Assembly: GCF_006874585.1 (NCBI RefSeq)
Contig: NZ_CP029761.1
Coordinates: 1,933,001-1,997,000, forward strand
Origin: Sphingomonas sp. IC081
GTDB taxonomy: Bacteria; Pseudomonadota; Alphaproteobacteria; Sphingomonadales; Sphingomonadaceae
Direction: 5' to 3'
Length of the DNA stretch: 64,000 nt
Position numbers and translations under genes: made by a program. Below the pieces are notes generated by a model that was given only the letters and a program-made list of their open reading frames with translations, searched no databases and was not told the DNA's origin. Below are positions 1-64,000 of this stretch, piece by piece (the stretch's first letter is position 1; every line of letters begins with the position of its first letter).

Positions 1-642
1 GATGACGCTGCCACACGGCAGGAAGCGTTCGCCGCTGATGTCGCGCACGAACTGCGCACCCCGCTTGCGGTGCTGTCGCTCGAACTCGACCAGTTCGACC
101 ATACCGAGGCAAGTCGCCTGAAAGCCGATGTCGCGGCAATGCGACGGCTGATCGATCAATTGATGCTGCTCGCCCAGATCGACGCGGCGGCGGCGGCGCA
201 ACTGGCACCCGAGGCCGTGCCGTTGACCGATGTAGCGACCGATGTCGTTAGCCTATTGGCGCCGGGTGTGATCGCGGCCGGCAAGACGATCGCCCTGGAA
301 GCCGGGGCGGAATCGCCGATCGTGCGCGGCCGGCGCGAAGCGATAGCGGCGGCGCTCCGCAATCTGGTGGAGAATGCGGTGCGCGCAACGCCTGCCGGTG
401 GCGCCGTGCAGGTGTTCGTCGGCCCTGGGTGTGCCATCCGGGTCAAGGATCAGGGGCCGGGCCTGTCTTCCGATCGGCTGCATGATCTGATCCGGCGCCA
501 CAGCCGCGCCGACCATGCCAGCAAGGACGGCGCGGGCCTCGGGCTCGCGATCGTCGAGCGAATCATGGCCGCGCATGGCGGCGCGCTGACCACCGATCCG
601 GGCGCACGCGAACTGACATTGCGGTTCCCGAAGAATAGCTGA
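1..642 (+). CDS. Sensor histidine kinase, C-terminal part (5' end outside window)
   Basis: The frame is open from base 1, so the N-terminal sensor and membrane part lies outside the window. Residues 9-28 hold a HisKA H-box (FAADVAHELRTPLAVLSLE, with the phosphoacceptor His at about 16). An N-box (ALRNLVENAVRATP) and a G-box (GAGLGLAIVERIMAAHGG) of a HATPase_c domain follow, and the protein ends soon after. It would autophosphorylate and pass phosphate to a partner response regulator, presumably encoded just upstream. It sits 49 bases before an RND metal-efflux operon, so a CzcS-like metal-sensing role is likely but inferred. Confidence 0.85.
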   Translation, partial: DDAATRQEAFAADVAHELRTPLAVLSLELDQFDHTEASRLKADVAAMRRLIDQLMLLAQIDAAAAAQLAPEAVPLTDVATDVVSLLAPGVIAAGKTIALEAGAESPIVRGRREAIAAALRNLVENAVRATPAGGAVQVFVGPGCAIRVKDQGPGLSSDRLHDLIRRHSRADHASKDGAGLGLAIVERIMAAHGGALTTDPGARELTLRFPKNS

Positions 643-691
643 ATCTCCTCGCCGTCAGGGAGCCGTCAGTTTGTCCCTCTAGGCGAAGGGC

Positions 692-1819
692 ATGAACAGC
701 CGAGCCTATCTTTCCATTGGCGCCATAGTAGCGGTCGGCATCGTGGCCGGCCTGTGGTGGATCGCTGCTGACTCGAACGCGCCGGCACCCCCTGCGGCAC
801 GGCCGGGGACGGTTCAGGCAAATGCTGGAGCCGTCCCCGGTGATCTCAGGGTGGACGGCAAGCAGGCGGCACAGCTTGGTATCCGGCTGGCTCCTGCGGT
901 CGCCGTTGAAGACGCCCCGCTGGCGACGGTGCCGGCGGTGATCCAGCCTCCGGCGAATGCGCGCGTGGCGGTGGCAGCGACCTTCCCCGGCGTGGTGATG
1001 CGCACGCTGGTCGTCGAGGGCGACACGGTGCGGCAGGGACAGCCGCTGGCGGTCATTTCCAGCCGCGAGGTGCTGATGATGGGCGCGGACCTGACGCGGG
1101 CAAATGCGCGCCTCGGAGTTGCTCGGTCGAATGCCGCCCGCCTGTCACAACTCAGCCGCGAGGGCATCATTGCCGGCGCTCGCGCCGACGAGGCCAGTGC
1201 GATGGCTGTGGAAACCAGCGCCGACGTTTCCGAGAAAGCGCGCATCCTGCGGATGGTCAACGGTCATGGCGCAAGCGGCAGCTATACGCTGACGGCGCCG
1301 ATTGCAGGCCGCGTCACGACCGCCAGCATCCAGGCGGGAGGTTCGGTGGACGGGACGACCGCGCCTTATGTGATCGACGCGGCGAACCGTTACGAAGTGC
1401 TCGGCCAGTTGCCCGAGCGGCTGGTGGGGCTGGTCCACCCTGGCATGACCGTGCGGATCGATCCAGACATCAGGGGCCGCGTGACGGCGGTCGGATCGAC
1501 CATCGATCCGGCAACCCGGTCAGCCAGCGTGAAGGCCGAGATCGCCGCCGGTCCAGGTATCGTGGCCGGGCGGGCAACCAGCCTGTCGATCGCCGGCCCA
1601 GCGCCTGCGGGTGCGGTTGGTGTGCCGGCTGCCGCAGTCGCCACGGTGAACAACAGGACTGTCGTCTTCGTCGCCACCACCGGCGGCTTTGCCATGCGCG
1701 ACGTAGAGATCAGCGGGACGGGCGGCGGCCAGGCCGTATTGCTGTCCGGCGTGAAGCCCGGCGAACAGGTCGTCATCGCTGGCACGAGCGCGCTCAAAGC
1801 GCTCGCCCTGTCGCGGTAA
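692..1819 (+). CDS. Efflux RND transporter periplasmic adaptor (CzcB-like)
   Basis: A 375-residue membrane-fusion protein of the HlyD/CzcB type. Residues 1-30 form an uncleaved or cleaved N-terminal hydrophobic segment, followed by a Pro/Ala-rich linker. A lipoyl-like barrel (FPGVVMRTLVVEGDTVRQGQ) and an alpha-hairpin region follow, and the second lipoyl half (YTLTAPIAGRVTTASIQAGG) comes next. It would link the inner-membrane pump to the outer-membrane channel across the periplasm. The stop lies 6 bases before the pump gene, so the two are co-transcribed. No His-rich metal-binding tail is present, and the metal cannot be named from this sequence alone. Confidence 0.88.
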   Translation: MNSRAYLSIGAIVAVGIVAGLWWIAADSNAPAPPAARPGTVQANAGAVPGDLRVDGKQAAQLGIRLAPAVAVEDAPLATVPAVIQPPANARVAVAATFPGVVMRTLVVEGDTVRQGQPLAVISSREVLMMGADLTRANARLGVARSNAARLSQLSREGIIAGARADEASAMAVETSADVSEKARILRMVNGHGASGSYTLTAPIAGRVTTASIQAGGSVDGTTAPYVIDAANRYEVLGQLPERLVGLVHPGMTVRIDPDIRGRVTAVGSTIDPATRSASVKAEIAAGPGIVAGRATSLSIAGPAPAGAVGVPAAAVATVNNRTVVFVATTGGFAMRDVEISGTGGGQAVLLSGVKPGEQVVIAGTSALKALALSR

Positions 1820-1825
1820 TCGGCC

Positions 1826-4800
1826 ATGCTTCGCGCGCTGGTCGCCACGGCCCTATCCTATCGCCTGCTCGTTCTCGCTCTCGCCCTGACAGTGGCGGGC
1901 CTCGGCGCATGGGCATTCGTAAACCTTCCTGTCGATGCCTATCCCAATATCGCCCAGACGCAGGTCAAGATGATCCTGAAGGCGCCTGGTATGACACCCG
2001 AGGAGGTGGAGAGCCGCGTCATCACGCCGATCGAGATGGAGATGCTGGGTATCCCCAATCAGGCGATCCTGCGCTCGACCGCCAAATATGCCATCGCCGA
2101 TATCACCATCGACTTCACCGATGGGACCGACATCTACTGGGCACGCCAACAGGTCGCCGAGCGCCTGTCCGGCGTGCTGGCCGACTTGCCGGCTTCGGTC
2201 GGCGGCGGTCTCGCCCCGATTTCGACGCCGCTGTCCGATATCTATATGTTCACGATCGAGGGGCCGCTCAGCCTCCAGCAGAAACGCGAACTGCTCGACT
2301 GGACGATCCGGCCCGCGCTGAGGACCGTGCCCGGCGTCGCCGACGTCAATGCGCTCGGCGGCTATGTGCGGACCTTCGAGGTCAGGCCCGATCCGGTGGC
2401 GCTGGCCAGCGCGAAACTCTCTATCGCCGACCTGCGCGGCGCGATCGAGAGCGGAAACCGCAATGACGGCGCGGGACGACTCACCAGCGGCGAGGAATCG
2501 CTGATCGTGCGCGCGGTCGGTGCGATCCGCACGATCAACGACCTGCAGTCGCTTGTGATCGCCAGCCGCGACGGCCGCATCATCCGTCTGGGCGACGTCG
2601 CAGCAGTCGGGACCGGCAGTCTCACCCGCTATGGCGCGGTCACCAAGAATGGCAAAGCCGAGGCGGTCGAAGGGCTGGTGATCGCCCTGCGCGGCGCCGA
2701 TGCCCGCATGGTCGTCGATGGCGTGCGCGCCCGGCTGGCGGAGCTTGAGAAAACCCTGCCGGCCGGCACCCATGTCGATGTCTTCTACGACCGATCCGAT
2801 CTGATCGGGCACGCCGTCGGCACGGTCGAGGAAGCGTTGCTCGAAGCCACGATCCTCGTGGTCGTCCTGCTCATCCTGTTCCTGGGCGACTGGCGGGCCG
2901 CCGCGATCGTGGCCGCTACCCTGCCGATGGCGGCGCTCATCACCTTCCTGTTCATGCACGGCATGGGCCTGTCCGCCAATCTGATGAGCCTGGGCGGACT
3001 CGCCATCGCCATCGGCATGCTGGTCGATGGCGCGGTGGTGGTGGTCGAGAATATCGTCGAGCGGCTCGGGCGTCCGCATGAGGAAGGCCATCCGCGCCTC
3101 AATCAGATTTTCCAGGCGTCAAGCGAGGTCATCGTGCCGGTTTCGGCCGGTATCATCATCATCGCACTCGTGTTCCTGCCGCTGCTTGCGCTCCAGGGAC
3201 TTGAAGGCAAGCTGTTCGCGCCGGTGGCCCTCACCATCGTCTTCGCGCTCGCCGGATCGCTGCTGCTGGCGCTCACGCTGGTGCCGGTCCTGTCGTCGTT
3301 CGGACTCAAGAGCGGCCATCATGGCGAGCCGTGGATCATGCGCCAGCTCTCACCGCGCTATCATGCGCTGCTGGCGACCGCGTTCGCTCACAAGCGGGTG
3401 GTCTATGGCCTGGCGGCGGCGGGCCTGGTGATCGCCGGCATGGCCTATGGCGCGGTCGGCAAGACCTTCATGCCGACGATGGATGAGGGCTCGGTGATCG
3501 TCCAGCTCACCAAGCTGCCTTCGATCAGCCTCGACCAGTCGGTGAAGGGCGACCTGGCGGTGCAGCGCGCGCTGCGCGCCGTGCCCGAGGTGCAGGATGT
3601 GATCGCCCGCGTAGGCTCCGACGAGATCGGCCTCGATCCGATGGGGCCGAACGAGACCGACAGTTTCGTGCGCCTGAAACCGCAGTCCGAGTGGCGCGGC
3701 GACAAGGACTTCGTGGTCGGCGAGATGCGCAAGGCGATCGAGGGACTGCCCGGCATCCAGCCCAGCTTCACACAGCCGATCGAGATGCGTGTGTCGGAGA
3801 TGTTGACCGGCGCGCGCGGCGATCTTGCCGTCAAGATATTCGGCCCGGACCTGGCGACGCTCGGTGATCTTGCCGGGCAGGTCCAGCACGCGCTCTCGGG
3901 CATAAGCGGCGCCTCGGAAGTCCTGACCGTCGCCAATGACAGTGTTGATTATCTTCAACTCGGCATCGATCGCGCGGCCGCCGGACGCTTCGGGATGCCG
4001 GTCGACCAGATGCAGGATGCGCTTCGCGCTCAGGTCGAGGGGGTTCGGGCCGGCATCGTCGCCGAGGGACAGAAGCGCGTGCCGATCGTCATCCGGGGTG
4101 ACGAGAGCCTGCGCTCCGATCCCGCCCGTTTCGCCGACCTGCAATTGCGCACGCCGGACGGAGGGTTGGCGCGCGTCAGCGACATGGCTCGGGTCGAGAC
4201 GACACAGGGTCCGGTCAAGCTCGATCATGAGAACGGCTCCCGCTTCGCGCTGGTGCAGGCGTTCGTTTCTGGCCGCGACCTGGTGGGCTATGTCGATGAG
4301 GCCAAGGCGGCGGTCGCCGCAAAGGTGAAGCTGCCGGCCGGCTACCGCATCGTCTGGGGCGGCCAGTTCGAGAACCAGCAGCGCGCCTCGGCCCGGCTGA
4401 TGCTCGTCATCCCGGTGGCGCTGCTGCTGATCTTCTTCGTGCTGCTGGCGACGCTGCGGTCGCTGCGCGCCGCGATCCTTATCCTGCTCAACATTCCGTT
4501 CGCGATGGTCGGCGGCGTCGTCTCGCTCTGGGCTTCGGGCGAATATCTCTCGGTGCCCGCATCGGTCGGGTTCATCGCTTTGCTCGGCATCGCCGTTCTC
4601 AACGGTCTCGTGCTGGTGGCCTATTTCCGTCAACTGCTGGCCGAGGGCTACGGCATGGCCGAGGCGGTCCGACAAGGCGCGGAGCGCAGGCTACGGCCGG
4701 TGCTGATGACCGCCAGCATCACGGCCTTCGGCCTGGTGCCCTTGCTGTTCGCCAGCGGCCCCGGATCGGAAATCCAGCGTCCGCTCGCCATCGTCGTCAT

Positions 4801-4897
4801 CGGCGGCCTCATCACGTCCACGCTGCTGACGCTCGTGCTTTTGCCCATCCTGTTCGAGCGCTTTGGCGAGAGCGCCGGGAAACCCGAAAATGCCTGA
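1826..4897 (+). CDS. Heavy-metal efflux RND pump, CusA/CzcA family
   Basis: A 1023-residue proton-driven inner-membrane pump with the RND repeat: TM1 near the N terminus, a large periplasmic loop, TM2-6 at about residues 335-480, a second periplasmic loop and TM8-12 near the C terminus. The fourth transmembrane segment reads AIAIGMLVDGAVVVVEN. The DG and VEN parts of the heavy-metal motif are kept, but the leading DFG of classical Co/Zn/Cd CzcA pumps is replaced by AIG, as in other HME subgroups. It is therefore a divalent or monovalent metal exporter of uncertain specificity. It overlaps the next gene by 8 bases. Confidence 0.9.
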   Translation: MLRALVATALSYRLLVLALALTVAGLGAWAFVNLPVDAYPNIAQTQVKMILKAPGMTPEEVESRVITPIEMEMLGIPNQAILRSTAKYAIADITIDFTDGTDIYWARQQVAERLSGVLADLPASVGGGLAPISTPLSDIYMFTIEGPLSLQQKRELLDWTIRPALRTVPGVADVNALGGYVRTFEVRPDPVALASAKLSIADLRGAIESGNRNDGAGRLTSGEESLIVRAVGAIRTINDLQSLVIASRDGRIIRLGDVAAVGTGSLTRYGAVTKNGKAEAVEGLVIALRGADARMVVDGVRARLAELEKTLPAGTHVDVFYDRSDLIGHAVGTVEEALLEATILVVVLLILFLGDWRAAAIVAATLPMAALITFLFMHGMGLSANLMSLGGLAIAIGMLVDGAVVVVENIVERLGRPHEEGHPRLNQIFQASSEVIVPVSAGIIIIALVFLPLLALQGLEGKLFAPVALTIVFALAGSLLLALTLVPVLSSFGLKSGHHGEPWIMRQLSPRYHALLATAFAHKRVVYGLAAAGLVIAGMAYGAVGKTFMPTMDEGSVIVQLTKLPSISLDQSVKGDLAVQRALRAVPEVQDVIARVGSDEIGLDPMGPNETDSFVRLKPQSEWRGDKDFVVGEMRKAIEGLPGIQPSFTQPIEMRVSEMLTGARGDLAVKIFGPDLATLGDLAGQVQHALSGISGASEVLTVANDSVDYLQLGIDRAAAGRFGMPVDQMQDALRAQVEGVRAGIVAEGQKRVPIVIRGDESLRSDPARFADLQLRTPDGGLARVSDMARVETTQGPVKLDHENGSRFALVQAFVSGRDLVGYVDEAKAAVAAKVKLPAGYRIVWGGQFENQQRASARLMLVIPVALLLIFFVLLATLRSLRAAILILLNIPFAMVGGVVSLWASGEYLSVPASVGFIALLGIAVLNGLVLVAYFRQLLAEGYGMAEAVRQGAERRLRPVLMTASITAFGLVPLLFASGPGSEIQRPLAIVVIGGLITSTLLTLVLLPILFERFGESAGKPENA

Positions 4898-5189
4898 CCT
4901 GCTTCTGACCTTCCATTGCGCGATCCGGGATACGGAGACGATCGTGGAAGCGATCCGCACCGTCGCGCGGGCGCCGATCCACGTCCGGGAAGAGGCGGTG
5001 CGTGGCCGGGATTTCAGCGACGCGCGAACCGCCGAACAGGTGACGGGCAATCTTCGGCGAAGTGCGGTCGAACTCATCATCGCGGACACTGTCCAGGAAG
5101 ATGTGATCCGAGCGGTGACGGACTCACGGCGCGAACGGCCGGTGCGCTGGCACGCCCTGCGGGTCGTCAGCCACGGGAGGATCGCATGA
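4890..5189 (+). CDS. DUF3240 family protein of metal-efflux operon
   Basis: About 99 residues, taken from the ATG at 4890 (MPDLLLTFHCAIRDTETIVE), which overlaps the pump stop and fits the family length better than an upstream in-frame start at 4863. DUF3240 proteins are small, ferredoxin-like and PII-like in fold, and are found almost only beside CzcA/CusA-type pumps, where a regulatory or metal-sensing role is suspected but not proven. The stop overlaps the start of the next gene (ATGA at 5186-5189), giving translational coupling. Confidence 0.8.
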   Translation: MPDLLLTFHCAIRDTETIVEAIRTVARAPIHVREEAVRGRDFSDARTAEQVTGNLRRSAVELIIADTVQEDVIRAVTDSRRERPVRWHALRVVSHGRIA

Positions 5190-6430
5190 GAGCGTCCGTG
5201 CTGGCCCTGGCCATGGTGCTGATGCTGGCGCCGGGCACACTCCACGCCCAGCGCGCCGACCTGCCGCCGGTCGAGAAAGTCAACGAAGCTCTCGACAACC
5301 ATCCAACCGTCATGGCGGCGGCCGCCCGGGTCGAAGCCGCCCGCGCGCGCGGGGACATGCTGCGCAGGGGCACCCATGAAGCGACGATCGCGGGCAGCTA
5401 TATTCGCCGCAGCGTCGACCGCGAAGGCGGCTATGACGAGTTCGACGCGACCCTGTCCCGCCCGTTCCGCCTTCCCGGCAAGGCTGCGCTTGACCGAGAA
5501 TCTGGCGCGCTGGGCGTCGAGGTTGCGGAAAACCAGATGGAGGATGCCCGCCACCAGGCCGCGTTGGTCTTGTCTGGACTCTGGCATGACTGGCTGACCG
5601 CCGGCAGCCATTATCGCAACGACCTCGACACGGTGCGCTCGCTGGAAGCGGCGCTGACCGCCTTGCGGCGCCGCGTCCAGCTCCGCGATGCTTCGGCGCT
5701 CGATCTCGACCAGGCTTCCGCTGCGCTGGCGCAGGCGCAGGCCCAGGCCGCTGCATCGCTCTCTGCGCGCGAGCAGGCGCGCGTGATCCTGGTCGCGACG
5801 TTTCCAGAGATACCGCTTCCTCCCGAGCCGGCTGAACTGGCCTTGCCCGAACGGCCGCTACAGAATCTCGAAACCATGCGGGCGCTGGTCGTCGAGCGCA
5901 GTCACGAGATTCGCGCCGCCGATCGCGAGGCACAGCGGCTAGCCGTCGTTGCGCGGCGGGTTCGAGCAGACCGGATCGCCGATCCCTCCTTTGGTGTCCG
6001 CTTGTTCAGCGAGCGTAGCGGCATGGAGCGAGGAGCAGGCGTGGTGGCATCCATCCCGCTGGGCGGTGGCTATCGCCGGGCAGCAGCCGATCAGGCTTCG
6101 GCCGAGGCGAACGCCGCCCGTCTTGAACTCGCCAATATCCAGCGATCGGTCGCGGCCATTGCCGACGCGGACCTGTCCAACGCACGCACCCGGCTGGAGG
6201 CGTGGCGAAGCGCGCAGGCATCGGCACAGAGCGCATCCGACGCTGCCGGGAGGACGGAGCGTGGTTATCAGCTAGGCCAGATTGATCTGGTCGATCTGCT
6301 CTATGCTCGTCGGCAGGCGAACGACGCCCGCCGATCCGAGATTGATGCGCGATCGGAAGCATCGCGGGCGCTGCTGAAGTTGCAGATCGATTCCCACAGC
6401 ATCTGGGTTCCCGAGGGCGACCATGATTGA
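5186..6430 (+). CDS. TolC/CzcC-like outer-membrane efflux channel
   Basis: 414 residues from the ATG at 5186, preceded by GGGAGG six bases upstream. The N terminus (MRASVLALAMVLMLAPGTLHAQ) is a clear signal peptide ending in an A-x-A-like site. The rest is rich in Ala/Arg/Gln coiled-coil helices with two OEP repeats, as in CzcC. It would form the outer-membrane duct of the tripartite metal pump. A longer frame reading through the DUF3240 gene exists but lacks coding sense. Last gene of the efflux operon; 127 bases separate it from the next regulator. Confidence 0.87.
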   Translation: MRASVLALAMVLMLAPGTLHAQRADLPPVEKVNEALDNHPTVMAAAARVEAARARGDMLRRGTHEATIAGSYIRRSVDREGGYDEFDATLSRPFRLPGKAALDRESGALGVEVAENQMEDARHQAALVLSGLWHDWLTAGSHYRNDLDTVRSLEAALTALRRRVQLRDASALDLDQASAALAQAQAQAAASLSAREQARVILVATFPEIPLPPEPAELALPERPLQNLETMRALVVERSHEIRAADREAQRLAVVARRVRADRIADPSFGVRLFSERSGMERGAGVVASIPLGGGYRRAAADQASAEANAARLELANIQRSVAAIADADLSNARTRLEAWRSAQASAQSASDAAGRTERGYQLGQIDLVDLLYARRQANDARRSEIDARSEASRALLKLQIDSHSIWVPEGDHD

Positions 6431-6557
6431 GGCGTGCGTCGTTCGTGGGCGTGAAGCCACGCCAAGGATCGTGCCCGTTTGACTATCAAGCAAAGTATCC
6501 TTTCAGGAAGGCTCTTGATCGAAAAGACGCGCTAACAAAAAGAATAGAGGGCTATGC

Positions 6558-7469
6558 GTGCCGTTCGACATTCGTCAGCTTCGCTACGCCATAGCGGCGG
6601 CAGATCATGGCAGTTTCTACCGAGCGGCGCGCGCATTGGATGTCGATCAATCGACACTTAGCCGGAGCATTCTCAAGCTGGAGCGCGTGGTCGGGGTGAA
6701 GATATTCGAGCGATCCCGCGCGGGCGTCACCATGACGATCGCGGGGCGTCAGCTCGTCCGCAGCGCCCGGCCGATGGTGGCAAGCGCCGACAAGCTGGTG
6801 GCGACCATGCGGGCGGCGGGGCAAGGCCGCGCCGGCGGGCTTATGGTCGGGCATTACAGTTCGGTCTCCGCCGGAAACCTGCGCGCGACCATGTTGGGCT
6901 GGCGCAACGCGCATCCCGATGCCGATCTAGATGGCGTGGAAGCGGACCGGCGCGCGCTGTTCGCCGGGCTCGATACCGGCGAGATCGACATTGCGATCCT
7001 GTTGGGCGACGCCAGCCATGACGGGTTCCGGCACGAATCGCTCTGGAGCGAGCGCGTAATGGTCGCGCTGCCGGCCAATCATCCGCTGGCCGAGCGTGAC
7101 CTGCTCCACTGGACGGACCTACGGCGAGAGCGGTTCCTGCTTACGGCCGCCGATCCCGGCCCGGAAATCCGAGACATGCTGCTGGGCCGCCTGTCGCTCG
7201 TCGGTGTCCAGCCGGACATCAGGATGCACCATGCCAGCCGCGAGACGATCCTAAGCATCCTAGGTGATGGGCTCGGCCTATCGATCGTCTGCGAGGGCGG
7301 GACGGGCGCGCGCTATCCCGATGTGGTTTACCGACCCGTTCATAGCGAACAGGGGCCGGTGCTCATCGGCTATTCAGGATACTGGCGGAGAGACAACGGC
7401 AATCCCGCGCTGCGGCGATTCCTCGCCTTCGTGCGCGACCGCTATGCGCTATCCTTCGACATCCCCTGA
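6558..7469 (+). CDS. LysR-family transcriptional regulator
   Basis: 303 residues starting at GTG 6558 (PFDIRQLRYAIAAADHGSFY). The first 60 residues are a typical LysR winged helix-turn-helix (RAARALDVDQSTLSRSILKL). The remainder is a periplasmic-binding-like effector domain. Its target is unknown; LysR genes often control a neighbouring gene, and the metal-efflux operon lies just upstream on the same strand. Its 3' end runs 28 bases into the convergent DUF2274 gene, marking the border between cargo and conjugation modules. Confidence 0.88.
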   Translation: MPFDIRQLRYAIAAADHGSFYRAARALDVDQSTLSRSILKLERVVGVKIFERSRAGVTMTIAGRQLVRSARPMVASADKLVATMRAAGQGRAGGLMVGHYSSVSAGNLRATMLGWRNAHPDADLDGVEADRRALFAGLDTGEIDIAILLGDASHDGFRHESLWSERVMVALPANHPLAERDLLHWTDLRRERFLLTAADPGPEIRDMLLGRLSLVGVQPDIRMHHASRETILSILGDGLGLSIVCEGGTGARYPDVVYRPVHSEQGPVLIGYSGYWRRDNGNPALRRFLAFVRDRYALSFDIP

Positions 7470-7678
7470 CGCTGGCTCTTGGTGAACGCCCGGTCAGTCG
7501 CCATGAATCGCGCTAGCATCGGGGCGACCAGCTTCTCCGGCGTCACAGCTTCGCTGCCGGTTTCAGTGGCCAGCGCAGCGGCATAGGCGACGAGATCGCG
7601 GTGGACGGCCGCAGGCAGCTCCACCGCCAGCTTGACGGGCCGGTCGTCGGCGAGCGGCCCGAGCTTCAACTTGGTCAT
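7442..7678 (-). CDS. DUF2274 domain protein, end of trb operon
   Basis: 78 residues (MTKLKLGPLADDRPVKLAVE...). DUF2274 proteins are small, of unknown function, and commonly follow trbI in ICEs and plasmids. The start overlaps the trbI stop (ATGA at 7675-7678), so it is the last gene of the operon. The core resembles a ribbon-helix-helix fold (VKLAVELPAAVHRDLVAYA), which would fit DNA binding, but this is inference. Confidence 0.75.
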   Translation of the reverse strand: MTKLKLGPLADDRPVKLAVELPAAVHRDLVAYAAALATETGSEAVTPEKLVAPMLARFMATDRAFTKSQRQGMSKDSA

Positions 7679-8895
7679 CGCGTTGCTCCGATAGGTTCGA
7701 GCACGAGATCGCGCGTGATGACCACGCGCAGGGGGTGCCCCGGCCGGATCGTGAGCGTCGGCTGCACGTTGAGCTGCCGCCGCACGATCTGCTGGCCCGT
7801 CTGATTGATGGTGTCCTGTGAGCCTCGCCGAAGGGCGCGGGTCAGGTCGTCCTCACTGTCCGCACCCAGCTCGGTCCCGACACCGACCAGCGTCGAAACG
7901 GCCGCCGCCCGTAGCAGGTTGCCCCAATGCTGGTTCACGCGGTCTTGCAGACCGGCGAATCCGGCTCCGTCCGCGCCGGGTTGGCGCTCGAGAACGATCG
8001 AGCGTCCGTCCGGCATGATGAGCCGATCCCAGGCGAGCAGCACGCGGGTCTGTCCGGCGGCGATCTCGCTGTCATACTCGCCGATCAGCCGCGCGCCCTG
8101 CGGGATGAGGAGGATGCGCCCGGTGGGGCTGTCATAGACATTCGCCGTCACCTGCGCGGTGATCTGGCCGGGGAGGTTCGAACGGACGCCCGTGATGAGC
8201 GCAGCCGGGATGATGCTGCCGGCCTGAACGATGTTGGGCGATGCCGGCGCTGTCAGCCGCTCGACGCTGACCGTGCGTTGGTTGGACGCCTGCGCCATGA
8301 AGGCGCGCTTGCCGGCCTGGTCGCCTTGCGCCGCCTGCTGGGCCGGTTCCTGCGCGGAAGGCGCCGGCAAGCCCGGCATCGAGACCGGCTCCGCACCCGC
8401 ACGCGCGCCGCCGCTGCCGAGAAAGACCGAGCTGGTGCGGGCCGCATCGCGTTCCTGCGCCGCGCGCTGCCGGGCGGCTTCCGCCGCTTGCGCGCGCGGA
8501 TCGGGCGGACCTGGCTGCGCGCCGATCGGCGGCACGGGCACGTCCTCGCCGCGCTGCTGCGCCGACACGATCGGGCGGCCGAGGTCGCCGGGAAGCGGCG
8601 GGCCGAGCCGGGGCGCCTGCGCATAATCGCGCGGGCCGGACGTGATGGTCTCGGCGGTGGCGCGGCTGTCGGTGTTGTAGAGTTCCTGCGCGGCCCGATC
8701 GCCCGGCGGTTGCAGCGCATAGATCAGCGAACCGCCGATACCGAGGCCGGCGGCGACGCCGACGACGGCGAGCGCCTTGCGGGAGAGCCGCATGACGCGG
8801 GGTGGATCGCCGCGAAGCTGGAACGCGGCGGGATCAGGGCGAGCGGGCTGCGGCTCCGGCCGTGCTTCGGCTGGCGCATCGTGGCTGTCAGTCAC
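7675..8895 (-). CDS. trbI: Conjugal transfer protein TrbI (VirB10-like)
   Basis: 406 residues from a GTG start at 8895 that overlaps the trbG stop. It has a cytoplasmic Pro-rich N terminus, one membrane helix at about residues 40-62 (ALAVVGVAAGLGIGGSLIYA), a long Pro/Gln/Ala linker, and a C-terminal VirB10 beta-barrel domain (VNQHWGNLLRAAAVSTLVGV). VirB10 proteins span both membranes and couple inner-membrane ATPases to the outer-membrane pore of the type IV secretion channel. Confidence 0.93.
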   Translation of the reverse strand: MTDSHDAPAEARPEPQPARPDPAAFQLRGDPPRVMRLSRKALAVVGVAAGLGIGGSLIYALQPPGDRAAQELYNTDSRATAETITSGPRDYAQAPRLGPPLPGDLGRPIVSAQQRGEDVPVPPIGAQPGPPDPRAQAAEAARQRAAQERDAARTSSVFLGSGGARAGAEPVSMPGLPAPSAQEPAQQAAQGDQAGKRAFMAQASNQRTVSVERLTAPASPNIVQAGSIIPAALITGVRSNLPGQITAQVTANVYDSPTGRILLIPQGARLIGEYDSEIAAGQTRVLLAWDRLIMPDGRSIVLERQPGADGAGFAGLQDRVNQHWGNLLRAAAVSTLVGVGTELGADSEDDLTRALRRGSQDTINQTGQQIVRRQLNVQPTLTIRPGHPLRVVITRDLVLEPIGATR

Positions 8896-9917
8896 GGCCG
8901 CCCCCTCCGGCGCGTCTCCGCGCCGTCGCGCACGATGCGGACGCGCTGTTCACTGCGGCGGTCGCCCAGGCGCAGCTCAGCGGCGGCGAAGAGCCGATCA
9001 ACCACCATGTAGCGACCCTGCACGCGGTAATTGACCAGCTCGGCGTCACCGCTCGCGCCGGTCACGAACAGCGGCGGCATTTCGCCCTGCGAGATCCCGG
9101 CCGGAAACTCGATGAAGACCTGCCGCCCGTCGTCGAACGCGCGGGCCGGCGCCCACGGCACGCGGTCGCCCTCGATGCGGTAGCGGAAGTTGAGCGCCGT
9201 TACGTCCACGCCGGTTGCGGCTGGCGCAGCAGCGGCGGCAGCCGCATTGCGACCTTGCAAGGCGATCAGCGCGTCCTGCGGATAAGTCCACGATACCGAC
9301 GCCATGTAGGTCGCAGGCGTCGCGCGCAATTCGAGGTGATAGGTTCGGCGGTCGGTGTTGACTACGATGTTGGTAACAAGATCGGGCCGTGTGGGCTTCA
9401 CTAGGATGTGCACGCGCGCGGTTGCGCCGCTGCCGCTCACCGTATCGCCAATGATCCACCGCACCGTGTCGCCGGCCGCTACCGGACCCGGCCCGACGAG
9501 CTGTTCGCCTTCCTGCAAGGCGATGTCCGTTACCTGACCGGGCGCGGTATAAACCTGATAGAGCGCGCCTTCGGTCCACGGGTATTGCTGGATTGCGTTC
9601 AAGAAGCCGTCGCGCGCCGGCTGGATGCGCGCAGCGTCGTTGGCGTCGCCGACACGGCGGCGCGGATCGGCGGGCTCTGGCGGTCGCACTCTCTCCATTA
9701 CCGGCTTCAACTGGCCGGGCAGCGGCAACGGCTCTGGTATCGTCACGATCTCGACCGCGCGGGGCGGGTCGGCCGCAGGCGTCGCCACGATCGCAGGGGG
9801 CGGATCGTCCAAAGCGATTACGGGCGGCCTGGCCGACGTAGTGGCGCAGCCGGCGAGCGCGGATGCGGAAACGAACAGCGCGGCCGTGGCTGCGCGGCGG
9901 ATGGGTATGCCGGTCAT
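8892..9917 (-). CDS. trbG: Conjugal transfer protein TrbG (VirB9-like)
   Basis: 341 residues from the ATG at 9917, which overlaps the trbF stop (ATGA). A lipoprotein-like signal (ALFVSASALAGCATT) is followed by a Pro-rich stretch and a VirB9/CagX domain (EQLVGPGPVAAGDTVRWIIG). The C-terminal part (GRYMVVDRLFAAAELRLGD) is typical of the outer-membrane complex partner of TrbI. The reading frame is open much further upstream, inside trbF, but that is antisense-free coincidence and not a longer protein. Confidence 0.92.
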   Translation of the reverse strand: MTGIPIRRAATAALFVSASALAGCATTSARPPVIALDDPPPAIVATPAADPPRAVEIVTIPEPLPLPGQLKPVMERVRPPEPADPRRRVGDANDAARIQPARDGFLNAIQQYPWTEGALYQVYTAPGQVTDIALQEGEQLVGPGPVAAGDTVRWIIGDTVSGSGATARVHILVKPTRPDLVTNIVVNTDRRTYHLELRATPATYMASVSWTYPQDALIALQGRNAAAAAAAPAATGVDVTALNFRYRIEGDRVPWAPARAFDDGRQVFIEFPAGISQGEMPPLFVTGASGDAELVNYRVQGRYMVVDRLFAAAELRLGDRRSEQRVRIVRDGAETRRRGRP

Positions 9918-10597
9918 TGCGACAGCTCCTTCGACCAGTTGAGGGCGTTGACGAAGACGCCGAGCGGATTCTTGCGCAGGGCGTCGGGGGTGCGTGGCGG
10001 CTGCACGACGATGGTCAGGATCGCCGACCAGCGCTCGGTGGCGGCGAGGCTGCCGTCCTGATAGCGGCGCTCGATCCAGGCGACGCGGAAGCTGTCGGGC
10101 GATGCCCGGATGACGCTGGACACGTCCACCGCGACCTGCACGCGGCCGACATTGGCGAACGGGTCGTTGGCCCGCGCATAGTCGTTCAGCGCGAGCGCAC
10201 CGCGATCGGTCGTGAAGTCGTATGCCCTTAGCCAGTTTTGCCGGACGATCACAGGATCGGCCGGGATCGCGCGGACCTGCTCGATGAAGCGGGCGAGATG
10301 GAATGCGACCTGCGGATCGGTCGGGCGGTAGCCGGCCTCGGCCGGCGCGACCGCTTGGGCCTCGCCCAGCCGATCGACCTGCACGACCCACGGGACGATA
10401 TGGCCGCGCGTCGATTGCCAGACGAGGCCGCAGGCCAGACCGCCGGAAAGCGCCAGCGTGCCGAAGAAGGCGAGCCGCCAGTTCTTCGCCTGCACGCGCG
10501 CCGAACCGATTCGGTCATCCCATGCCTGCGCCGCGCGCTGATAGGGTGTGGCCGGCTCGGGCGTCTGGCCGTAGCGGATGGTCGGTCGCTTGAACAT
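9914..10597 (-). CDS. trbF: Conjugal transfer protein TrbF (VirB8-like)
   Basis: 227 residues with a cytoplasmic N terminus, one transmembrane helix at about 43-63 (LAFFGTLALSGGLACGLVWQ) and a periplasmic NTF2-like VirB8 domain ending in ALNWSKELSQ. VirB8 proteins nucleate assembly of the type IV secretion channel at the inner membrane. The gene lies 3 bases downstream of trbL and overlaps trbG by 4 bases. Confidence 0.92.
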   Translation of the reverse strand: MFKRPTIRYGQTPEPATPYQRAAQAWDDRIGSARVQAKNWRLAFFGTLALSGGLACGLVWQSTRGHIVPWVVQVDRLGEAQAVAPAEAGYRPTDPQVAFHLARFIEQVRAIPADPVIVRQNWLRAYDFTTDRGALALNDYARANDPFANVGRVQVAVDVSSVIRASPDSFRVAWIERRYQDGSLAATERWSAILTIVVQPPRTPDALRKNPLGVFVNALNWSKELSQ

Positions 10598-10600
10598 GGA

Positions 10601-11911
10601 TCAATCCTTTTGGCTGGTGTCGACGGATGCGCCGCTGCCGCCGCCATCGCCGGAGCGCAGCGTGTGAGCGGCGATGGTCGCGCCGTGGGTCATGGTCTGG
10701 CGGTTCTTCATCGCGGACGCCCAAGGGGGCGCGCCGTCCGGCGCGTCCGGCGAGGGCGTGGAGCTGCCGCCCGAAATGGTCCCGCCCGTCGCGGTGACGG
10801 CCGCACGCCCGCCGGAACGGTAGCTGTCCTTGAGCGAGGCGGCCGTCTTGCGGAGCGGCGACATGGCTGCGCCGACGGCGGCTTGGCCGACGCCGCCTGC
10901 GCCGCCCGCGACTGCGGCCGCGCCGGACTTGCCGGCCGAACCGAGCGCATAGGCGCTGTTGGCGGCGCCCGAGGTGAAGGCGGCGCCGCGCGCCGCGCCG
11001 CCGACTGCACCCGCCGCCGCGCCGACACCGAGGCGGGCGGCAGCGGCGCCACCGGCGAGCGCGCCACCGGCTGCGAGCACGGTTCCCGCTGCGGCCCCTG
11101 CGCCAAGCGCCGGGCCGCCGGAGACGATGCCATTGGCGATCGACGGGCCGAAGATGCCAAGGCCGAGAAGGCACAGCGAAGCCAGCGCGACGGCCATCGC
11201 GTCCTCGATGCTGGGCTGCGCGCCGCCGAACCCGGCGCGAAACTCGTCGAACAAAGTCGAGCCGATGCCGACTATGACGGCGAGCACCAGCACCTTGATG
11301 CCCGACGAGATCACTAGCCCCAACACGCGCTCGGCCATGAAGGCGGTCTTGCCGAACAGGCCGAACGGGATAAGGACGAAGCCGCAGAGCGTCGCCAGCT
11401 TGAACTCGATCAGCGTCACGAAGAGCTGGATCGCCAGAATGAAGAAGGCGAGGATGACCAGCAGCCAGGCGATCAACAGCACCGCGATCTGGATGAAGTT
11501 CTCGAAGAACGCGACCCAGCCCATCAAGTCTGAAATGGATTCTAGGATCGGCTGCCCCGCCTCCAGACCGACTTGGGCGACGCGGCCCGGCTGGAGCAGT
11601 TCGGCGGCGGTAAAGCCGGTGCCCGACGCTTTGAGCCCGAGCCCGGCGAAGCTTTCGAAGACGATCCGCGCAAGGCCGTTCCAGTTGCCGATGATGTAGG
11701 CGAAGACGCCGACAAACAGGGTCTTCTTGACGAGGCGTGCGATGATGTCGTCGCCTTCACCCCACGTCCAAAAAAGCGCGGCCAGGGTCACGTCGATGAC
11801 GATCAGGGTGGTGGCAATGAACGCCACCTCGCCGCCGAGCAGGCCGAACCCGCTGTCGATGTAGCGGGTGAACACATCCAGAAAGCGATCGACGACGCCG
11901 GTGCCGCCCAT
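10601..11911 (-). CDS. trbL: P-type conjugative transfer protein TrbL (VirB6-like)
   Basis: 436 residues from the ATG at 11911. The N-terminal 250 residues hold at least five to six hydrophobic helices of the VirB6/TrbL inner-membrane channel protein, including VAFFENFIQIAVLLIAWLLV. The C-terminal 170 residues are an Ala/Gly-rich low-complexity tail, usual for TrbL. An upstream in-frame start at 11938 would overlap the previous gene by 26 bases and is less likely. Forms part of the inner-membrane platform of the mating channel. Confidence 0.9.
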   Translation of the reverse strand: MGGTGVVDRFLDVFTRYIDSGFGLLGGEVAFIATTLIVIDVTLAALFWTWGEGDDIIARLVKKTLFVGVFAYIIGNWNGLARIVFESFAGLGLKASGTGFTAAELLQPGRVAQVGLEAGQPILESISDLMGWVAFFENFIQIAVLLIAWLLVILAFFILAIQLFVTLIEFKLATLCGFVLIPFGLFGKTAFMAERVLGLVISSGIKVLVLAVIVGIGSTLFDEFRAGFGGAQPSIEDAMAVALASLCLLGLGIFGPSIANGIVSGGPALGAGAAAGTVLAAGGALAGGAAAARLGVGAAAGAVGGAARGAAFTSGAANSAYALGSAGKSGAAAVAGGAGGVGQAAVGAAMSPLRKTAASLKDSYRSGGRAAVTATGGTISGGSSTPSPDAPDGAPPWASAMKNRQTMTHGATIAAHTLRSGDGGGSGASVDTSQKD

Positions 11912-11912
11912 A

Positions 11913-12215
11913 TCAATTCTCCTGCGGGGTGGCGCCATCGGCGATGCGAGCGGCGGGGCGCGCGCCGGGCGCGAGGAACCGGCGACGGTTCTCGGCCCAG
12001 GCGCGCAGGCAGTCGGGGTCGCTCGCCCCGGCCGCGCCGATCGACTGGCAGCGGCGCAGCTCGATCAGAAGCGGGTCCGTCGCCGAGGTGTCGGCGACGG
12101 ACGCCGGCTCCGCGCGCGGTGGCTCGGGCGCACGGCTCATCTCGATCGCGGTCATCGTGATGGCGATGGCGATGAAGATGACGGCGCCGACGCGCGCGAG
12201 GAGCTTGCTGTCCAT
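11913..12215 (-). CDS. Putative entry-exclusion protein TrbK-alt
   Basis: 100 residues with one N-terminal transmembrane segment (VGAVIFIAIAITMTAIEMSR) and a periplasmic part with two cysteines (LRRCQSIGAAGASDPDCLRA). Its size, position between trbJ and trbL, and the C-x(n)-DC-x-RAWAENRRRF pattern match the TrbK-alt family, proposed to block entry of a second copy of the same element. It is not the lipoprotein TrbK of RP4. The function is by family and position only. Confidence 0.75.
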   Translation of the reverse strand: MDSKLLARVGAVIFIAIAITMTAIEMSRAPEPPRAEPASVADTSATDPLLIELRRCQSIGAAGASDPDCLRAWAENRRRFLAPGARPAARIADGATPQEN

Positions 12216-12219
12216 CGGC

Positions 12220-12978
12220 TCAGTCGTGGAACATGCTTGCGCTGCCCGGCTGGTAGCCGGTGGATCGCGTCAGGAAGCGGCGGAGCCGTTCGCGGCTTTC
12301 GGCCTCGACCGCCGCATTGCGCGCAGAATCCAGCGCCTGCGCGCGGCCCTGCGCGGCGAGCAGCGCCGTCAGGTCCGCGAGCTGCTGCGATTGCAGCGCG
12401 AGAAGCTGGTTGCCCGCCTGCGCGACCTGAAGCGCGCCAGTCGCCGACTGGCTGGACGAGACCAGGCCATCCATTGTCGTGCGCGCGCCGTCGATATTGC
12501 CGACGACGCCGGCCTGCACGCGCAGCGCGTCCTCGAACGCACCGACGCTATCCTCCCAGCGCGCGTTAGCGTTGGCGACCATCTGCGCATGGGTGCCGGT
12601 CAGCGCCGCGCCCTTGTAGCGGCCGTTGAACACCTGCTGGACGTTCTGCACGTCGTAGGCGATGCGCTGCGCCTCGCCGAGAAGCTGCTGGGTGCGCTGC
12701 ACTTGGCTCTGCAACTGCTGGAGCGAGCTGAACGGGAGCGACGCCAGGTTGCGCGCCTCGTTGATGAGGCTGGTCGCCTGCTGCTGGATTTGCTGGATCT
12801 GGTTGTTGACCTGCTGGAGCGACCGCGCGGCCGTCAGCACGTTCTGCGCATAGTTGGTGGGATCATAGACGATCCCGCCGAACTGAGCGTGCGCCGGCGT
12901 GGCGGCGGTGATGCCGATCATGCTCGACGTGGCGATGGCGCCGGCCAGCATGGCACGACGCAGGATATTGGGTTTCAT
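12220..12978 (-). CDS. trbJ: P-type conjugative transfer protein TrbJ (VirB5-like)
   Basis: 252 residues from the ATG at 12978, overlapping the trbE stop (ATGA). A signal peptide (AMLAGAIATSSMIGITAATP, cleaved near AHA-Q) is followed by long Gln-rich coiled coils (LQQVNNQIQQIQQQATSLIN). TrbJ/VirB5 proteins are periplasmic minor pilus components that help in adhesion to the recipient. The frame continues 41 codons further upstream inside trbE, but the signal peptide fixes the start. Confidence 0.92.
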   Translation of the reverse strand: MKPNILRRAMLAGAIATSSMIGITAATPAHAQFGGIVYDPTNYAQNVLTAARSLQQVNNQIQQIQQQATSLINEARNLASLPFSSLQQLQSQVQRTQQLLGEAQRIAYDVQNVQQVFNGRYKGAALTGTHAQMVANANARWEDSVGAFEDALRVQAGVVGNIDGARTTMDGLVSSSQSATGALQVAQAGNQLLALQSQQLADLTALLAAQGRAQALDSARNAAVEAESRERLRRFLTRSTGYQPGSASMFHD

Positions 12979-15464
12979 GGGGTCATGTCCTTCAAGGCAG
13001 GGGGGAGCTGGCCGACATCTTCCCGGCGGCCGGCCAGCGGATCGGGTTGGGGTTCGGGAAGAAGATCGACCGCCCAGGCCAGGCCGCGATGGCGCAGCCA
13101 TTCGGCGGCGAAGCGCTCGCGGCCGTGGGTCTCGACCAGCTCGGCGATGCGGAGCTGGTCGGTCTTGGAAGAAGCGGCGGCGAAGGCCAGCGCGACCTCT
13201 CCCAGCCCCAGCTCGAACATCCGGTTGCCGCGCCGCGACTGGCAGTAATAGTCGCGCTTGGGCGTGGCCCGGCTGAGGATTTCGATCTGGCGGGCGTTCA
13301 GCCCGAACCGTTCGTAGATGGCGGCGATCTGCGGCTCGGCCGCACGTTCGTTGGGCAAGAAGATGCGAGTCGGGCAGCTCTCGATGATGGTCGGCGCGAT
13401 GTTCGAGGTTTCGATGTCGGCGAGGCTCTGCGTGGCGAACACGACGCTGGCGTTCTTCTTGCGCAGGGTCTTAAGCCATTCGCGGAGCTGCGCGGCGAAG
13501 TCCGGGCTGTCTAAGACAAGCCAGCCCTCGTCGATGATGATGAGCGTGGGCGAGCCGTCCAGCCGGCCTTCGATCCGGTGGAACAGATAGGACAGCACTG
13601 CGGCGGCCGACCCGGCGCCGACCAAACCCTCGGTCTCGAACGCCTGCACCGACGCTTCGCCGAGGCGCTCGGCCTCGGCGTCGAGCAGCCGGCCCCACGG
13701 CCCGCCGATGCAGTAGGGCGCCAACGCCTGCTTGAGCTGTTGGCTCTGGAGCAGCACGGCGAGCCCGGTCAGTGTGCGTTCCGGCACGGGCGCGCTGGCG
13801 AGCGAGCCGAGCGCCGACCACAAATGCTCCTTGGCCTGCGGATCGACCGCGACGCCTTCGGACGCGAGGATCGCCGCCAGCCATTCGGCCGCCCAGGCGC
13901 GCTCGGCCGGATCGTCGATCCGGGCGAGCGGCTGGAGCTGCACGCCGTCGCCGGCCTCGTCGGCCAGCATCCCGCCGAGATCCTGCCAGTCGCCGCCCAT
14001 GCCGATCGCCGCGGCGCGGATGCTGCCGCCGAAATCGAAGGCGAAGACCTGGCCGTTCTCGTAGCGGCGAAACTGCATCGCCATGAGGGCGAGCAGCACC
14101 GACTTGCCGGCGCCGGTCGGCCCGACGATGAGCGTGTGGCCGACATCGCCGACGTGAAGGGAAAACCGGAACGGGGTCGAGCCTTCGGTCTTGCCGTAGA
14201 GCAAGGGGGGAGCACCGAAATGCTCGTCCCGTTCCGGCCCCGCCCATACTGCTGACAGGGGGATCAGGTGGGCGAGATTGATAGTGGAAATCGGGGGCTG
14301 GCGGACGTTGGCGTAGGTGTGACCGGGGAGGCTCCCCAGCCATGCCTCGATCGCGTTCATGCCTTCGGGGATGACGGTAAAGTCGCGGCCCTGGATAACC
14401 TTCTCGACCAGCCGCAGCTTTTCCGCCGCAATGGCTGGATCGCGGTCCCACACCGTCACCGTCGCGGTGACATAGGCCATGCCGGCATAGTCGGCGCCCA
14501 GCTCCTGCAGGGCGGTGTCGGCGTCGGCGGCCTTGTTCGATGCGTCGCTGTCCATCAGGACCGACGCCTCGTTGGTCATCACCTCTTTCAGAATCGCCAT
14601 GACGCTCTTGCGCTTGGCGAACCACTGGCGTCGGATGCGGCTCAGCAGCTTGGTCGCGTCTGTCTTATCGAGCATGATCGCGCGGGTCGCCCAGCGATAA
14701 TCGAAGGCGAGCCGGTTCAGTTCGTCGAGCACGCCGGGGAAGGTCACGCTCGGGAAGCCGACGATAGTGAGCGTCCGAAGATGTTGGTCGCCGAGCTTCG
14801 GTTCGAGGCCGCCGGTCAGCGGCTGGTCGGCCAAGAGCGCGTCGAGGTGCATCGGCGTTTCCGGCACGCGGACGCTCTGGCGGCGCGTCGAAACCGTGCT
14901 GTGCAGATAGGTCAGCGTCTCGGCGTCATCGAGCCAGCGGACCTCGGGCACGAACCCTTCGACCAGGTTGAGCACCCGGTCGCTGCGGTCGGTGAAGCCC
15001 TTGAGCAGTTCCCACGGATCGACGCCGCTGGTGGACCGGCCTTCGTAGAGCCAACCTTCGGCGCGGGCGGCTTCTTCGGCCGGCGGCATCCACAGCAGGG
15101 TGAGGAAATAGCGGCTCTCGAAATGCGCGCCCTCCTCGCGGAATTGCTCGCGACGCTCGAACTCGACCAGCGACGACACGGGATCGGGGAAGTCGGACAG
15201 CGGATAGTCGAGCGCCGGGGTGCGCTGCGCCTCGACGAAGATCGCCCAGCCGGAGCCGAGACGGCGGAGCGAGTTGTTCAACCGCGCGGTCGTCGCGACC
15301 AGCTCGGCCGGCGTCGCGCTGTCGAGATCGGGACCGCGGAATCGGGCGGTGCGCTGGAACGAGCCGTCCTTGTTCAGCACCACGCCTTCGCCGACCAGCG
15401 CGGCCCAGGGCAGGAAATCGGGAAGGGTCGCAGCTTTGCTGCGATATTCACGCAAGCTCATCAT
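12975..15464 (-). CDS. trbE: Conjugal transfer ATPase TrbE (VirB4-like)
   Basis: 829 residues starting MMSLREYRSKAATLPDFLPW at 15464, overlapping the trbD stop by ATGA. It has an N-terminal CagE/TrbE domain, a Walker A at about 450 (GPTGAGKSVLLALMA) and a Walker B at about 645 (TLIIIDEGWLVLD), with the downstream motif RKKNASVVFATQSLADI. It is the large VirB4 ATPase that powers pilus assembly and substrate transfer. The catalytic motifs are intact. Confidence 0.95.
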   Translation of the reverse strand: MMSLREYRSKAATLPDFLPWAALVGEGVVLNKDGSFQRTARFRGPDLDSATPAELVATTARLNNSLRRLGSGWAIFVEAQRTPALDYPLSDFPDPVSSLVEFERREQFREEGAHFESRYFLTLLWMPPAEEAARAEGWLYEGRSTSGVDPWELLKGFTDRSDRVLNLVEGFVPEVRWLDDAETLTYLHSTVSTRRQSVRVPETPMHLDALLADQPLTGGLEPKLGDQHLRTLTIVGFPSVTFPGVLDELNRLAFDYRWATRAIMLDKTDATKLLSRIRRQWFAKRKSVMAILKEVMTNEASVLMDSDASNKAADADTALQELGADYAGMAYVTATVTVWDRDPAIAAEKLRLVEKVIQGRDFTVIPEGMNAIEAWLGSLPGHTYANVRQPPISTINLAHLIPLSAVWAGPERDEHFGAPPLLYGKTEGSTPFRFSLHVGDVGHTLIVGPTGAGKSVLLALMAMQFRRYENGQVFAFDFGGSIRAAAIGMGGDWQDLGGMLADEAGDGVQLQPLARIDDPAERAWAAEWLAAILASEGVAVDPQAKEHLWSALGSLASAPVPERTLTGLAVLLQSQQLKQALAPYCIGGPWGRLLDAEAERLGEASVQAFETEGLVGAGSAAAVLSYLFHRIEGRLDGSPTLIIIDEGWLVLDSPDFAAQLREWLKTLRKKNASVVFATQSLADIETSNIAPTIIESCPTRIFLPNERAAEPQIAAIYERFGLNARQIEILSRATPKRDYYCQSRRGNRMFELGLGEVALAFAAASSKTDQLRIAELVETHGRERFAAEWLRHRGLAWAVDLLPEPQPDPLAGRREDVGQLPPALKDMTP

Positions 15465-15742
15465 GGCCGCATCCACGTCGGGTAACGGAGGTGGCGCCGG
15501 GCCACGTCCACGAATTGCGGGTCGCGGCGGGCGGCCCAGACGGACAGCCCGTGGCCGATCGCCCAGATGACGAGCCCGGCGATCCACAGGCGCAGGCCAA
15601 GGCCGATCGCGCCCGCCAGCGTCCCGTTGACGATGGCGAGCGAGCGAGGGGCGCCGCCGAGCAAAATCTGCTCGGTCAGCGCCCGGTGGACCGGGGCAAA
15701 ATAGCCCGCGATCGGTTCGCCATGATCGGCCCCGCCGTTCAT
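15461..15742 (-). CDS. trbD: Conjugal transfer protein TrbD (VirB3-like)
   Basis: 93 residues from the ATG at 15742 (MNGGADHGEPIAGYFAPVHR). It has a VirB3 domain with two closely spaced hydrophobic helices (AIVNGTLAGAIGLGLRLWIA and LVIWAIGHGLSVWAA). VirB3 is an inner-membrane partner of the VirB4 ATPase. Its start and stop overlap trbC and trbE by 4 bases each, as usual in this operon. Confidence 0.9.
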   Translation of the reverse strand: MNGGADHGEPIAGYFAPVHRALTEQILLGGAPRSLAIVNGTLAGAIGLGLRLWIAGLVIWAIGHGLSVWAARRDPQFVDVARRHLRYPTWMRP

Positions 15743-16074
15743 GCGATCAGCGCTCCGCCGCCGAACGAGAAGAACGACAGGAAGAAGCTCGACGCCGCGA
15801 ACGCGATAGACAGGCCGAACACGATCTGGATCAGCCGGCGCGAGCCGCCCGACGTGTCGCCGAAGGCCAGCGTCAGGCCGGTCACGATGATGATGATAAC
15901 GGCAACGATCTTCGCCACCGGCCCCTCGATGCTTTCGAGGATGCTTTGCAGCGGGGCTTCCCACGGCATTGACGAACCGCCGGCATGGGCCGGAACGGCG
16001 AATGTCAACGCGATGACGCTGGTGGTGGCGGCGAGCATGGCGCGGCGTGCGCCATGCCGAAGGGCATGGATCAT
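15739..16074 (-). CDS. trbC: Pilin subunit TrbC (VirB2-like)
   Basis: 111 residues from the ATG at 16074. It has a long signal peptide (AATTSVIALTFAVPAHAGGS) and two hydrophobic segments of a VirB2-type prepilin, KIVAVIIIIVTGLTLAFGD and a second one ending in FSFGGGALIA. In IncP-type systems the pilin is cyclised by the TraF peptidase; a TraF-like gene is present at 24362-24907. Overlaps trbB and trbD by 4 bases. Confidence 0.9.
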   Translation of the reverse strand: MIHALRHGARRAMLAATTSVIALTFAVPAHAGGSSMPWEAPLQSILESIEGPVAKIVAVIIIIVTGLTLAFGDTSGGSRRLIQIVFGLSIAFAASSFFLSFFSFGGGALIA

Positions 16075-17114
16075 AGCAGGTCTCCGGCTTGGTGGTTGGT
16101 GAGGGGTGCGAGGCGGTAGTCGCCGGTCGCGGGGTCGAGCCCTTCGACGCGGGCCAGCTCGGTCAGCCGGCGTCCGTGCGCGTCGCGGACCAGCACGGCG
16201 ATCAGGTCGATCGTCTCGGCTATGAGAGCGCGCGGAACGGTGACGACGGCCTCCTGGATGAGTTGCTCCATGCGGCGCAGCGCGCCGAGCGCAGTGCCTG
16301 CGTGGATCGTGCCGACGCCGCCGGGATGGCCGGTACCCCAGGCTTTGATGAGGTCGAGGGCTTCGGCGCCGCGCACCTCGCCGATGGGGATGCGGTCGGG
16401 GCGCAGGCGCAGCGACGAGCGGACCAACTCGGACAGCGACACCACGCCGTCCTTGGTCCGCATGGCGACGAGGTTCGGCGCGGCGCATTGCAGCTCGCGC
16501 GTGTCTTCGATCAAGACGATGCGGTCGGTGGTCTTCGCCACCTCGGCGAGCAGCGCGTTGACCAGCGTGGTCTTGCCCGCGCCGGTGCCGCCCGCGACGA
16601 GGATGTTGGCGCGGGTCTCGACGCCGTGGCGCAACGCCTCGGCCTCGGCCGCCGACATGAGGCCGGCGCGCGCATAGTCGTCGAGTGTGAACACGGCGAC
16701 GGCGGGCTTTCGGATGGCAAAGGCTGGCGCGGCGACGATAGGCGGCAGCAACCCCTCGAACCGCTCGCCGCCTTCCGGCAGCTCGGCCGAAACGCGCGGC
16801 GATCGCGCATGAACCTCGACGCCGACATGGTGCGCGACCAGGCGGACGATGCGCTCGCCATCGGCAGCGCTCAGCGTTTCGCCTGTGTCGCTGACGCCCT
16901 CGCCCAGCCGATCGAGCCAAAGCCGCCCGTCCGGGTTCAGCATGACTTCGATAACGGCAGCGTCGTCGAGCCAGCCCGCGATCGACGGCCCGAGCGCAGT
17001 GCGCAGCATCCGCGCGCCGCGTGATTTAGCCTCGGATCGGATTGGGTGGATGGTCAACGACTGGCCCCTGCAAAGGACCGGGCGAACCGCCGCCCGGCTG
17101 TCGGGGCACATCAA
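16071..17114 (-). CDS. trbB: Conjugal transfer ATPase TrbB (VirB11-like)
   Basis: Up to 347 residues. It has a Walker A at about 175 ([20 protein letters not shown]), an Asp box ([12 protein letters not shown]), and a downstream region with [20 protein letters not shown] and TIHAG typical of VirB11 hexameric traffic ATPases. The start is uncertain: an ATG at 17114 and a TTG at 17057 preceded by AGGGG fit; an ATG at 17009 (MLRTALGP) is also possible. First gene of the trb operon. The 175 bases upstream hold a perfect 9-bp inverted repeat (17190-17214). Confidence 0.92.
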
Positions 17115-17189
17115 GAGACGCAGGAAGACTCGGCTCGCAACAGCTACTTACGGGCGTAGTAGAGGGGGCGGCACATACGAGGACGACGG

Positions 17190-17214
17190 CGGAATGCCTC
17201 TCGTCGGCATTCCG
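17190..17214. promoter_or_regulatory. Inverted repeat upstream of trbB
   Basis: A perfect 9-bp inverted repeat, CGGAATGCC and GGCATTCCG separated by 7 bases, lies in the short intergenic region between trbB and dmeF, both on the minus strand. It could be an operator controlling the trb operon, or a weak terminator of dmeF read-through; no T-run follows on either strand, so an operator is slightly favoured. Confidence 0.4.
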
Positions 17215-17290
17215 CAGATACGGCAACCGAACTACGAAATGGCGATGCGCGCGTAGGCTTTCTTACGGATGCCGGTAATCGAGTCGATGG

Positions 17291-18226
17291 TTAGCGGCAC
17301 TCGACTGTGAGGTGCGCCAACTCATGCACCGGCGCGAGACGGGCGCGGATCATGTCGCTCGTGACCCCACGCGCCGCGACGATGCTGACGATCGCAGCAT
17401 GTGCCTCCGGCCCGACGCGCCAGACGTGGAGGTCTGCGATCCTCGCATCGCCCGGTTCTTCGACCAGCTCGCGCACCTCCTCGGCCACATGCTCGTCGGT
17501 TCGATCCAGAAGCACTTCCGCTGTGTCGCGCATAAGCCCCCAGGACCAACGCGCGATCACGATTGCGCCGACGATCCCCATTACGGGATCCATCCATACC
17601 CAGCCAAGATAGCGGCCTGCCAAGAGCGCCGTGATGGCGAGAACCGATGTCAGAGCGTCGGCGAGCACATGCAGATAGGCTGAGCGCAGATTGTTATCGC
17701 CCGTGTGCGCGGCATGACCGTGATGATGGTGCCCATGATCGTGGCCGTGATGATGAGAATGGTCGTGGCCGCCCGACAGCAGGACGGCGCTGACCACGTT
17801 CACGGCCAAGCCGACGACCGCAACCCAAGTTACCTCGCCGAACGCGACGTTGATCGGCTGGAGCAACCGGGTGACGGATTCGACGCCAATACCGACTGCG
17901 ATCAGGCCCAGCGCCATTGCCGAGGCGAAGCCGGCAAGATCACCAACCTTGCCGGTGCCGAAGCTATATGCCGGGTTTCGGGCGTTCCGCTTTGCATAGG
18001 CATAGGCAAGCGCGGCAACCGACAATGCGCCGGTGTGCGTCGCCATGTGAAAGCCGTCGGCGAGCAGCGCCATTGACCCTGTGAAGTAGCCGGCGACGAT
18101 TTCGCCCACCATCATCACTGCGGTCAGCGCAACCACCCAGCGCGTGCGGCGGGCGTTCTCATCATGTGCCGCGCCGAGTAAAACGTGGTCGTGAGTGTGC
18201 GCGTCGAGATCGGGCAAAGTCGCCAT
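17291..18226 (-). CDS. dmeF: CDF family Co(II)/Ni(II) efflux transporter DmeF
   Basis: 311 residues with six predicted membrane helices of a cation diffusion facilitator. The start (THDHVLLGAAHDENARRTRW), the motif SMALLADGFHMATHTGAL in TM2 and SFGTGKVGDLAGFASAM are DmeF signatures. A His/Asp-rich loop (HDHSHHHGHDHGHHHHGHA) lies between TM4 and TM5 and would bind metal. TM5 has the HVLADALTSV zinc/cobalt site. It exports Co, Ni or Zn by proton antiport. Paired with a CsoR/RcnR-type regulator 8 bases upstream. The pair is cargo between trbB and the copG-traG genes. Confidence 0.9.
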   Translation of the reverse strand: MATLPDLDAHTHDHVLLGAAHDENARRTRWVVALTAVMMVGEIVAGYFTGSMALLADGFHMATHTGALSVAALAYAYAKRNARNPAYSFGTGKVGDLAGFASAMALGLIAVGIGVESVTRLLQPINVAFGEVTWVAVVGLAVNVVSAVLLSGGHDHSHHHGHDHGHHHHGHAAHTGDNNLRSAYLHVLADALTSVLAITALLAGRYLGWVWMDPVMGIVGAIVIARWSWGLMRDTAEVLLDRTDEHVAEEVRELVEEPGDARIADLHVWRVGPEAHAAIVSIVAARGVTSDMIRARLAPVHELAHLTVECR

Positions 18227-18234
18227 GAACTATC

Positions 18235-18510
18235 CTATTTCGAGTAGCGACGGATCACGGCGAGCAGCTCCTCCGCACCCGCCGCTCGTTCGGCATCATC
18301 AAGCCCAGGCCGAGACACGTGGGCTTCCAGATGCTCCGCTATGATCTCATCCAGCAGGCCGTTCACCGCGCCTCGGACGGCCGCAACCAGGTGAAGAATC
18401 TCCGAACAGCTCGCGTCCGCCTGCAACGCGCGGTCGATCGCACCGACCTGGCCTCCAATGCGGCGGACGCGGGCCAGCAGATCAGCGCTCGATGACTTGA
18501 TGTGCGACAT
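18235..18510 (-). CDS. dmeR: CsoR/RcnR-family metal regulator DmeR
   Basis: 91 residues, all-helical CsoR/RcnR/FrmR family. The residues His3, Cys35, His60 and His64 match the Co/Ni ligand set of RcnR, whereas CsoR uses Cys-His-Cys. It should repress its own operon and release DNA on binding Co or Ni. It lies directly upstream of dmeF. The ATG is preceded by a run GGGGGGTGGGGT that is both ribosome-binding region and the likely operator. Confidence 0.87.
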   Translation of the reverse strand: MSHIKSSSADLLARVRRIGGQVGAIDRALQADASCSEILHLVAAVRGAVNGLLDEIIAEHLEAHVSRPGLDDAERAAGAEELLAVIRRYSK

Positions 18511-18532
18511 ACCCCACCCCCCTATATGAACG
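18508..18532 (-). promoter_or_regulatory. Likely DmeR operator in dmeRF promoter
   Basis: Directly at the dmeR start the plus strand reads ATACCCCACCCCCCTATAT. RcnR/DmeR-type regulators bind C/G-tracts flanked by AT-rich inverted repeats, for example TACCCCCCTATAG-like cores in rhizobial dmeRF. The overlap with the ribosome-binding region would allow tight repression. This is pattern matching, with no measured site. Confidence 0.5.
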
Positions 18533-18589
18533 GGGTTGGGTTGTCGAGTTTGTCAGCCGCAATTGGAGGCGGGAAAGCCAAGTGGTTCG

Positions 18590-19015
18590 CTAGTCTGGAT
18601 CAGTCGCACTCTTCGGCCAGACATCTTCCGGTATCTCATCCAACAGCGTCTTGCCGCTGGCGAAGCGCCGGCCGAGCGTCTCGATGAAGCCCTCATAGCG
18701 TTTCCGCCCCTTCACCTGCGCCGCCGCCTGATCCTCATCAGGAAGCGGCGGTGTCACGGCCAACCAGAACCGGACGAACAGACTCAGCGCCTCGGTCGTC
18801 AGGCCAGTGTTGCGCTCAAGTCGCTGGACCTGACGCGACAGGCGATCAAGCCTGCGTGCGAACGCGGCTTCCATCCGGTCGGCGCCGTCCGGCGAAAGAT
18901 AGGACGCCACTGCCGCCTCCACGATCGCGGAGCGGGAGATGCGGCGGCGGATCGCCAACTCATCGACCTGCTTGGCGAGCGCGGGCGGGAAATAGACGTT
19001 GAGCCGGGTTCGCAT
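18590..19015 (-). CDS. CopG-like ribbon-helix-helix protein of ICE transfer region
   Basis: 141 residues from the ATG at 19015 (MRTRLNVYFPPALAKQVDEL). The first 50 residues are a ribbon-helix-helix fold (RRRISRSAIVEAAVASYL). The rest is helical and conserved among ICE proteins next to traG. It lies 10 bases downstream of traG on the same strand. A role as relaxosome accessory or transfer regulator is likely from fold and position. A longer frame to 19240 runs into traG and is not a real extension. Confidence 0.8.
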   Translation of the reverse strand: MRTRLNVYFPPALAKQVDELAIRRRISRSAIVEAAVASYLSPDGADRMEAAFARRLDRLSRQVQRLERNTGLTTEALSLFVRFWLAVTPPLPDEDQAAAQVKGRKRYEGFIETLGRRFASGKTLLDEIPEDVWPKSATDPD

Positions 19016-19025
19016 GGGCACGCTC

Positions 19026-20999
19026 CTACAAGTCGATGCCATCGCCCGGATCGAGCGACGCCTGCCGCGCGAGCCCTTGCATCCGGCGGCGCACGGCCGC
19101 TTGCCGGGCCGCGTCATCCTGTTCGTCATCGACGATCGAAAACTCCTGCGCGGGCGGGGCCGTTGTTTCCGGCGCAATGGCGATATGCTCGGGCAGCTCG
19201 GGCTCCCGGCGCAGCCCGCCATTGGCGGCGTCCTCGGCATCGCGGACGATGCGCGCGACCTGCTTCGGATCGGCGGATGCCTGCCAGCCGGTCCAGTCGT
19301 CCGCCCGCGGCTTGGCCGCCTCCGGGGCCGGCGCCGACGCGATCCGCTCGGCCAGACGGCGGTCCTGAAAGTAGCGCGCCTTCTTTGCCCGGATCGGGTG
19401 GACGCCCGCCACCATGACTATCTCGTCGTCGGGCGGAAGCTGCATGACCTCGCCCGGCGTAAGGAGCTGGCGGGCGGTCTCGGACCGCGACACCATCAAA
19501 TGCCCAAGCCACGGCGACAGGCGATGCCCGGCGTAGTTCTTCATCGCCCGCATCTCGGTGGCGGTGCCGAGCGCGTCCGACACGCGCTTGGCGGTGCGCT
19601 CGTCGTTGGTGGCGAAGCTCACCCGGACATGGCAGTTGTCGAGGATCGCGTTGTTGGGGCCGTAAGCCTTCTCGATCTGATTGAGCGACTGCGCGATCAA
19701 GAACGCCTTGAGCCCGTAGCCCGCCATGAACGCCAGCGCGGACTCGAAGAAGTCGAGGCGGCCGAGCGCCGGAAACTCGTCCAGCATCAGCAACACCCGA
19801 TGGCGGTCGCCCTTTGGGGTCAGTTCCTCGGTCAGCCGGCGCCCGATCTGGTTTAGGATAAGGCGGATCAGCGGCTTGGTGCGCGAGATGTCGCTGGGCG
19901 GCACGACCAGATAGAGCGTCGCCGGCCGCTCGCCATCGACCAGATCCGATATGCGCCACTGGCAGGCCCGCGTGACCTGCGCCACGACGGGATCGCGGTA
20001 GAGGCCGAGGAAAGACATGGCGGTGCTGAGCACGCCCGATCGCTCGTTGTCAGACTTGTTCAGCAGCTCCCGCGCCGCGCTGGCGACGACAGGATGCACG
20101 CCCGCTTCGCCCAAGTGTGGCGTCGCCATCATCGCGGCCAGTGTCTGCTCGATCGTGCGCGCCGGGTCCGAAAGGAATCCGGCGACGCCAGCCAAGGTCT
20201 TGTCCACCTCGGCATAGAGGACGTGGAGGATCGCGCCGACCAGCAGCGAGTGGGAGGTTTTCTCCCAATGGTTTCGCCGCTCCAGCGAGCCTTCGGGATC
20301 GACCAGCACGTCGGCGACATTCTGCACGTCGCGCACCTCCCATTGGCCACGCCGCACCTCCAGCAACGGGTTGTAGGCGGCCGACTCGGCGTTGGTCGGA
20401 TCGAACAGCAGCACGCGACCGTGCCGCGCGCGAAAACCGGCGGTCAGCATCCAGTTCTCGCCCTTGATGTCGTGGACGATCGCCGACGCCGGCCAGGTCA
20501 GCAGCGAGGGCACGACCAGGCCGACGCCCTTGCCCGAACGGGTCGGGGCGAAGCACAGCACATGCTCGGGGCCGTCGTGGCGGAGATAGTCGCGCGCGAG
20601 CTTGCCGAGCACAACGCCGTTCGGCCCGAGCAGCCCGGCCGCGCGCACCTCCCGCTCGCTCGCCCAGCGAGCCGAGCCATAGGTCTCGGCGTTCTTCAGT
20701 TCGCGCGCGCGCCACACCGACATGCCGATGGCGACCGCGATCGACGCGAACCCGCCGGACGCAGCGATATAGGCGCCCGTCAGGAATATGCGGGGCGCAT
20801 AGGCGTCGAAGCTGAACCACCACCAAAAGAAAGCGGGCGGCGGATAAACCTGCCAGCCGAACGCCTCGAACCAAGGCGGCCCCAGCTCGGGCTGATAGGC
20901 GAGCGCGGCGGCGGTCCACTGTGTCGCGCCCCACACCCCGGCGAGCACGATCAGGAACACGATGATGATCTGGCCCCAAAGGATTTTGGTCGCGGACAT
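19026..20999 (-). CDS. traG: Type IV coupling protein TraG (VirD4)
   Basis: 657 residues. Two N-terminal membrane helices (ILWGQIIIVFLIVLAGVWGA and one near residue 80) anchor a cytoplasmic hexameric ATPase. Walker A is at about 155 (APTRSGKGVGLVVPSLL), Walker B at about 400 (LLMLDEFPALGRLDFFES), and the coupling-protein motif FLIAQSLNQIEKAYGPNNAI follows. It carries the relaxase-DNA complex to the mating channel. The C-terminal 120 residues are acidic and variable, as expected for relaxosome contact. 15 bases downstream of the relaxase gene. Confidence 0.95.
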   Translation of the reverse strand: MSATKILWGQIIIVFLIVLAGVWGATQWTAAALAYQPELGPPWFEAFGWQVYPPPAFFWWWFSFDAYAPRIFLTGAYIAASGGFASIAVAIGMSVWRARELKNAETYGSARWASEREVRAAGLLGPNGVVLGKLARDYLRHDGPEHVLCFAPTRSGKGVGLVVPSLLTWPASAIVHDIKGENWMLTAGFRARHGRVLLFDPTNAESAAYNPLLEVRRGQWEVRDVQNVADVLVDPEGSLERRNHWEKTSHSLLVGAILHVLYAEVDKTLAGVAGFLSDPARTIEQTLAAMMATPHLGEAGVHPVVASAARELLNKSDNERSGVLSTAMSFLGLYRDPVVAQVTRACQWRISDLVDGERPATLYLVVPPSDISRTKPLIRLILNQIGRRLTEELTPKGDRHRVLLMLDEFPALGRLDFFESALAFMAGYGLKAFLIAQSLNQIEKAYGPNNAILDNCHVRVSFATNDERTAKRVSDALGTATEMRAMKNYAGHRLSPWLGHLMVSRSETARQLLTPGEVMQLPPDDEIVMVAGVHPIRAKKARYFQDRRLAERIASAPAPEAAKPRADDWTGWQASADPKQVARIVRDAEDAANGGLRREPELPEHIAIAPETTAPPAQEFSIVDDEQDDAARQAAVRRRMQGLARQASLDPGDGIDL

Positions 21000-21014
21000 G
21001 GGTGTCTCCTGTTT

Positions 21015-22775
21015 TCAGATGCCGAGGCCGCGCTTGCGGCCAAGCGTCCAGTCGATGCCGCCGCCGGCGCGGACCATGCCGGACACCTGACGGCCGAGTT
21101 GCTGTTCGAGGGTGCTGGCCCAGGGCACGAGTCGGAAGCCGAGCCCGTCGTCGATCATGGCAAAGCGGCCTGACGTGAGCGCGAGGCGTTGGCGCACGAC
21201 GCCGGCGATCTTCTCGCCGGACGCGGGGGGGCGATAGGCAAGCCCGGTCTCACCCGCGATCTTCGCGCCAACCGCGTCCAGCTCGCGCTTGCGGAGCGTG
21301 TCGAGCATCCCGCGCTCGAACACCGTCCGCTCGCCGAAGCGGCGGGCTAGCCCTTCCTTGACGAGATGGTCGGTGCGCGCGTCCATCGCGCGCCGCACCT
21401 CGGCGCCAAACCCGCCATCCGCGACTCCGGCGCCGCGCTCGATCAGCCGATGGTCGAGCCAGGTCGCGCCGGGCGCTTTCACCTGTGCGGCGAGGTCGAG
21501 GTCGGACCGCGTTGCGACGATAAGCGTCGGCTTCTCTTCGCCGGACCGCCCTACCGCGCGCAACTCGACGATGCCGCCGAGCTTGGGGCTATGCTCCAGC
21601 GCCTCGATGCCCGGCAGGCGAACATGGTGGGTGCGCCCGTCCGTGCCGTCGATCACGGCATAGGCGGTGGCGGTCAGTTCGTCGTGCAACCCCTTGTCGA
21701 TCAGCCTGCCGGCGATCGGCTTCTCGGGCGCGCTGGTGACGACGGCGTAGCTGTCGAGCGGCCGGTCCTGCCCCCGATCTTTGAGCGCCGCGCCGATCGT
21801 GCGGATGATGTCTCCGCGCGCGCCCAGCTCGCGCAGCTTCGCCCCCGCACCTTCCGCGACCGCCCATTGGCCGGTATCGCCCTCGGCTGCGAGCCCCATC
21901 GTTTCCAGATGCTGCAACCGGCCGATCATCAAGCGGCGGAGCCGCGGATCGTCGGGGCCGGGCCGCTCTGGGCGCAGGTCGATCACGCCTAGCTCGTCGG
22001 CGGAGCGCTGGATCTCGGAATCGAGCCGGGTCCAGCGCTCCGCCGTCACCTCGCGGTCGAGCGCGCGCTGCACCTCATGCTCGGGCTTCGGCCCTAGTTC
22101 GGCGAAGGCCAGGTCTTGCGCGCGCGAGCGGAGATTGTGGCTGATGTAGTCGCGGGAGATGACGAGATCGGCGCCCTGATCGGTAACGCCGCGCACGAGC
22201 AAGTGGACATGCGGATTGTCGGTGTTCCAGTGATCGACCGCAACCCAATCGAGCCGCGTCCCCAGGTCGGCTTCCATCTGGCGCATGAGGTCGCGCGTGT
22301 ATTCGCGCAGGTCGGTCAGCTCGGCGGCGTCCTCGGGCGACACGATGACCCGGAAATGATGCCGGTCATCCTTGCACCGGTCGGCGAAACCGCGATCGTC
22401 GGCGTTGTCGCCGGCCGCGTCGAACATCCGGGTAGGCGAGCCGTCGCGGGTGACGCCCTCGCGCTTCAAATAAGCGACATGCGCGGACAGGGACGCCGAG
22501 CGCCGGTCACCCCGGCTGCGGGTGGTCACGGGCAGCATCTTGACCATGACGCGCCGGCCCGAGCCGAACAGGCGACTGCGGGCGAAGGCGGTGCGTCCCC
22601 GCCCGAAGGTCGATTGCGCACCCCGGCGCGCTCCGCTGGCGCCGCCGCGCCGGCCGCCGCTGTGGATCGCGGCGACGCGCAGCACCTCGGCGACCAGGCC
22701 GCGGGCATTGCGGCCCTGCGCCTTGCTGCGCTTGGCCTTGCCCGGCCGGACGCGGAACTCGCTGTCCTCGCTCAC
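21015..22775 (-). CDS. TraI/VirD2-family relaxase with DUF3363 domain
   Basis: 586 residues from a GTG at 22775 (SEDSEFRVRPGKAKRSKAQG), the usual start of this family; the frame is open to 22889. The HUH relaxase core has HHFRVIVSPEDAAELTDL and the metal-binding motif DHWNTDNPHVHLLVRG at about residue 185. The C-terminal half is DUF3363. It would nick oriT and stay bound to the 5' end as pilot protein. A candidate oriT lies just upstream at 22891-22945. The Tyr used for cleavage is not certain from sequence; AYLKREGV near residue 75 is a candidate. Confidence 0.88.
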   Translation of the reverse strand: MSEDSEFRVRPGKAKRSKAQGRNARGLVAEVLRVAAIHSGGRRGGASGARRGAQSTFGRGRTAFARSRLFGSGRRVMVKMLPVTTRSRGDRRSASLSAHVAYLKREGVTRDGSPTRMFDAAGDNADDRGFADRCKDDRHHFRVIVSPEDAAELTDLREYTRDLMRQMEADLGTRLDWVAVDHWNTDNPHVHLLVRGVTDQGADLVISRDYISHNLRSRAQDLAFAELGPKPEHEVQRALDREVTAERWTRLDSEIQRSADELGVIDLRPERPGPDDPRLRRLMIGRLQHLETMGLAAEGDTGQWAVAEGAGAKLRELGARGDIIRTIGAALKDRGQDRPLDSYAVVTSAPEKPIAGRLIDKGLHDELTATAYAVIDGTDGRTHHVRLPGIEALEHSPKLGGIVELRAVGRSGEEKPTLIVATRSDLDLAAQVKAPGATWLDHRLIERGAGVADGGFGAEVRRAMDARTDHLVKEGLARRFGERTVFERGMLDTLRKRELDAVGAKIAGETGLAYRPPASGEKIAGVVRQRLALTSGRFAMIDDGLGFRLVPWASTLEQQLGRQVSGMVRAGGGIDWTLGRKRGLGI

Positions 22776-22884
22776 GGCCGGGCCGCTTTCGGCCGAAAAC
22801 GGCCTGTGGTGCCATTCGAGGCGCTGTTTTTGCTGGCTTTTCCCTTCCGCGCGGCACGCGCGCCGACCGACGCCCCCGCGTGAA

Positions 22885-22945
22885 GCCACGGAAAAGCCTT
22901 GGCTTTTCGGCTGAACGGGGCGCTGCTTATATCTTGCCCTCGTCT
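22885..22945 (+). promoter_or_regulatory. Candidate oriT upstream of relaxase
   Basis: A perfect 8-bp inverted repeat (GAAAAGCC-TT-GGCTTTTC, 22891-22908) is followed 20 bases later by TTATATCTTGCCC. That resembles the nic sites of IncP plasmids (ATCCTG/CCC) and T-DNA borders (TATATCCTG/CCA), with one base different (CTTG for CCTG). An inverted repeat beside the nick site, upstream of the relaxase gene, is the RP4 arrangement. The site has not been tested and the exact nick position, between G and C near 22936, is inferred. Confidence 0.5.
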
Positions 22946-23013
22946 TTCCCTGCCGTTTTCCTCCTCCCCAGCGCCCTTACTGCTTCGGACGGATGAGGGG
23001 AGTGACAGGCCGA

Positions 23014-23931
23014 TCATTGCGGTCGGCCCGCGCGGGCGCGGGACACAAACAGCGTATCGCGTAGCTCATTGGCGGACGGCTCGGCCGCGCGAACGTCGCC
23101 GGTTGTCGGCCGGTCGGTCGGTAGCTCGGACGCGGCGTCTTCGCCGTCCGACTGCCCGGCGACAGCTTCCGAAGCGGGGCTGGCGGTGCGGACGAACAGC
23201 GCCGCACGACGCCATGCAAACGGATCAGGCGTAGCGGTCGCCGCCACCTCCACCGCGCCCGATGCGCCGGTGATCGGTGCGAGCTGGGCGAGATAACCAA
23301 CCGTCTCGGCGGGCAGCGGACGGCCGCGCGACACGAAGTCGTCGTAGCGGCCCGGTCCCGCATTATAGGCCGCCAGCATCGCGCTCGCGTTGCCGTAGCG
23401 GTCGTGCATCTCGCGCAGATAGGCCGCGCCCGCCATGATGTTGTCGCGCACGTCGAACGGATCGGGACCGAGGCCGTAGCGGATGCGAAGCCCGGCCCAA
23501 GTCGCGGGCATGAGCTGCATCAAGCCCATCGCCCCGGCGCGCGAGACAGCGCGGGAATTGCCGCCGCTCTCGACGCGCATCACGGCCCATATCCACGCTT
23601 CGGGGATACCGAACCGCCGCGCGGCGTCGGCGACATGACCGGCATAGGGATGGGCGGCCGCCGATCGCGCGGCCGGCAGTTCCTGCGCCAACGCCGGGGC
23701 AGACGCCGCGCCGCCTGACAGCAGGAAGACGGCAACCACGACCGCCGATCCGACTCCGCTTCGCCGCCAGCCTGCCAGCGTGCTCGCTTCGGTAAAGGGT
23801 GCGCGCGAAGCGCCGGCCTTCGGCCGCCCTTGACCTTCGCTGCGCGCCCCGGCCGGCCTGCGACCGAGCGGGACGAATGGGGTGAGCGGTGGCGGCAGCA
23901 TCGCTGCCGACAAGATGTTCCGGGGGAGCAT
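23014..23931 (-). CDS. Lytic transglycosylase of the conjugation system (VirB1-like)
   Basis: 305 residues from an ATG at 23931. It has a hydrophobic segment at about 55-75 (VGSAVVVAVFLLSGGAASA) and an SLT domain with the catalytic Glu in AVMRVESGGNSRAVSRAG, the GLMQLMP motif and AYNAGPGRYD. It would open the peptidoglycan for the mating channel. The C-terminal 90 residues are low complexity and Pro/Ala-rich. The exact start is uncertain; a second ATG at 23901 is in frame. Confidence 0.88.
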   Translation of the reverse strand: MLPRNILSAAMLPPPLTPFVPLGRRPAGARSEGQGRPKAGASRAPFTEASTLAGWRRSGVGSAVVVAVFLLSGGAASAPALAQELPAARSAAAHPYAGHVADAARRFGIPEAWIWAVMRVESGGNSRAVSRAGAMGLMQLMPATWAGLRIRYGLGPDPFDVRDNIMAGAAYLREMHDRYGNASAMLAAYNAGPGRYDDFVSRGRPLPAETVGYLAQLAPITGASGAVEVAATATPDPFAWRRAALFVRTASPASEAVAGQSDGEDAASELPTDRPTTGDVRAAEPSANELRDTLFVSRARAGRPQ

Positions 23932-23989
23932 CTTGAACCGCGAACACGGCTTTCCCGCGAACAAAGGGATGGGTGGGTAGCGCACAGGC

Positions 23990-24325
23990 TCAGTCCTGCT
24001 CGCGCGACTTCGGCTGACGGTTCCAGCGCAGCGACCAGGCGGACTTGTCGCCCGTGTTCTGGAACAGTGCGGCGCGGATCGGCTGCGCGAACGCGGGATC
24101 GTCGATGCGCAGCGAGACGTAATCCCCGGCGCGTTCGCCGGTCTCGTTCCAGCCGGCGCCGATCTCCGGGCCTTCGCCGCCGTCGCCGCGGTGGACGCGC
24201 CAGTCCGGCGCCTTGTCGGCATCGATCTGCTCGGCCGGAACGATCGAGATACGGATGTCGAGCGTCGCCGTCTCGATGATGCCTTCGTAACCGTTGGCGG
24301 TGCGGAAGAAGCTGCCGATCTGCAT
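23990..24325 (-). CDS. DUF736 family protein (first copy)
   Basis: 111 residues (MQIGSFFRTANGYEGIIETA...). DUF736 proteins are small beta-rich proteins of unknown function that are frequent in conjugative plasmids and ICEs of Proteobacteria. The motifs GDYVSLRIDDPAFAQPIRAA and WSLRWNR are typical. A second copy of 99 residues lies at 29061-29360. An ATG start with CAGGAGAT upstream (AGGAG seven bases before) is good. Confidence 0.85.
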   Translation of the reverse strand: MQIGSFFRTANGYEGIIETATLDIRISIVPAEQIDADKAPDWRVHRGDGGEGPEIGAGWNETGERAGDYVSLRIDDPAFAQPIRAALFQNTGDKSAWSLRWNRQPKSREQD

Positions 24326-24361
24326 GGTAATCTCCTGTGGGTTGGCGGTTGGGAAAGCGGG

Positions 24362-24907
24362 TCAGCGCCAGACGAGCGGCGCGTCGGGGGTGTCGCGAGT
24401 GAGGATCGGGATGGCGCGGCCGAGCACGGCCGAGGCCGGCAGCGAACCGAAATAGCGACCGTCCATGCTGTCGGCGTGGTCGGGGTTGAGCATCAGCAAC
24501 TCGCCGACGCGCAGCGTTCGGCAGCCTTGCCAGACCGGCAGAGGGCGGCCCCGGCCGTCACGCTGCCGGGCGACGACAACGGGCCGCCCATCGACGCTCA
24601 CTACCGCGTTGATGCGGCACACGATCTGGCCCGGCCGCGCCGCGACATGCTTCAGCAGCGGCACGCGCTCACCGAGATAGCCGCGCTCCGCCAGCCAGCG
24701 CGCCAGCGCCGGTGGCGGCGTCACAGCGACCAGTGCGCCGAGCGGCGGATCGTGCAACGGCTCGATCCGATAAAGCCCGATCGGCGCGCTCGCGCTGGCG
24801 TTCCAGACGACGCGCGGGAGCGGATCGAACACCGCCACGGCGAGGAACGACGCGCCGAACAGCGACGCGGCGGAGGCCGTCGCAATGGCCCATCCACGGC
24901 GGGTCAT
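24362..24907 (-). CDS. S26 peptidase, TraF-like pilin-processing protease
   Basis: 181 residues from the ATG at 24907 that overlaps the DUF2840 stop (ATGA). It has an N-terminal membrane helix (AIATASAASLFGASFLAVAV), a catalytic Ser region SASAPIGLYRIEPL, a Lys region VPLLKHVAARPGQIVC and a C-terminal GYF-like motif NPDHADSMDGRYFGSLP. This is the signal-peptidase fold used by RP4 TraF to cut and cyclise TrbC pilin, and a trbC gene is present. Assignment to TraF is by fold and context. Confidence 0.85.
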   Translation of the reverse strand: MTRRGWAIATASAASLFGASFLAVAVFDPLPRVVWNASASAPIGLYRIEPLHDPPLGALVAVTPPPALARWLAERGYLGERVPLLKHVAARPGQIVCRINAVVSVDGRPVVVARQRDGRGRPLPVWQGCRTLRVGELLMLNPDHADSMDGRYFGSLPASAVLGRAIPILTRDTPDAPLVWR

Positions 24908-25410
24908 CGCTCGATCTCCCGGCGTTTGAGCCACGCGCGATGGCGCTCCATGGTGTAGGGGCGCGGCGGTTGTCCGGCTGCGATGCGGTTGTGGACGTGC
25001 CGCCAATGATCCGGCGCGGCGTCGCACGGATCGACGCCGGCCGCCTCGGTCGCGTCGATCGCGGCGAGCACTTGGCTGACCTTGGGCCAGCCCTCGATCT
25101 TGAGCAAAATGTCGCCACCCGGCCGCACGAAGGGCAGCGTCGTGAACGGCTCGCCCGGAGCGACCACGCGCACGATGTCGATGCGCGAGCTGACCGTGCC
25201 GTAGTCGTTCGCTGCCCAGCGGACGAACGCGAAGATCGCGCGGGGACGGAAGCGGACGATGCGGCGGCGACGATCGACGATCTCGTCGACCGCAACGCGC
25301 CCGAACCTAATCCAGTGCTCGACCCGTTTCTCGATCCACGTCAGCTCTACGCGGGTCATGCCGTCGTCGGACGGCTGGCGATGACGCATGGGGGACGGCG
25401 GGACGGTCAT
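24904..25410 (-). CDS. DUF2840 domain protein
   Basis: Up to 168 residues. The family core starts at about residue 18 (MTRVELTWIEKRVEHWIRFG), so an ATG at 25359 is a possible alternative start. DUF2840 proteins of unknown function are a constant part of trb-type ICEs between an HTH gene and traF, as here. Trp-rich N-terminal and Arg-rich middle regions are seen; no catalytic motif is recognised. It overlaps both neighbours by 4 bases, so it is co-translated with them. Confidence 0.8.
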   Translation of the reverse strand: MTVPPSPMRHRQPSDDGMTRVELTWIEKRVEHWIRFGRVAVDEIVDRRRRIVRFRPRAIFAFVRWAANDYGTVSSRIDIVRVVAPGEPFTTLPFVRPGGDILLKIEGWPKVSQVLAAIDATEAAGVDPCDAAPDHWRHVHNRIAAGQPPRPYTMERHRAWLKRREIER

Positions 25411-25673
25411 CGCCGGCTCCGGGCGATGGCCGAATCCGCCCGCGGCATGAGGTCGTTCTGGCCCGGATCGGAGGTCGAATGCTTGATGCCGATGTCGGCC
25501 CAGGCGCGCAGGTCATCGACCGAATAGACCACCCGGCCACCGATCCGGCGGTAGGCCGGGCCGGTCCCGAAATAGCGGTGCTTCTCCAGCGTCCGGCCCG
25601 AGAGGCCGAGGAAGCGCGCGGCTTCCGGTGTGCGCAGGAAGCGGGGCGGCAGGTTTGTGGGCGTATCGGACAA
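25407..25673 (-). CDS. Helix-turn-helix protein, AlpA/excisionase-like, TTG start
   Basis: 88 residues when read from TTG 25673, which has AGGAG seven bases upstream. The frame is open to 25772, but the extra N-terminal residues look non-coding. The core (RFLRTPEAARFLGLSGRTLE ... GRVVYSVDDLRAWA) is a MerR/AlpA-like winged helix that binds DNA, in the family of excisionase-type regulators. In related ICEs this gene heads the traF module. It may control transfer genes or excision; that is inference. Confidence 0.78.
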   Translation of the reverse strand: MSDTPTNLPPRFLRTPEAARFLGLSGRTLEKHRYFGTGPAYRRIGGRVVYSVDDLRAWADIGIKHSTSDPGQNDLMPRADSAIARSRR

Positions 25674-25803
25674 GTGACGGCTCCTGCGGGCAGTGGCGGC
25701 AGGAGGCGTAATTGTCAGAAGGAAGGCGGCCGGGTGGGGTATGAAGATGTGCGGCTGCACGGATGCGACCACCCCCTAAAGGGTATCGCGCATGGGGCTC
25801 GGA

Positions 25804-26587
25804 TCAGCGGATACGGAGGAGTTTGCGGTAGTCGCCGTTCATCATCGCGATGCCGTCGCGGACCAGCCGCACGACGAACGAGCGCGAAGCGGACATCTTC
25901 CAGTCGCTCGCCGAAAGCCGCTCTGCCTCGTTGCGCCCGAGCGCAACCGCGATCTCACGATAAGTCGCGCCGATGTCGCGCAGATCGAGCGCGCGGAGCA
26001 TCAGGTCAAGACGTGCCAGCCGGTAGGCCGTCAATGGCCAGCCGCGCGGCAACGGGCCGGCGGCGCGGCCGAGCAGACGCCGGTGGAAACGCAACATACT
26101 GACGACGCGCGTGATTAAATCCTTGTCGAGCGGGATGACAGCGGCGAGCGGTCGGCCAGGCTGCGGATCGCGCAACCAAAGCCGATGCTCCCCGGCCGCA
26201 TCGGCGACGACGACATGACGTCCGTCGATGCCAGCCATGTCGGTGAGCAGCGCGCCAAGCGCGCGCGGATCGACCGGGACGGCAGCTTCGAATCCATCCG
26301 GTGCGGTATCGAGAATGACCGTGACGGCGGTCAGTTCCGGGCGCCAGATTACCGAGTCTGAAAGGTCATCCGGCGCCGTGGCGAAAGGATAACCCCCAGC
26401 GCCGCGCGAACGCCGCCTCGGCGGCGCTCTTCGCGACGGCGCCGCTCGCGATGCGTTGCCGCATCTGCGTGTGTTCGGCGCGATAGGTGCGGTTCCGCCG
26501 TAGGAACTCGGCGGCTAAATCGGCGCGCCCGAGCGCGTCGGCTAATCCACCGGCGCCTCGCTGGCGACGCCCCGACGGCGTCGGCAT
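25804..26587 (-). pseudogene. DUF2285 family protein, frameshifted in a C5 run
   Basis: An N-terminal half reads from ATG 26587 (preceded by GGGAGG) to a stop at 26366 and contains AAEFLRRNRTYRAEHTQM and FARRWGLSF, the expected start of this family. The C-terminal DUF2285 half lies in another frame: DLSDSVIWRPELTAVTVI, then YRLARLDLMLRALDLRDIGA and VRLVRDGIAMMNGDYRKLL, ending at 25804. The two halves would join if one base were removed from the CCCCC run at 26393-26397 (RRWG-YPFATAPDD). The gene is therefore broken, carries a sequencing error, or uses a +1 shift. Confidence 0.7.
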
Positions 26588-26733
26588 CGCATCCTCCCAA
26601 CCACGCTCTTGCGCGGATTTCAAAAGGCGAGGATCGACGGACCGCCTCACTCAAGATAGCGCCAAGGTTGCGCTCAACCATGCCGAGTAGGCTCCAACGA
26701 CGGCAGCAGAATGAGCCCAAAACGGATTGAAAC

Positions 26734-27006
26734 TTAACGCTTTAGCGAAGGCTCAGAGCCGAGAAGATAAGCGTAGCCTACCTCCGTCATCCATCGTGCT
26801 CGGGCGAGATGGCTATCGTGCATCTCTTTCGCGCGCTGCGGCTCGACCGCAGCGTCCACGCCGAGAATTTTGGCGGTGGTCTCGCGCCAATCGGCCCCGC
26901 CATCATCGGCATCGAGCAGCCGCAAATAGGCGACGATATGGCTTTCGTCATATGCGGTAAGTTGCGATATGTCCGGCGCGCGATCTGCGAATTCATCGGT
27001 GCTCAT
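26734..27006 (-). CDS. Small conserved ICE protein with YDEsHiVaYLRLLDADdgGADWRE motif
   Basis: 90 residues from the ATG at 27006. The core (LTAYDESHIVAYLRLLDADD, then DWRETTAKIL and HDSHLARARWMTEVGYAYLL) is a compact helical protein common in trb-type ICEs, often labelled DUF2285 or DNA-binding domain protein in databases. No catalytic residues are seen. It is divergent from the XRE regulator at 27176, with 169 bases between them that presumably hold both promoters. Confidence 0.72.
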   Translation of the reverse strand: MSTDEFADRAPDISQLTAYDESHIVAYLRLLDADDGGADWRETTAKILGVDAAVEPQRAKEMHDSHLARARWMTEVGYAYLLGSEPSLKR

Positions 27007-27175
27007 GGCGCCCCCGTCATGTTGCCCGTTAACCAGTTTAGCGCAAACCACTGAACCGGATACGCGCAAGTCCTGCATCGTTAGATGCACCTTCCGCGCG
27101 GACGAATGGCGCACCCCAGCCGATACAACTGATATGGGATAAACCGGATGAGGTGTATCGTCCAGTTTGGCGCGC

Positions 27176-27403
27176 ATGGATATGCGCCGTCTCGTGGGAT
27201 TGAACTTCGCCAAGCTGAGAAAGGATAAGGGCTTTACCCAGGAGCGCTTCGCCGAGACGTCAGGCTTTACCCAACAATATGTCAGCGATCTGGAGCGAGG
27301 CCGGCGCAATCCAACCGTCGTCACCTTGTTTCACTTGGCCTCCGCGCTTGGCGTCACGCCCGCCGATCTTGTTGCCGAACTCGATCCGTCCGAAACCGGC
27401 TAG
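27176..27403 (+). CDS. XRE-family transcriptional regulator
   Basis: 75 residues from the ATG at 27176; an in-frame TTG at 27167 and an ATG at 27182 are alternatives. Almost the whole protein is a helix-turn-helix (FAKLRKDKGFTQERFAETSG, then TQQYVSDLERGRRNPTVVTL). Small Cro/C1-type repressors of this size often control the transfer or excision genes of ICEs. It faces away from the 26734 gene, so control of the divergent pair is plausible. Confidence 0.83.
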   Translation: MDMRRLVGLNFAKLRKDKGFTQERFAETSGFTQQYVSDLERGRRNPTVVTLFHLASALGVTPADLVAELDPSETG

Positions 27404-27564
27404 CTTCGCAAAACTTCGGCGCGAGCCGGGCGCCAGCCCGGCAAGCGCGCCGTTGCGGCCGCGCGGACCTTGGGACGCGCGGCCGCCGCCGATCCAGCGC
27501 AGCGGATCGGCGCGAAAATGGCAAAGCCGCAGGGCCGGAAACTCCGGCCCTGCGATTGTTATCG

Positions 27565-28407
27565 TCACTCCGCTTTGAGGCGCTGCATCCCTTCGGCCAG
27601 CGTCCAGAGCGCACGGTTGAGCGTCACATTCTGGTCGATGCCGTTGATCGCGCGGGTCTGCGCGCGGCGGATACGGCCCTCGGCATTGCGCTTACGGCCC
27701 TGCAACCCGCCACGAACCACATTCTCCTGAATGACGTTGAACGTGGTCCATAGGCTGTGGTCCACATCCTCGCGGCGGCGCGGCTCGATGATCTGCTCGG
27801 GCCGAACCGGGCTTTCGTCGTCGCCATAGCGCGCAACAAGGCTAACCTCGCCGAGCAAGCGCTGCTCATCCGGCGAAAGCTGGATCGCCTTCATCGACTC
27901 GCTGGCGTCGATCAGCCGGGGGAAGTCCTCGGCAACGGTGAACACGCCCTCGATAATGTCATGCTCGATATTGCCTTTGTGCGGCACGCGGACCTCCTCG
28001 AACCGCTCGCCCGCAATCATGCTGTTGGTGCAAACGAAGCGCAGCATCCCGGCGAACATCTGATAGGCGCTGGTCCCGTCATGGCTGTTGACGATGATAA
28101 CTTCGGCGGCCTCGGGCTTGCCGATGCCGTCATCCCGGCGCAGGCGCAGCATGTGCTTTGCGTGGCCGTGGCGCGAACCGTCGCGGGGAACGGACTGGAC
28201 GGCGAAGAAGGGAAACCATCCCTCCCGGCGCAGCCCCTCCACGATGTCGATGGTGGGGACATAGACGTAGCGCTCCGAACGGCTGTCGTGCGCCTCGCGA
28301 GCGAAGATGGACGGGACGTGGCGATACAGCGCCTCGTTGTCGAGCGGCTCCCGACCGCTGATCTGATGGGCGTTGCGGCCGAACCGGGTGGCAAGCTTGT
28401 AGTGCAT
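27565..28407 (-). CDS. DUF932 domain protein
   Basis: 280 residues from the ATG at 28407, with GGAGG five bases upstream. It contains the DUF932 region (YVYVPTIDIVEGLRREGWFP; HAKHMLRLRRDD; VIIVNSHDGTSAYQMFAGML; FVCTNSMIAG). DUF932 proteins are common on plasmids and phages and resemble the phage LGT-type accessory proteins; their function is unknown. A longer frame to 28734 is present but lies upstream of the clear ribosome-binding site. Confidence 0.85.
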   Translation of the reverse strand: MHYKLATRFGRNAHQISGREPLDNEALYRHVPSIFAREAHDSRSERYVYVPTIDIVEGLRREGWFPFFAVQSVPRDGSRHGHAKHMLRLRRDDGIGKPEAAEVIIVNSHDGTSAYQMFAGMLRFVCTNSMIAGERFEEVRVPHKGNIEHDIIEGVFTVAEDFPRLIDASESMKAIQLSPDEQRLLGEVSLVARYGDDESPVRPEQIIEPRRREDVDHSLWTTFNVIQENVVRGGLQGRKRNAEGRIRRAQTRAINGIDQNVTLNRALWTLAEGMQRLKAE

Positions 28408-28671
28408 TTTGGCCTCCTTGGGCTTGGGTTTCCGCGCAGCGGAGCGCCGCGCTGAAACCCTGCCCGTCGGCGAGACCGGGGGTGCAACCGGAGTGGGCGG
28501 CTTCGCGGGGAACCGGCTGCACGGAGCGCGCAGCGTGGAGGAAGCTGGGCGGAAGCCGCTCCGAAGGGCGCTGGGGGCAGCGCCCCAAGCATCGCGCCGC
28601 AAGCGGCGCCAACGAACATCTCTCTTGCCATTTGTTCCTGTTTTGATCCAAGCCGGCTGCAAGGAGTCGGT

Positions 28672-29002
28672 ATGAGCATTACGATCAAGGGACAGACCGG
28701 GCCAGCGCCTCGCGGTCGCAGGCGACATCACCAAAACGCTGCGCGTCCCCTATGACGAGGTAGAGGAGCGTTTTCTGCTGGCGGCGAGCGACGGTTCGTT
28801 GATCGAAGGCCGCCTAGAAGCCGAGGAAGATCGCTTCGCCTTCCGGGTCGTGGTGGACGGCGCCGGGATTTCACGGATCGGCCCCGGCGAGCTGACGTTG
28901 GATTAGGCGGTCGAATGGGTGACGATCGCGCCCTATTACGCTGGCGCATTGACGGAGCGCGGCCCGATGCCGCTGCCTCTGTTCGATTCGCTGCCCGGCT
29001 AG
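28672..29002 (+). pseudogene. Broken small ICE gene (frameshift plus in-frame stop)
   Basis: An ATG at 28672 with AAGGAG upstream begins MSITIKGQTGPA. An extra C at 28708-28709 then shifts the frame. The rest continues as LAVAGDITKTLRVPYDEVEE, RFLLAASDGSLIEGRL and RVVVDGAGISRIGPGELTLD, hits a TAG at 28904-28906, and goes on in the same frame as AVEWVTIAPYYAGALTERGP to a stop at 29000-29002. The parts form one protein of about 110 residues, a size and pattern I recall in other trb-type ICEs. Two separate lesions make a pseudogene more likely than a sequencing error. Confidence 0.72.
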
Positions 29003-29060
29003 TTCTGCCGTTCCAACGGGAAAGGCCCCCGCTCCGGTGGAACGGGGGCGTCGCCGCCGG

Positions 29061-29360
29061 TCAGCGGGACCAGATCAGCGCGTATTCGCCGGTGGTGTCG
29101 GTTTCGGACAGCGTGGCGTAGATCGGTGCCGGGAAGCTCGGATCGTCCAGCTTGACCGAGATGTAGTCGCGGCCTTCGCGGCTGGTCTTCTTCCAGGCGG
29201 CGCCGATGTCCATGTTGGCGGCGCTGATCCGGAAGTCAGGGGACTTTTCGCCTTCCTTGTCGACCGGCCGAAGAGTGGCCTTGGTGTTAAGAGTGAGCGT
29301 CTTGATGACGCCGTTGAACTCGCCCTTGGTGTTGGCGGTGAAGGTGCCGATCGTAGCCAT
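29061..29360 (-). CDS. DUF736 family protein (second copy)
   Basis: 99 residues from the ATG at 29360 with AGGAG seven to eight bases upstream. MATIGTFTANTKGEFNGVIK and GRDYISVKLDDPSFPAPIYA are DUF736 hallmarks. It is clearly a paralogue of the protein at 23990-24325, though diverged. DUF736 genes are often highly expressed on plasmids; function unknown. A longer frame to 29576 exists but the ribosome-binding site fixes this start. Confidence 0.87.
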   Translation of the reverse strand: MATIGTFTANTKGEFNGVIKTLTLNTKATLRPVDKEGEKSPDFRISAANMDIGAAWKKTSREGRDYISVKLDDPSFPAPIYATLSETDTTGEYALIWSR

Positions 29361-29743
29361 GTCGTGATCTCCTGTCTGCTCGGACCGCGCCCATCGCGGC
29401 CTCGATGGCTCGGCGTCGGCCGGGGCACGATCGACCCCGCACCGCTTGCGGCCGGAACGCAGAGGAGGTTGGACGGCGGGCGGCTTTTTTGTTTCGCGAT
29501 GCAAAGCCGAAGGCGGCGGAAAAAAGCCGAACGACGCCCTTGCGGGATGGCGATCGGCTTCGGTCAGACAAGCCATTGGGGAGGCCGCCGGGTGTTCGGC
29601 CCGGAAGGTAGGGAGTTTCTTATGACCGGCGATTGTGTCGGCAACTCTGTCAACAGCCTTGCGCGATGTTCATCCTACGTTCCAAGGTGATTGCCGATTC
29701 GACCAAGGAGACCGCGGAGGTTCGCAAGGGGGAGAAGGAAAAG
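29361..29743. other. Intergenic region between DUF736 and TIGR02391 genes
   Basis: 383 bases without a clear gene. Near 29451-29468 it holds GCCGGAACGCAGAGGAGG, which recurs with one change at 32815-32832 upstream of the ParB-like gene. An ATG at 29622 with GGGAG upstream opens only a 22-codon frame. The TIGR02391 frame is itself open from a TTG at 29633 and an ATG at 29666, so part of this stretch may be coding if the longer start is used. Confidence 0.5.
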
Positions 29744-30544
29744 GTGGCGCAACTGTTTTCGCAGGATCAGCTCGAAGCGATTGCCGGCGCACTCGGCGAC
29801 ACGGATACGGGGCTCAAGGGGACCGAGATCGCGATGCTGTTCGCGACCTGTCAAATGACCGATCCCGGCGAGATGACCAAGCGGCACCGCATCTACAACG
29901 CCTTCGCCGCCAGCCAGAACGCCCGGCAGGACCGCACGCGCATCCTCGGCTTTATCCGCCATGCGATGAGACCAGCCCGCTATAGCCGCGAGCCGCATCG
30001 CTACGAGCCGATGCGTGCCAGTCTCAACCAGGCGCTGGCCTTCGCCGGCCTCGTAGTGAGCGAGGCGGGAAAGATCGAAACCGTCGAACAGGCGACGACG
30101 CTGCCGGAAGCACAGCGCCGCGCGAAAGAACTACGCACCGATCTGGAGACGCGCGGCGTCCATCCCGATGTGCTGCGCTTCTGCCGCGCGGAACTGCTGG
30201 CCGATAACTATTTCCATGCGGTCCAAGAAGCGGTGAAAAGCGTCGCCGACAAGATGCGCGTCATGACGGGTCTGACCGATGATGGGGGAACGCTGGTGGA
30301 CCGCGTGTTGGGCGGCGATCCGCCGATGCTGGCGATCAATCCGCGCGGCACGGTGAGCGAGCGTAGCGAGCAAAGCGGCTTCGCCAATCTCGTCAAAGGC
30401 GTCTTCGGCATGTTCCGCAATACGACCGCGCACGAAGCGCGCATCCACTGGCCGATGACCAAGACCGACGCCGAGGATCTCCTGACCCTCGTATCCCTCA
30501 TCCATCGCCGGCTCGACGCCAGCCACATGCCGCCGCGTCCCTGA
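29744..30544 (+). CDS. TIGR02391 (Ymh-type) family protein
   Basis: 266 residues from a GTG at 29744 with AAGGGGGAGAAGG upstream (MAQLFSQDQLEAIAGALGDT). Longer starts at 29666 or 29633 are possible. The C-terminal half has the TIGR02391 core (GVHPDVLRFCRAELLADNYF, HAVQEAVKSVADKMR, GMFRNTTAHEARIHWPMTKT). That FRNTxAHxPR-type motif is shared with HEPN-like nuclease domains seen in defence and toxin proteins; whether this one cleaves RNA is not known. It is followed by a strong terminator at 30560-30592. Confidence 0.8.
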   Translation: MAQLFSQDQLEAIAGALGDTDTGLKGTEIAMLFATCQMTDPGEMTKRHRIYNAFAASQNARQDRTRILGFIRHAMRPARYSREPHRYEPMRASLNQALAFAGLVVSEAGKIETVEQATTLPEAQRRAKELRTDLETRGVHPDVLRFCRAELLADNYFHAVQEAVKSVADKMRVMTGLTDDGGTLVDRVLGGDPPMLAINPRGTVSERSEQSGFANLVKGVFGMFRNTTAHEARIHWPMTKTDAEDLLTLVSLIHRRLDASHMPPRP

Positions 30545-30559
30545 TCTCGCTCAACGGAA

Positions 30560-30593
30560 GCGGCCGCGCCCGGTCAGGGCGCGGCCGCGATTT
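30560..30593 (+). terminator. Terminator after TIGR02391 gene
   Basis: A 12-bp perfect stem (GCGGCCGCGCCC and GGGCGCGGCCGC, loop GGTCA) is followed by GATTTTG, a usual rho-independent terminator for the plus-strand gene that ends at 30544. Confidence 0.75.
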
Positions 30594-30605
30594 TGTGGGC
30601 GGCGA

Positions 30606-30638
30606 AAGAAGGCCGGGACCGCTTGCGCGGCCCCGGCC
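30606..30638 (-). terminator. Terminator of ParB-like gene
   Basis: On the minus strand, a stem of 12 pairs with one G-U pair (GGCCGGGGCCGC and GCGGTCCCGGCC) is followed by TTCTTT, just after the stop at 30647. Confidence 0.65.
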
Positions 30639-30646
30639 CAATGCCG

Positions 30647-32716
30647 CTATTCGGCGGCGACGGCATAGGACGCTTCGCCGTCCTCCGCTCCGGTTTCGGG
30701 GGCCTCCGCTTCGGACGGCTGCTCCGCGCTTCCCACTTCCTCGGCCTCGACGGGCGCGGGCTGCTCCGGCTCGGGCGTCCGCAGCACAGCGGGAAGCCAG
30801 CCGGTCCCGGCCAGAAGCTGCTCGGCGGTCTGCGCCATGTCCGGCTTCTTCATGTCCGCGATACGGCGGGCGGCGTCCTCCGACACGCCCTCGGTCACGG
30901 CCTCGACGATATGCGCCTTGGTGACATGGCCAAGGTAGCTGTCCACGGTGGGCGTCCAGTCCTTCGCCACGTCCAGCGCCAGCGTGGTCGCCAGCCTGTC
31001 CGCCGTTTGCAGCGAACGCGGCTTGCGGTCCCACGGCAGGCGTAGCGCATTGACGGTACGGGACGCGCAATGCGTCAGCAGCGCCAGCCGCTTCTCGTCG
31101 TCCAGCCCGACGATGAAGTCCCACAGGTCCGCAACATCACGCGGCATCCGCTCGGCCCACGCCTCGCGCGCCTCGTTCGCCTTTGCGGCCAGCGGGGTAT
31201 CCTCGATCCCGTCCGCATGGCTACCAAGCGGCGTCACGGTCGGACGAACCTCAAGGCAACCGGCCTCGGCGTAGCTGTAGAACAGTTGCGCCGTGAGCGT
31301 GTGGGTCAGCGCTATCAACGCCAGATCGGGCCGCTCGCCAAGTGCCACGCGAAGGGCCAGCGTCCGGTGGGCGGACAGGTCGCGGGCGAGGCTGTCGGAA
31401 ATCGGCTTGCCCGGTTCCTCGTCCTCTTCCTCGATCTCCTGCACGTCCTCGTCGCCGTCCTCGGCCTGCTCGTCCTCGACCGTCTCCCGGCCGATGGCTT
31501 CTGCTTCGTCCTCGGGCTGCGGATCGGCCAGCGCCTCGTCCTCGGGGCGGACGAAACCCCGCTCGATCCTGACCGTGCCGTCATGGTGAAGCACGACGAA
31601 CGCGCCGCCATGCGCGATCACGCGGGCGTCATAGGCCGAACGCTTGGCCGAAATGGCGTCGATCTCGTCGGACACCGCCTCCAGCTTCGTCGCTACGTCC
31701 TCGGGCATCTCGTCATAGGACGAATAGCCTTCGGCAAGCGCGTCATGCTCGGTGGACAGTACCTCAAGCCTCGCCTCGTCCTCGTCGGACAGGGCGATGG
31801 TCTGCGGATAGAAGCGCCGCATCCCGTGGGCGTGGGGGTAGTCGATATGCGCCTCGGTCCATTTCCAGCCTTCGGCCTGAACCTCGCCCGCGATCTCGCG
31901 CAGCTTCTCGGCGGCGAGCATGTCGAGCAGGCCCGCATCCTCGAAGAACCCGCCCCGGTCCTCGCTGAACAGGTCACGGATGATATTGCCGCCCGCCTCG
32001 ACATAGGCATCCGCCCCGACGAACACCGCGCGCCGGTCGGTCGCCGGAACATTGCTCGCGGTCATGTCGCGCCGGATAATCCACGGTTCGCGGTTGTGAT
32101 GCAGATTGGCGAACACCTGCTCCTGCCGGTCATGGTCCTCGGTGATGGCGAAGGCCATGAGCTGATCCAGCGTAAGGCCGTCCTCCCGATAGACCTGCAA
32201 CAGCTTCGGGCTGACAGCGCCCAAGCGAAGCCGCTGCTTGACCACGCCCGCCGACACGCCGAACCGCGCGCCGATCTCCTGCGCGCCCCAGCCCCTGTCG
32301 TTGGAAAGCTCCGCGAACCGCTCGAACTGGTCGGCGGGGTGCATGGGCGTCCGGGTCACGTTCTCGTCCAGACTGATCTCGGCGGGGTCGTTCGCCGTGT
32401 CCAGCCAGCAGCGGACTGGCTCGGACTTCTTGATCTGCTTACGCTTGGCGCGCAGCAGCATCGCCAGCCTGCGGCCCTCGCCAGCGGTGACGAGGTAATA
32501 GCCGGTAGGCGTCCCGTCCTCCTTGACCTCGGGCTCCACGACAAGGTTCTGGATCAGCCCCTTGTGCTGGATCGAAGCGGCCAGCGCCTCGATAGCGGCT
32601 TCCCCATGCGGCACCTTGCGGGCATTGCGCGGGGACTTCTTGAGCTTGGCGAGCGGCACGAAAATCTCGACGCCCGACACAGGCTCGGCGACTGCGGTTT
32701 CGGTAACAGCGTTCAT
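30647..32716 (-). CDS. ParB/RepB-like nuclease-domain protein
   Basis: 689 residues from the ATG at 32716, with GAAGGAG six to seven bases upstream. Residues 20-110 are a ParB N-terminal domain (FVPLAKLKKSPRNARKVPHG, then TAGEGRRLAMLLRAKRKQIK). A helix-turn-helix at about 135-160 (EIGARFGVSAGVVKQRLRLG) follows. A long acidic region (VEDEQAEDGDEDVQEIEEED) and a variable C terminus make it much longer than chromosomal ParB. Large ParB-like proteins without an adjacent ParA are common on plasmids and ICEs, and act in DNA binding or as CTP-dependent clamps. No parA is seen here. Confidence 0.87.
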   Translation of the reverse strand: MNAVTETAVAEPVSGVEIFVPLAKLKKSPRNARKVPHGEAAIEALAASIQHKGLIQNLVVEPEVKEDGTPTGYYLVTAGEGRRLAMLLRAKRKQIKKSEPVRCWLDTANDPAEISLDENVTRTPMHPADQFERFAELSNDRGWGAQEIGARFGVSAGVVKQRLRLGAVSPKLLQVYREDGLTLDQLMAFAITEDHDRQEQVFANLHHNREPWIIRRDMTASNVPATDRRAVFVGADAYVEAGGNIIRDLFSEDRGGFFEDAGLLDMLAAEKLREIAGEVQAEGWKWTEAHIDYPHAHGMRRFYPQTIALSDEDEARLEVLSTEHDALAEGYSSYDEMPEDVATKLEAVSDEIDAISAKRSAYDARVIAHGGAFVVLHHDGTVRIERGFVRPEDEALADPQPEDEAEAIGRETVEDEQAEDGDEDVQEIEEEDEEPGKPISDSLARDLSAHRTLALRVALGERPDLALIALTHTLTAQLFYSYAEAGCLEVRPTVTPLGSHADGIEDTPLAAKANEAREAWAERMPRDVADLWDFIVGLDDEKRLALLTHCASRTVNALRLPWDRKPRSLQTADRLATTLALDVAKDWTPTVDSYLGHVTKAHIVEAVTEGVSEDAARRIADMKKPDMAQTAEQLLAGTGWLPAVLRTPEPEQPAPVEAEEVGSAEQPSEAEAPETGAEDGEASYAVAAE

Positions 32717-32973
32717 CACACTACTCCTTCTAAAACCACACACACCCCGGAATGGGGTGGGCGGCGAAAGAGCGACCGGAAGGCCCGCCGGCGGAGCCGG
32801 GCAGCACCCGAAGGGCCGGAACGCAGAGAAGGTAAGCGCGGCACGCGCGTTGCGGCCCGGCGCGGCGGGCCTAGAGGGAAGCGACGCCCACCCCACCGAC
32901 GGGGAGAGCTACAAACGGTCCAATCCGGCTACGTTGGTGACGGATTGGACCGATCAGATCGGTTACACATCGG
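32717..32973. other. ParB-like promoter region next to insertion sequence
   Basis: 257 bases between the minus-strand ParB-like gene and the IS481-type element. GC-rich DNA with GCCGGAACGCAGAGAAGG at 32815-32832, an almost exact copy of a motif upstream of the second DUF736 gene. No gene is seen. The IS appears to have landed just upstream of the ParB-like promoter. Confidence 0.5.
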
Positions 32974-34249
32974 ACCGGTCACCTGGGTTACGGTCCGGCA
33001 ATATGGCCATCGAGGAGATGGCCATGGTTTGGATGGAAACGGATCCCGTGAGCGAACGCGTGCGGTTCATTTCGGCTTGGCTAAGCCGGGAAGAGAGCGT
33101 CAGCGCACTCGCGATCCGCTTCGGTGTGTCGCGCAAGACAGCGTATAAATGGATCGGCCGCTACGCGGCCGAAGGCCCATCTGGTTTAGCGGCGCGCTCA
33201 AGCGCGCCGGTGACTCAGGCGGCGCAGACGCCTCCCAAGATCGTCACAGCTATCCTGAGGCTGCGGCGCAAACATCCGGCGTGGGGCCCGCGCAAACTGC
33301 GGGCCCGGCTCCAGCTCGATGATCCCAAGACGAAGTGGCCGGCGGCTTCGACGATCGGCGACATTTTGAAACGCGAAGGGCTGGTCCGGCCTCGCAAGCT
33401 GCGTCGGCGCGTGCCGCCGGCACAGCATCCATTCCGCGGTGCCGACGCGCCCAACGATGTCTGGTGCATCGACTTTAAGGGCTTCTGGAAAACCGGCGAT
33501 GGCGTTCGTGTGCTGCCGTTCACCGTCACCGACGCGATGAGCCGCTACCTACTCGTCTGCCAAGCGGTCGAGCATCCCGACTTCGAGACGGTGTGGCCGA
33601 TCCTGGTCCGGGCGTTCAAGGAATATGGGCTGCCGCGAGCGATCCGCTCGGACAACGGCCCACCGTTCGGCGCGGTCGCGGCGGGCGGACTGTCCAGGTT
33701 GGCAGTGAACTTTGTGCGGATGGGCATTACGCCTGAGCGAATTACGCCAGGCAAGCCGCAGGAAAACGGTCGCCACGAGCGGATGCACCAGACGTTGAAG
33801 CGCGAGGCCGCGACGCCGCCTTCGCTCACGGCGAACGCTCAGCTGGCCCGGCTCGAGCGGTTCCGGCAGGTCTTCAACGAGGAACGTCCTCACGAAGCCC
33901 TGGGTCAGATCCCGCCGGCGCGGGTCTTCACGCCGTCTCCAAGACTATGGGACGGCAAGCTGCGCTCGCCGGCATACTGGGGCGCAACCGAGGTACGCAC
34001 CGTGCGGATCAGCGGATCGATCCGCTGGCGTGGGCGGGAGCTGTTCGTCTCCGAGGTGCTGAACGGCGAACGCATCGGCATCTTCGAGATAGCAGACGAC
34101 GAATACGAGGTTCGCTTCGGCCCAATCCTGCTGGGCTACATCAAGGGCAAACAGAAGCTCATCCGAGTGCGCCCGGGCAAACGGCGCCGCCACTCTCTCG
34201 AAAACTGTCACCCAGCTGACCGGTCTGAAACGTCACCCACGTGACCGGT
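32974..34249 (+). mobile_element. IS481-type insertion sequence
   Basis: A DDE transposase gene flanked by inverted repeats. The left end ACCGGTCACCTGGGTTACG (32974-32992) matches the right end CGTCACCCACGTGACCGGT (34231-34249) when reversed, at about 17 of 19 positions. A further copy of the repeat, TGTCACCCAGCTGACCGGT, lies at 34206-34224. No target-site duplication was recognised, so the outer limits may extend a few bases. Confidence 0.7.
33003..34244 (+). CDS. IS481 family transposase
   Basis: 413 residues taken from the ATG at 33003; later in-frame ATGs at 33018 and 33027 are possible. The frame runs open far upstream through unrelated sequence. It has an N-terminal helix-turn-helix (SALAIRFGVSRKTAYKWIGR) and an rve DDE core: DVWCIDFKGFW, then AIRSDNGPPFG, then GKPQENGRHERMHQTLKREA with Asp, Asp and Glu. 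It reads to the very end of the element, into the right repeat. It would cut and join the IS ends. The gene appears intact. Confidence 0.88.
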   Translation: MAIEEMAMVWMETDPVSERVRFISAWLSREESVSALAIRFGVSRKTAYKWIGRYAAEGPSGLAARSSAPVTQAAQTPPKIVTAILRLRRKHPAWGPRKLRARLQLDDPKTKWPAASTIGDILKREGLVRPRKLRRRVPPAQHPFRGADAPNDVWCIDFKGFWKTGDGVRVLPFTVTDAMSRYLLVCQAVEHPDFETVWPILVRAFKEYGLPRAIRSDNGPPFGAVAAGGLSRLAVNFVRMGITPERITPGKPQENGRHERMHQTLKREAATPPSLTANAQLARLERFRQVFNEERPHEALGQIPPARVFTPSPRLWDGKLRSPAYWGATEVRTVRISGSIRWRGRELFVSEVLNGERIGIFEIADDEYEVRFGPILLGYIKGKQKLIRVRPGKRRRHSLENCHPADRSETSPT

Positions 34250-34315
34250 TGCACACAAACAACCCGATCGGGCCGGCGCAGCCCTGGCCCGATCTCCGCA
34301 GCATGGGAAAGACCC

Positions 34316-34335
34316 AAATCCGCCGGGGCGGATTT
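34316..34335. repeat. Perfect 20-base palindrome between two insertion sequences
   Basis: AAATCCGCC-GG-GGCGGATTT is an exact inverted repeat in the 183-base gap between the IS481-type element and the IS1182-type transposase. Nothing else is recognised in this gap. It may be a terminator stem or a remnant of the DNA that received the insertions. Confidence 0.4.
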
Positions 34336-34432
34336 ACGGTTCGGCGTGAACACGCCAAGCGGGGCGTTGCGGGGCAGGCTGTGCAAAAACTCATTCGTCT
34401 AATCCGCCGCCGCCAGCACCGCGACGCGCGTC

Positions 34433-35860
34433 TCACCCCGCTGGCGTCAGTCGCTCGGCACCGAAGGCATTTACTGCATGGAGGATGTTGAAGGCGACAA
34501 TCGAGAGAGCCGCTTCGGCCTTTACCGCTCTGAGACCTCGCGTGAGGAACCTTCCGCCGCCGGACATCCGTTTAATCGTGCCGAAGGGGTGCTCTACAGT
34601 ACATCGGCGGGTCACCATCAAGCTCGGATCCGCGTAGATTCTGGCCTCCATACGATCCAGCGCCGCCTGGTCGAACAACCGATGGATGGTCCGTTGGGCG
34701 CCGGACGTGCATCGGCTCTTCAGCCGACAGTCTTTGCATGCAGACGTTCTATATCGGATCGCACGGTTGCGGGTATGTTTGCCGGATGGTCTCAACGTCT
34801 TGCCGGCGGGGCACCGGATTGTGTCGGTCCCCTCATCATACACGAACTGCGCTGGCCGGAAAAAATCGGTGCTCATGGCACCGCGTTTGATCGGCGCCGC
34901 GACCTCAATATGGTCGCGCTCGCATTGCGCGACCGCCTGGGCGTTGGAGTAACCGCCGTCGGCCAGGACTTTGAGCTCGTCAACCTCAAGCACCTCCATC
35001 GTCGCCATCGACATTGGATGCAGGAGCTGGCTGTCGTTTGCCTCGTTGGTCACGTCGTGATGTATGATCAGGCCGCTATCTACATCGACCACGCTTTGCA
35101 TGTTGTAGCAGGGTGTCTTGGGAGAACGTCCATAGCCCATCGGCCGCGCGTCGGACTCGCCAAAGACCAAAGCCGTCTCGTCGCGATCCTTCAGGATGTC
35201 CTGCCGGCGCACGAGCCTGTCCTTGCGGCGCCCGAGGGTCTCGATCGCAGTGGTGAACGCCTCCCGATGTTTGGGCTGATCGTCGAACCCCTGGTCCACT
35301 GCCTCATCTATGATGTCGAGCCGCTCAAGGTAGTAGGCGATCTCCTTTTCGGTGTGCGCAACGTCACGGGCAAGCCGGTCGGCGCCAGCGATGTTCTTTG
35401 AGCTCGCGACCGCGCGCATCTTCGTCCCGTCCAGCGCGACCAATCGACCGCTGATCAAGCCGGTTTCGCGGCAGAACTGGATGAATGCAGCGCTGGCGCC
35501 GACAATGGCTTCCGGATTGTCATGACGAAAGGAGGCGATCGTTCGGTAATCCGGGGCAAGCCGGCGCATTAGCCAAAGCGCTTCGAGGTCGCGGACACAC
35601 GCTCGTTCCAATTGGCGTGAGGACCGAACCTGGTTGAGATAGCCCCAGATGTACAGCCGGAGCATATCGCCTGGATGGTATCCAGGGCGGCCGGTGACCG
35701 CAGCGATAGCGCGACCGAAGCCAAGCTCAGCCAAGTTCAAGCTGGTAACAAAAGCATCGACGACTCGGACCAATGCGTCCGGGGAAACATAGTCATCAAC
35801 ACAAGGAGGAAGCAGGCTGACCTGATCTCGCGCGAGTCCCTCAATAAAACTCATGCACAC
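34433..35860 (-). CDS. IS1182 family transposase
   Basis: 475 residues (SFIEGLARDQVSLLPPCVDD ...). The N-terminal domain (YHPGDMLRLYIWGYLNQVRS) and the DDE parts (LVALDGTKMRAVASS; DSGLIIHHDVTNEANDS; DGGYSNAQAV; HPFGTIKRMSGGGRFLTRGL) are those of IS1182/IS5-like elements. A Cys-rich stretch (SACKDCRLKSRCTSGAQRTI) is also typical. The frame is intact. A likely outer repeat GGCTGTGCAAAAACTCAT lies at 34377-34394, but I could not find a matching copy on the other side, so the element may be trimmed there. Confidence 0.88.
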   Translation of the reverse strand: MCMSFIEGLARDQVSLLPPCVDDYVSPDALVRVVDAFVTSLNLAELGFGRAIAAVTGRPGYHPGDMLRLYIWGYLNQVRSSRQLERACVRDLEALWLMRRLAPDYRTIASFRHDNPEAIVGASAAFIQFCRETGLISGRLVALDGTKMRAVASSKNIAGADRLARDVAHTEKEIAYYLERLDIIDEAVDQGFDDQPKHREAFTTAIETLGRRKDRLVRRQDILKDRDETALVFGESDARPMGYGRSPKTPCYNMQSVVDVDSGLIIHHDVTNEANDSQLLHPMSMATMEVLEVDELKVLADGGYSNAQAVAQCERDHIEVAAPIKRGAMSTDFFRPAQFVYDEGTDTIRCPAGKTLRPSGKHTRNRAIRYRTSACKDCRLKSRCTSGAQRTIHRLFDQAALDRMEARIYADPSLMVTRRCTVEHPFGTIKRMSGGGRFLTRGLRAVKAEAALSIVAFNILHAVNAFGAERLTPAG

Positions 35861-36020
35861 CCCGGCGCGGAAGATGGGAAGATAATTGGATTCTACACTG
35901 ACAGGTTCATGAGTAAAAGCTTGTTATTGGCTTTGAACATCTGCGCCAGGTGGCGTAATAACTCATTACAGATGTTGCGGGCTTCCGAGAAGGATCAGGT
36001 CAGAAGCGCCGGGTTCTCCG

Positions 36021-36470
36021 TTACGTCGAAGCAGTGGCCGCTTGCGCGTCGAGCTGCCACCCGTAGCTTTTGGAATCCGGTACGAGATCGGCGATGGTGA
36101 ACTGATCGAGGTGTCGCGCGAAAGCTTCCAGCGCGCCTGCCAAGGCATGGCGCAAGCCGCATGCGGGCGTCACGACGCAGCTGTTGGTCGCCGCGTCGAA
36201 GCATTCGACGAATGTCCCGGTGTCTTCCATGATGCGCATGATCGAACCGACGTTCAGGGCATTGGCGGGCCGCGTGAGCTTGAGGCTCCCGCTCCGGCCC
36301 CGCACACCCTCGACAAATCCCTCCGCGGCCAGTCGCTGCGCCACTTTCATCAGATGGTTCTTCGAGATGCCATATGCGTGTGCGATCTCGGCGATCGAAT
36401 GGTGGCCGTCCTTCACGGCCAGGAACATCAATGTGCGAAGGGCATAGTCGGTCTGGACGGACAATCTCAT
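36021..36470 (-). CDS. nsrR: Rrf2-family NO-responsive repressor NsrR
   Basis: 149 residues. It has an N-terminal winged helix (HSIAEIAHAYGISKNHLMKV) and three cysteines at 90, 98 and 104 (ECFDAATNSCVVTPAC) that match the iron-sulfur ligands of NsrR. NO binding to the cluster releases the repressor. It is divergent from the truncated haemoglobin gene, and the gap between them holds two NsrR-type sites. The NO reductase in the same cassette supports the assignment. Part of the imported cargo. Confidence 0.88.
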   Translation of the reverse strand: MRLSVQTDYALRTLMFLAVKDGHHSIAEIAHAYGISKNHLMKVAQRLAAEGFVEGVRGRSGSLKLTRPANALNVGSIMRIMEDTGTFVECFDAATNSCVVTPACGLRHALAGALEAFARHLDQFTIADLVPDSKSYGWQLDAQAATAST

Positions 36471-36472
36471 AA

Positions 36473-36495
36473 AAGATGCATATCATATATTGGTT
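36473..36495. promoter_or_regulatory. Weak NsrR-type site at nsrR start
   Basis: AAGATGCATAT, then C, then ATATATTGGTT. The left half matches the NsrR half site AAGATGCATTT well, and the right half poorly (about 6 of 11). It lies directly upstream of the nsrR start codon and could serve autoregulation. Confidence 0.5.
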
Positions 36496-36515
36496 TTATC
36501 CGCCAAGGCGCGTAA

Positions 36516-36538
36516 ACCATGCATAGGAAATTCATCTT
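36516..36538. promoter_or_regulatory. NsrR operator upstream of haemoglobin gene
   Basis: The 11-1-11 arrangement ACCATGCATAG-G-AAATTCATCTT matches the NsrR consensus AAGATGCATTT-N-AAATGCATCTT at 17 of 22 positions. It lies 20 bases before the ATG at 36558 of the plus-strand operon. A start at 36519 would place the operator inside the gene and so is less likely. Confidence 0.65.
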
Positions 36539-36557
36539 AATCGAGTCGAGGCAGGCA

Positions 36558-37010
36558 ATGACGTCGAACCATGCCGAGCAGGCGCGGGCGCGCAAGATGG
36601 CGGATGCGCTCGCCTGCGGGATCGATGATGCTTTCATCTCGCGGCTCGTGGAGAGGTTCTACGACACCGTCCGGCAGGACGACATGCTCGGTCCGATCTT
36701 TGCTGAACGCATCGGCGACTGGCCGCATCATTTGACGCGGATGAAGGATTTCTGGGCCTCGATCATGCTCGAATCCGGTCGGTTCAGCGGCAATCCGATG
36801 CGCAAGCATATCGCGATCGGCGAGCTTGATGAGGCGCATTTCGCGCGCTGGCAGTCGCTTTGGGACCAGACGCTTGACCGGATCGCGCCGAACGCAGCGG
36901 TCGCGGACCGGTTTGGCGAAGCGGCGCAACGCATTGGCGAGAGCTTGCTGACCGGCATCAAGATCGACCGGGGCGGTCTGGCCGCCATTTCCGCGAGGGC
37001 CGCGTCGTGA
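36558..37010 (+). CDS. Group III truncated haemoglobin
   Basis: 150 residues from the ATG at 36558, which has AGGCAGG just upstream; an ATG at 36519 sits within the NsrR operator. The fold is the two-over-two globin of group III (FISRLVERFYDTVRQDDMLG, then WPHHLTRMKDFWASIMLESG and GNPMRKHIAIGELDEAHFAR, with the proximal His in MRKHI). Such globins bind O2 and NO and help in NO detoxification. Its stop lies within the start of the DUF1971 gene. Confidence 0.88.
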   Translation: MTSNHAEQARARKMADALACGIDDAFISRLVERFYDTVRQDDMLGPIFAERIGDWPHHLTRMKDFWASIMLESGRFSGNPMRKHIAIGELDEAHFARWQSLWDQTLDRIAPNAAVADRFGEAAQRIGESLLTGIKIDRGGLAAISARAAS

Positions 37011-37300
37011 CACCGGTCCCCTACGGCGCATCGCCGATCTTCGATGAGCAAAGCCTACCCGACGCGCTGCGCAACGATCATCGCACCAAAGCAGGCACCT
37101 GGGGCCTCCTGCGGATGCTGGAGGGCGAAGTGCGGCTCGTTTTCGTCGATCCGCCGAGCGAGCAGCTCGTGACGCCCGACAGGCCCGCGATCATCCCGCC
37201 GCAGGCAACCCATCATGTCGTTCCGCTCGGCCCCATGACGATGCAGGTCGAGTTCTACCGGGAACGCCCAGAGCTTGTCGAAGACGCGGACCGTGGATGA
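37007..37300 (+). CDS. DUF1971 domain protein
   Basis: 97 residues from a GTG at 37007 that overlaps the globin stop. It is a small cupin-like barrel (NDHRTKAGTWGLLRMLEGEV; PPSEQLVTPDRPAIIPPQAT; LGPMTMQVEFYRERPE). DUF1971 domains occur alone or fused to TehB-type proteins, and small ones are frequent members of NsrR regulons. Function unknown, but the RTKAGxWG and HHVVPLGPM motifs suggest metal or small-molecule binding. Confidence 0.82.
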   Translation: MTPVPYGASPIFDEQSLPDALRNDHRTKAGTWGLLRMLEGEVRLVFVDPPSEQLVTPDRPAIIPPQATHHVVPLGPMTMQVEFYRERPELVEDADRG

Positions 37301-37757
37301 CTTCGCCCTTGCTCGCACGGTGCATGTCATCGCGGTCCTGTTCTGGATAGGCGGCGTCGGTTTCGTCACCTGGGTGCTGATGCCGACGCTTAAGGCAACG
37401 GAACTGCCGCAGGATCGCTTGCGCCGTTTTCAGCAGATGGAGGCGCGCTTTGCCTGGCAGGCACGCGTGTGGGTTCTACTTGCCGGCGCAAGTGGCCTGT
37501 GGCTGGTGGCGCGCGCCGATCTGTGGAGCCGCTTCCTCGACGGCCGGTTCTGGTGGATGCACCTGATGGTCGCGCTCTGGACCGTGTTTGCGCTGATGTT
37601 GTTCGTCATCGAGCCGCTGCATCTCCATCGTCGTCTCGCCAATACACAGTCACCCGAGGCGGATTTCGCTCGAATGATCCGGCTGCATCAGTTATTACTT
37701 GCAGTCAGCATCATAACAATTTTGGGCGCGGTAGGCGGTAGTCACGGACTATTCTGA
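37293..37757 (+). CDS. Integral membrane protein of NO-defence operon
   Basis: 154 residues from a GTG at 37293 (a TTG at 37275 is also possible) overlapping the DUF1971 stop. Four hydrophobic helices are visible: TVHVIAVLFWIGGVGFVTWV, VWVLLAGASGLWLVA, MHLMVALWTVFALMLFVI and LLLAVSIITILGAVGG. Conserved-looking His residues in TM1 and after TM3 (HLHRRLAN) resemble CopD-like or haem-binding membrane proteins. No family is assigned with confidence. It lies 18 bases before norB, so it is likely a partner or helper of NO reductase. Confidence 0.72.
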   Translation: MDDFALARTVHVIAVLFWIGGVGFVTWVLMPTLKATELPQDRLRRFQQMEARFAWQARVWVLLAGASGLWLVARADLWSRFLDGRFWWMHLMVALWTVFALMLFVIEPLHLHRRLANTQSPEADFARMIRLHQLLLAVSIITILGAVGGSHGLF

Positions 37758-37775
37758 ACAGAGGGGGTTTGGGGC

Positions 37776-40079
37776 ATGAAGAGCTATCAAACGACATTCA
37801 GCATCAAAAGGCTGTGGATCATCCTGTCGGTCGGCATGGTGGTCATGTTCGGGATCCTACTGTTGCTCGGGCAGCAGATCTACCAGCAGGCGCCGCCCAT
37901 TCCCGAAGCAGTGAAGTCCCAAAGCGGCGAGACATTGTTCACGCGCGCGGACATCGAGACCGGCCAGAATATCTGGCAGTCGATCGGCGGCATGGAGCAG
38001 GGCTCGATCTGGGGCCATGGCAGCTATCTGGCGCCCGACTGGAGCGCCGACTGGCTGCACCGCGAGGCGGAGGCACTGCTCGCCCTATCGGCCACTCCGC
38101 TCCCCGCGGGCGTGTCCCCCACGCAGGCGGAAGCGATGCGAAAGGCCGCGCTGCAAGAGGAAATGCGCAGGAACAGCTATGACCCCGCGTCCGGCGCCAT
38201 CACGGTCAGCGACACCCGCGCGCGCGCAATTCGGCAGGTGCAGCAGCATTTCGTAAGCCTGTACGATGGCGGCGATCCTGCCTCGCTAAAGCTCCGCCGC
38301 GACTATGCCTTCCCGGTCTATGGCGAGCTGTCGGCCGCGGAAGCCCGGCAGCTTACCGCCTTCTATTTCTGGACGGCCTGGGGGGCGACCACCGATCGTC
38401 CGGGCCAGAACATCACTTATACCAGCAACTGGCCGCACGAACCCCTGGTGGGCAATAGCCCAACCACCGGCACTCTGTTGTGGAGCCTTGCTTCGGTCAT
38501 CCTGCTGCTTGCAGCGGCAGGCGCACTCATCGCCTATTACGCCAAGCAGTTCGACGTCTGGCGCGGCGACATCCTGCCCGAGGGCGGCATGGCGACCTCT
38601 GATCTTCTGGGACAGGCCGTAATCACACCGTCGATGCGGGCTACCGCGAAATATTTCTGGGTCGTCTGCGCGTTGTTCGTGGGGCAGGTGCTGCTGGGCA
38701 TTGTCACCGCTCATTATGCGGTCGAGGGACAAGGGCTCTATGGCCTGCCTTTTGCAGAATATCTTCCCTACACGATCACCCGCACATGGCACACGCAACT
38801 CGCGGTGCTGTGGATCGCCACGGCATGGCTGGCGACCGGGCTCTATGTCGCGCCGATGCTCGGGGGACGCGACCCCAAGTTCCAGCGGCTCGGCGTCAAT
38901 TTCCTGTTCGTCAGCCTGCTGGTCATCGTCATCGGCTCCTTTGCCGGGCAATGGGCGGCCGTCCACCGCTTCTTCACCAGTCTGACGGCGAATTTCTGGT
39001 TCGGGCATCAGGGCTATGAATATGTCGATCTCGGCCGCTTCTGGCAGATCTACCTCCTGATTGGCCTGTTCCTCTGGGTGGCGCTGGTGGTGCGCGCGCT
39101 CTGGCCCGTGCTGCGACGGGAGGGCGGAAAGTCCCTCATCTATCTCGTGCTGGTGTCAGCGCTCGCCATCGGGCTGCTCTACGGCGCGGGGCTGATGTGG
39201 GGTCAGCATACGAACATCGCCATCATGGAATATTGGCGCTGGTGGGTGGTGCATTTGTGGGTCGAGGGCATTTTCGAAGTCTTCGCCACGGCCATCATCT
39301 CGCTGCTGTTCGTCCAGATGGGCATCCTGCGAACCTCTACCGCCACCGTGATGGTGTTGTTCGCGACGATCATCTTCCTGTTCGGCGGGGTGCTCGGGAC
39401 CTTCCATCACCTGTATTTCAGCGGGACGCCGACGTCGGTGATCGCGGTCGGCGCGATGATTTCGGCGTTGGAAGTGGTGCCGCTGCTGGTGGTCGGCTTC
39501 GAAGCCTATACGCGGCACAAGGTCGAGCATGAAGCCGAGTGGGAACGGATTTACCACTGGCCGTTCATGTTTTTCGCCGCCGTCCTGTTCTGGAATCTGG
39601 TCGGCGCCGGCCTGTTCGGCTTCCTCATCAACCCACCGATCGCGCTCTATTACATGCAGGGGTTGAACACGACGGCGAACCATGGCCACGCCGCGCTGTT
39701 CGGCGTCTATGGCATGCTCGGCCTGGGGCTCACGCTCTATTGCATGCGTGGATTGACCGACGTCACGCGATGGAACCAGAAATGGATCAGGATCTCCTTC
39801 TGGTCGCTCAATATCGGCCTTGGAATGATGACCTTCCTGTCGCTGCTCCCGCAGGGCATCCTGCAAACTTATGCCAGCATCGAGCACGGCTATGCCTATG
39901 CGCGCTCAGCGGAGTTCATCCATAGCCCGATCATGCAGGCGCTGGTCTGGGCAAGGGTGCCCGGCGATGTCGTGTTCGCATTCGGCGTCTTCGCGTTCGC
40001 ATGGTTCATGGTTCAGGCGTTCATGCACGGCAGGAAGCCGACTCCAGAAACGGTGGCCATTCCAAAGCCGGCGCCTTAG
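37776..40079 (+). CDS. norB: Quinol-dependent nitric oxide reductase (qNor)
   Basis: 767 residues. About 220 N-terminal residues form a periplasmic domain after one membrane helix (LWIILSVGMVVMFGILLLLG), as in single-subunit qNor. The catalytic part follows with HTQLAVLWIATAWLATGLYV, WWVVHLWVEGIFEVFATAII, HHLYFSGTPT and HGHAALFGVYGMLGLGL carrying haem and FeB ligands. It reduces 2 NO to N2O with electrons from quinol. No nirK/nirS or norC is nearby, so NO detoxification is more likely than respiration. The last gene of the NsrR-controlled operon. Confidence 0.93.
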   Translation: MKSYQTTFSIKRLWIILSVGMVVMFGILLLLGQQIYQQAPPIPEAVKSQSGETLFTRADIETGQNIWQSIGGMEQGSIWGHGSYLAPDWSADWLHREAEALLALSATPLPAGVSPTQAEAMRKAALQEEMRRNSYDPASGAITVSDTRARAIRQVQQHFVSLYDGGDPASLKLRRDYAFPVYGELSAAEARQLTAFYFWTAWGATTDRPGQNITYTSNWPHEPLVGNSPTTGTLLWSLASVILLLAAAGALIAYYAKQFDVWRGDILPEGGMATSDLLGQAVITPSMRATAKYFWVVCALFVGQVLLGIVTAHYAVEGQGLYGLPFAEYLPYTITRTWHTQLAVLWIATAWLATGLYVAPMLGGRDPKFQRLGVNFLFVSLLVIVIGSFAGQWAAVHRFFTSLTANFWFGHQGYEYVDLGRFWQIYLLIGLFLWVALVVRALWPVLRREGGKSLIYLVLVSALAIGLLYGAGLMWGQHTNIAIMEYWRWWVVHLWVEGIFEVFATAIISLLFVQMGILRTSTATVMVLFATIIFLFGGVLGTFHHLYFSGTPTSVIAVGAMISALEVVPLLVVGFEAYTRHKVEHEAEWERIYHWPFMFFAAVLFWNLVGAGLFGFLINPPIALYYMQGLNTTANHGHAALFGVYGMLGLGLTLYCMRGLTDVTRWNQKWIRISFWSLNIGLGMMTFLSLLPQGILQTYASIEHGYAYARSAEFIHSPIMQALVWARVPGDVVFAFGVFAFAWFMVQAFMHGRKPTPETVAIPKPAP

Positions 40080-40423
40080 ATTCGCCACTCCGCTTCCCGG
40101 CTGTACCCCGGTTTTCAACAGACGGCCGGCTAATTTCGGGCGTTGGTCGCTCTCGGCCAACGCCATTTGCCCGTGAAACGGCTTCAGGATCGCCGGACAG
40201 GCTTGCCCGCTCCGTGGGTTTTAGCACAGCCTGGGGGTGTCCCCGCTTGAAGGGGTCTGGCGAGACCCGCCTGGGGCTCGCCAGCAGGGGAAAGCTTTCC
40301 CCCTCAAACCGGAAAATGATAGCAGCAAAAAGACACCATCCGCACACTAAAGCGAGGTGGATTAGAATACAGCGGGCGGAATCGGATTGCGTCCGGGAGG
40401 GCTATTAGCTTGGGGGAAAGTCT
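40080..40423. other. Structured non-coding region after norB
   Basis: 344 bases with no credible gene but several inverted repeats: CTGGCGAG...CTCGCCAG near 40257-40284, a perfect palindrome GGGGAAAGCTTTCCCC at 40287-40302, and shorter GGGG/CCCC hairpins near 40235-40256. The G/C-block layout is like that of replication or mobilisation regions of small plasmids, so it may be a junction left by an earlier insertion. It separates the NO cassette from the defence region. Confidence 0.45.
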
Positions 40424-40969
40424 ATGGACTGGTCACAATTAACCGGAGCCCTGATCGGTCTCGTGGGTGTCCCTCTGGGCATCATATTGGGGGAGTTATT
40501 GAGACGACGGCAAAGAGCAGAACAATTCGCAGCGGCGATCTTCGCCAAGCGCCTCGAAGCCTACGACTCGCTTATAAGTATCCTATTTGACAGCCACCGG
40601 ATCGCGAACGAAGTGATCGACAATGCGAACCTGTCGGCGGCCGAGCGGCACGAGCTGATCTCCGCAGCCATCATGCCGATCGCGGAACATACAACGCGCA
40701 GCGTCCTCTATATAGACGAGGAACTGGGCGCCCATTGCACCGCGCTTTTCATGGGTGTGGAAGACCTGCGCGACCTGCCCGAAAGCGAACGTCAAGCGCG
40801 TCTCGCGCAATTCCAACGGGATTGGAGAGAAACTCGCCGGATGATCCTTGAGGACTCTGGGGCCATCAAGGTCAATCGGCTGTTCCGCGACATCAATCGC
40901 CCCACGCTCAGCTCACCCGTTATCGAGCGCATTCGAGAATTGCGGCGCGAGCAGGGCAGCGAAATCTGA
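40424..40969 (+). CDS. Unknown membrane-anchored protein
   Basis: 181 residues (MDWSQLTGALIGLVGVPLGI ...). One N-terminal membrane helix (ALIGLVGVPLGIILGELL) is followed by a charged, mostly helical cytoplasmic part (RQRAEQFAAAIFAKRLEAYD; SERQARLAQFQRDWRETRRM). No domain is recognised. It is convergent to qatD, 52 bases away. The AT content is a little higher than in neighbours. Position beside Qat raises the possibility of a defence role, but there is no sequence proof. Confidence 0.65.
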   Translation: MDWSQLTGALIGLVGVPLGIILGELLRRRQRAEQFAAAIFAKRLEAYDSLISILFDSHRIANEVIDNANLSAAERHELISAAIMPIAEHTTRSVLYIDEELGAHCTALFMGVEDLRDLPESERQARLAQFQRDWRETRRMILEDSGAIKVNRLFRDINRPTLSSPVIERIRELRREQGSEI

Positions 40970-41021
40970 GACGACCTCTGCCCAGCCAGCGGCGATAGAG
41001 CTTCGATCTTACGGGTGGCGT

Positions 41022-41774
41022 CTATGCTTGTTCTACAAGCAGGCTTTTGAGATTCCGCATTATCGTGGCGGACATATCAGCGGGCGGCATTCCGTGCAGA
41101 CGCGCCATACCTTCGACAGCGATCCAGACATCGCTCGGCGTGGTCGGACGGGCGTCGGTCTGAGTGAATGGCCCATCTGTCTCCGTCAGAACGCGATCCA
41201 ACGGGAGCGCCTTGGTAATCGCCGCGCGCTTCTCATTCGCGAGCATCTCCGCGTTCAACGAAAAATAGCAGCCGAGATCGACTGCTCTCTTGGCCTCTGC
41301 TGCGGTGCCCGTGAACCAATGAAGCACCACGCGCCCGCGCGGGGGCGGCATGTATTGCTCAATCATATCGAGGACGGCCTTGGTCGCGCGGACGCTATGC
41401 GTCGTGACGATCTTGTTCCCCGCCGCCGCACACAGCGTCAGCACGCGAGCGAAAATCTCCTTCTGCATCTCGAACGACCTGTAGAACCGCGGGCCGGCGT
41501 CCAGCCCGACCTCGCCGACATAGCGGGTGCGCGGCAGCAATTCCTCCCATAGCCCGATCTCATGAGCGCGTTCGGCGACCAGTTGAGGATGCAGGCCGAG
41601 AGCCGCCCGAACATGATGCGTGGCGGACGCCAGTTCGTGGTTTCGCGGCCAAGCCTTGGGGGTGGTAGTCACGGTGAGAGTGAACACGCCATCGCGCTCG
41701 CAGCGCTCCACCGCGGCCGCGTGGTCGGGGTAGAGATCGAGGTGGCAATGAAAATCGACGAGACCCGATCGCAT
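41022..41774 (-). CDS. qatD: Qat anti-phage system TatD-like nuclease QatD
   Basis: 250 residues. A TatD-type metal-dependent hydrolase: DFHCHLDLYPD (HxH), GEVGLDAGPRF (Glu and Asp), VTTHSVRATKAVLDMIE, VVLHWFTGTAAEA and TETDGPF (Asp). These give the usual two-metal DNase site. The gene closes the qatABCD operon and lies 8 bases after qatC. In the known Qat system all four genes are needed for phage defence; the mechanism is not solved. Confidence 0.9.
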   Translation of the reverse strand: MRSGLVDFHCHLDLYPDHAAAVERCERDGVFTLTVTTTPKAWPRNHELASATHHVRAALGLHPQLVAERAHEIGLWEELLPRTRYVGEVGLDAGPRFYRSFEMQKEIFARVLTLCAAAGNKIVTTHSVRATKAVLDMIEQYMPPPRGRVVLHWFTGTAAEAKRAVDLGCYFSLNAEMLANEKRAAITKALPLDRVLTETDGPFTQTDARPTTPSDVWIAVEGMARLHGMPPADMSATIMRNLKSLLVEQA

Positions 41775-41782
41775 GGGGCCTC

Positions 41783-43132
41783 TTACGACGGTGCGGCGCG
41801 AACGCCAGTCAGCAAGCGTCCAACCTCCTCCAATCCGCGGCGATAGACATCGGCCAGATCATCGTGGCGGGAGGGATCATCATAGAGCGGCCCCGGCTTG
41901 TGGATGAGGGCCTTGGCGAGTTCCGGGCGCTTCGATAGCCTCGCGACCGCGATCTGGAAGGATCGGACCTGCTGACCTTCGGCCTGCCTGGTGTCCAACG
42001 TGGCAGCCTTCAGGTCGGGTACGCCGTAAACTGTCGAATCCTTGCCTCGCAGAGAGGCTCGCCGAATGAGACACGGCAGGCAGTATCCGCAGTGCCCCTG
42101 CGGCTTCTTGGTCCAGCGCCCCTTCGTCGGTGACGAACATGATAGCGACAGCGGGGCGAGCTGCTTCAACAGGGTCGGATTGGCGCACTCGGCGACCATT
42201 TCTCCCTTGGTCTTGTCCCAATAGGGATTCTCGACCTTCCCTCCGACACCAAGCGCGCCAAGCAATTCGTTCCACCGGGCCATGTAGAAAGGATGCGTCG
42301 TCCGGGTGCTGAGCGCACCGAGCCGGAGCCGATCGAGCGGCACGTTGAGCGCGATCAGACCGTTCTCGGGAACCTTGAGCACGAAGGCGCGGTCGAGCGC
42401 CGTGCCGGCGGCGACACCCAGCGAGAAGAACAGGAAGGATCGACCGCGTGTGGTGTCCTCCGATCCGACATCCTCGACAAACCCGCTATCGAAGCTCATC
42501 CACACCCGCAGCCGATCGAAGGCAGATGCTTTATAAGCGGCTTTCAAACCGTCGAAGCACTGCTCCTGCGACTTGCTCACCAGTCCTTCGCCAGCATGGC
42601 TGACCAGAAGCGGCGTCTCGCCGGCATTCAAGCTGTCGATCGCGCCGATCAGGCTGTCCAAGCCACCGGAGAACAGACTCACGCCATCGAACGGGGCGGG
42701 AATAAGGGTGGGTGCCGCGACGGGAACCAGCTTCGCATAGCCCTTGGCCCGTTTGCGGAAACCCACATCCCATCTGTCGCCTGTCAGAAAGTTCAGGGCG
42801 CGGACCAGGATGGGCGCCGCGGCCGTCCATCGCACCGGATCGCTCACCGGGATGACCAGCCGAATCTCGCGCGTCCAGGCGTCCTGCGATTCGGTCGAGC
42901 GGGAGATGCGTGTGTCTGCGGCATGAACATGGGCCGCGACCACCAGTATGTCCGCGCCGATCTCGCTCGGTGTCAGATGCAAAGCTTTGAGGTCGGCCAA
43001 GGCATGGCCGATCCCATGATCGAGACGCTTGCCCGCCACCAACTGCAAGGTCGATGCAACCTCGTCGCGCGCCTTGGGGACGCGGGTCTTATCGTCCGGC
43101 CCGAAACGGCCGATGATGACATGGCGCCTCAT
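41783..43132 (-). CDS. qatC: Qat anti-phage system QueC-like protein QatC
   Basis: 449 residues. A PP-loop of the QueC/ATP-pyrophosphatase type, LFSGGLDSLIGAIDSLNAG, lies at about residue 152, and a Cys cluster GHCGYCLPCLIRR near 365 resembles the zinc site of QueC (7-cyano-7-deazaguanine synthase). The N-terminal 140 residues are specific to QatC. It overlaps qatB by 4 bases. Likely modifies DNA, RNA or protein in the defence response. Confidence 0.9.
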   Translation of the reverse strand: MRRHVIIGRFGPDDKTRVPKARDEVASTLQLVAGKRLDHGIGHALADLKALHLTPSEIGADILVVAAHVHAADTRISRSTESQDAWTREIRLVIPVSDPVRWTAAAPILVRALNFLTGDRWDVGFRKRAKGYAKLVPVAAPTLIPAPFDGVSLFSGGLDSLIGAIDSLNAGETPLLVSHAGEGLVSKSQEQCFDGLKAAYKASAFDRLRVWMSFDSGFVEDVGSEDTTRGRSFLFFSLGVAAGTALDRAFVLKVPENGLIALNVPLDRLRLGALSTRTTHPFYMARWNELLGALGVGGKVENPYWDKTKGEMVAECANPTLLKQLAPLSLSCSSPTKGRWTKKPQGHCGYCLPCLIRRASLRGKDSTVYGVPDLKAATLDTRQAEGQQVRSFQIAVARLSKRPELAKALIHKPGPLYDDPSRHDDLADVYRRGLEEVGRLLTGVRAAPS

Positions 43133-44013
43133 TTCGCTGCCTCCCCATCGCCCATCGTCTGCAACACGTCGAAGGCGGATTGATAGACGCTGGTTACGAA
43201 GCCCATCACTGCATCGGGGGTCAGCGACTGAATATTGACGCCCGCGGCGTTGATCGCGTCGCTGACACCACGCTGGATGAAATCACGCAGTTGCGCCTGA
43301 ACCCTCTCGGCCGCGCGTGGGTCGGCGGGCAAAGTCACGACCTTGGTGCCGATGTCGTTGCAGATGCGCGCCTCGATCGCGTGCGTCGCGTATAGTTCGA
43401 AGACGGTCTGGATCTGGCCCGGTGTCAGCGCGTCGATGTCGGTAATGCCCGCACCGGCGAGATCGGCGATGGTCTCGACGAAGGCGTCCCGCGCGATGCC
43501 CTCGTCTATCGACCCGCCTTCGGGGCAGATGTAATCGGCGAGTCCCGCGAACACTTCCTCGATCGGACGCCCGGCGAGGCTTTCGAGGTTGAGCGTTCGC
43601 AGCGCTTCGCGAACGCCATTCGCGCTGGCGTCGTTGAGGAACCTGACCAGTCCAGCGCCCGCGCCCCGTGATGAGCCCATGCGCTGCGCGGCCTGGCGTG
43701 AGCCGCCCGCCGATTTGGACACATATTGCGAGACCGCGCGGCCGAGGCTCTTGCGGTCGCTTCCGCCCGAACTTGCGAAGCGAGTGAAATTGTTTCGGGC
43801 CGATGTGAACCGATCCGATGCTCCTGCCGGCGCGGTCGGCCGCGGCGCTGGTGCTGGAGGAACGGCTGGAGGCGATCCATCAGGTGACGGCGGCTGTGCC
43901 CCGTCGCCATCACCCGCGCCCGCACCGGCCCCGCCGTCACCGTCGCCCTGCAACCAACTCGGGATCAACGGCGTGCCACCACCTGCGCCCCCATAAGCGT
44001 TCGACGTTCCCAT
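43129..44013 (-). CDS. qatB: Qat anti-phage system protein QatB
   Basis: 294 residues from the ATG at 44013 (MGTSNAYGGAGGGTPLIPSW), which overlaps the qatA stop by ATGA. Gly/Pro/Ala-rich N-terminal 70 residues, then a conserved helical part (RFTSARNNFTRFASSGGSDR, then GRAVSQYVSKSAGGSRQAAQ). QatB has no known catalytic motif; identification is by its N-terminal sequence and its place between a KAP ATPase and a QueC-like gene. Confidence 0.88.
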   Translation of the reverse strand: MGTSNAYGGAGGGTPLIPSWLQGDGDGGAGAGAGDGDGAQPPSPDGSPPAVPPAPAPRPTAPAGASDRFTSARNNFTRFASSGGSDRKSLGRAVSQYVSKSAGGSRQAAQRMGSSRGAGAGLVRFLNDASANGVREALRTLNLESLAGRPIEEVFAGLADYICPEGGSIDEGIARDAFVETIADLAGAGITDIDALTPGQIQTVFELYATHAIEARICNDIGTKVVTLPADPRAAERVQAQLRDFIQRGVSDAINAAGVNIQSLTPDAVMGFVTSVYQSAFDVLQTMGDGEAAK

Positions 44014-45971
44014 CAGCGCCCGCCTTTTCGAGTGCGAAGCGCGGCGCTGGCCGTCGTCTTCAGGAAGGAAGATTGAGACGTGGACCATCCCTGGAGTAGC
44101 TTCTCGAAGCGCGCCACGGCGTCAGAGTCCTTGATGATTCCCTCCCAACCTGACGCGGGCCACGGCCCGCACCGATCGGCTGGCACGGCTTCGAGCAAGT
44201 CGAGAAGATTGGCTTGCAATGTCGGATGGGCGCGAACCAGCACCGCGAGCCCGTCAATGCCGGGCGGAGCCGTATCGAAGGCGTCGCCACCCATTACGCG
44301 CCCTCGCAGCTCCTCGAAGACCTGCGCGGCCTCGGCCGGAACGAGCTGCTTGAGTTCGCCTTCGAACGCCTGGACGGCAAGTTTCGGGCCGAGCAGCTTC
44401 TCGACCACAGCGGCGAGACGCCCGAGGACGGAGGCCGCGCCGAAGTAGTCCTTCCGATCCTTGGTCACGAACAGATAGGGGCGCAGATCGACTTCGGCCA
44501 AGGCCGGTGACAGCCGCGCCCAGGCCCGTATCGCGTCGGCCGCCTTCCATTCCGTCAGGATGGCGCTGTCCTTGGAGTCCGGCACGGCGGTCGGCTTGGC
44601 GTCATCGGTGGAACTGATCTTAGGCCCGGCCCGCTTCGCCTTGGGGGCTGGCTTCTCCTCGGGCGCAGCGGCTTCAAGCGCCGCCAAATCTACGCAGCGG
44701 CCGTCCGGATCACGGGCAGCGGCGCTTGCGATCTGGTCGAACAATCTGGAGAGGAACCGTTCGGCCAGCATGAGCTTCGCCAGAACGGGCAGCTTCACCT
44801 CTTCTCCGAAGCCGCGAGCGAGCGCGGTCTGATGGCGCAGCAGCAGGGTGTTCAGGAAGCGCTTGATCTGCCGCGGATTGCCCTGAGTGCCGCTGGCCAG
44901 GATCGGACCGATCTGGTCGCTCAAGGTGAGCGCGTTCTGGACCTGGCCGGCTTTGTCGCCCAAGGCGGTCTTGACCGTCTGCGCGTCGAGCCCGGCCGTC
45001 TTCCAGGGCCGTTTGAGCAATTCTCGCGCGACGGTGATGAGCGCGGAGTAAGCGGGATCGTCCTCGCCCAGCTCGGCGCCGATGAGCAACAGGGTGACGT
45101 AGATGCGGGTTTCGGTCTCGCCCAAGGCCGGAATCCGGAACGGAATCTGGATCAGCTTTTCGAGATAGTTGCGCGCATAGTCGCGGGGTCCGGTCGTGTC
45201 CGGCAGCTCGGGGAAATGTTTGCGCACCGAATATTCGATCATCGCCTCGTCGGCCGCGACGATGAACGCGGTGCGGGCGGTGAAGACGAACAGCCGGACG
45301 GCTTCGAGCGTTTCGATCGCCGTGTCCGGCAGGCAGCGGTCGAGATCGTCGATGAGGACGATCAGTTGCTTGATGCCCGCCTGCTTGAGCAGATCGTCAA
45401 AAGCTTTCCGGAACGCCTCGATCTCTTCCGGCACATTTTTCGACTCTCCCGGCTTCAGCAGACCTTGCACACCGTCGATCGCTTTGTCGTAATTCTCCTG
45501 CGTGGCGAGTTTCGAGGGATCGGAGAAGATACCCTTCAAGGTGCCGACCACCGCGCCGATCTGATCGGCTGTGGGAATGCCGGTGAATGCGGTGAAAGCG
45601 AGCCCGCCCCCGTGCCGCGCGATCTTTAGCCAATCGATCCGCCGGAAGATGTCTTTCACGGCTACGCCGGCTTGGGTGAGCAACGGGCGTTTTTCGATAA
45701 GCCCGGTGACGATGCCCTCGATCAGCGCGATTTTGGCGTCTTCGAATCCTTGAAAGCGCCATCCGTTGAATTTGATGCAGAGCACGTCCTCATCCGAACT
45801 GAGGCCGTTTTCGATCATCTCCAAGATGCTGGATTTGCCCGCACCCCAGTCGCCGTGAACGCCGATCGTCACGGCGCGCTCGGGCTTTTCGCGCAGCAGC
45901 TCGATGATGGTCTTGGCGATCGCCTCATTGTTGAGGAGATCGACTTTTGTCTCATTGTCAGTGAGAATCAT
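44013..45971 (-). CDS. qatA: Qat anti-phage system KAP ATPase QatA
   Basis: 652 residues from the ATG at 45971 (MILTDNETKVDLLNNEAIAK). A KAP-family P-loop NTPase: Walker A at about 42 (VHGDWGAGKSSILEMIENGL), Walker B near 205 (LIVLIDDLDRCLPDTAIETL) and a sensor region GNPRQIKRFLNTLLLRH. A predicted hydrophobic insertion is present at about 125-145 (GGGLAFTAFTGIPTADQIG). First gene of the Qat operon; the frame is open to 46097 but with no ribosome-binding site. Confidence 0.9.
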   Translation of the reverse strand: MILTDNETKVDLLNNEAIAKTIIELLREKPERAVTIGVHGDWGAGKSSILEMIENGLSSDEDVLCIKFNGWRFQGFEDAKIALIEGIVTGLIEKRPLLTQAGVAVKDIFRRIDWLKIARHGGGLAFTAFTGIPTADQIGAVVGTLKGIFSDPSKLATQENYDKAIDGVQGLLKPGESKNVPEEIEAFRKAFDDLLKQAGIKQLIVLIDDLDRCLPDTAIETLEAVRLFVFTARTAFIVAADEAMIEYSVRKHFPELPDTTGPRDYARNYLEKLIQIPFRIPALGETETRIYVTLLLIGAELGEDDPAYSALITVARELLKRPWKTAGLDAQTVKTALGDKAGQVQNALTLSDQIGPILASGTQGNPRQIKRFLNTLLLRHQTALARGFGEEVKLPVLAKLMLAERFLSRLFDQIASAAARDPDGRCVDLAALEAAAPEEKPAPKAKRAGPKISSTDDAKPTAVPDSKDSAILTEWKAADAIRAWARLSPALAEVDLRPYLFVTKDRKDYFGAASVLGRLAAVVEKLLGPKLAVQAFEGELKQLVPAEAAQVFEELRGRVMGGDAFDTAPPGIDGLAVLVRAHPTLQANLLDLLEAVPADRCGPWPASGWEGIIKDSDAVARFEKLLQGWSTSQSSFLKTTASAALRTRKGGR

Positions 45972-46174
45972 CCCGCCCCCGTCCTCCCCGCGACTCGCAG
46001 CGGTTGTAATAGTGAAGCCCCGCACGCAACACTGCCGGAAGAAGATAGGTTTCGCCATATGTTCTGGCCTTGGGCCAGTCCAACGAGACGCAACCAAGCA
46101 GTTTCTTCTTCTATCGGTCCTGATTCACCTGGAGGGACTTTCGGGAGGATGTGATGCCGGTGGAAGGCTCCACC

Positions 46175-46202
46175 TTGACAATGTAATGTATTTTCCTTAC
46201 AT
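46175..46202 (+). promoter_or_regulatory. Promoter and inverted-repeat operator of prlF-yhaV
   Basis: TTGACA at 46175-46180 and TTACAT at 46197-46202, 16 bases apart, form a likely sigma-70 promoter. An inverted repeat ATGTAA (46181-46186) and TTACAT (46197-46202) overlaps the spacer and -10, a fitting place for autorepression by the PrlF-YhaV complex. It is 23 bases before the antitoxin ATG. Confidence 0.55.
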
Positions 46203-46225
46203 GCAGCGGGCAGAGGAGATGAGCC

Positions 46226-46552
46226 ATGCCCGCATTGCTCGAAGAAATCAGCACCATCACCGCCAAGGGCCAGACGACGATTCCGAAGTCCGTCCGCCAG
46301 GCGCTCGGCGTCGATTACGGCGGCAAGATCGCTTTCCGCGTCGATGAGCATGGCGTGTCGGTGCATCGCGCCGATGCCGAGCATGACGATCCGGCGATCG
46401 ACAGCTTTCTGACGTTTCTGGCCGAGGATATCAAACGCCGGCCCGAGGCGCTGACTGCGCTTTCCCCCGCGCTCGCCGAACGCATTGCGGCGCTAACCGA
46501 GGGCGTTAAGGTCGATCTCGATGCGCCGATCGACGGCGATGTCGATCTCTGA
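46226..46552 (+). CDS. prlF: Antitoxin of the PrlF (SohA) family
   Basis: 108 residues. An AbrB/SpoVT-like swapped-hairpin DNA-binding domain lies in the first 50 (ISTITAKGQTTIPKSVRQAL, then GGKIAFRVDEHGVSVHRADA). The C-terminal half (DSFLTFLAEDIKRRPEALTA) is the toxin-binding part. It overlaps the toxin gene by one base at TGATG (46550-46554), which couples the two. Autoregulation is likely via the inverted repeat at 46181-46202. Confidence 0.9.
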   Translation: MPALLEEISTITAKGQTTIPKSVRQALGVDYGGKIAFRVDEHGVSVHRADAEHDDPAIDSFLTFLAEDIKRRPEALTALSPALAERIAALTEGVKVDLDAPIDGDVDL

Positions 46553-47043
46553 TGATGGTCGTCAATGGGTGGCAACTCATTGCCCACCCTCTGTTTCTCG
46601 ATCAATTCGAGAAGTTGGGGGCGGCCGTCGCGCGTCTGCGGGAGAAAGACCCGCGCGGCTGGCGCAAATCGGCCAATGCGAAATTGCTGGAAGCGCTGCG
46701 CCAGCTCGTATTCGAGACCATTCCCCAAGACCCCACGCGCCCGGAATATCGGCAGGGGGGCACGTTGGGCGACGATCGCAAACACTGGTTCCGGGCGAAG
46801 TTTGGCGGCGGCCGGTTCCGGCTATTCTTCCGCTACAGCACCAGCGCGAAGGTCATCGTGTTCGCCTGGGTGAACGACGAGACCACGCTGCGCACCTATG
46901 GATCGAAGTCAGACGCGTATGCGGTGTTCCGCAAGATGCTCGACAAGGGCAACCCGCCCGACGATTGGGCGGTGCTGCTGGCGGCCGCGAGCGAGTCGGA
47001 AGCGAGGGAGCGTTTGGGGGCAGCTTCGCCAGACCCGCCATGA
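46552..47043 (+). CDS. yhaV: YhaV-family toxin ribonuclease
   Basis: 163 residues (MMVVNGWQLIAHPLFLDQFE ...). The YhaV pattern is seen in HWFRAKFGGGRFRLFFRYST and VIVFAWVNDETTLRTYGSKS, RelE-fold ribonuclease elements, followed by DAYAVFRKMLDKGNPPDDW. YhaV is an RNase that acts on translating ribosomes and is silenced by PrlF. The pair may stabilise the element after integration. Confidence 0.9.
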   Translation: MMVVNGWQLIAHPLFLDQFEKLGAAVARLREKDPRGWRKSANAKLLEALRQLVFETIPQDPTRPEYRQGGTLGDDRKHWFRAKFGGGRFRLFFRYSTSAKVIVFAWVNDETTLRTYGSKSDAYAVFRKMLDKGNPPDDWAVLLAAASESEARERLGAASPDPP

Positions 47044-47110
47044 GCCCCTATCTGCGCTACGCCCGGTCGAACCAATTGCGCCCTGCGTGGCCGCGCGGCA
47101 GCGTTGCGGC

Positions 47111-47359
47111 ATGGCCCTGCCTCGCAAACGTCGTCGCCGCGCGCCCCGCGGCTGGTCGGAAGGTCTCGAAGACCTGCACGACTATATGCGCGCGCCGCCG
47201 CAGCGAGCCGCGCCCCGCGCGCGCGTCATCAAGGATAGCGGCGCGATCGTCGTCACGGACGACTGGCCCGAGCGGGTTCCCATCGGCGACGCCGAGTTGC
47301 GCAGCATCGAAGGCCATTTGCGCAAGGAGTTGGACGACCTGTTCGGACCCGTGCCGTGA
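47111..47359 (+). CDS. Small protein of unknown function before recombinase
   Basis: 82 residues from the ATG at 47111 (MALPRKRRRRAPRGWSEGLE). Very basic N terminus, then EDLHDYMRAPPQRAAPRARV and acidic end (DDWPERVPIGDAELRSIEGH). No family recognised. It ends 18 bases before the recombinase start on the same strand, so it may be co-transcribed. A directionality-factor or regulator role is possible by position only. Confidence 0.65.
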   Translation: MALPRKRRRRAPRGWSEGLEDLHDYMRAPPQRAAPRARVIKDSGAIVVTDDWPERVPIGDAELRSIEGHLRKELDDLFGPVP

Positions 47360-47377
47360 GATAAGGAGGATCATGCC

Positions 47378-49075
47378 ATGACCGACGCCGCCCTTCGCGT
47401 CGAGGAAACCCCGCCGGTCGTGGCGACCGCCCGTGCTGCGCTCTACCTACGGGTCTCGACCGGCCGGCAGGCCGAGAGCGACCTGTCGATTCCCGACCAG
47501 CGCCGCCAGATCGAAGGCTATTGCCTGTCGCGCGGCTGGGAGGTCGCGGCCGAGTTCGTCGAGCCGGGCAACACCGCGACCGACGATCGCCGACCTGCCT
47601 TTCAAGCCATGATCGACGCGGCGATGACAAAGCCCCCGACGTTCACCGTCATCGTCGTTCATAGCTTCTCGCGGTTCTTCCGCGACCAGTTCCAGTTCGA
47701 GTTCTACGTCCGCAAGCTGGCGAAGAACGGGGTGAAGCTCGTCTCGATCACGCAAGACCTGGGTGACGATCCGATGAGCATCATGATGCGTCAGATCATG
47801 ACGCTGTTCGACGAATATCAGTCGAAAGAGAATGGGAAGCATACGCTTCGGGCGATGAAGGAGAATGCCCGGCAAGGCTTCTGGAATGGCGCCCGCGCGC
47901 CGATCGGCTACCGCGTGGTGGCGGCCGGGGAGCGCGGCGCGAAGATCAAGAAGAAGCTGGAGATCGACCCGATCCAGGCCGAGACGGTGCGACGCATCTA
48001 CCGCATGGCGCTCAACGGCGTCGATAACCGGGGGGCGATGGGCCTCAAGTCGATCGCCACCTGGCTCAATGAGAACAATATCCGCACTCGCGACGGCGGG
48101 CGCTGGGGATTGGGCGCGGTCCATCAAGTGCTCACCCGCACGACCTATATCGGGCAGCACCGCTTCAACACCCGCGATCACAAGACGAAGACGCCGAAGC
48201 CGGAGAGCGAGCACGCCGTCATGGAAGTGCCGGCGATTGTCTCGGAAGCGGAGTTCGAGGCCGTCCAGCGTTCGCTCAAGGCTCGCAGCCCGAAGATGAT
48301 GCCGCCGATGGCGGTGGGCGGCCCTACGCTGCTTACCGGCATCTGCTTCTGCGCGTGCTGCGGCGGCGCGATGACGCTGCGCACGGGCACCAGCAGCGTC
48401 GGGCGGGAATATCGCTATTACACCTGCTCGACGAAGGCGCGGCAGGGTGCGACCGGCTGTCCCGGCATCACCGTGCCTATGGACCGGCTCAATGAGGCCG
48501 TGGTCGATCATCTCGAAGCGCGGCTGCTCGACCCGGCACGGCTCGAAGCTCTGATGGATCAGATCCTCGAACGCCGCGACGAGTGGGTCAACCAGCGCCG
48601 CGAGCATGTCGCCGATCTTGAGCGGCGGGCGACCGAGGCGGAAGCCAAGCTCAAGCGCCTCTATGACGCGATTGAGAACGGGGTGATCGACGTGAGCGAC
48701 CCTTCGCTGAAAGATCGCATTGCCGAGCTGACCGCGACGCGGGACCAAGCCAAGGGCGATTCCGAGCGCGCCTTGGCGCATATCGTGAAGATCGGCCCGG
48801 CGATCACGCCCGAGAGCCTGCGTGCGTTCGCGGCCGCCCTTCGCAAGAAGCTACGCAATGGAGACGGGACGTTTGCCCGCGATCAGGTGCGGGCGGTCGC
48901 GCAGCGCGTGGAAGTCGTGAGCCGGAAAGAGGTTCGTATCCGTGGACTGCGGAGCGAATTGCTCCGAACGCTAACCGCCGCCTCTGGCGTAGAGGCGGCG
49001 GTGCTAGGCGTTCGTGCCTTTGAACCGAAATGGCGCGCCCGGAACGATTCGAACGTCCGACCCTCAGATTCGTAG
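47378..49075 (+). CDS. Large serine recombinase (ICE integrase)
   Basis: 565 residues. A resolvase domain with catalytic Ser27 (ALYLRVSTGRQAESDLS), the DRRPAFQAMI segment and FDEYQSKENGKHTLRAMKEN. A recombinase domain (GFWNGARAPIGYR; GVDNRGAMGLKSIATWLNEN) and a zinc ribbon at about 320-355 (CFCACCGGAM ... YYTCSTKARQ) follow, then a coiled coil (LERRATEAEAKLKRLYDAIE). The last 13 or so codons (ARNDSNVRPSDS) are read from the antisense strand of tRNA-Arg, and the stop is in the tRNA anticodon region. This places the attachment site at or within the tRNA. Confidence 0.92.
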   Translation: MTDAALRVEETPPVVATARAALYLRVSTGRQAESDLSIPDQRRQIEGYCLSRGWEVAAEFVEPGNTATDDRRPAFQAMIDAAMTKPPTFTVIVVHSFSRFFRDQFQFEFYVRKLAKNGVKLVSITQDLGDDPMSIMMRQIMTLFDEYQSKENGKHTLRAMKENARQGFWNGARAPIGYRVVAAGERGAKIKKKLEIDPIQAETVRRIYRMALNGVDNRGAMGLKSIATWLNENNIRTRDGGRWGLGAVHQVLTRTTYIGQHRFNTRDHKTKTPKPESEHAVMEVPAIVSEAEFEAVQRSLKARSPKMMPPMAVGGPTLLTGICFCACCGGAMTLRTGTSSVGREYRYYTCSTKARQGATGCPGITVPMDRLNEAVVDHLEARLLDPARLEALMDQILERRDEWVNQRREHVADLERRATEAEAKLKRLYDAIENGVIDVSDPSLKDRIAELTATRDQAKGDSERALAHIVKIGPAITPESLRAFAAALRKKLRNGDGTFARDQVRAVAQRVEVVSRKEVRIRGLRSELLRTLTAASGVEAAVLGVRAFEPKWRARNDSNVRPSDS

Positions 49076-49107
49076 TCTGATGCTCTATCCAGCTGAGCTA
49101 CGGGCGC
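49031..49107 (-). tRNA. tRNA-Arg (ACG), copy 1 at ICE junction
   Basis: 77 bases including an encoded CCA. Cloverleaf arms: acceptor GCGCCCG/CGGGCGC, D arm GCTC/GAGC, anticodon stem TCAGA/TCTGA around the loop CTACGAA (anticodon ACG), T loop TTCGAAT. The 3' end overlaps the end of the serine recombinase, so this copy borders the ICE. Confidence 0.95.
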
Positions 49108-49159
49108 GCACGATGCCCTATGTAAGGCTCGAAAGGCCTGGGACCTTTCGAAGGAAAAA

Positions 49160-49236
49160 TGGCGCGCCCGGAACGATTCGAACGTCCGACCCTCAGATTC
49201 GTAGTCTGATGCTCTATCCAGCTGAGCTACGGGCGC
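49160..49236 (-). tRNA. tRNA-Arg (ACG), copy 2
   Basis: Identical to copy 1 over all 77 bases, with the same cloverleaf and anticodon ACG. 52 bases separate it from copy 1. The spacer holds CGAAAGG...CCTTTCG, a short hairpin that may help processing. Confidence 0.95.
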
Positions 49237-49284
49237 GTGCCAATTTTCTTTCCAACCAAGGCCACATTTTCCCCGAGAGGAAAG

Positions 49285-49361
49285 TGGCGCGCCCGGAACG
49301 ATTCGAACGTCCGACCCTCAGATTCGTAGTCTGATGCTCTATCCAGCTGAGCTACGGGCGC
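49285..49361 (-). tRNA. tRNA-Arg (ACG), copy 3
   Basis: Identical to the other two copies over 77 bases. It is the first transcribed of the array (minus strand) and is next to a likely promoter. 48 bases separate it from copy 2. All three genes keep the encoded CCA. Confidence 0.95.
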
Positions 49362-49373
49362 GTTGGAGTGGCG

Positions 49374-49402
49374 CCAATAGAAAGGGATCCGCCCCCCGTC
49401 AA
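49374..49402 (-). promoter_or_regulatory. Promoter of the tRNA-Arg array
   Basis: On the minus strand, TTGACG (49402-49397) and TATTGG (49379-49374) are 17 bases apart, and the first tRNA begins 13 bases downstream. GC-rich DNA around it otherwise lacks promoter-like sequence. Confidence 0.5.
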
Positions 49403-49405
49403 CGC

Positions 49406-49822
49406 CTATATCGAACTTTCTTCCAGGAATTTGCACAAGGCCCTCGCCAGCGGGTAATCCAGAGGCGGCATTGCAAGGGTTTCGATCGCCCCGGGGGCAA
49501 GCCAGTCGATGGCCTCGGCCTCATGCGGATGCGGCTCGCCCTGCCATTGGCGGCACGCGTAAAGAAGAATGACAAGCGAGCGGCGCTTCGCCTCGCCCTC
49601 CGCTCCGGTCCATCCGCTCGCGAAACCGACCGCCTCCAGCAAATCCGCATCCAGCGTCAGCCCCAGTTCCTCCTGGAGCTCCCGGACGGCGGCATGCTCG
49701 GGGCTTTCTCCCGGATCAACCTTGCCCCCGGGGAATTCCCATAGGCCGCCATGCGTATTCGCAAACGGTCGCTGCTGCATCAATACGGAGCCGTCCGCGC
49801 GCACCAGCGCAACGGCGACCAC
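49406..49822 (-). CDS. mutT: Nudix hydrolase, MutT-like (8-oxo-dGTP diphosphatase)
   Basis: 138 residues from a GTG at 49822. The Nudix box GGKVDPGESPEHAAVRELQE, then ELG, is complete (GX5EX7REUXEEXGU). The flanking LMQQRPFANTHGGLWEFPGG and the C-terminal part fit MutT, which clears 8-oxo-dGTP. A slightly longer N terminus (FTPLLVVAVALV) is possible with another start. First chromosomal gene right of the tRNA array. Confidence 0.87.
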   Translation of the reverse strand: MVAVALVRADGSVLMQQRPFANTHGGLWEFPGGKVDPGESPEHAAVRELQEELGLTLDADLLEAVGFASGWTGAEGEAKRRSLVILLYACRQWQGEPHPHEAEAIDWLAPGAIETLAMPPLDYPLARALCKFLEESSI

Positions 49823-49927
49823 CAGGAGCGGTGTAAAGGAACTTTCCAGCTTCGACGCCCTTCTTAGGAACTCGTTAACGCCCCCATGGCACTCCCCGGA
49901 GTGTTCTGGAGAACTGTGGGTTTACGC

Positions 49928-50116
49928 ATGAGCATCCGATCGATCAGCCTTCAAGTCTTCAAGGAACAGACCGCGGCCACCACCGTGGAATACGGTCTCA
50001 TCCTGGCAATGATCGTGCTGGTCGTCGTGGTCGCCATCAGCGGCGCCGCCGACGAGACCGTGGCGATGTGGAACAGCATCTACTCCAAATCGGACGCCGC
50101 AATTTCCGCAAGTTGA
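49928..50116 (+). CDS. Flp-family type IVb pilin (first)
   Basis: 62 residues from the ATG at 49928. MSIRSISLQVFKEQTAATTV ends in the Flp processing region, followed by EYGLILAMIVLVVVVAISGA, the class IVb pilin signature with Glu5 and Tyr6 after cleavage. It assembles into Flp/Tad pili after cutting by a prepilin peptidase, for which no gene is seen here. It is 127 bases upstream of a second pilin gene. Confidence 0.87.
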   Translation: MSIRSISLQVFKEQTAATTVEYGLILAMIVLVVVVAISGAADETVAMWNSIYSKSDAAISAS

Positions 50117-50243
50117 AGCAAACTCCAACTTAAGCAATTTTCAACACTTCCCCCCTAGAACCAAGATTGTCCGAAGCGCTGAAGCGAGACGCCAGGCGGG
50201 AAGGACCGGGTACAGAAGACTGCTATTTTTCAGGAGACATACC

Positions 50244-50417
50244 ATGAAGTTTCTCGCCAAGCTGCGTCGCAATGAAGAAGGCGCCACCGCAATCGAATAC
50301 GGCCTCATCGCCGCTCTGATCGCCGTCGCCGCCATTGCCGCCATGCAGGGCATGGGCTCGCAGCTCACCTCGACCTTCTCGAAGACCTCGTCGGCTATCG
50401 GCACGACGAACGCCTGA
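50244..50417 (+). CDS. Flp-family type IVb pilin (second), 57 residues
   Basis: 57 residues from an ATG with CAGGAGA upstream. The protein begins MKFLAKLRRNEEGATAIEYG and continues LIAALIAVAAIAAMQGMGSQ, ending SAIGTTNA. The GATAIEYGLIAALIAV motif is the hallmark of Flp pilin. It is the better match to major Flp pilin, while the upstream copy is a variant. A terminator follows at 50442-50474. The gene is short enough to be missed by most gene finders. Confidence 0.9.
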   Translation: MKFLAKLRRNEEGATAIEYGLIAALIAVAAIAAMQGMGSQLTSTFSKTSSAIGTTNA

Positions 50418-50441
50418 TAGGCTTTCGAGCTAAACGGTTTG

Positions 50442-50474
50442 GGGGCGGCAGGTATCCACCTGCCGCCCCTTTCC
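50442..50474 (+). terminator. Terminator of flp pilin genes
   Basis: A 12-bp perfect stem (GGGGCGGCAGGT and ACCTGCCGCCCC, loop ATCC) followed by TTTCC, 25 bases after the pilin stop. Confidence 0.8.
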
Positions 50475-50498
50475 GTTTCCGGCCCCTGAGGCCCTGGC

Positions 50499-50525
50499 AA
50501 AACCCGCGGGAAACCGCGGGTTTTT
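50499..50525. terminator. Bidirectional terminator between flp and M48 genes
   Basis: A stem AAAACCCGCGG and CCGCGGGTTTT with loop GAAA gives a T-run on both strands. It serves the minus-strand M48 protease that ends at 50525 and can back up the pilin terminator. Confidence 0.8.
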
Positions 50526-52024
50526 CAGTATGTAACGATCTTCACCTTCTGCCCCGGCACCAGCTTGTCCGCCGCCTGGAGGCCGTTCAGCACCAGGAAG
50601 CGATCGAGCTGTGCATCGCCATAGGCCATACGCCGGGCGAGCGACTGCGAAGTGTCGCCAGTCTTTACAACCACGACGCGTAGCATACGCGGGCGCACTT
50701 GCCCGGCTTCGGCGGCCGAGATCCGGCGGAAGCTCCTGAACATCGGATTGAACACCGCGGCGCCTCCCGAACGGGTAATGGTGACGAAGTGGTAGGCATT
50801 GCCGCCGCCAAGGTCATAGGCGAAGACCGCGACCTCGTTCGCGCCGCTGGAAGTCTGCACCCGGGCAACGCCATAAGCGGCGGAAAGGCCGTTCACGGTC
50901 GCCCGCTCCACGCTCTCGGGCCTGATTCGCGCCTGCCCCTTGTCGGTCAGCCCGGCAAACACGCCATCGATGTACGAATCGAGGCCGGTTCCCAGCTTTC
51001 CGCCGGAAAACTGCGCCTTGCCCGATGCACCGCTGATCGACACCGCCTTCGTGCCGTTGACCAGATAGAACCCGTCCGGCGCCTGGAACGTGAAGCGCAA
51101 GTCGGCATGGGTGAACCGGCTGCCCTCGATCACGCCCTGATGCGGGTCATCCCCGTAGACCAGCCCGTCGATTCGCGAGAGGAAAACGTCGCGATTCGTC
51201 GCGCCCGACGCCGCCTTGCCCGCCAAACTCTGCGCATCGCGCACGCGCGAGGCGGGATCCGGGTGCGTCGAGGCCCATTCCGGCACGCGGTTCGAGGTTC
51301 CCTGAAGCTGCGCCTCAAGGGCATTCTGCCGCGCCAGGCTCTCCAGCACGCTCGCCATCGCGCGCGGATCGTAACCCGCGCGCTTCAGGTAGGTGATGCC
51401 AAGCCGGTCGGCCTCGAGTTCCTGCGTGCGCGAATACTGCAGCGTCAGCATCTGCGAGCCTTGCGAGGCAATCCGCTGGCCAAGCTGGCCCAGTGCCGAA
51501 TCGCCCAGCAGGACGCCGGAAAGCAGCGAGCCAAGCACGCCGATGATCTGGTTGCGATTCGCCGCTTTCTGGCGCTTGGCCGAATGACGCGCAGCGACGT
51601 GGCCCACTTCGTGCCCCAGCACACCGGCCAGTTCCGCCTCGTTGTTCATCAGCGCGGTCAACTGCCGCGTCACGTAGATGTACCCGCCGGGTATCGCAAA
51701 GGCGTTGTTCACCGAGGAATTGAGCAAGGTGACGGTAAAGTCCCCGCGCGCGTTCGACAGGCCGGACTGCACCGCGATGGTCTTGCCGACCTGCTCGACA
51801 TAAGCCGCCTGCGGACCGGAGACGGCCCCGCCGAATTCGGCCAGCAGATCGGGATGGGCCTTGGCGCCTTGCGCCTTGTCCGACTGGCTGATCGCGCTTG
51901 CCGCCGGAACGGCGGCCGCCGCCGTCGCCTCACTCACGCTGGCCGGCGCCAGCGCCAGGACCAGCGCCGCCGCGCTCCCTCCGGTCACGGCCGCACGCCG
52001 ATAGCCCCCACGCACCTTCTTCAT
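50525..52024 (-). CDS. M48 family metalloprotease with LysM domain
   Basis: 499 residues from the ATG at 52024, with AAAGGACA upstream. It has a signal peptide (GGSAAALVLALAPASVSEAT) and a zinc protease motif in LAGVLGHEVGHVAARHSAKR, then ELEADRLGITYLKRAGYDPR as the third ligand. The last 60 residues form a LysM domain (KTGDTSQSLARRMAYGD ... VPGQKVKIVTY) that binds peptidoglycan. Likely a periplasmic BepA-like quality-control protease. Tail of a minus-strand run after xerD. Confidence 0.9.
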   Translation of the reverse strand: MKKVRGGYRRAAVTGGSAAALVLALAPASVSEATAAAAVPAASAISQSDKAQGAKAHPDLLAEFGGAVSGPQAAYVEQVGKTIAVQSGLSNARGDFTVTLLNSSVNNAFAIPGGYIYVTRQLTALMNNEAELAGVLGHEVGHVAARHSAKRQKAANRNQIIGVLGSLLSGVLLGDSALGQLGQRIASQGSQMLTLQYSRTQELEADRLGITYLKRAGYDPRAMASVLESLARQNALEAQLQGTSNRVPEWASTHPDPASRVRDAQSLAGKAASGATNRDVFLSRIDGLVYGDDPHQGVIEGSRFTHADLRFTFQAPDGFYLVNGTKAVSISGASGKAQFSGGKLGTGLDSYIDGVFAGLTDKGQARIRPESVERATVNGLSAAYGVARVQTSSGANEVAVFAYDLGGGNAYHFVTITRSGGAAVFNPMFRSFRRISAAEAGQVRPRMLRVVVVKTGDTSQSLARRMAYGDAQLDRFLVLNGLQAADKLVPGQKVKIVTY

Positions 52025-52117
52025 CGCTTGTCCTTTACCGATCCGCCAAGTTCGGCTTCTTCTTCCGCGCGATAACGCACGGGGCAAGCCCCCTGTTCCG
52101 CAAATCCGCAAGCGTCG

Positions 52118-53029
52118 TCAGGCCGATCGGGCGAGTGGGTGCCGCGCGTTGACCAGCGCCACCAGCCTGGCGCTATCGACATGGGTGTAGATCTGCGTGG
52201 TCGCGATGTCCGCATGGCCGAGCAGGGTCTGCAGCACCCGCAAGTCGGCCCCGCCTTCGAGCAGGTGGGTGGCAAAGGCATGGCGCAGCACATGCGGAGA
52301 CACCCGCTGCGGGTCGAGATCGGCGCGCACGGCCAGATCGCGCAAGAGCTGGAACAGCCGCACCCGCGTAAGATGACCGCTCTCCCCGCGCGAGGGAAAC
52401 AGATGACGCGAGCCGTCCGGCCGCAAGGCCAGCCAGCGCGACAGCACCGCGCGGGCACGCGAACTGACCGGCACCATGCGCTGCTGGCCGCCCTTGCCGG
52501 TGACATGCAGGAACGGCGCATCACGCGGCACCGCCGCCACCGGCAGCGACACCAGTTCGCTGGCCCTGAGGCCCGAGCCGTAAAGCAGTTCCAGCAGCGC
52601 AAGCAAGCGCACCGCTTCCGGGCGGTCGCCCTCGGCCTCCTCCTCCGCCCGCGCCAGGAACCGCGTGACCTCCTCGCGCGACAGCAGGCGCGGCAAGGGC
52701 CGGCGGGTGACCGGACGCGGGAGCGAGGGCGAAGGATCGTCCTCGCGCAGCCCTTCGTCGACAAGGAAACCGTAGAATTGCCGCAAGGCCGAACAGCGCC
52801 GCGCCAGCGTTGCCGGGGCGACATCGCTCCACGCCGCGCCCAGCCCGGCCAGTGCCGCGCCGCTGGCGCCGACGAGATCCCCCAGTTCGTCCATCGCCGC
52901 TTCGAGATCGCGGCGATAGGCGGCCAGGGTATTGGCCGCCGCACCGCGTTCGGCAGCCAGCATCGTCAGGAACCGTTCGGGCGCGCTACCAGTTGACGAA
53001 CGGCCGGTTGACGAACCGCGCCCTCGCAC
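52118..53029 (-). CDS. xerD: Tyrosine recombinase XerD
   Basis: 303 residues. The catalytic residues of the family are all present: Arg155 (GSGLRASEL), Lys179, His246, Arg249 (HVLRHAFATHL), His272 (LLGHADIATTQIYTHV) and Tyr281. With XerC it resolves chromosome dimers at dif during division. It belongs to the chromosome and not the ICE. The start is uncertain, with the first 15 residues Ser/Arg-rich. Confidence 0.9.
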   Translation of the reverse strand: MRGRGSSTGRSSTGSAPERFLTMLAAERGAAANTLAAYRRDLEAAMDELGDLVGASGAALAGLGAAWSDVAPATLARRCSALRQFYGFLVDEGLREDDPSPSLPRPVTRRPLPRLLSREEVTRFLARAEEEAEGDRPEAVRLLALLELLYGSGLRASELVSLPVAAVPRDAPFLHVTGKGGQQRMVPVSSRARAVLSRWLALRPDGSRHLFPSRGESGHLTRVRLFQLLRDLAVRADLDPQRVSPHVLRHAFATHLLEGGADLRVLQTLLGHADIATTQIYTHVDSARLVALVNARHPLARSA

Positions 53030-53033
53030 GCCG

Positions 53034-54917
53034 TCAGGCCCGCGCGACCGCCTCGGCCGCGATCATCCGCGCTTCGGCGTCGAGCCCCACGCTGCGCAGT
53101 GCCGAAACGATATGGTAGAGATAGCGCGGCGTCATCCGGTGCCAGTCGCTGCCCTGCATGCCGAGCCCGGCCAGCAGCGCGACACTGGCCGCATCCCCAT
53201 TGCCCGCCGCCCGGTCGAGCGCGGTGAGAAAACGCGAACTGCTGTCGAGGCCGAGGCCCAGCTGCCCGGAAAAGCTGCGCGCATCGCCGTCGTCGATACG
53301 GCCGAGCGCCGCCAGGCCTGCCACCAGAAACGCACTGCGGCGCTTGTCCTGGCTGTCATCTCCATCGACAAATGTCGAAACCGCGCTCGATCCCACCGTC
53401 TTTATCCGTCCGGGGGCCGCCAGCACCAGCAGCGCCCAGCCCTGGCTGCCCGAGGCGACGACCGGCGACCAGGCGAGCGCATTGGCATCGAAGCCCGCTG
53501 CCAGCATCGAGGTCAGCAGTGCCGGAGCGTCGCCCTCCAGATCCTTGCTGGGCGCGATGCGCGCGGCGGCGGCGGCGGTGAGGACCTGGCGGGCATAGAC
53601 GGCATTGGCGCCGCTTGCCCCGTTCCACAGGCTCTGCATCGCCGCGAAGCGGGCCGCCGGATCGTCGAGCACATAGGCATTGCGCAGGGTTTCCGCGCGC
53701 TGCTGCCACTCGCCCTGCACTTCGGGATCCGAATAGAGCTGGCTGTAGAGATCGACCATCGCCGCATTCGAGAGCACGCCGGTGCCGCCCGCGTAATCGG
53801 CCGCGGCGGCGCGGCGGGCAAGGCCGACCATCGGCGCCAGTGCGGTCATGTCATCATAGATCGGCGCCGCGCCGCTCATCGCGCTGTCCGGCGGGGTGAG
53901 GCCCACCGCATTGGCAAGGCCGAAGCGCCACGGTGTCACCGTCGTCACGCCGTCCCACTCGATGGTGACGGCCTTGCGTGAACGACCGGCGGCACCGGCG
54001 TACTTCTGCGCCAGCAGCACGTCGATGCGGTCCATCGAACCACGCACGCGCGCCTTGTCGAGTTTGGCCATCGCCGAAGTGCCGCTACCGCGAAACGCCT
54101 CGCAGATCGCCTTGGCGGCGTTCCACTGGGGATCGTCGCGCAGCGAGCCGAGCGACGAGAAGACCGGGCACAGGCCGGTGAAATCGGCGGTATTCTGATA
54201 CGTGTCGAACGCCGCATTGCCGAGTTCCGGCGTGTAATTGGCGATGTCGATATCCTGCAGCACCGCACGCGCCGCATCGCTTTCGCCCATGCGCAGCAGG
54301 AGCGCCACGCGCAGCGCCAGGAAACGCTGCGCGCTCATGCCCGCAGGCGGCGCCAATCGCGAGATCAGCGCACGGCGCAGGAGAATGTGCCCCCAGCGCG
54401 AAACCAGCTGCCCCCGGTTCGCGGCCAGCGCGGCCTCGACCACCGAGGCATGTTGCGAGCCCAGCGAATCCGCCGACAGGCCGCCCTCGGTATCATCGAT
54501 CAGGCCAACCCGCTCCATCGAGCGGCGCGCCTGCGGCGGCATGTCGAGATCGATCTTGTTGCCCAGCAAATCCTCGAAGTCCTCGGGCGACATGCGCTCC
54601 AGTTCCTCGAGGGTCGGCACGCGCGTCAGCCCGCCGGGGCCGGTGAGCGCGGGAACCGCCAGCGCGCCGTCCAGCACCATCGGCGCGGCCTTCGGCACCG
54701 GCTGGACGACCGGGGTGGAGACCGAAGCGGGATTGGGACGGGAGGCGGAAGCGGCCGGCGCACTTGCCGCAGGCGCCGCGGCGGGCGGCGGCGGTGCCGG
54801 CTCGTCGAACCCCTTGGGAAGAAGCGATTCGGGGCCCGACTGCGCCACGGCCCAAACCGAAGTAAGCGCCAGCGCCGTGCCGACCATCACATGCCAGGTG
54901 CGGATACGGACCTTCAT
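53034..54917 (-). CDS. Ala-rich exported protein of unknown function
   Basis: 627 residues from the ATG at 54917 (MKVRIRTWHVMVGTALALTS). A signal peptide is followed by a Pro/Ala-rich linker at about 30-75 (PPPAAAPAASAPAASASRPN) and a helical-repeat body (PPAGMSAQRFLALRVALLLR, QWNAAKAICEAFRGSGTSAM). The helical repeat look suggests a periplasmic scaffold or tetratricopeptide-like protein. It overlaps an upstream small membrane protein gene by 4 bases and precedes xerD by 4 bases. No family assigned. Confidence 0.82.
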   Translation of the reverse strand: MKVRIRTWHVMVGTALALTSVWAVAQSGPESLLPKGFDEPAPPPPAAAPAASAPAASASRPNPASVSTPVVQPVPKAAPMVLDGALAVPALTGPGGLTRVPTLEELERMSPEDFEDLLGNKIDLDMPPQARRSMERVGLIDDTEGGLSADSLGSQHASVVEAALAANRGQLVSRWGHILLRRALISRLAPPAGMSAQRFLALRVALLLRMGESDAARAVLQDIDIANYTPELGNAAFDTYQNTADFTGLCPVFSSLGSLRDDPQWNAAKAICEAFRGSGTSAMAKLDKARVRGSMDRIDVLLAQKYAGAAGRSRKAVTIEWDGVTTVTPWRFGLANAVGLTPPDSAMSGAAPIYDDMTALAPMVGLARRAAAADYAGGTGVLSNAAMVDLYSQLYSDPEVQGEWQQRAETLRNAYVLDDPAARFAAMQSLWNGASGANAVYARQVLTAAAAARIAPSKDLEGDAPALLTSMLAAGFDANALAWSPVVASGSQGWALLVLAAPGRIKTVGSSAVSTFVDGDDSQDKRRSAFLVAGLAALGRIDDGDARSFSGQLGLGLDSSSRFLTALDRAAGNGDAASVALLAGLGMQGSDWHRMTPRYLYHIVSALRSVGLDAEARMIAAEAVARA

Positions 54918-55087
54918 TGCGGCGCCTTCTCGCTCGTCTGGTCCGGCACTTTCACCGTCTCCACGATGTCGCGAACCTCCCGGTGACCGCCGTTGACCCA
55001 TGCCCAGCTGCCCACGACCACCACAATCGCGAGGACCGCAGCCACGGTTACGCCCGGAAGCTTCCGCCTGCGCCTTGGTATCGTCAC
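54914..55087 (-). CDS. Small membrane protein upstream of the Ala-rich protein
   Basis: 57 residues from a GTG at 55087 with AAGGAAG upstream: a basic start (TIPRRRRKLPGVTVAAVLAI), one membrane helix (VTVAAVLAIVVVVGSWAW) and an acidic/charged tail ending SEKAPQ. The stop overlaps the ATG of the next gene (ATGA), a strong sign of coupled translation. The type II single-span topology suggests it anchors or works with the exported protein downstream. It lies on the other strand from aroK, whose gene starts 59 bases away. Confidence 0.75.
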   Translation of the reverse strand: MTIPRRRRKLPGVTVAAVLAIVVVVGSWAWVNGGHREVRDIVETVKVPDQTSEKAPQ

Positions 55088-55145
55088 TCGTCTTCCTTCA
55101 CCGATGCTTGCGCTGCGACCTAGCGCAACTATAGGCGATGGAGCA

Positions 55146-55721
55146 ATGGACGTTCAACAGACCCGGTTTTCGACACAGGAAATTGCCGCGCTTGCCCGGC
55201 GGATCGATCGCCCCATCGTGCTGGTCGGCATGATGGGCGTCGGGAAATCGAGCGTGGGCAAACGCCTCGCCGCCCTGCTCGACGTGCCATTCGTCGACGC
55301 CGACGACGAGATCGAGCGCTCCGCGCAGATGACCATCCCGGAAATCTTCGCCACTTACGGCGAATCCTATTTCCGCGACGGCGAGCGCCGCGTGATCTCG
55401 CGGCTGCTGGCCGCCGGCGCCCAGCGCTCGGTGATCGCGACCGGCGGCGGCGCCTTCTGCAATGCCGAGACGCGCGACCTGATCCTCGGCAACGCCATCA
55501 CCGTGTGGCTCGACAGCGAAGTCGAGACACTGGTTGACCGCACCGCACGCAAGGACAACCGCCCGCTGCTGCAGGGCGGCGACCCGCGCGAGATCCTCGG
55601 CCGCCTGCGGGACGAACGCCGCCCGCACTACCAGCAGGCCCCCATCCACGTGCTGTCCTCCCCCGGGCCGCATGTGCAGACCATCAACAAGGTACTTCAA
55701 GGACTCTCGCAATGGCTGTGA
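55146..55721 (+). CDS. aroK: Shikimate kinase
   Basis: 191 residues from the ATG at 55146. P-loop at 28-35 (GMMGVGKS), DADDEIE, GESYFRDGERRVISRLLAA, ATGGGAF and the lid region RKDNRPLLQGGDPREILGRL are complete. It phosphorylates shikimate at O3 in the aromatic amino acid pathway. The frame extends upstream to 54993 but without homology. It overlaps aroB by 10 bases, a classic alphaproteobacterial pair. Confidence 0.95.
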   Translation: MDVQQTRFSTQEIAALARRIDRPIVLVGMMGVGKSSVGKRLAALLDVPFVDADDEIERSAQMTIPEIFATYGESYFRDGERRVISRLLAAGAQRSVIATGGGAFCNAETRDLILGNAITVWLDSEVETLVDRTARKDNRPLLQGGDPREILGRLRDERRPHYQQAPIHVLSSPGPHVQTINKVLQGLSQWL

Positions 55722-56827
55722 TTTGCGTCGACATCGCCGGGCGCCCCTATGAAGTGCGCGTCGGCGCCGGGCTGCTGGCCGAACTCGTTCCCAATTGCCG
55801 CGGCCTGCTGCGCAAGCGGGGCGTGCCGATCGTGACCGACACCCATGTCCATGCGGCATGGGGCGAAGTGGTCGAACGGTCGCTGCGCGACAACGGGCAC
55901 GAACCGCACTGGCGCATCCTGCCGGCGGGCGAGGCGACCAAGTCGTGGGACGAACTGGCCGCGACGGTGAACTGGCTGCTCGAACTCGGCGTCGAGCGGG
56001 GCGACAGCGTGATCGCCCTTGGCGGCGGCGTGATCGGCGATCTCACCGGTTTCTGCGCCTCGGTGCTGAAGCGCGGCTGCAAGTTCATCCAGGTGCCGAC
56101 GACCCTGCTCGCGCAGGTCGATTCGAGCGTCGGCGGCAAGACCGCGATCAACACGCCCGCCGGCAAGAACCTCGTCGGCGCCTTCCACCAGCCCTCGCTG
56201 GTGCTGGCCGACCTTTCCGCGCTCGACACCCTGCCCCGCCGCGACCTCCTGGCGGGCTATGCCGAAGTGGTGAAGTACGGCCTGATCGACGATGCCGACT
56301 TCTTCGCCTGGTGCGATGCCAATGCCGCCGCCATGATCGACGGCGATGCGGCCCTGCGCGAATATGCCGTCGCCCATTCGGTGGCGAGCAAGGCGCGCAT
56401 CGTGGCCGAGGACGAGTTCGAGACCACCGGCAAGCGCGCGCTGCTCAACCTCGGCCATACGTTCGGCCATGCGCTGGAGGCCGAAACCGGCTTCTCCGCC
56501 CGCCTGCTCCACGGCGAAGGCGTGGCGCTGGGCATGGTGCTGGCCGCGCGCTACTCCGCCCGCAAGGGCCTGATGCCGCAGGCGAGCGCCGAGCACGTCG
56601 CCCGCCACATCGGCGAGATCGGCCTGCCCGCCAGCCTCTCCGCGCTCGGCCTCGAATGCGATGGCCGCGCGCTGGTGGAACACATGCTCCACGACAAGAA
56701 GATGGATGCCGGCACCCTGCCCTTCCTGCTGATGAAAGGCATCGGCCAGACCTACCTCGACCGCGAGGTCTCGCTGGACGATGTCGCCGTCTTCCTCGAT
56801 GAGGAACTGGCCCGCAGCCCGGCGTAA
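55712..56827 (+). CDS. aroB: 3-dehydroquinate synthase
   Basis: 371 residues. NAD- and metal-binding motifs LGGGVIGDLTGFCASVLKRG, PTTLLAQVDSSVGGKTAIN, GYAEVVKYGLIDDADF and LNLGHTFGHALEAE are present. It converts DAHP to 3-dehydroquinate, the second step of the shikimate pathway. Overlaps the end of aroK, so both are co-transcribed. Confidence 0.96.
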   Translation: MAVICVDIAGRPYEVRVGAGLLAELVPNCRGLLRKRGVPIVTDTHVHAAWGEVVERSLRDNGHEPHWRILPAGEATKSWDELAATVNWLLELGVERGDSVIALGGGVIGDLTGFCASVLKRGCKFIQVPTTLLAQVDSSVGGKTAINTPAGKNLVGAFHQPSLVLADLSALDTLPRRDLLAGYAEVVKYGLIDDADFFAWCDANAAAMIDGDAALREYAVAHSVASKARIVAEDEFETTGKRALLNLGHTFGHALEAETGFSARLLHGEGVALGMVLAARYSARKGLMPQASAEHVARHIGEIGLPASLSALGLECDGRALVEHMLHDKKMDAGTLPFLLMKGIGQTYLDREVSLDDVAVFLDEELARSPA

Positions 56828-56910
56828 AACTGGGCCGCTTCGGCGGCTTGCGGGAACTTTCATCACGCGCCTCGTGTCATCCCTTGCATCACCGCAAGGG
56901 AGCAAAAGCC

Positions 56911-57096
56911 ATGCCCGCAAAGTCCAGAGCCCAGCAGAAAGCCGCAGGCGCGGCGCTCTCCGCCAAACGCGGGGAAACGAAGAAGAGCGCCCTCAAAGGC
57001 GCCTCGCGCGAGATGGTGGAGAGCATGACGGAAAAGCAATTGGAGGACCTTGCCTCCACCAGCCATAAGGGCAAGCCGGAGCACGTCCCGCATTGA
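56911..57096 (+). CDS. DUF3008 family small protein
   Basis: 61 residues from the ATG at 56911 with AAGGGAG upstream. MPAKSRAQQKAAGAALSAKR and REMVESMTEKQLEDLASTSH, then KGKPEHV, match DUF3008 proteins, which are small, basic and Lys/Ala-rich. Function unknown; a role in stress or nucleic-acid binding has been guessed from charge. A longer start at 56848 is not supported. Confidence 0.87.
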   Translation: MPAKSRAQQKAAGAALSAKRGETKKSALKGASREMVESMTEKQLEDLASTSHKGKPEHVPH

Positions 57097-57210
57097 GGCA
57101 CTCCGCTGACGGCATGACGTCATTGGCGTGACATTTCCCGGACGCGCCATTATAGGCGCACAACAAGAACATAACCATCCTTCAAATATAACAATATTTC
57201 CGGGATCGCC

Positions 57211-58608
57211 ATGACCGTTGCCGAAGCCACCCCCGAGCTCGACTTCCCCGAAGAAGCCTCGCGAGACGATCGCGCCTTCCTCGGCCACCCCAAGGGCCTT
57301 GGCTATCTCTCCTTCGTGGAAGGCTGCGAGCGCTTTTCGTACTATGCCATGCAGACGCTGCTCGTGCTCTACATGGTCAAGTACCTGCTCCTGCCCGAAA
57401 ACGTCGGGAAAGTGCTGGGCCTGTCATGGCTGCGCGGCTGGCACTATGCCGGGCTCGACGGTCAGCCGCTCGCCTCCGCGATCTTCGGCGACTACACCTC
57501 GCTCGTCTACCTGACACCCATTCTCGGCGGCGTCATCGCCGACCGCTGGCTGGGCCGCAAGGCGACGCTGATCGCCGGCGCCGTCATCATGTCGATCGGC
57601 CACTTCCTGATGGCGTTCGAGGGCCTGTTCCTCTTCGCGCTGATCTCGCTCGTTGTCGGCGTCGGCCTGTTCAAGGGCAATATCGCCAGCCAGGTGGGCG
57701 AACTCTACAAGCCCAATGACCTGCGCCGCGCGATGGCCTTCCAGATCTTCTACATCGCCATCAACGTCTCGGTAATCGCGGCCCCGCTGATCTCCGGCAC
57801 GCTGGGTGAGAAAGTGGGCTGGCATTACGGCTTCGGCTCCGCCGGGGTCGTCATGGTCATCAGCCTGCTTGCTTATCTGAAAGCGCAGCCCTGGCTTCCC
57901 GCCGACAATCGCGCGGCAAAAGACGGCACCAAGGCACCCCGCACCCGCCTCACCAAGTCCGACTGGCCGCGCCTTGGTGCGCTGGCCGTGCTGGTACCGG
58001 TGCTGGCCATCGCGATGATGACCAATCAGGAGATCTTCAACGCCTACCTCGTCTGGGCGGACGACAAGTTCCAGCTGACTTTCTTCGGCGACACCCTGCC
58101 CACAAGCTGGATGATCACCGTGGACGCTACCCTCAGCTTCTCGATGCTGGTCGGCGTGGCGGCGTTCTGGAAATGGTATTCCGCCCGCACCGGCCGCGAA
58201 CCCGATGAACTGGGCAAGATGATCATCGGTTCGGTCTTCTCGATCTGCGGCGGCATGTGCCTGGTGATCGCGGCAGCCACCGCAGGCGGCGGCAAGATCG
58301 GCCTGTTCTGGCCGGTGATGTTCCACCTGTTCAACTCGATCGGCTTTGCCCACATCATGCCGGTGAGCCTCGCCCTCTTCACCAAGATCGCGCCGCGTTC
58401 GCTCAATGCGACGGTGGTGGGCATCTACTATCTGGCCTTCTTCGGCGCGAACAAGATCGTCGGCGTGGTCGGCGGCTGGTATTCGACGATGGACACCGTG
58501 TCCTTCTGGCTGACCCACGTGGGCGCTGCCGCATTCGGCCTGATCGCCTTCGCCGCGTTCAAGATCGTGCTGGGCAAGACGCTGGCGGGCGAGCCCGGCC
58601 CCGCCTGA
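57211..58608 (+). CDS. Proton-dependent oligopeptide transporter (POT/PTR2)
   Basis: 465 residues. The N terminus after HPKGLGYLSFVEGCERFSYY holds the ExxERFxYY motif of TM1 in POT carriers; GVIADRWLGRKATLIAGAVI and FYIAINVSVIAAPLISGTLG are further hallmarks of the PTR2 family. About 12-14 membrane helices. It imports di- and tripeptides with protons. It is followed by a strong bidirectional hairpin at 58612-58651. Confidence 0.92.
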   Translation: MTVAEATPELDFPEEASRDDRAFLGHPKGLGYLSFVEGCERFSYYAMQTLLVLYMVKYLLLPENVGKVLGLSWLRGWHYAGLDGQPLASAIFGDYTSLVYLTPILGGVIADRWLGRKATLIAGAVIMSIGHFLMAFEGLFLFALISLVVGVGLFKGNIASQVGELYKPNDLRRAMAFQIFYIAINVSVIAAPLISGTLGEKVGWHYGFGSAGVVMVISLLAYLKAQPWLPADNRAAKDGTKAPRTRLTKSDWPRLGALAVLVPVLAIAMMTNQEIFNAYLVWADDKFQLTFFGDTLPTSWMITVDATLSFSMLVGVAAFWKWYSARTGREPDELGKMIIGSVFSICGGMCLVIAAATAGGGKIGLFWPVMFHLFNSIGFAHIMPVSLALFTKIAPRSLNATVVGIYYLAFFGANKIVGVVGGWYSTMDTVSFWLTHVGAAAFGLIAFAAFKIVLGKTLAGEPGPA

Positions 58609-58611
58609 TTG

Positions 58612-58651
58612 CAATAACGGCGCCCCTGCTCAGGCAAGGGCGCCGTTATTG
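58612..58651. terminator. Bidirectional terminator between POT and thioesterase genes
   Basis: A 14-bp perfect stem (CAATAACGGCGCCC and GGGCGCCGTTATTG) with a 12-base loop lies between two convergent genes, only 4 bases after the transporter stop. Confidence 0.75.
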
Positions 58652-58670
58652 CTTCAAGCGTCAGGACTTC

Positions 58671-59453
58671 TCAGCCGAACACCGCGACCGACTGCATCCC
58701 CGCAATCACCGGCCTGCCCGCCGCATTCCACTGCAGGATATGCTCGCTCGCCCCGCCGTCTCGGGCGAATTCGCTGGTCGAGCGCAGCAGCCACCAGCCG
58801 TCCTCGGTCGCAGGCGTAGGCTCCAGCAGGTTGACGTGCCAGTGCATCGAACTGATCGGCACACGGAAATTCAGTAGCGGCAGAACCGCCGTCGGCAGCG
58901 CATCGCCGATCAGTACGGCTTCCAGCGCCGGATCGAGCCCGTCACGCTCCTTGAGGCGCACCCACCAGCACAGGTCCGCTTCCCCCAGCGCCGATTTCGG
59001 CAAGGCAAAGCGCGCATCGAAATTCTCGCGCAGGAAAGCGGGCGCATGGTCCATCGGCACCGGCTTCGCGTGTTGGGCCGGGTTCACGCCTTCCGGCATA
59101 AGATAACCGGCAATATCCGCCGCGCTTTCGATCTGGCGCATGAACACGAAGCTGGCGCTGAAACCGACGCCCTTCTCGTTCGACAGTTCCGCTGAAACCC
59201 AGGTGGCATTGCGCCCCTTGCGCACGATCCGCGCCCGCGCCTCCACGCGGCCCGCCAGCGGCGCGATCATCGCGAACTGGCCGGAGCGCAGCGGCGGCAA
59301 TTCGGCATCGACCCGCTGCGCTGCCGCCAGCGACAGCGCCGACGTCAGCCCGCCGTAAGCGGTGCGCCCTTGAAGCCACTCCTCGGTAATGTCGAAGGCG
59401 AAACCACCGTCGATCTCTTCCGCTGCGGCAAGACGCGCGGCAAAACCCGTCAT
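58671..59453 (-). CDS. Acyl-CoA thioesterase family protein (double hot-dog)
   Basis: 260 residues. AYGGLTSALSLAAAQ of the hot-dog helix, AEARARIVRKGRNATWVSAE, and the C-terminal half (PISSMHWHVNLLEPTPATED; WLLRSTSEFARDGGASEHIL) fit the TesB-like 4HBT_3 thioesterases. It would hydrolyse a CoA ester; the substrate is unknown, but the next gene is for propionyl-CoA carboxylase. Convergent with the POT gene. Confidence 0.85.
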   Translation of the reverse strand: MTGFAARLAAAEEIDGGFAFDITEEWLQGRTAYGGLTSALSLAAAQRVDAELPPLRSGQFAMIAPLAGRVEARARIVRKGRNATWVSAELSNEKGVGFSASFVFMRQIESAADIAGYLMPEGVNPAQHAKPVPMDHAPAFLRENFDARFALPKSALGEADLCWWVRLKERDGLDPALEAVLIGDALPTAVLPLLNFRVPISSMHWHVNLLEPTPATEDGWWLLRSTSEFARDGGASEHILQWNAAGRPVIAGMQSVAVFG

Positions 59454-59494
59454 CAGAATATACCTTGAAGCGTTGGGCTTGAAGTGCTGGGAAT

Positions 59495-59522
59495 GCGGCT
59501 CTCCGACGGATCGGAGAGCCGC
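59495..59522 (-). terminator. Hairpin after pccA
   Basis: A 12-bp perfect stem (GCGGCTCTCCGA and TCGGAGAGCCGC, loop CGGA) lies just after the carboxylase stop at 59529. No long T-run follows on the minus strand, so it is a probable but not certain terminator. Confidence 0.55.
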
Positions 59523-59528
59523 AAGGCA

Positions 59529-61553
59529 TCATTCCATTTCGAGGATCACGGCATCCACGGCAAGGCTTTCGCCCGCCTTGGCATTGACCGCCTTCACCAC
59601 GCCCGACTTCTCGGCGCGCAGGATGTTCTCCATCTTCATGGCCTCGACGACGGCAAGCGGCTGACCCGCCTCGACCTTGTCGCCCTCGCCCACATGGAGC
59701 GCGACGAGCAGGCCCGGCATCGGGCAGATCAGGAACTTCGAAAGATCCGGCGGGATCTTTTCGATCATGTGCTTGTTGAGCGGCGCCACGCGGCTCGGCA
59801 GGATCAGCACATCGTGGATGCAGCCGCGCGTGGTCATCTTCAGGCCCGTGCGCGTGGGCGCAACGCGGATGCCGATGAGCTCGCCGTCGATCTCCGCTTC
59901 GATCAGGCGATCGCCCGGCGTGTATTCCATCGCCAGTTCGACCGAAACGCCGTTCACGGTGACGTCCTCATCGTCGATGACGACTTCGTACGGCGCCTTG
60001 TCGATGGTAACGGTCCATTCCGACGGCGGCATCAGGCGGCGCGGTGCCAGCTGGCCATCGACGCGGCGCGCACGGTCGGCCCGCGCGGTGGCGACGAAGG
60101 CGGCAACGGCGGCCAGCTTGCCCTTCAATTCTTCGGGCGCCGGCGCGCCGGTGAAGCCTTCGGGATATTCCTCGGCAATGAAGCCGGTGGTCAGTTCGCC
60201 CGAGCGGAAGCGCGGGTGCTGCATGATGGCCGAGACGAAATCGATGTTATGGCCAAGGCCCTCGATCTCGAACAGGTCGAGCGCGGCAACCTGCTTGTCG
60301 GCCGCCTCGTCGCGGGTCTCGCCCCAGGTGATCAGCTTGGCGATCATGGGGTCGTAGAACATCGAGACTTCGCCGCCTTCGTAGACGCCGTCATCGACAC
60401 GAATGCCGTCCACACCGCGACGGCCGTTCTCCGAACCGTCGTCGGTCCAGCCGTCAACCGGCGGGTTGTAGCGCACAAGACGGCCGGTCGAGGGCAGGAA
60501 GCCGCGATAGGGATCTTCGGCATAGACGCGGTTTTCGATGGCCCAGCCGTCGATCTTCACGTCGTCCTGCGTCATCTCCAGCTTCTCGCCGGCGGCGACG
60601 CGGATCATCTGCTCGACGAGGTCAACGCCGGTGATCGCCTCGGTAACCGGGTGCTCGACCTGAAGGCGGGTGTTCATTTCCAGGAAATAGAAGCTCTCGC
60701 CCGTCGGGTCGGCGCCCGAGACGATCAGTTCCACCGTACCCGCCGAGTAGTAGCCAACGGCACGCGACAGGGCGACGCACTGCTCGCCCATGGCCTTGCG
60801 CATCTTTTCGGTGACGAAGGGCGACGGCGCTTCCTCGACCACCTTCTGGTGGCGGCGCTGGATCGAGCATTCGCGCTCATTCAGGTAGAGGATGTTGCCG
60901 TGCTTGTCGCCGAGGATCTGGATCTCGATGTGGCGCGGGTTGAGGATGAACTTCTCGATGAAGACGCGGTCGTCGCCGAAGGAGTTCAGGCCTTCGCGCT
61001 TCACGCTCTCGAAGCCCTCGCGCACGTCCTGCTCGCTATAGGCAAGGCGCATGCCCTTGCCGCCGCCGCCCGCGCTGGCCTTCATCATCACCGGATAGCC
61101 GATCTCGTTCGAGATGCGCACCGCGTGCTCGGTATCCTCGATCTCGCCTACGAAGCCGGGGACGACGTTGACGCCGGCCTGCTTGGCAAGCTTCTTGGAC
61201 TCGATCTTGTCACCCATCGCGGCAATCGCGCCGACGGGGGGGCCGATGAACTCGATACCCTCTGCGGCCAGAGCCTCTGCGAAGGAGGTACGTTCGGACA
61301 GGAAGCCGTAGCCCGGATGGACGGCCTCGGCGCCGGTCTGCTTGCAGGCCTGGATGATCTTGTCGGCAATCAGGTACGACTGCGCGGCGGGCGCGGGGCC
61401 GATGTGGACGGCCTCATCGGCCATCTGCACGAACGGCGCGCGGGCATCGGCGTCCGAATAGACGGCCACCGTCTGGATGCCCATGCGGCGCGCGGTCTTG
61501 ATCACACGGCAGGCAATCTCGCCCCGGTTTGCGATGAGGATTTTCTTGAACAT
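59529..61553 (-). CDS. pccA: Acetyl/propionyl-CoA carboxylase alpha subunit
   Basis: 674 residues. An N-terminal biotin carboxylase (KILIANRGEIACRVIKTARR; KASAGGGGKGMRLAYSEQDV; EMNTRLQVEHPVTEAITGVD) is followed by a BT linker and a biotinyl domain with Lys640 in VVEAMKMENIL. It carboxylates propionyl-CoA to methylmalonyl-CoA together with a beta subunit, not seen here. The methylmalonyl-CoA mutase at the window end would use the product. Confidence 0.95.
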   Translation of the reverse strand: MFKKILIANRGEIACRVIKTARRMGIQTVAVYSDADARAPFVQMADEAVHIGPAPAAQSYLIADKIIQACKQTGAEAVHPGYGFLSERTSFAEALAAEGIEFIGPPVGAIAAMGDKIESKKLAKQAGVNVVPGFVGEIEDTEHAVRISNEIGYPVMMKASAGGGGKGMRLAYSEQDVREGFESVKREGLNSFGDDRVFIEKFILNPRHIEIQILGDKHGNILYLNERECSIQRRHQKVVEEAPSPFVTEKMRKAMGEQCVALSRAVGYYSAGTVELIVSGADPTGESFYFLEMNTRLQVEHPVTEAITGVDLVEQMIRVAAGEKLEMTQDDVKIDGWAIENRVYAEDPYRGFLPSTGRLVRYNPPVDGWTDDGSENGRRGVDGIRVDDGVYEGGEVSMFYDPMIAKLITWGETRDEAADKQVAALDLFEIEGLGHNIDFVSAIMQHPRFRSGELTTGFIAEEYPEGFTGAPAPEELKGKLAAVAAFVATARADRARRVDGQLAPRRLMPPSEWTVTIDKAPYEVVIDDEDVTVNGVSVELAMEYTPGDRLIEAEIDGELIGIRVAPTRTGLKMTTRGCIHDVLILPSRVAPLNKHMIEKIPPDLSKFLICPMPGLLVALHVGEGDKVEAGQPLAVVEAMKMENILRAEKSGVVKAVNAKAGESLAVDAVILEME

Positions 61554-61554
61554 C

Positions 61555-61800
61555 TCAATCCCTGTCTTTTGTCCTACGCCAAGCGGCGAAAAGTCCCACC
61601 AAGATCAGAACGATCAGGCTCCCCGGAAACATGAGGAACTTGATCAGCCCATCGTTCTTGCATGCCGTACTGCCAGGGCGACCGCAGTCTCCCATCGCCG
61701 CGCCGACCAGCAACGTCGCCACAAAGGCAGTGCCGAGCAGCCCCAGCGCAATGCAGCCCAGATGCTGCTTCAGGCTTGCGCCGGAATCGCTGAAGCTCAC
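61555..61800 (-). CDS. Small membrane protein of unknown function
   Basis: 81 residues with two membrane helices (GCIALGLLGTAFVATLLVGA and FLMFPGSLIVLILVGLFAAW) and two cysteines between them (GDCGRPGSTACKNDG) that could form a disulfide. The stop lies one base before pccA, so it is co-transcribed. No family is assigned. Confidence 0.72.
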   Translation of the reverse strand: MSFSDSGASLKQHLGCIALGLLGTAFVATLLVGAAMGDCGRPGSTACKNDGLIKFLMFPGSLIVLILVGLFAAWRRTKDRD

Positions 61801-61818
61801 CCGTCACCGCCCCTCTCG

Positions 61819-61902
61819 TCGTCATCCCCGCGAAGGCGGGGATCCCGCTCGTTCGCGAGGCTCCGCAAGGAAGCGGGATCCCCGCCTCCGCGGGGATGAC
61901 GA
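61819..61902. repeat. Long hairpin repeat (REP-like)
   Basis: Two 31-base arms, each starting TCGTCATCCCCGCG, match at 30 of 31 positions in inverted order and are separated by 22 bases. This GTCATCCCCGCGAAGGCGGGGATCC pattern is widespread as an intergenic repeat in sphingomonads and other Proteobacteria. It lies between two minus-strand genes. It may be transcribed as a stable stem; function unknown. Confidence 0.75.
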
Positions 61903-61915
61903 GAAAGGCCGAATG

Positions 61916-62287
61916 TCACCGCTCGCCCGTCTCAACAACGGCGCGCAGCTGTTTTGTGCGCGCTTCGGTCAACTCCGTGAGGCAGCCGTTCTGCTGGAGC
62001 GGCCAGATCGTGCCGCTTTCCTCACGCGGGCCGTTCTCTGCGAGGCACTGGGCGTCGCGGTAGGCGAGCCACTTGCGCTGCGCGTCGAGCAGCCGATTGA
62101 AATTTCCGCCGGGGCCCTGCCTGTCGGCGGCCTTCGCCGCCGCTGCCGCCTTCCCCCAGGCCTCGTTCATCGCCCGGTCGGCCGACTGGAAGTCGCGGTA
62201 CGAACAGATGTTCATGTCCGTCTGCGTCATCGCGTTGGCGCAATCGATCGCGGGCTCCGAGGCCAGGAGAAGGATCGGCAGGATCAT
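61916..62287 (-). CDS. LprI-like (DUF1311) exported protein
   Basis: 123 residues. A short signal (MILPILLLASEPAIDCANAM) leads into the LprI N-terminal fold (MTQTDMNICSYRDFQSADRA, RLLDAQRKWLAYRDAQCLAE) with four cysteines likely forming two disulfides. Such proteins are periplasmic; some inhibit lysozyme. Located 7 bases after bioB. Confidence 0.82.
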   Translation of the reverse strand: MILPILLLASEPAIDCANAMTQTDMNICSYRDFQSADRAMNEAWGKAAAAAKAADRQGPGGNFNRLLDAQRKWLAYRDAQCLAENGPREESGTIWPLQQNGCLTELTEARTKQLRAVVETGER

Positions 62288-62294
62288 GCGTGGA

Positions 62295-63347
62295 TCACTC
62301 CGCCGCTTCCAGCTTCGCGCAGCCCTTGGGCATGCGCTGGGCTTCGACCTGAGCCGGGGTCAGTTCGATGGCCATTGGCTTGATGCCGAGGCGGGCGAAC
62401 ATCGCCGCGTCATTGTCGTCACCCGAATTCGGCGCGGTCAGCAGCTTGTCGCCGGTGAAGATCGAGTTGGCGCCGGCCATGAAGCACATGGCCTGGGTCA
62501 CTTCGGACATGCTCTCGCGGCCCGCCGAGAGGCGCACCATCGACAGCGGCATGGTGATGCGCGCAACCGCCACGGTGCGCACGAATTCGACGTCGTCGAT
62601 CTTGGCGAGCGGGGTGTCGGCCAGCATGTCGCCCAGCACGGTGCCCTTGACCGGCACCAGCGCGTTGACCGGCACCGACTGCGGGTGATCGGGCAGCGTC
62701 GCCAGCGTGTGGATGAAGCCCACGCGGTCGGCGCGCGTCTCGCCCATGCCGACGATGCCGCCGGAGCAGACGTTGATGCCCGCCATGCGCACGTTCGACA
62801 GCGTATCGAGACGGTCGTCCATCGTGCGCGTGGTGATCACCTGGTCATAGCGTTCGGGCGAGGTGTCGATGTTGTGGTTGTAGTAATCGAGGCCCGCTTC
62901 GGAGAGCATGTCCGCCTGATCGGGGGTCAGCATGCCCAGCGTCATGCAGGTTTCCATGCCCATCGCACGCACGCCCTTCACCATCTCGATGATGGCGGGC
63001 ATGTCGCGGTCCTTGGGGTTGCGCCAGGCGGCGCCCATGCAGAAACGGGTCGAGCCCTGATCCGCCGCCTGCGCCGCGCGCTGGAGCACCTGCTGCACTT
63101 CCATCAGCTTGGTCGCCTTGACGCCGCTGCTCGCAGAAACCGACTGCGAGCAATAGCCGCAGTCTTCCACGCAGCCGCCGGTCTTGATCGAAAGCAGCGT
63201 GGAGAGCTGCACTTCGTTGTGCGGATGGCTGGCCCGGTGCACTTCGGCCGCGCGGAACACCAGTTCGGTGAACGGCAGGTCGAACAGGCCTGCGATTTCC
63301 TCGCGGGTCCAGTCGGTACGGGGGGTGATGGCGGTGGTCTCGGTCAT
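62295..63347 (-). CDS. bioB: Biotin synthase
   Basis: 350 residues from the ATG at 63347 with GAGGA eight bases before; another ATG at 63353 would sit directly on that site. The radical SAM cysteines are C59, C63 and C66 ([13 protein letters not shown]). [20 protein letters not shown] and [20 protein letters not shown] are typical. It inserts sulfur into dethiobiotin, the last step of biotin synthesis. Biotin is the cofactor of PccA encoded nearby, so the grouping makes metabolic sense. Confidence 0.96.
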
Positions 63348-63454
63348 GATCATTCCTCAGGCGGCCGGAACGCGCGCGGGATAACGCACGGGATTGCTGG
63401 GGGCCAAAGCTCCGCCATAATCGCAAGCGCGGCGCCGATCCAGCATCGCCGTCC

Positions 63455-64000
63455 TTATTCCGCCGCTTCCAGCGCCGAACCAAGCGGCGGCATGTTGTGG
63501 CCGAGCAGGCGCAGTACGTCGGCGGCGCATTCCACCACGTTCGTACCGGGGCCATAAATGCCCTGAACGCCCGCATTGCGGAGGAATTCATAGTCCTGCG
63601 GCGGGATCACGCCGCCGGCGATCACCTTGATGTCGCTGCGGCCGGCTTCGCGCAGTTTCTGGATCAGTTCGGGGATCAGCGTCTTGTGCCCCGCCGCCAG
63701 CGACGATGCGCCGACCACGTCCACGCCGCTTTCCAGCGCCAGCACCACGGTTTCCTCCGGGGTCTGGAACAGCGGACCGGAAATGACCTCGAAGCCCATG
63801 TCCCCGAAGGCCGAGGCGATCACGTTGGCACCGCGATCGTGGCCATCCTGGCCCATCTTGGCAACCAGCAACCTGGGCTTGCGGCCGAGACGACGCTCGA
63901 CCGCCGAGACGCCGTCCAGCACTTGCTGCCAGCGGCTGTCGCCTTCGTACGGCGCGGCATAGACGCCCTTCACCGGGGTCGGCTGGGTGCCATAACGCTG
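63455..64000 (-). CDS. Methylmalonyl-CoA mutase, C-terminal part (continues past window)
   Basis: 181 residues read in frame to the window edge; the N-terminal catalytic barrel is outside. The visible part is the cobalamin-binding domain: KMGQDGHDRGANVIASAFGD has the DxHxxG B12 motif, followed by SGPLFQTPEETV, VVGASSLAAGHKTLIPELIQ and GGVIPPQDY. It converts methylmalonyl-CoA to succinyl-CoA, downstream of propionyl-CoA carboxylase. Confidence 0.93.
   Translation of the reverse strand, partial: QRYGTQPTPVKGVYAAPYEGDSRWQQVLDGVSAVERRLGRKPRLLVAKMGQDGHDRGANVIASAFGDMGFEVISGPLFQTPEETVVLALESGVDVVGASSLAAGHKTLIPELIQKLREAGRSDIKVIAGGVIPPQDYEFLRNAGVQGIYGPGTNVVECAADVLRLLGHNMPPLGSALEAAE

Follow-up and report, generated by a model that had tools for sequence, protein, structure and literature searches.

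Which mobile elements come closest to the one described here? Self-disrupting recombinases are called exclusively archaeal in passages of a 2021 review (PMC8371274). The archaeal suicidal integrases of SSV1, pTN3 and pT26-2 are tyrosine recombinases with attP inside the integrase gene, which is cut into N- and C-terminal parts upon integration. SCC elements (SCCmec and kin) are inserted at the 3′ end of a gene, rlmH, and their modules stack in arrays. For M. abscessus, an overlap with tRNA or tmRNA genes is given for 16 of 23 tyrosine systems; for the six serine systems the same passages are silent on tRNA overlap (PMC10654092). According to sections of PMC5704250, IMEs and ICEs that use a serine recombinase as integrase have short core repeats, and site-specific serine-recombinase IMEs disrupt dispensable genes. 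Extracts of PMC8627217 do not state the sites used, and the arrangement reported below is not described in extracts of PMC12884075, PMC11476347, PMC9960961, PMC4741004 and PMC3556126. Among the literature matches listed, seen as titles, abstract openings or extracts and from a search whose coverage excluded most subscription journals and bioRxiv, we found no report of a serine recombinase gene that itself contains attP.

We analysed a 64,000-nucleotide stretch of a Sphingomonas genome (the window; G000:C1:1933001-1997000) and consider it very probable that its recombinase, P0001, is a Ccr-like large serine recombinase whose own gene contains attP towards its 3′ end, and that the tRNA target swaps the tail of the protein. 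As in the archaeal cases, attP would lie in the integrase gene and split it on integration, here with the circle as a predicted form. P0001, however, is of the bacterial serine type, and instead of being divided into two parts it would keep its three known domains in one ORF and lose 17 codons after a tryptophan. This would place a self-splitting integrase gene in bacteria and in the serine family, in a milder form where the target tRNA supplies the missing end. The best curated match of P0001 is CcrB, and its scores lie below all Ccr cut-offs (CcrA, 39 bits against 700; CcrB, 110 against 900; CcrC, 70.5 against 900). Insertion at a gene's 3′ end is shared with SCC. The gene, however, is a tRNA gene (with its CCA end as target) instead of rlmH, and attP would sit inside the recombinase gene; arrays of left ends in relatives, on the other hand, are reminiscent of SCC stacking. 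In the order of its domains, and in sequence when compared with solved structures, P0001 resembles the phage integrases of A118, SPbeta (YokA) and TP901-1, whereas the target class, tRNA, sets the element apart from phage large serine integrases. Short cores and a serine recombinase as integrase are shared with the IMEs and ICEs mentioned above, but unlike the targets of those IMEs, the tRNA is left intact.

Element boundaries and the occupied tRNA gene

The recombinase gene runs into the first of three tRNA-Arg(ACG) genes, 77 bases each and identical in sequence (Table 1). The overlap comprises the last 14 codons plus the stop, confirming the initial annotation, which had read the end of the recombinase in the antisense of this tRNA and reasoned that any identical copy would give the same C terminus. 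W552 is encoded by TGG at 49031-49033, the antisense of the tRNA CCA end, and the protein ends in ...FEPKWRARNDSNVRPSDS before the stop; odd recombinase ends such as ...RNDSNVRPSDS are thus explained as antisense tRNA.

Table 1. Features of the element and its target, in window coordinates
Feature	Position	Strand	Remark
Element part within the window	1..49030	+	whole element 59,655 bp
TrbI	7675..8895	-	conjugation machinery
TrbG	8892..10391	-	
TrbL	10601..11938	-	
TrbE ATPase	12975..15587	-	
T2SSE-type ATPase	16071..17114	-	TrbB-like; presumably TrbB
TraG coupling protein	19026..20999	-	
Relaxase (DUF3363/Relaxase)	21015..22889	-	RlxS-like, below RlxS model cut-off
PrlF-type antitoxin	46226..46552	+	
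YhaV-type toxin	46552..47043	+	adjoins recombinase
Large serine recombinase P0001, integrated form	47378..49075	+	565 aa; residues 553-565 from antisense tRNA
Strong hairpin, 12-bp stem, in recombinase gene end	48974..49002	-	possible terminator
Right end, presumed P half of attP	48992..49030	+	coding EAAVLGVRAFEPK; putative half-site limits
Core TGGCGC, common to both junctions	49031..49036	.	antisense of tRNA CCA end plus adjoining bases
tRNA-Arg(ACG) copy 1	49031..49107	-	occupied attB, intact after integration; ARAGORN
Codons from antisense tRNA	49034..49075	+	RARNDSNVRPSDS plus stop; ORF reading
tRNA-Arg(ACG) copy 2	49160..49236	-	free; ARAGORN
tRNA-Arg(ACG) copy 3	49285..49361	-	free; ARAGORN

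From its Pfam domains (Resolvase at the N terminus, Recombinase and Zn_ribbon_recom) and the long helices at 386-433 and 442-472 in its AlphaFold model (mean pLDDT 68), the latter corresponding to the coiled coil, P0001 is a large serine recombinase. Residues 535-565 are disordered in this model, whose C terminus is too weak for a structural role of the tail to be read from it.

Where does the element begin? We located the left junction by comparison with relatives that keep the empty site. G006, a genome of the same genus without the element, is colinear with G000 up to the tRNA; homology breaks at TGGCGC on both sides, at about -10.6 kb on the left, and resumes at the tRNA. The element hence starts at window coordinate -10624 (L026 position 9376, G000:C1:1922376), 10.6 kb beyond the window, where TGG and the tail WRPALDKHNEYVSPLTLL, closed by a stop, are found. 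The left junction of G000 reads ...GGTAGCAAG-TGGCGC-CCCGCGCTGGATAAACATAACG, the right junction ...GAACCGAAA-TGGCGC-GCCCGGAACG, the latter part being tRNA, and the empty site of G006 ...CTGGCAAT-TGGTGC-GCCCGGAACG. The same flanking gene lies beside an unoccupied tRNA array in G002 and G005. In G024 the flank match begins ~1.6 kb further out; its Arg-ACG locus is unoccupied, and a relative of the recombinase sits at Arg-CCT, on a different contig.

Compared base by base, the two junctions of the 59.7-kb element have nothing but the six-base core TGGCGC in common, so no tRNA 3′ end is duplicated at the left junction. The initial annotation had proposed to look there for a tRNA 3′-end repeat and held that a junction devoid of one would speak against tRNA integration. 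Literally, this is what we find; integration at the tRNA nevertheless stands, because serine recombinases leave short cores only, and a serine recombinase did place an ICE at a tRNA 3′ end, as had been suggested. What has to be given up is attP in a carried tRNA copy, since attP very probably lies in the recombinase gene, and a tRNA-coded native C terminus, since the native end would be the 17-residue tail encoded at the other end of the element. The genome itself holds one left end with the exact pattern.

The suggested comparison with genomes lacking the element also gave the native number of tRNA copies, which is several: the four empty relatives have three (G006), four (G002), two (G005) and two (G024). 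Over 19 loci of the same genus, tRNA-Arg(ACG) occurs as one copy at 11, two at five, three at two and four at one.

The hairpin at the end of the recombinase gene could terminate tRNA transcripts, since the terminator-like hairpin of the empty site is now 59.7 kb off. As part of attP this hairpin was dropped; it is strong in close relatives only.

Recombinase relatives and the conserved left-end tail

The anatomy of this system—junctions, empty sites, coding-like conservation of the tail and a multitude of tRNA targets—is well supported. We read the best 80 of 112 confirmed relatives from one scan of species genomes. At 61 of these 80 loci, which are kin by descent and so do not represent 61 independent events, the reading frame of the recombinase passes directly into an intact tRNA, which begins precisely at the W codon. 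Their targets are Arg-ACG (22), Arg-CCG (20), Arg-CCT (8), Arg-TCT (6), Thr-CGT (3), Leu-CAA (1) and Leu-CAG (1). Another 12 loci hold the 3′ part of a tRNA only, two have no tRNA-like sequence at the junction, three a broken or truncated recombinase, and at two the contig stops at the junction. CCGAA(A/G)TGG is present at 72 of 75 readable junctions, with variants of one or two bases at the other three. The C terminus varies with the target tRNA (for example ...WRTRQDSNL or ...WCARQDSNLWPPD, each before a stop), with 3-58 tRNA-coded residues after W (8, 12, 13 or 20 in 58/61), and DSN, read from the T-loop, is found in 72 of the 73 tRNA-joined recombinases. Two plasmid homologues, L172 and L173, end in KWRTTMASKPTAAR and KWRAIC, respectively, followed by a stop, with neither tRNA nor tail after KWR.

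At the opposite end of the element, directly after TGG, the left end continues the frame of the recombinase as W-RPALDKHNEYVSPLTLL up to a stop. A search with this left end returned many matches that begin at TGG or a few bases from it, and, read in the recombinase frame, left ends mostly encode W[RC]P..DKHNEY[VI]SPF..L and a stop. PRAG followed by a stop, also considered as the left-end tail, was rejected for lying in the wrong frame. Selection by the first 31 bases of DNA alone, over all loci retrieved, yielded 48 distinct left ends with 39 distinct 57-base tails (L176-L179 were left out of this set and of the 49 flanks read below). In 37 of the 39 the in-frame stop falls at the same codon, 18 codons counted from W, corresponding to 17 residues after W. 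L149 and L205 deviate: the former is decayed and has GGG for TGG and CAG for the stop, and in the latter CTA repeats lengthen the tail to a later stop.

With 37 tails, pN/pS over codons 1-16 after W came to 0.44 in frame, against 0.90 and 0.95 when the frame was shifted. The search pattern does not reach codons 11-16, and there the signal was weaker (0.61 versus 0.92 and 1.09). In an earlier set, selected by a pattern covering codons 1-11 and comprising 27 of 28 unique tails (L149 being left out), diversity rose past the tail stop, and shuffling of columns gave a ratio as low as observed in 2/300 trials. As the tails are kin to each other, these statistics are indications and not independent trials. 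The first ten tail codons, which would also form an arm of attP, are conserved at nearly every base.

Do the two ends belong together? With up to three mismatches, the left-end pattern occurs in 32 of 48 recombinase-bearing genomes, against 0/48 for a control read backwards; the 16 genomes in which it is absent include diverged recombinases and draft or MAG assemblies. A shorter, exact pattern matched 10/298 genomes of the family, and a class-wide sample gave one match in 385, the genome studied here, so that the Sphingomonadaceae tail is not widespread in this sample. Four matches in viral contigs, all by chance, lacked TGG before the motif. Fourteen genomes have left end and recombinase on a single contig (contigs were paired by length), ordered and oriented as expected and separated by 7.5-72 kb. 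Together, recombinase and tail allow both ends of such ICEs to be pinpointed exactly, which is otherwise difficult with cores this short.

Beyond Sphingomonadaceae, a recombinase on pSymB of S. meliloti ml21 is 51% identical to P0001 and ends, in antisense tRNA, with ...SFVRKWRTRQDSNL and a stop. The exact empty site of this 38,553-bp element is found on a replicon of another strain, the core TGGCGC is present at both junctions, and from the left end the frame runs on into WRAREDETGHSYVIVAPIHF before a stop, with 19 residues after W. Judged by sequence, the S. meliloti element is an independent case with the same architecture and a different tail. That tail, used as a query, led to four further distinct left ends, carried by plasmids of Nitrobacter, Rhizobium (two) and Mesorhizobium and encoding WRAGRDENGHSYVIVCAL, WRAGQDETGNSYLLVASI and WRAGEDETGNCYTLAAAL, each with its stop, and WRATEDETGHSYVI..., which runs past the usual stop. 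All four keep WRA..DE.G..Y, and a recombinase is joined to none of them. Three of the five Hyphomicrobiales tails have 17 residues after W, like the Sphingomonas tail, so that there is a second group of elements with a conserved tail of its own, similar in length. The Rhizobium-type tail had no match in 26 genomes, a kind of search that proves little.

Proposed tail exchange and competing readings

How might these parts work together? We presume a free circle, translation of both forms of the gene and an importance of the tail to the reaction. In the circle, the gene would read ...FEPK-W-RPALDKHNEYVSPLTLL and a stop (in full, ...FEPKWRPALDKHNEYVSPLTLL), with attP across codon W552. This predicted attP, ...CCGAAATGGCGCCCCGCGCTGGATAAAC..., would join ...GAACCGAAA to TGGCGCCCCGCGCTGGATAAAC, its arms being the FEPK codons on one side of the TGGCGC core and the codons of the 17-residue tail on the other. 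The enzyme would recombine attP with the CCA end of the tRNA gene as attB, where the tRNA acceptor and T-arm would act as the conserved arm and the other side would be loosely A-rich; in 35 flanks that a script scored as host, every one of the final six positions has A as its most frequent base. If so, the T-arm as a general half of attB may also serve integration tools. Integration would keep the tRNA intact: the recombinase body would land beside it, closed by antisense tRNA codons as ...W-RARNDSNVRPSDS and a stop, and the native tail would come to lie at the opposite end of the element. The 17 residues after W would thereby be replaced by 13, with predicted C termini of ...DSNVRPSDS in the integrated form and ...DKHNEYVSPLTLL in the circle.

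What could such a swap be good for? The tail might mark the free state, with the tailed form favouring integration, and the tRNA-tailed form would be the one that must excise, as a single integrated copy makes no other; the tail may therefore act in directionality. Tentatively, we envisage a built-in direction switch, in which the circle form integrates and the tRNA-tailed form is silenced for re-integration or licensed to excise. If true, the element would read its own state from the DNA adjoining its gene, using host antisense tRNA as protein code, and this could either replace or supplement a dedicated directionality factor. At any rate, the model lends itself to direct tests of how a serine integrase might tell the free from the integrated state.

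Intact recombinase genes joined to the tail were absent among the genome loci read, which held broken relics only. One such relic, L166, resembles the 3′ end of a recombinase gene, continues in frame into the tail (...SFVREWRPVQDKHNEYVSPFALP and a stop) and aligns to P0001 as two displaced pieces; L141 is similar, and for this second relic (L141/L209), which has no P0001 match at E 1e-3, the label rests on the similar ending. The joined 37-residue peptide, searched against 72,556 plasmid records, gave one match in its tail part and no intact gene; there, on a Sphingobium plasmid (L239), the left end lies inside another coding sequence.

The strongest rival holds that the tail is DNA only: the left end would be conserved as an arm of attP, the frame being incidental, the functional protein would end at about FEPKW, and the remainder would be harmless. 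Tail codons 5-10 are indeed conserved at almost all positions, like a binding site, and the elements have spread even though their tRNA-coded tails differ in sequence and length between targets; the disorder of the C terminus in the model points the same way. An incidental frame, however, does not sit well with a stop kept at one codon in 37/39 tails, with silent changes favoured in the recombinase frame alone and divergence rising past the stop, or with a second, Hyphomicrobiales group of tails that keeps its own residues, three of five at the same length. Weakened by this codon pattern, the rival strikes us as rather unlikely, though still worth entertaining.

Antisense frames of tRNA genes are often open by chance, and the annotated end of P0001 might accordingly be an accident, with the true product ending elsewhere and the read-through into tRNA remaining untranslated. 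Against this, there is no stop codon between the recombinase domains and the tRNA in the P0001 gene, and the same frame enters tRNA sequence in 73/80 loci (61 intact and 12 partial), so that a ribosome would meet no earlier stop; we regard an accident as improbable. Least credible of all is conventional tRNA integration, where a tRNA 3′ end brought along by the element would restore the one it displaces: the insertion point does coincide exactly with a tRNA 3′ end, but the left junction shares TGGCGC alone with the tRNA, the resemblance of the S. meliloti arm to tRNA extends over 18 bases with two mismatches, and the recombinase is of the serine type.

Gene content, modules and arrays

By gene content, the 59.7-kb element is an ICE, with relaxase, coupling protein and type IV secretion genes inside its defined ends. 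It also encodes an AcrB-type efflux pump and, at its left end, a chromate transporter, and a PrlF-YhaV toxin-antitoxin pair lies immediately upstream of the recombinase.

We read the outer side of 49 left ends by eye: 39 border host or unassigned DNA, eight are ends of modules and two are relics (a script with a loose pattern had labelled 12 flanks cassette-like, including L148, L149, L201 and L202, as compared to the eight called by eye). Two to four left ends in a row occur in several genomes. The tandem arrays foreseen by the initial annotation hence do exist in relatives, as modules bounded by left ends; use of several tRNA copies, its proposed route to them, was not seen. A spacing of exactly 5,226 bases between two left ends recurs in four genomes, each from a different genus; the stretch between them, read in one genome, encodes SIR2- and Piwi-type proteins that match models of short-Argonaute defence, and at L156 a 5.2-kb stretch between two left ends contains no P0001-like recombinase. 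Other modules encode a metal P-type ATPase with CopB, or two pyridine nucleotide-disulphide oxidoreductases. GGCGG repeats precede TGG in most of the eight module ends read.

Modules stacked behind tail-coding left ends

Six related loci (L154, L155, L159, L163, L164 and L165) carry successive modules, each of which starts with a left end, that is, the far junction of the element, which encodes the tail continuing the recombinase frame. Many of these modules are closed by a GGCGG-repeat sequence ahead of the following TGG, and among the cargo of the runs are a metal P-type ATPase together with CopB and two pyridine nucleotide-disulphide oxidoreductases. Another module, in locus L156, is bounded by two left ends, and its SIR2 and Piwi-type genes are of the short prokaryotic Argonaute defence type. 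The spacing of its left ends is identical in genomes G049, G052 and G054, making four genomes from different genera in all, with the content read in one of them.

Coordinates of modules, genes and other features
Feature	Location	Size	Remarks
Defence module	L156:9975-15201	5,226 bp	between two left ends; SIR2 and Piwi-type genes
Nitric oxide reductase NorB-type gene	window 37776-40079		cytochrome c-like and COX1 domains; element cargo
Hairpin	window 48974-49002		within 3′ end of recombinase gene
Left end in coding sequence	L239:6004		Sphingobium plasmid; start still TGG
ORF containing this left end	L239:5647-6060		adjoins gene annotated glucan 1,4-alpha-glucosidase

Unusual insertions, broken tRNAs and contig ends at the core

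The left end lying within another coding sequence in L239 is likely an off-target insertion. In the complete genome of Sphingomonas sp. QA11 (L205), a 7.5-kb mini-element retains both ends; its recombinase is frameshifted, and its tail is extended by CTA repeats.

The tRNA adjoining the recombinase stops at or near the anticodon loop in L045, L054, L081 and L109 (all Arg-ACG), L068 (Arg-TCT) and L122 (Arg-CCG), as if a second element, perhaps of the tyrosine type, had entered the same tRNA. Contig termini of L085 and L099 fall at the attachment core or a few bases from it, the outcome that two or more alternative joins at this point would produce in an assembly.

Hairpins and the tRNA transcripts

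The hairpin at the end of the recombinase gene is strong, faces the tRNA transcripts and is conserved only among close relatives. The transcripts' own terminator-like hairpin has been displaced 59.7 kb by insertion of the element.
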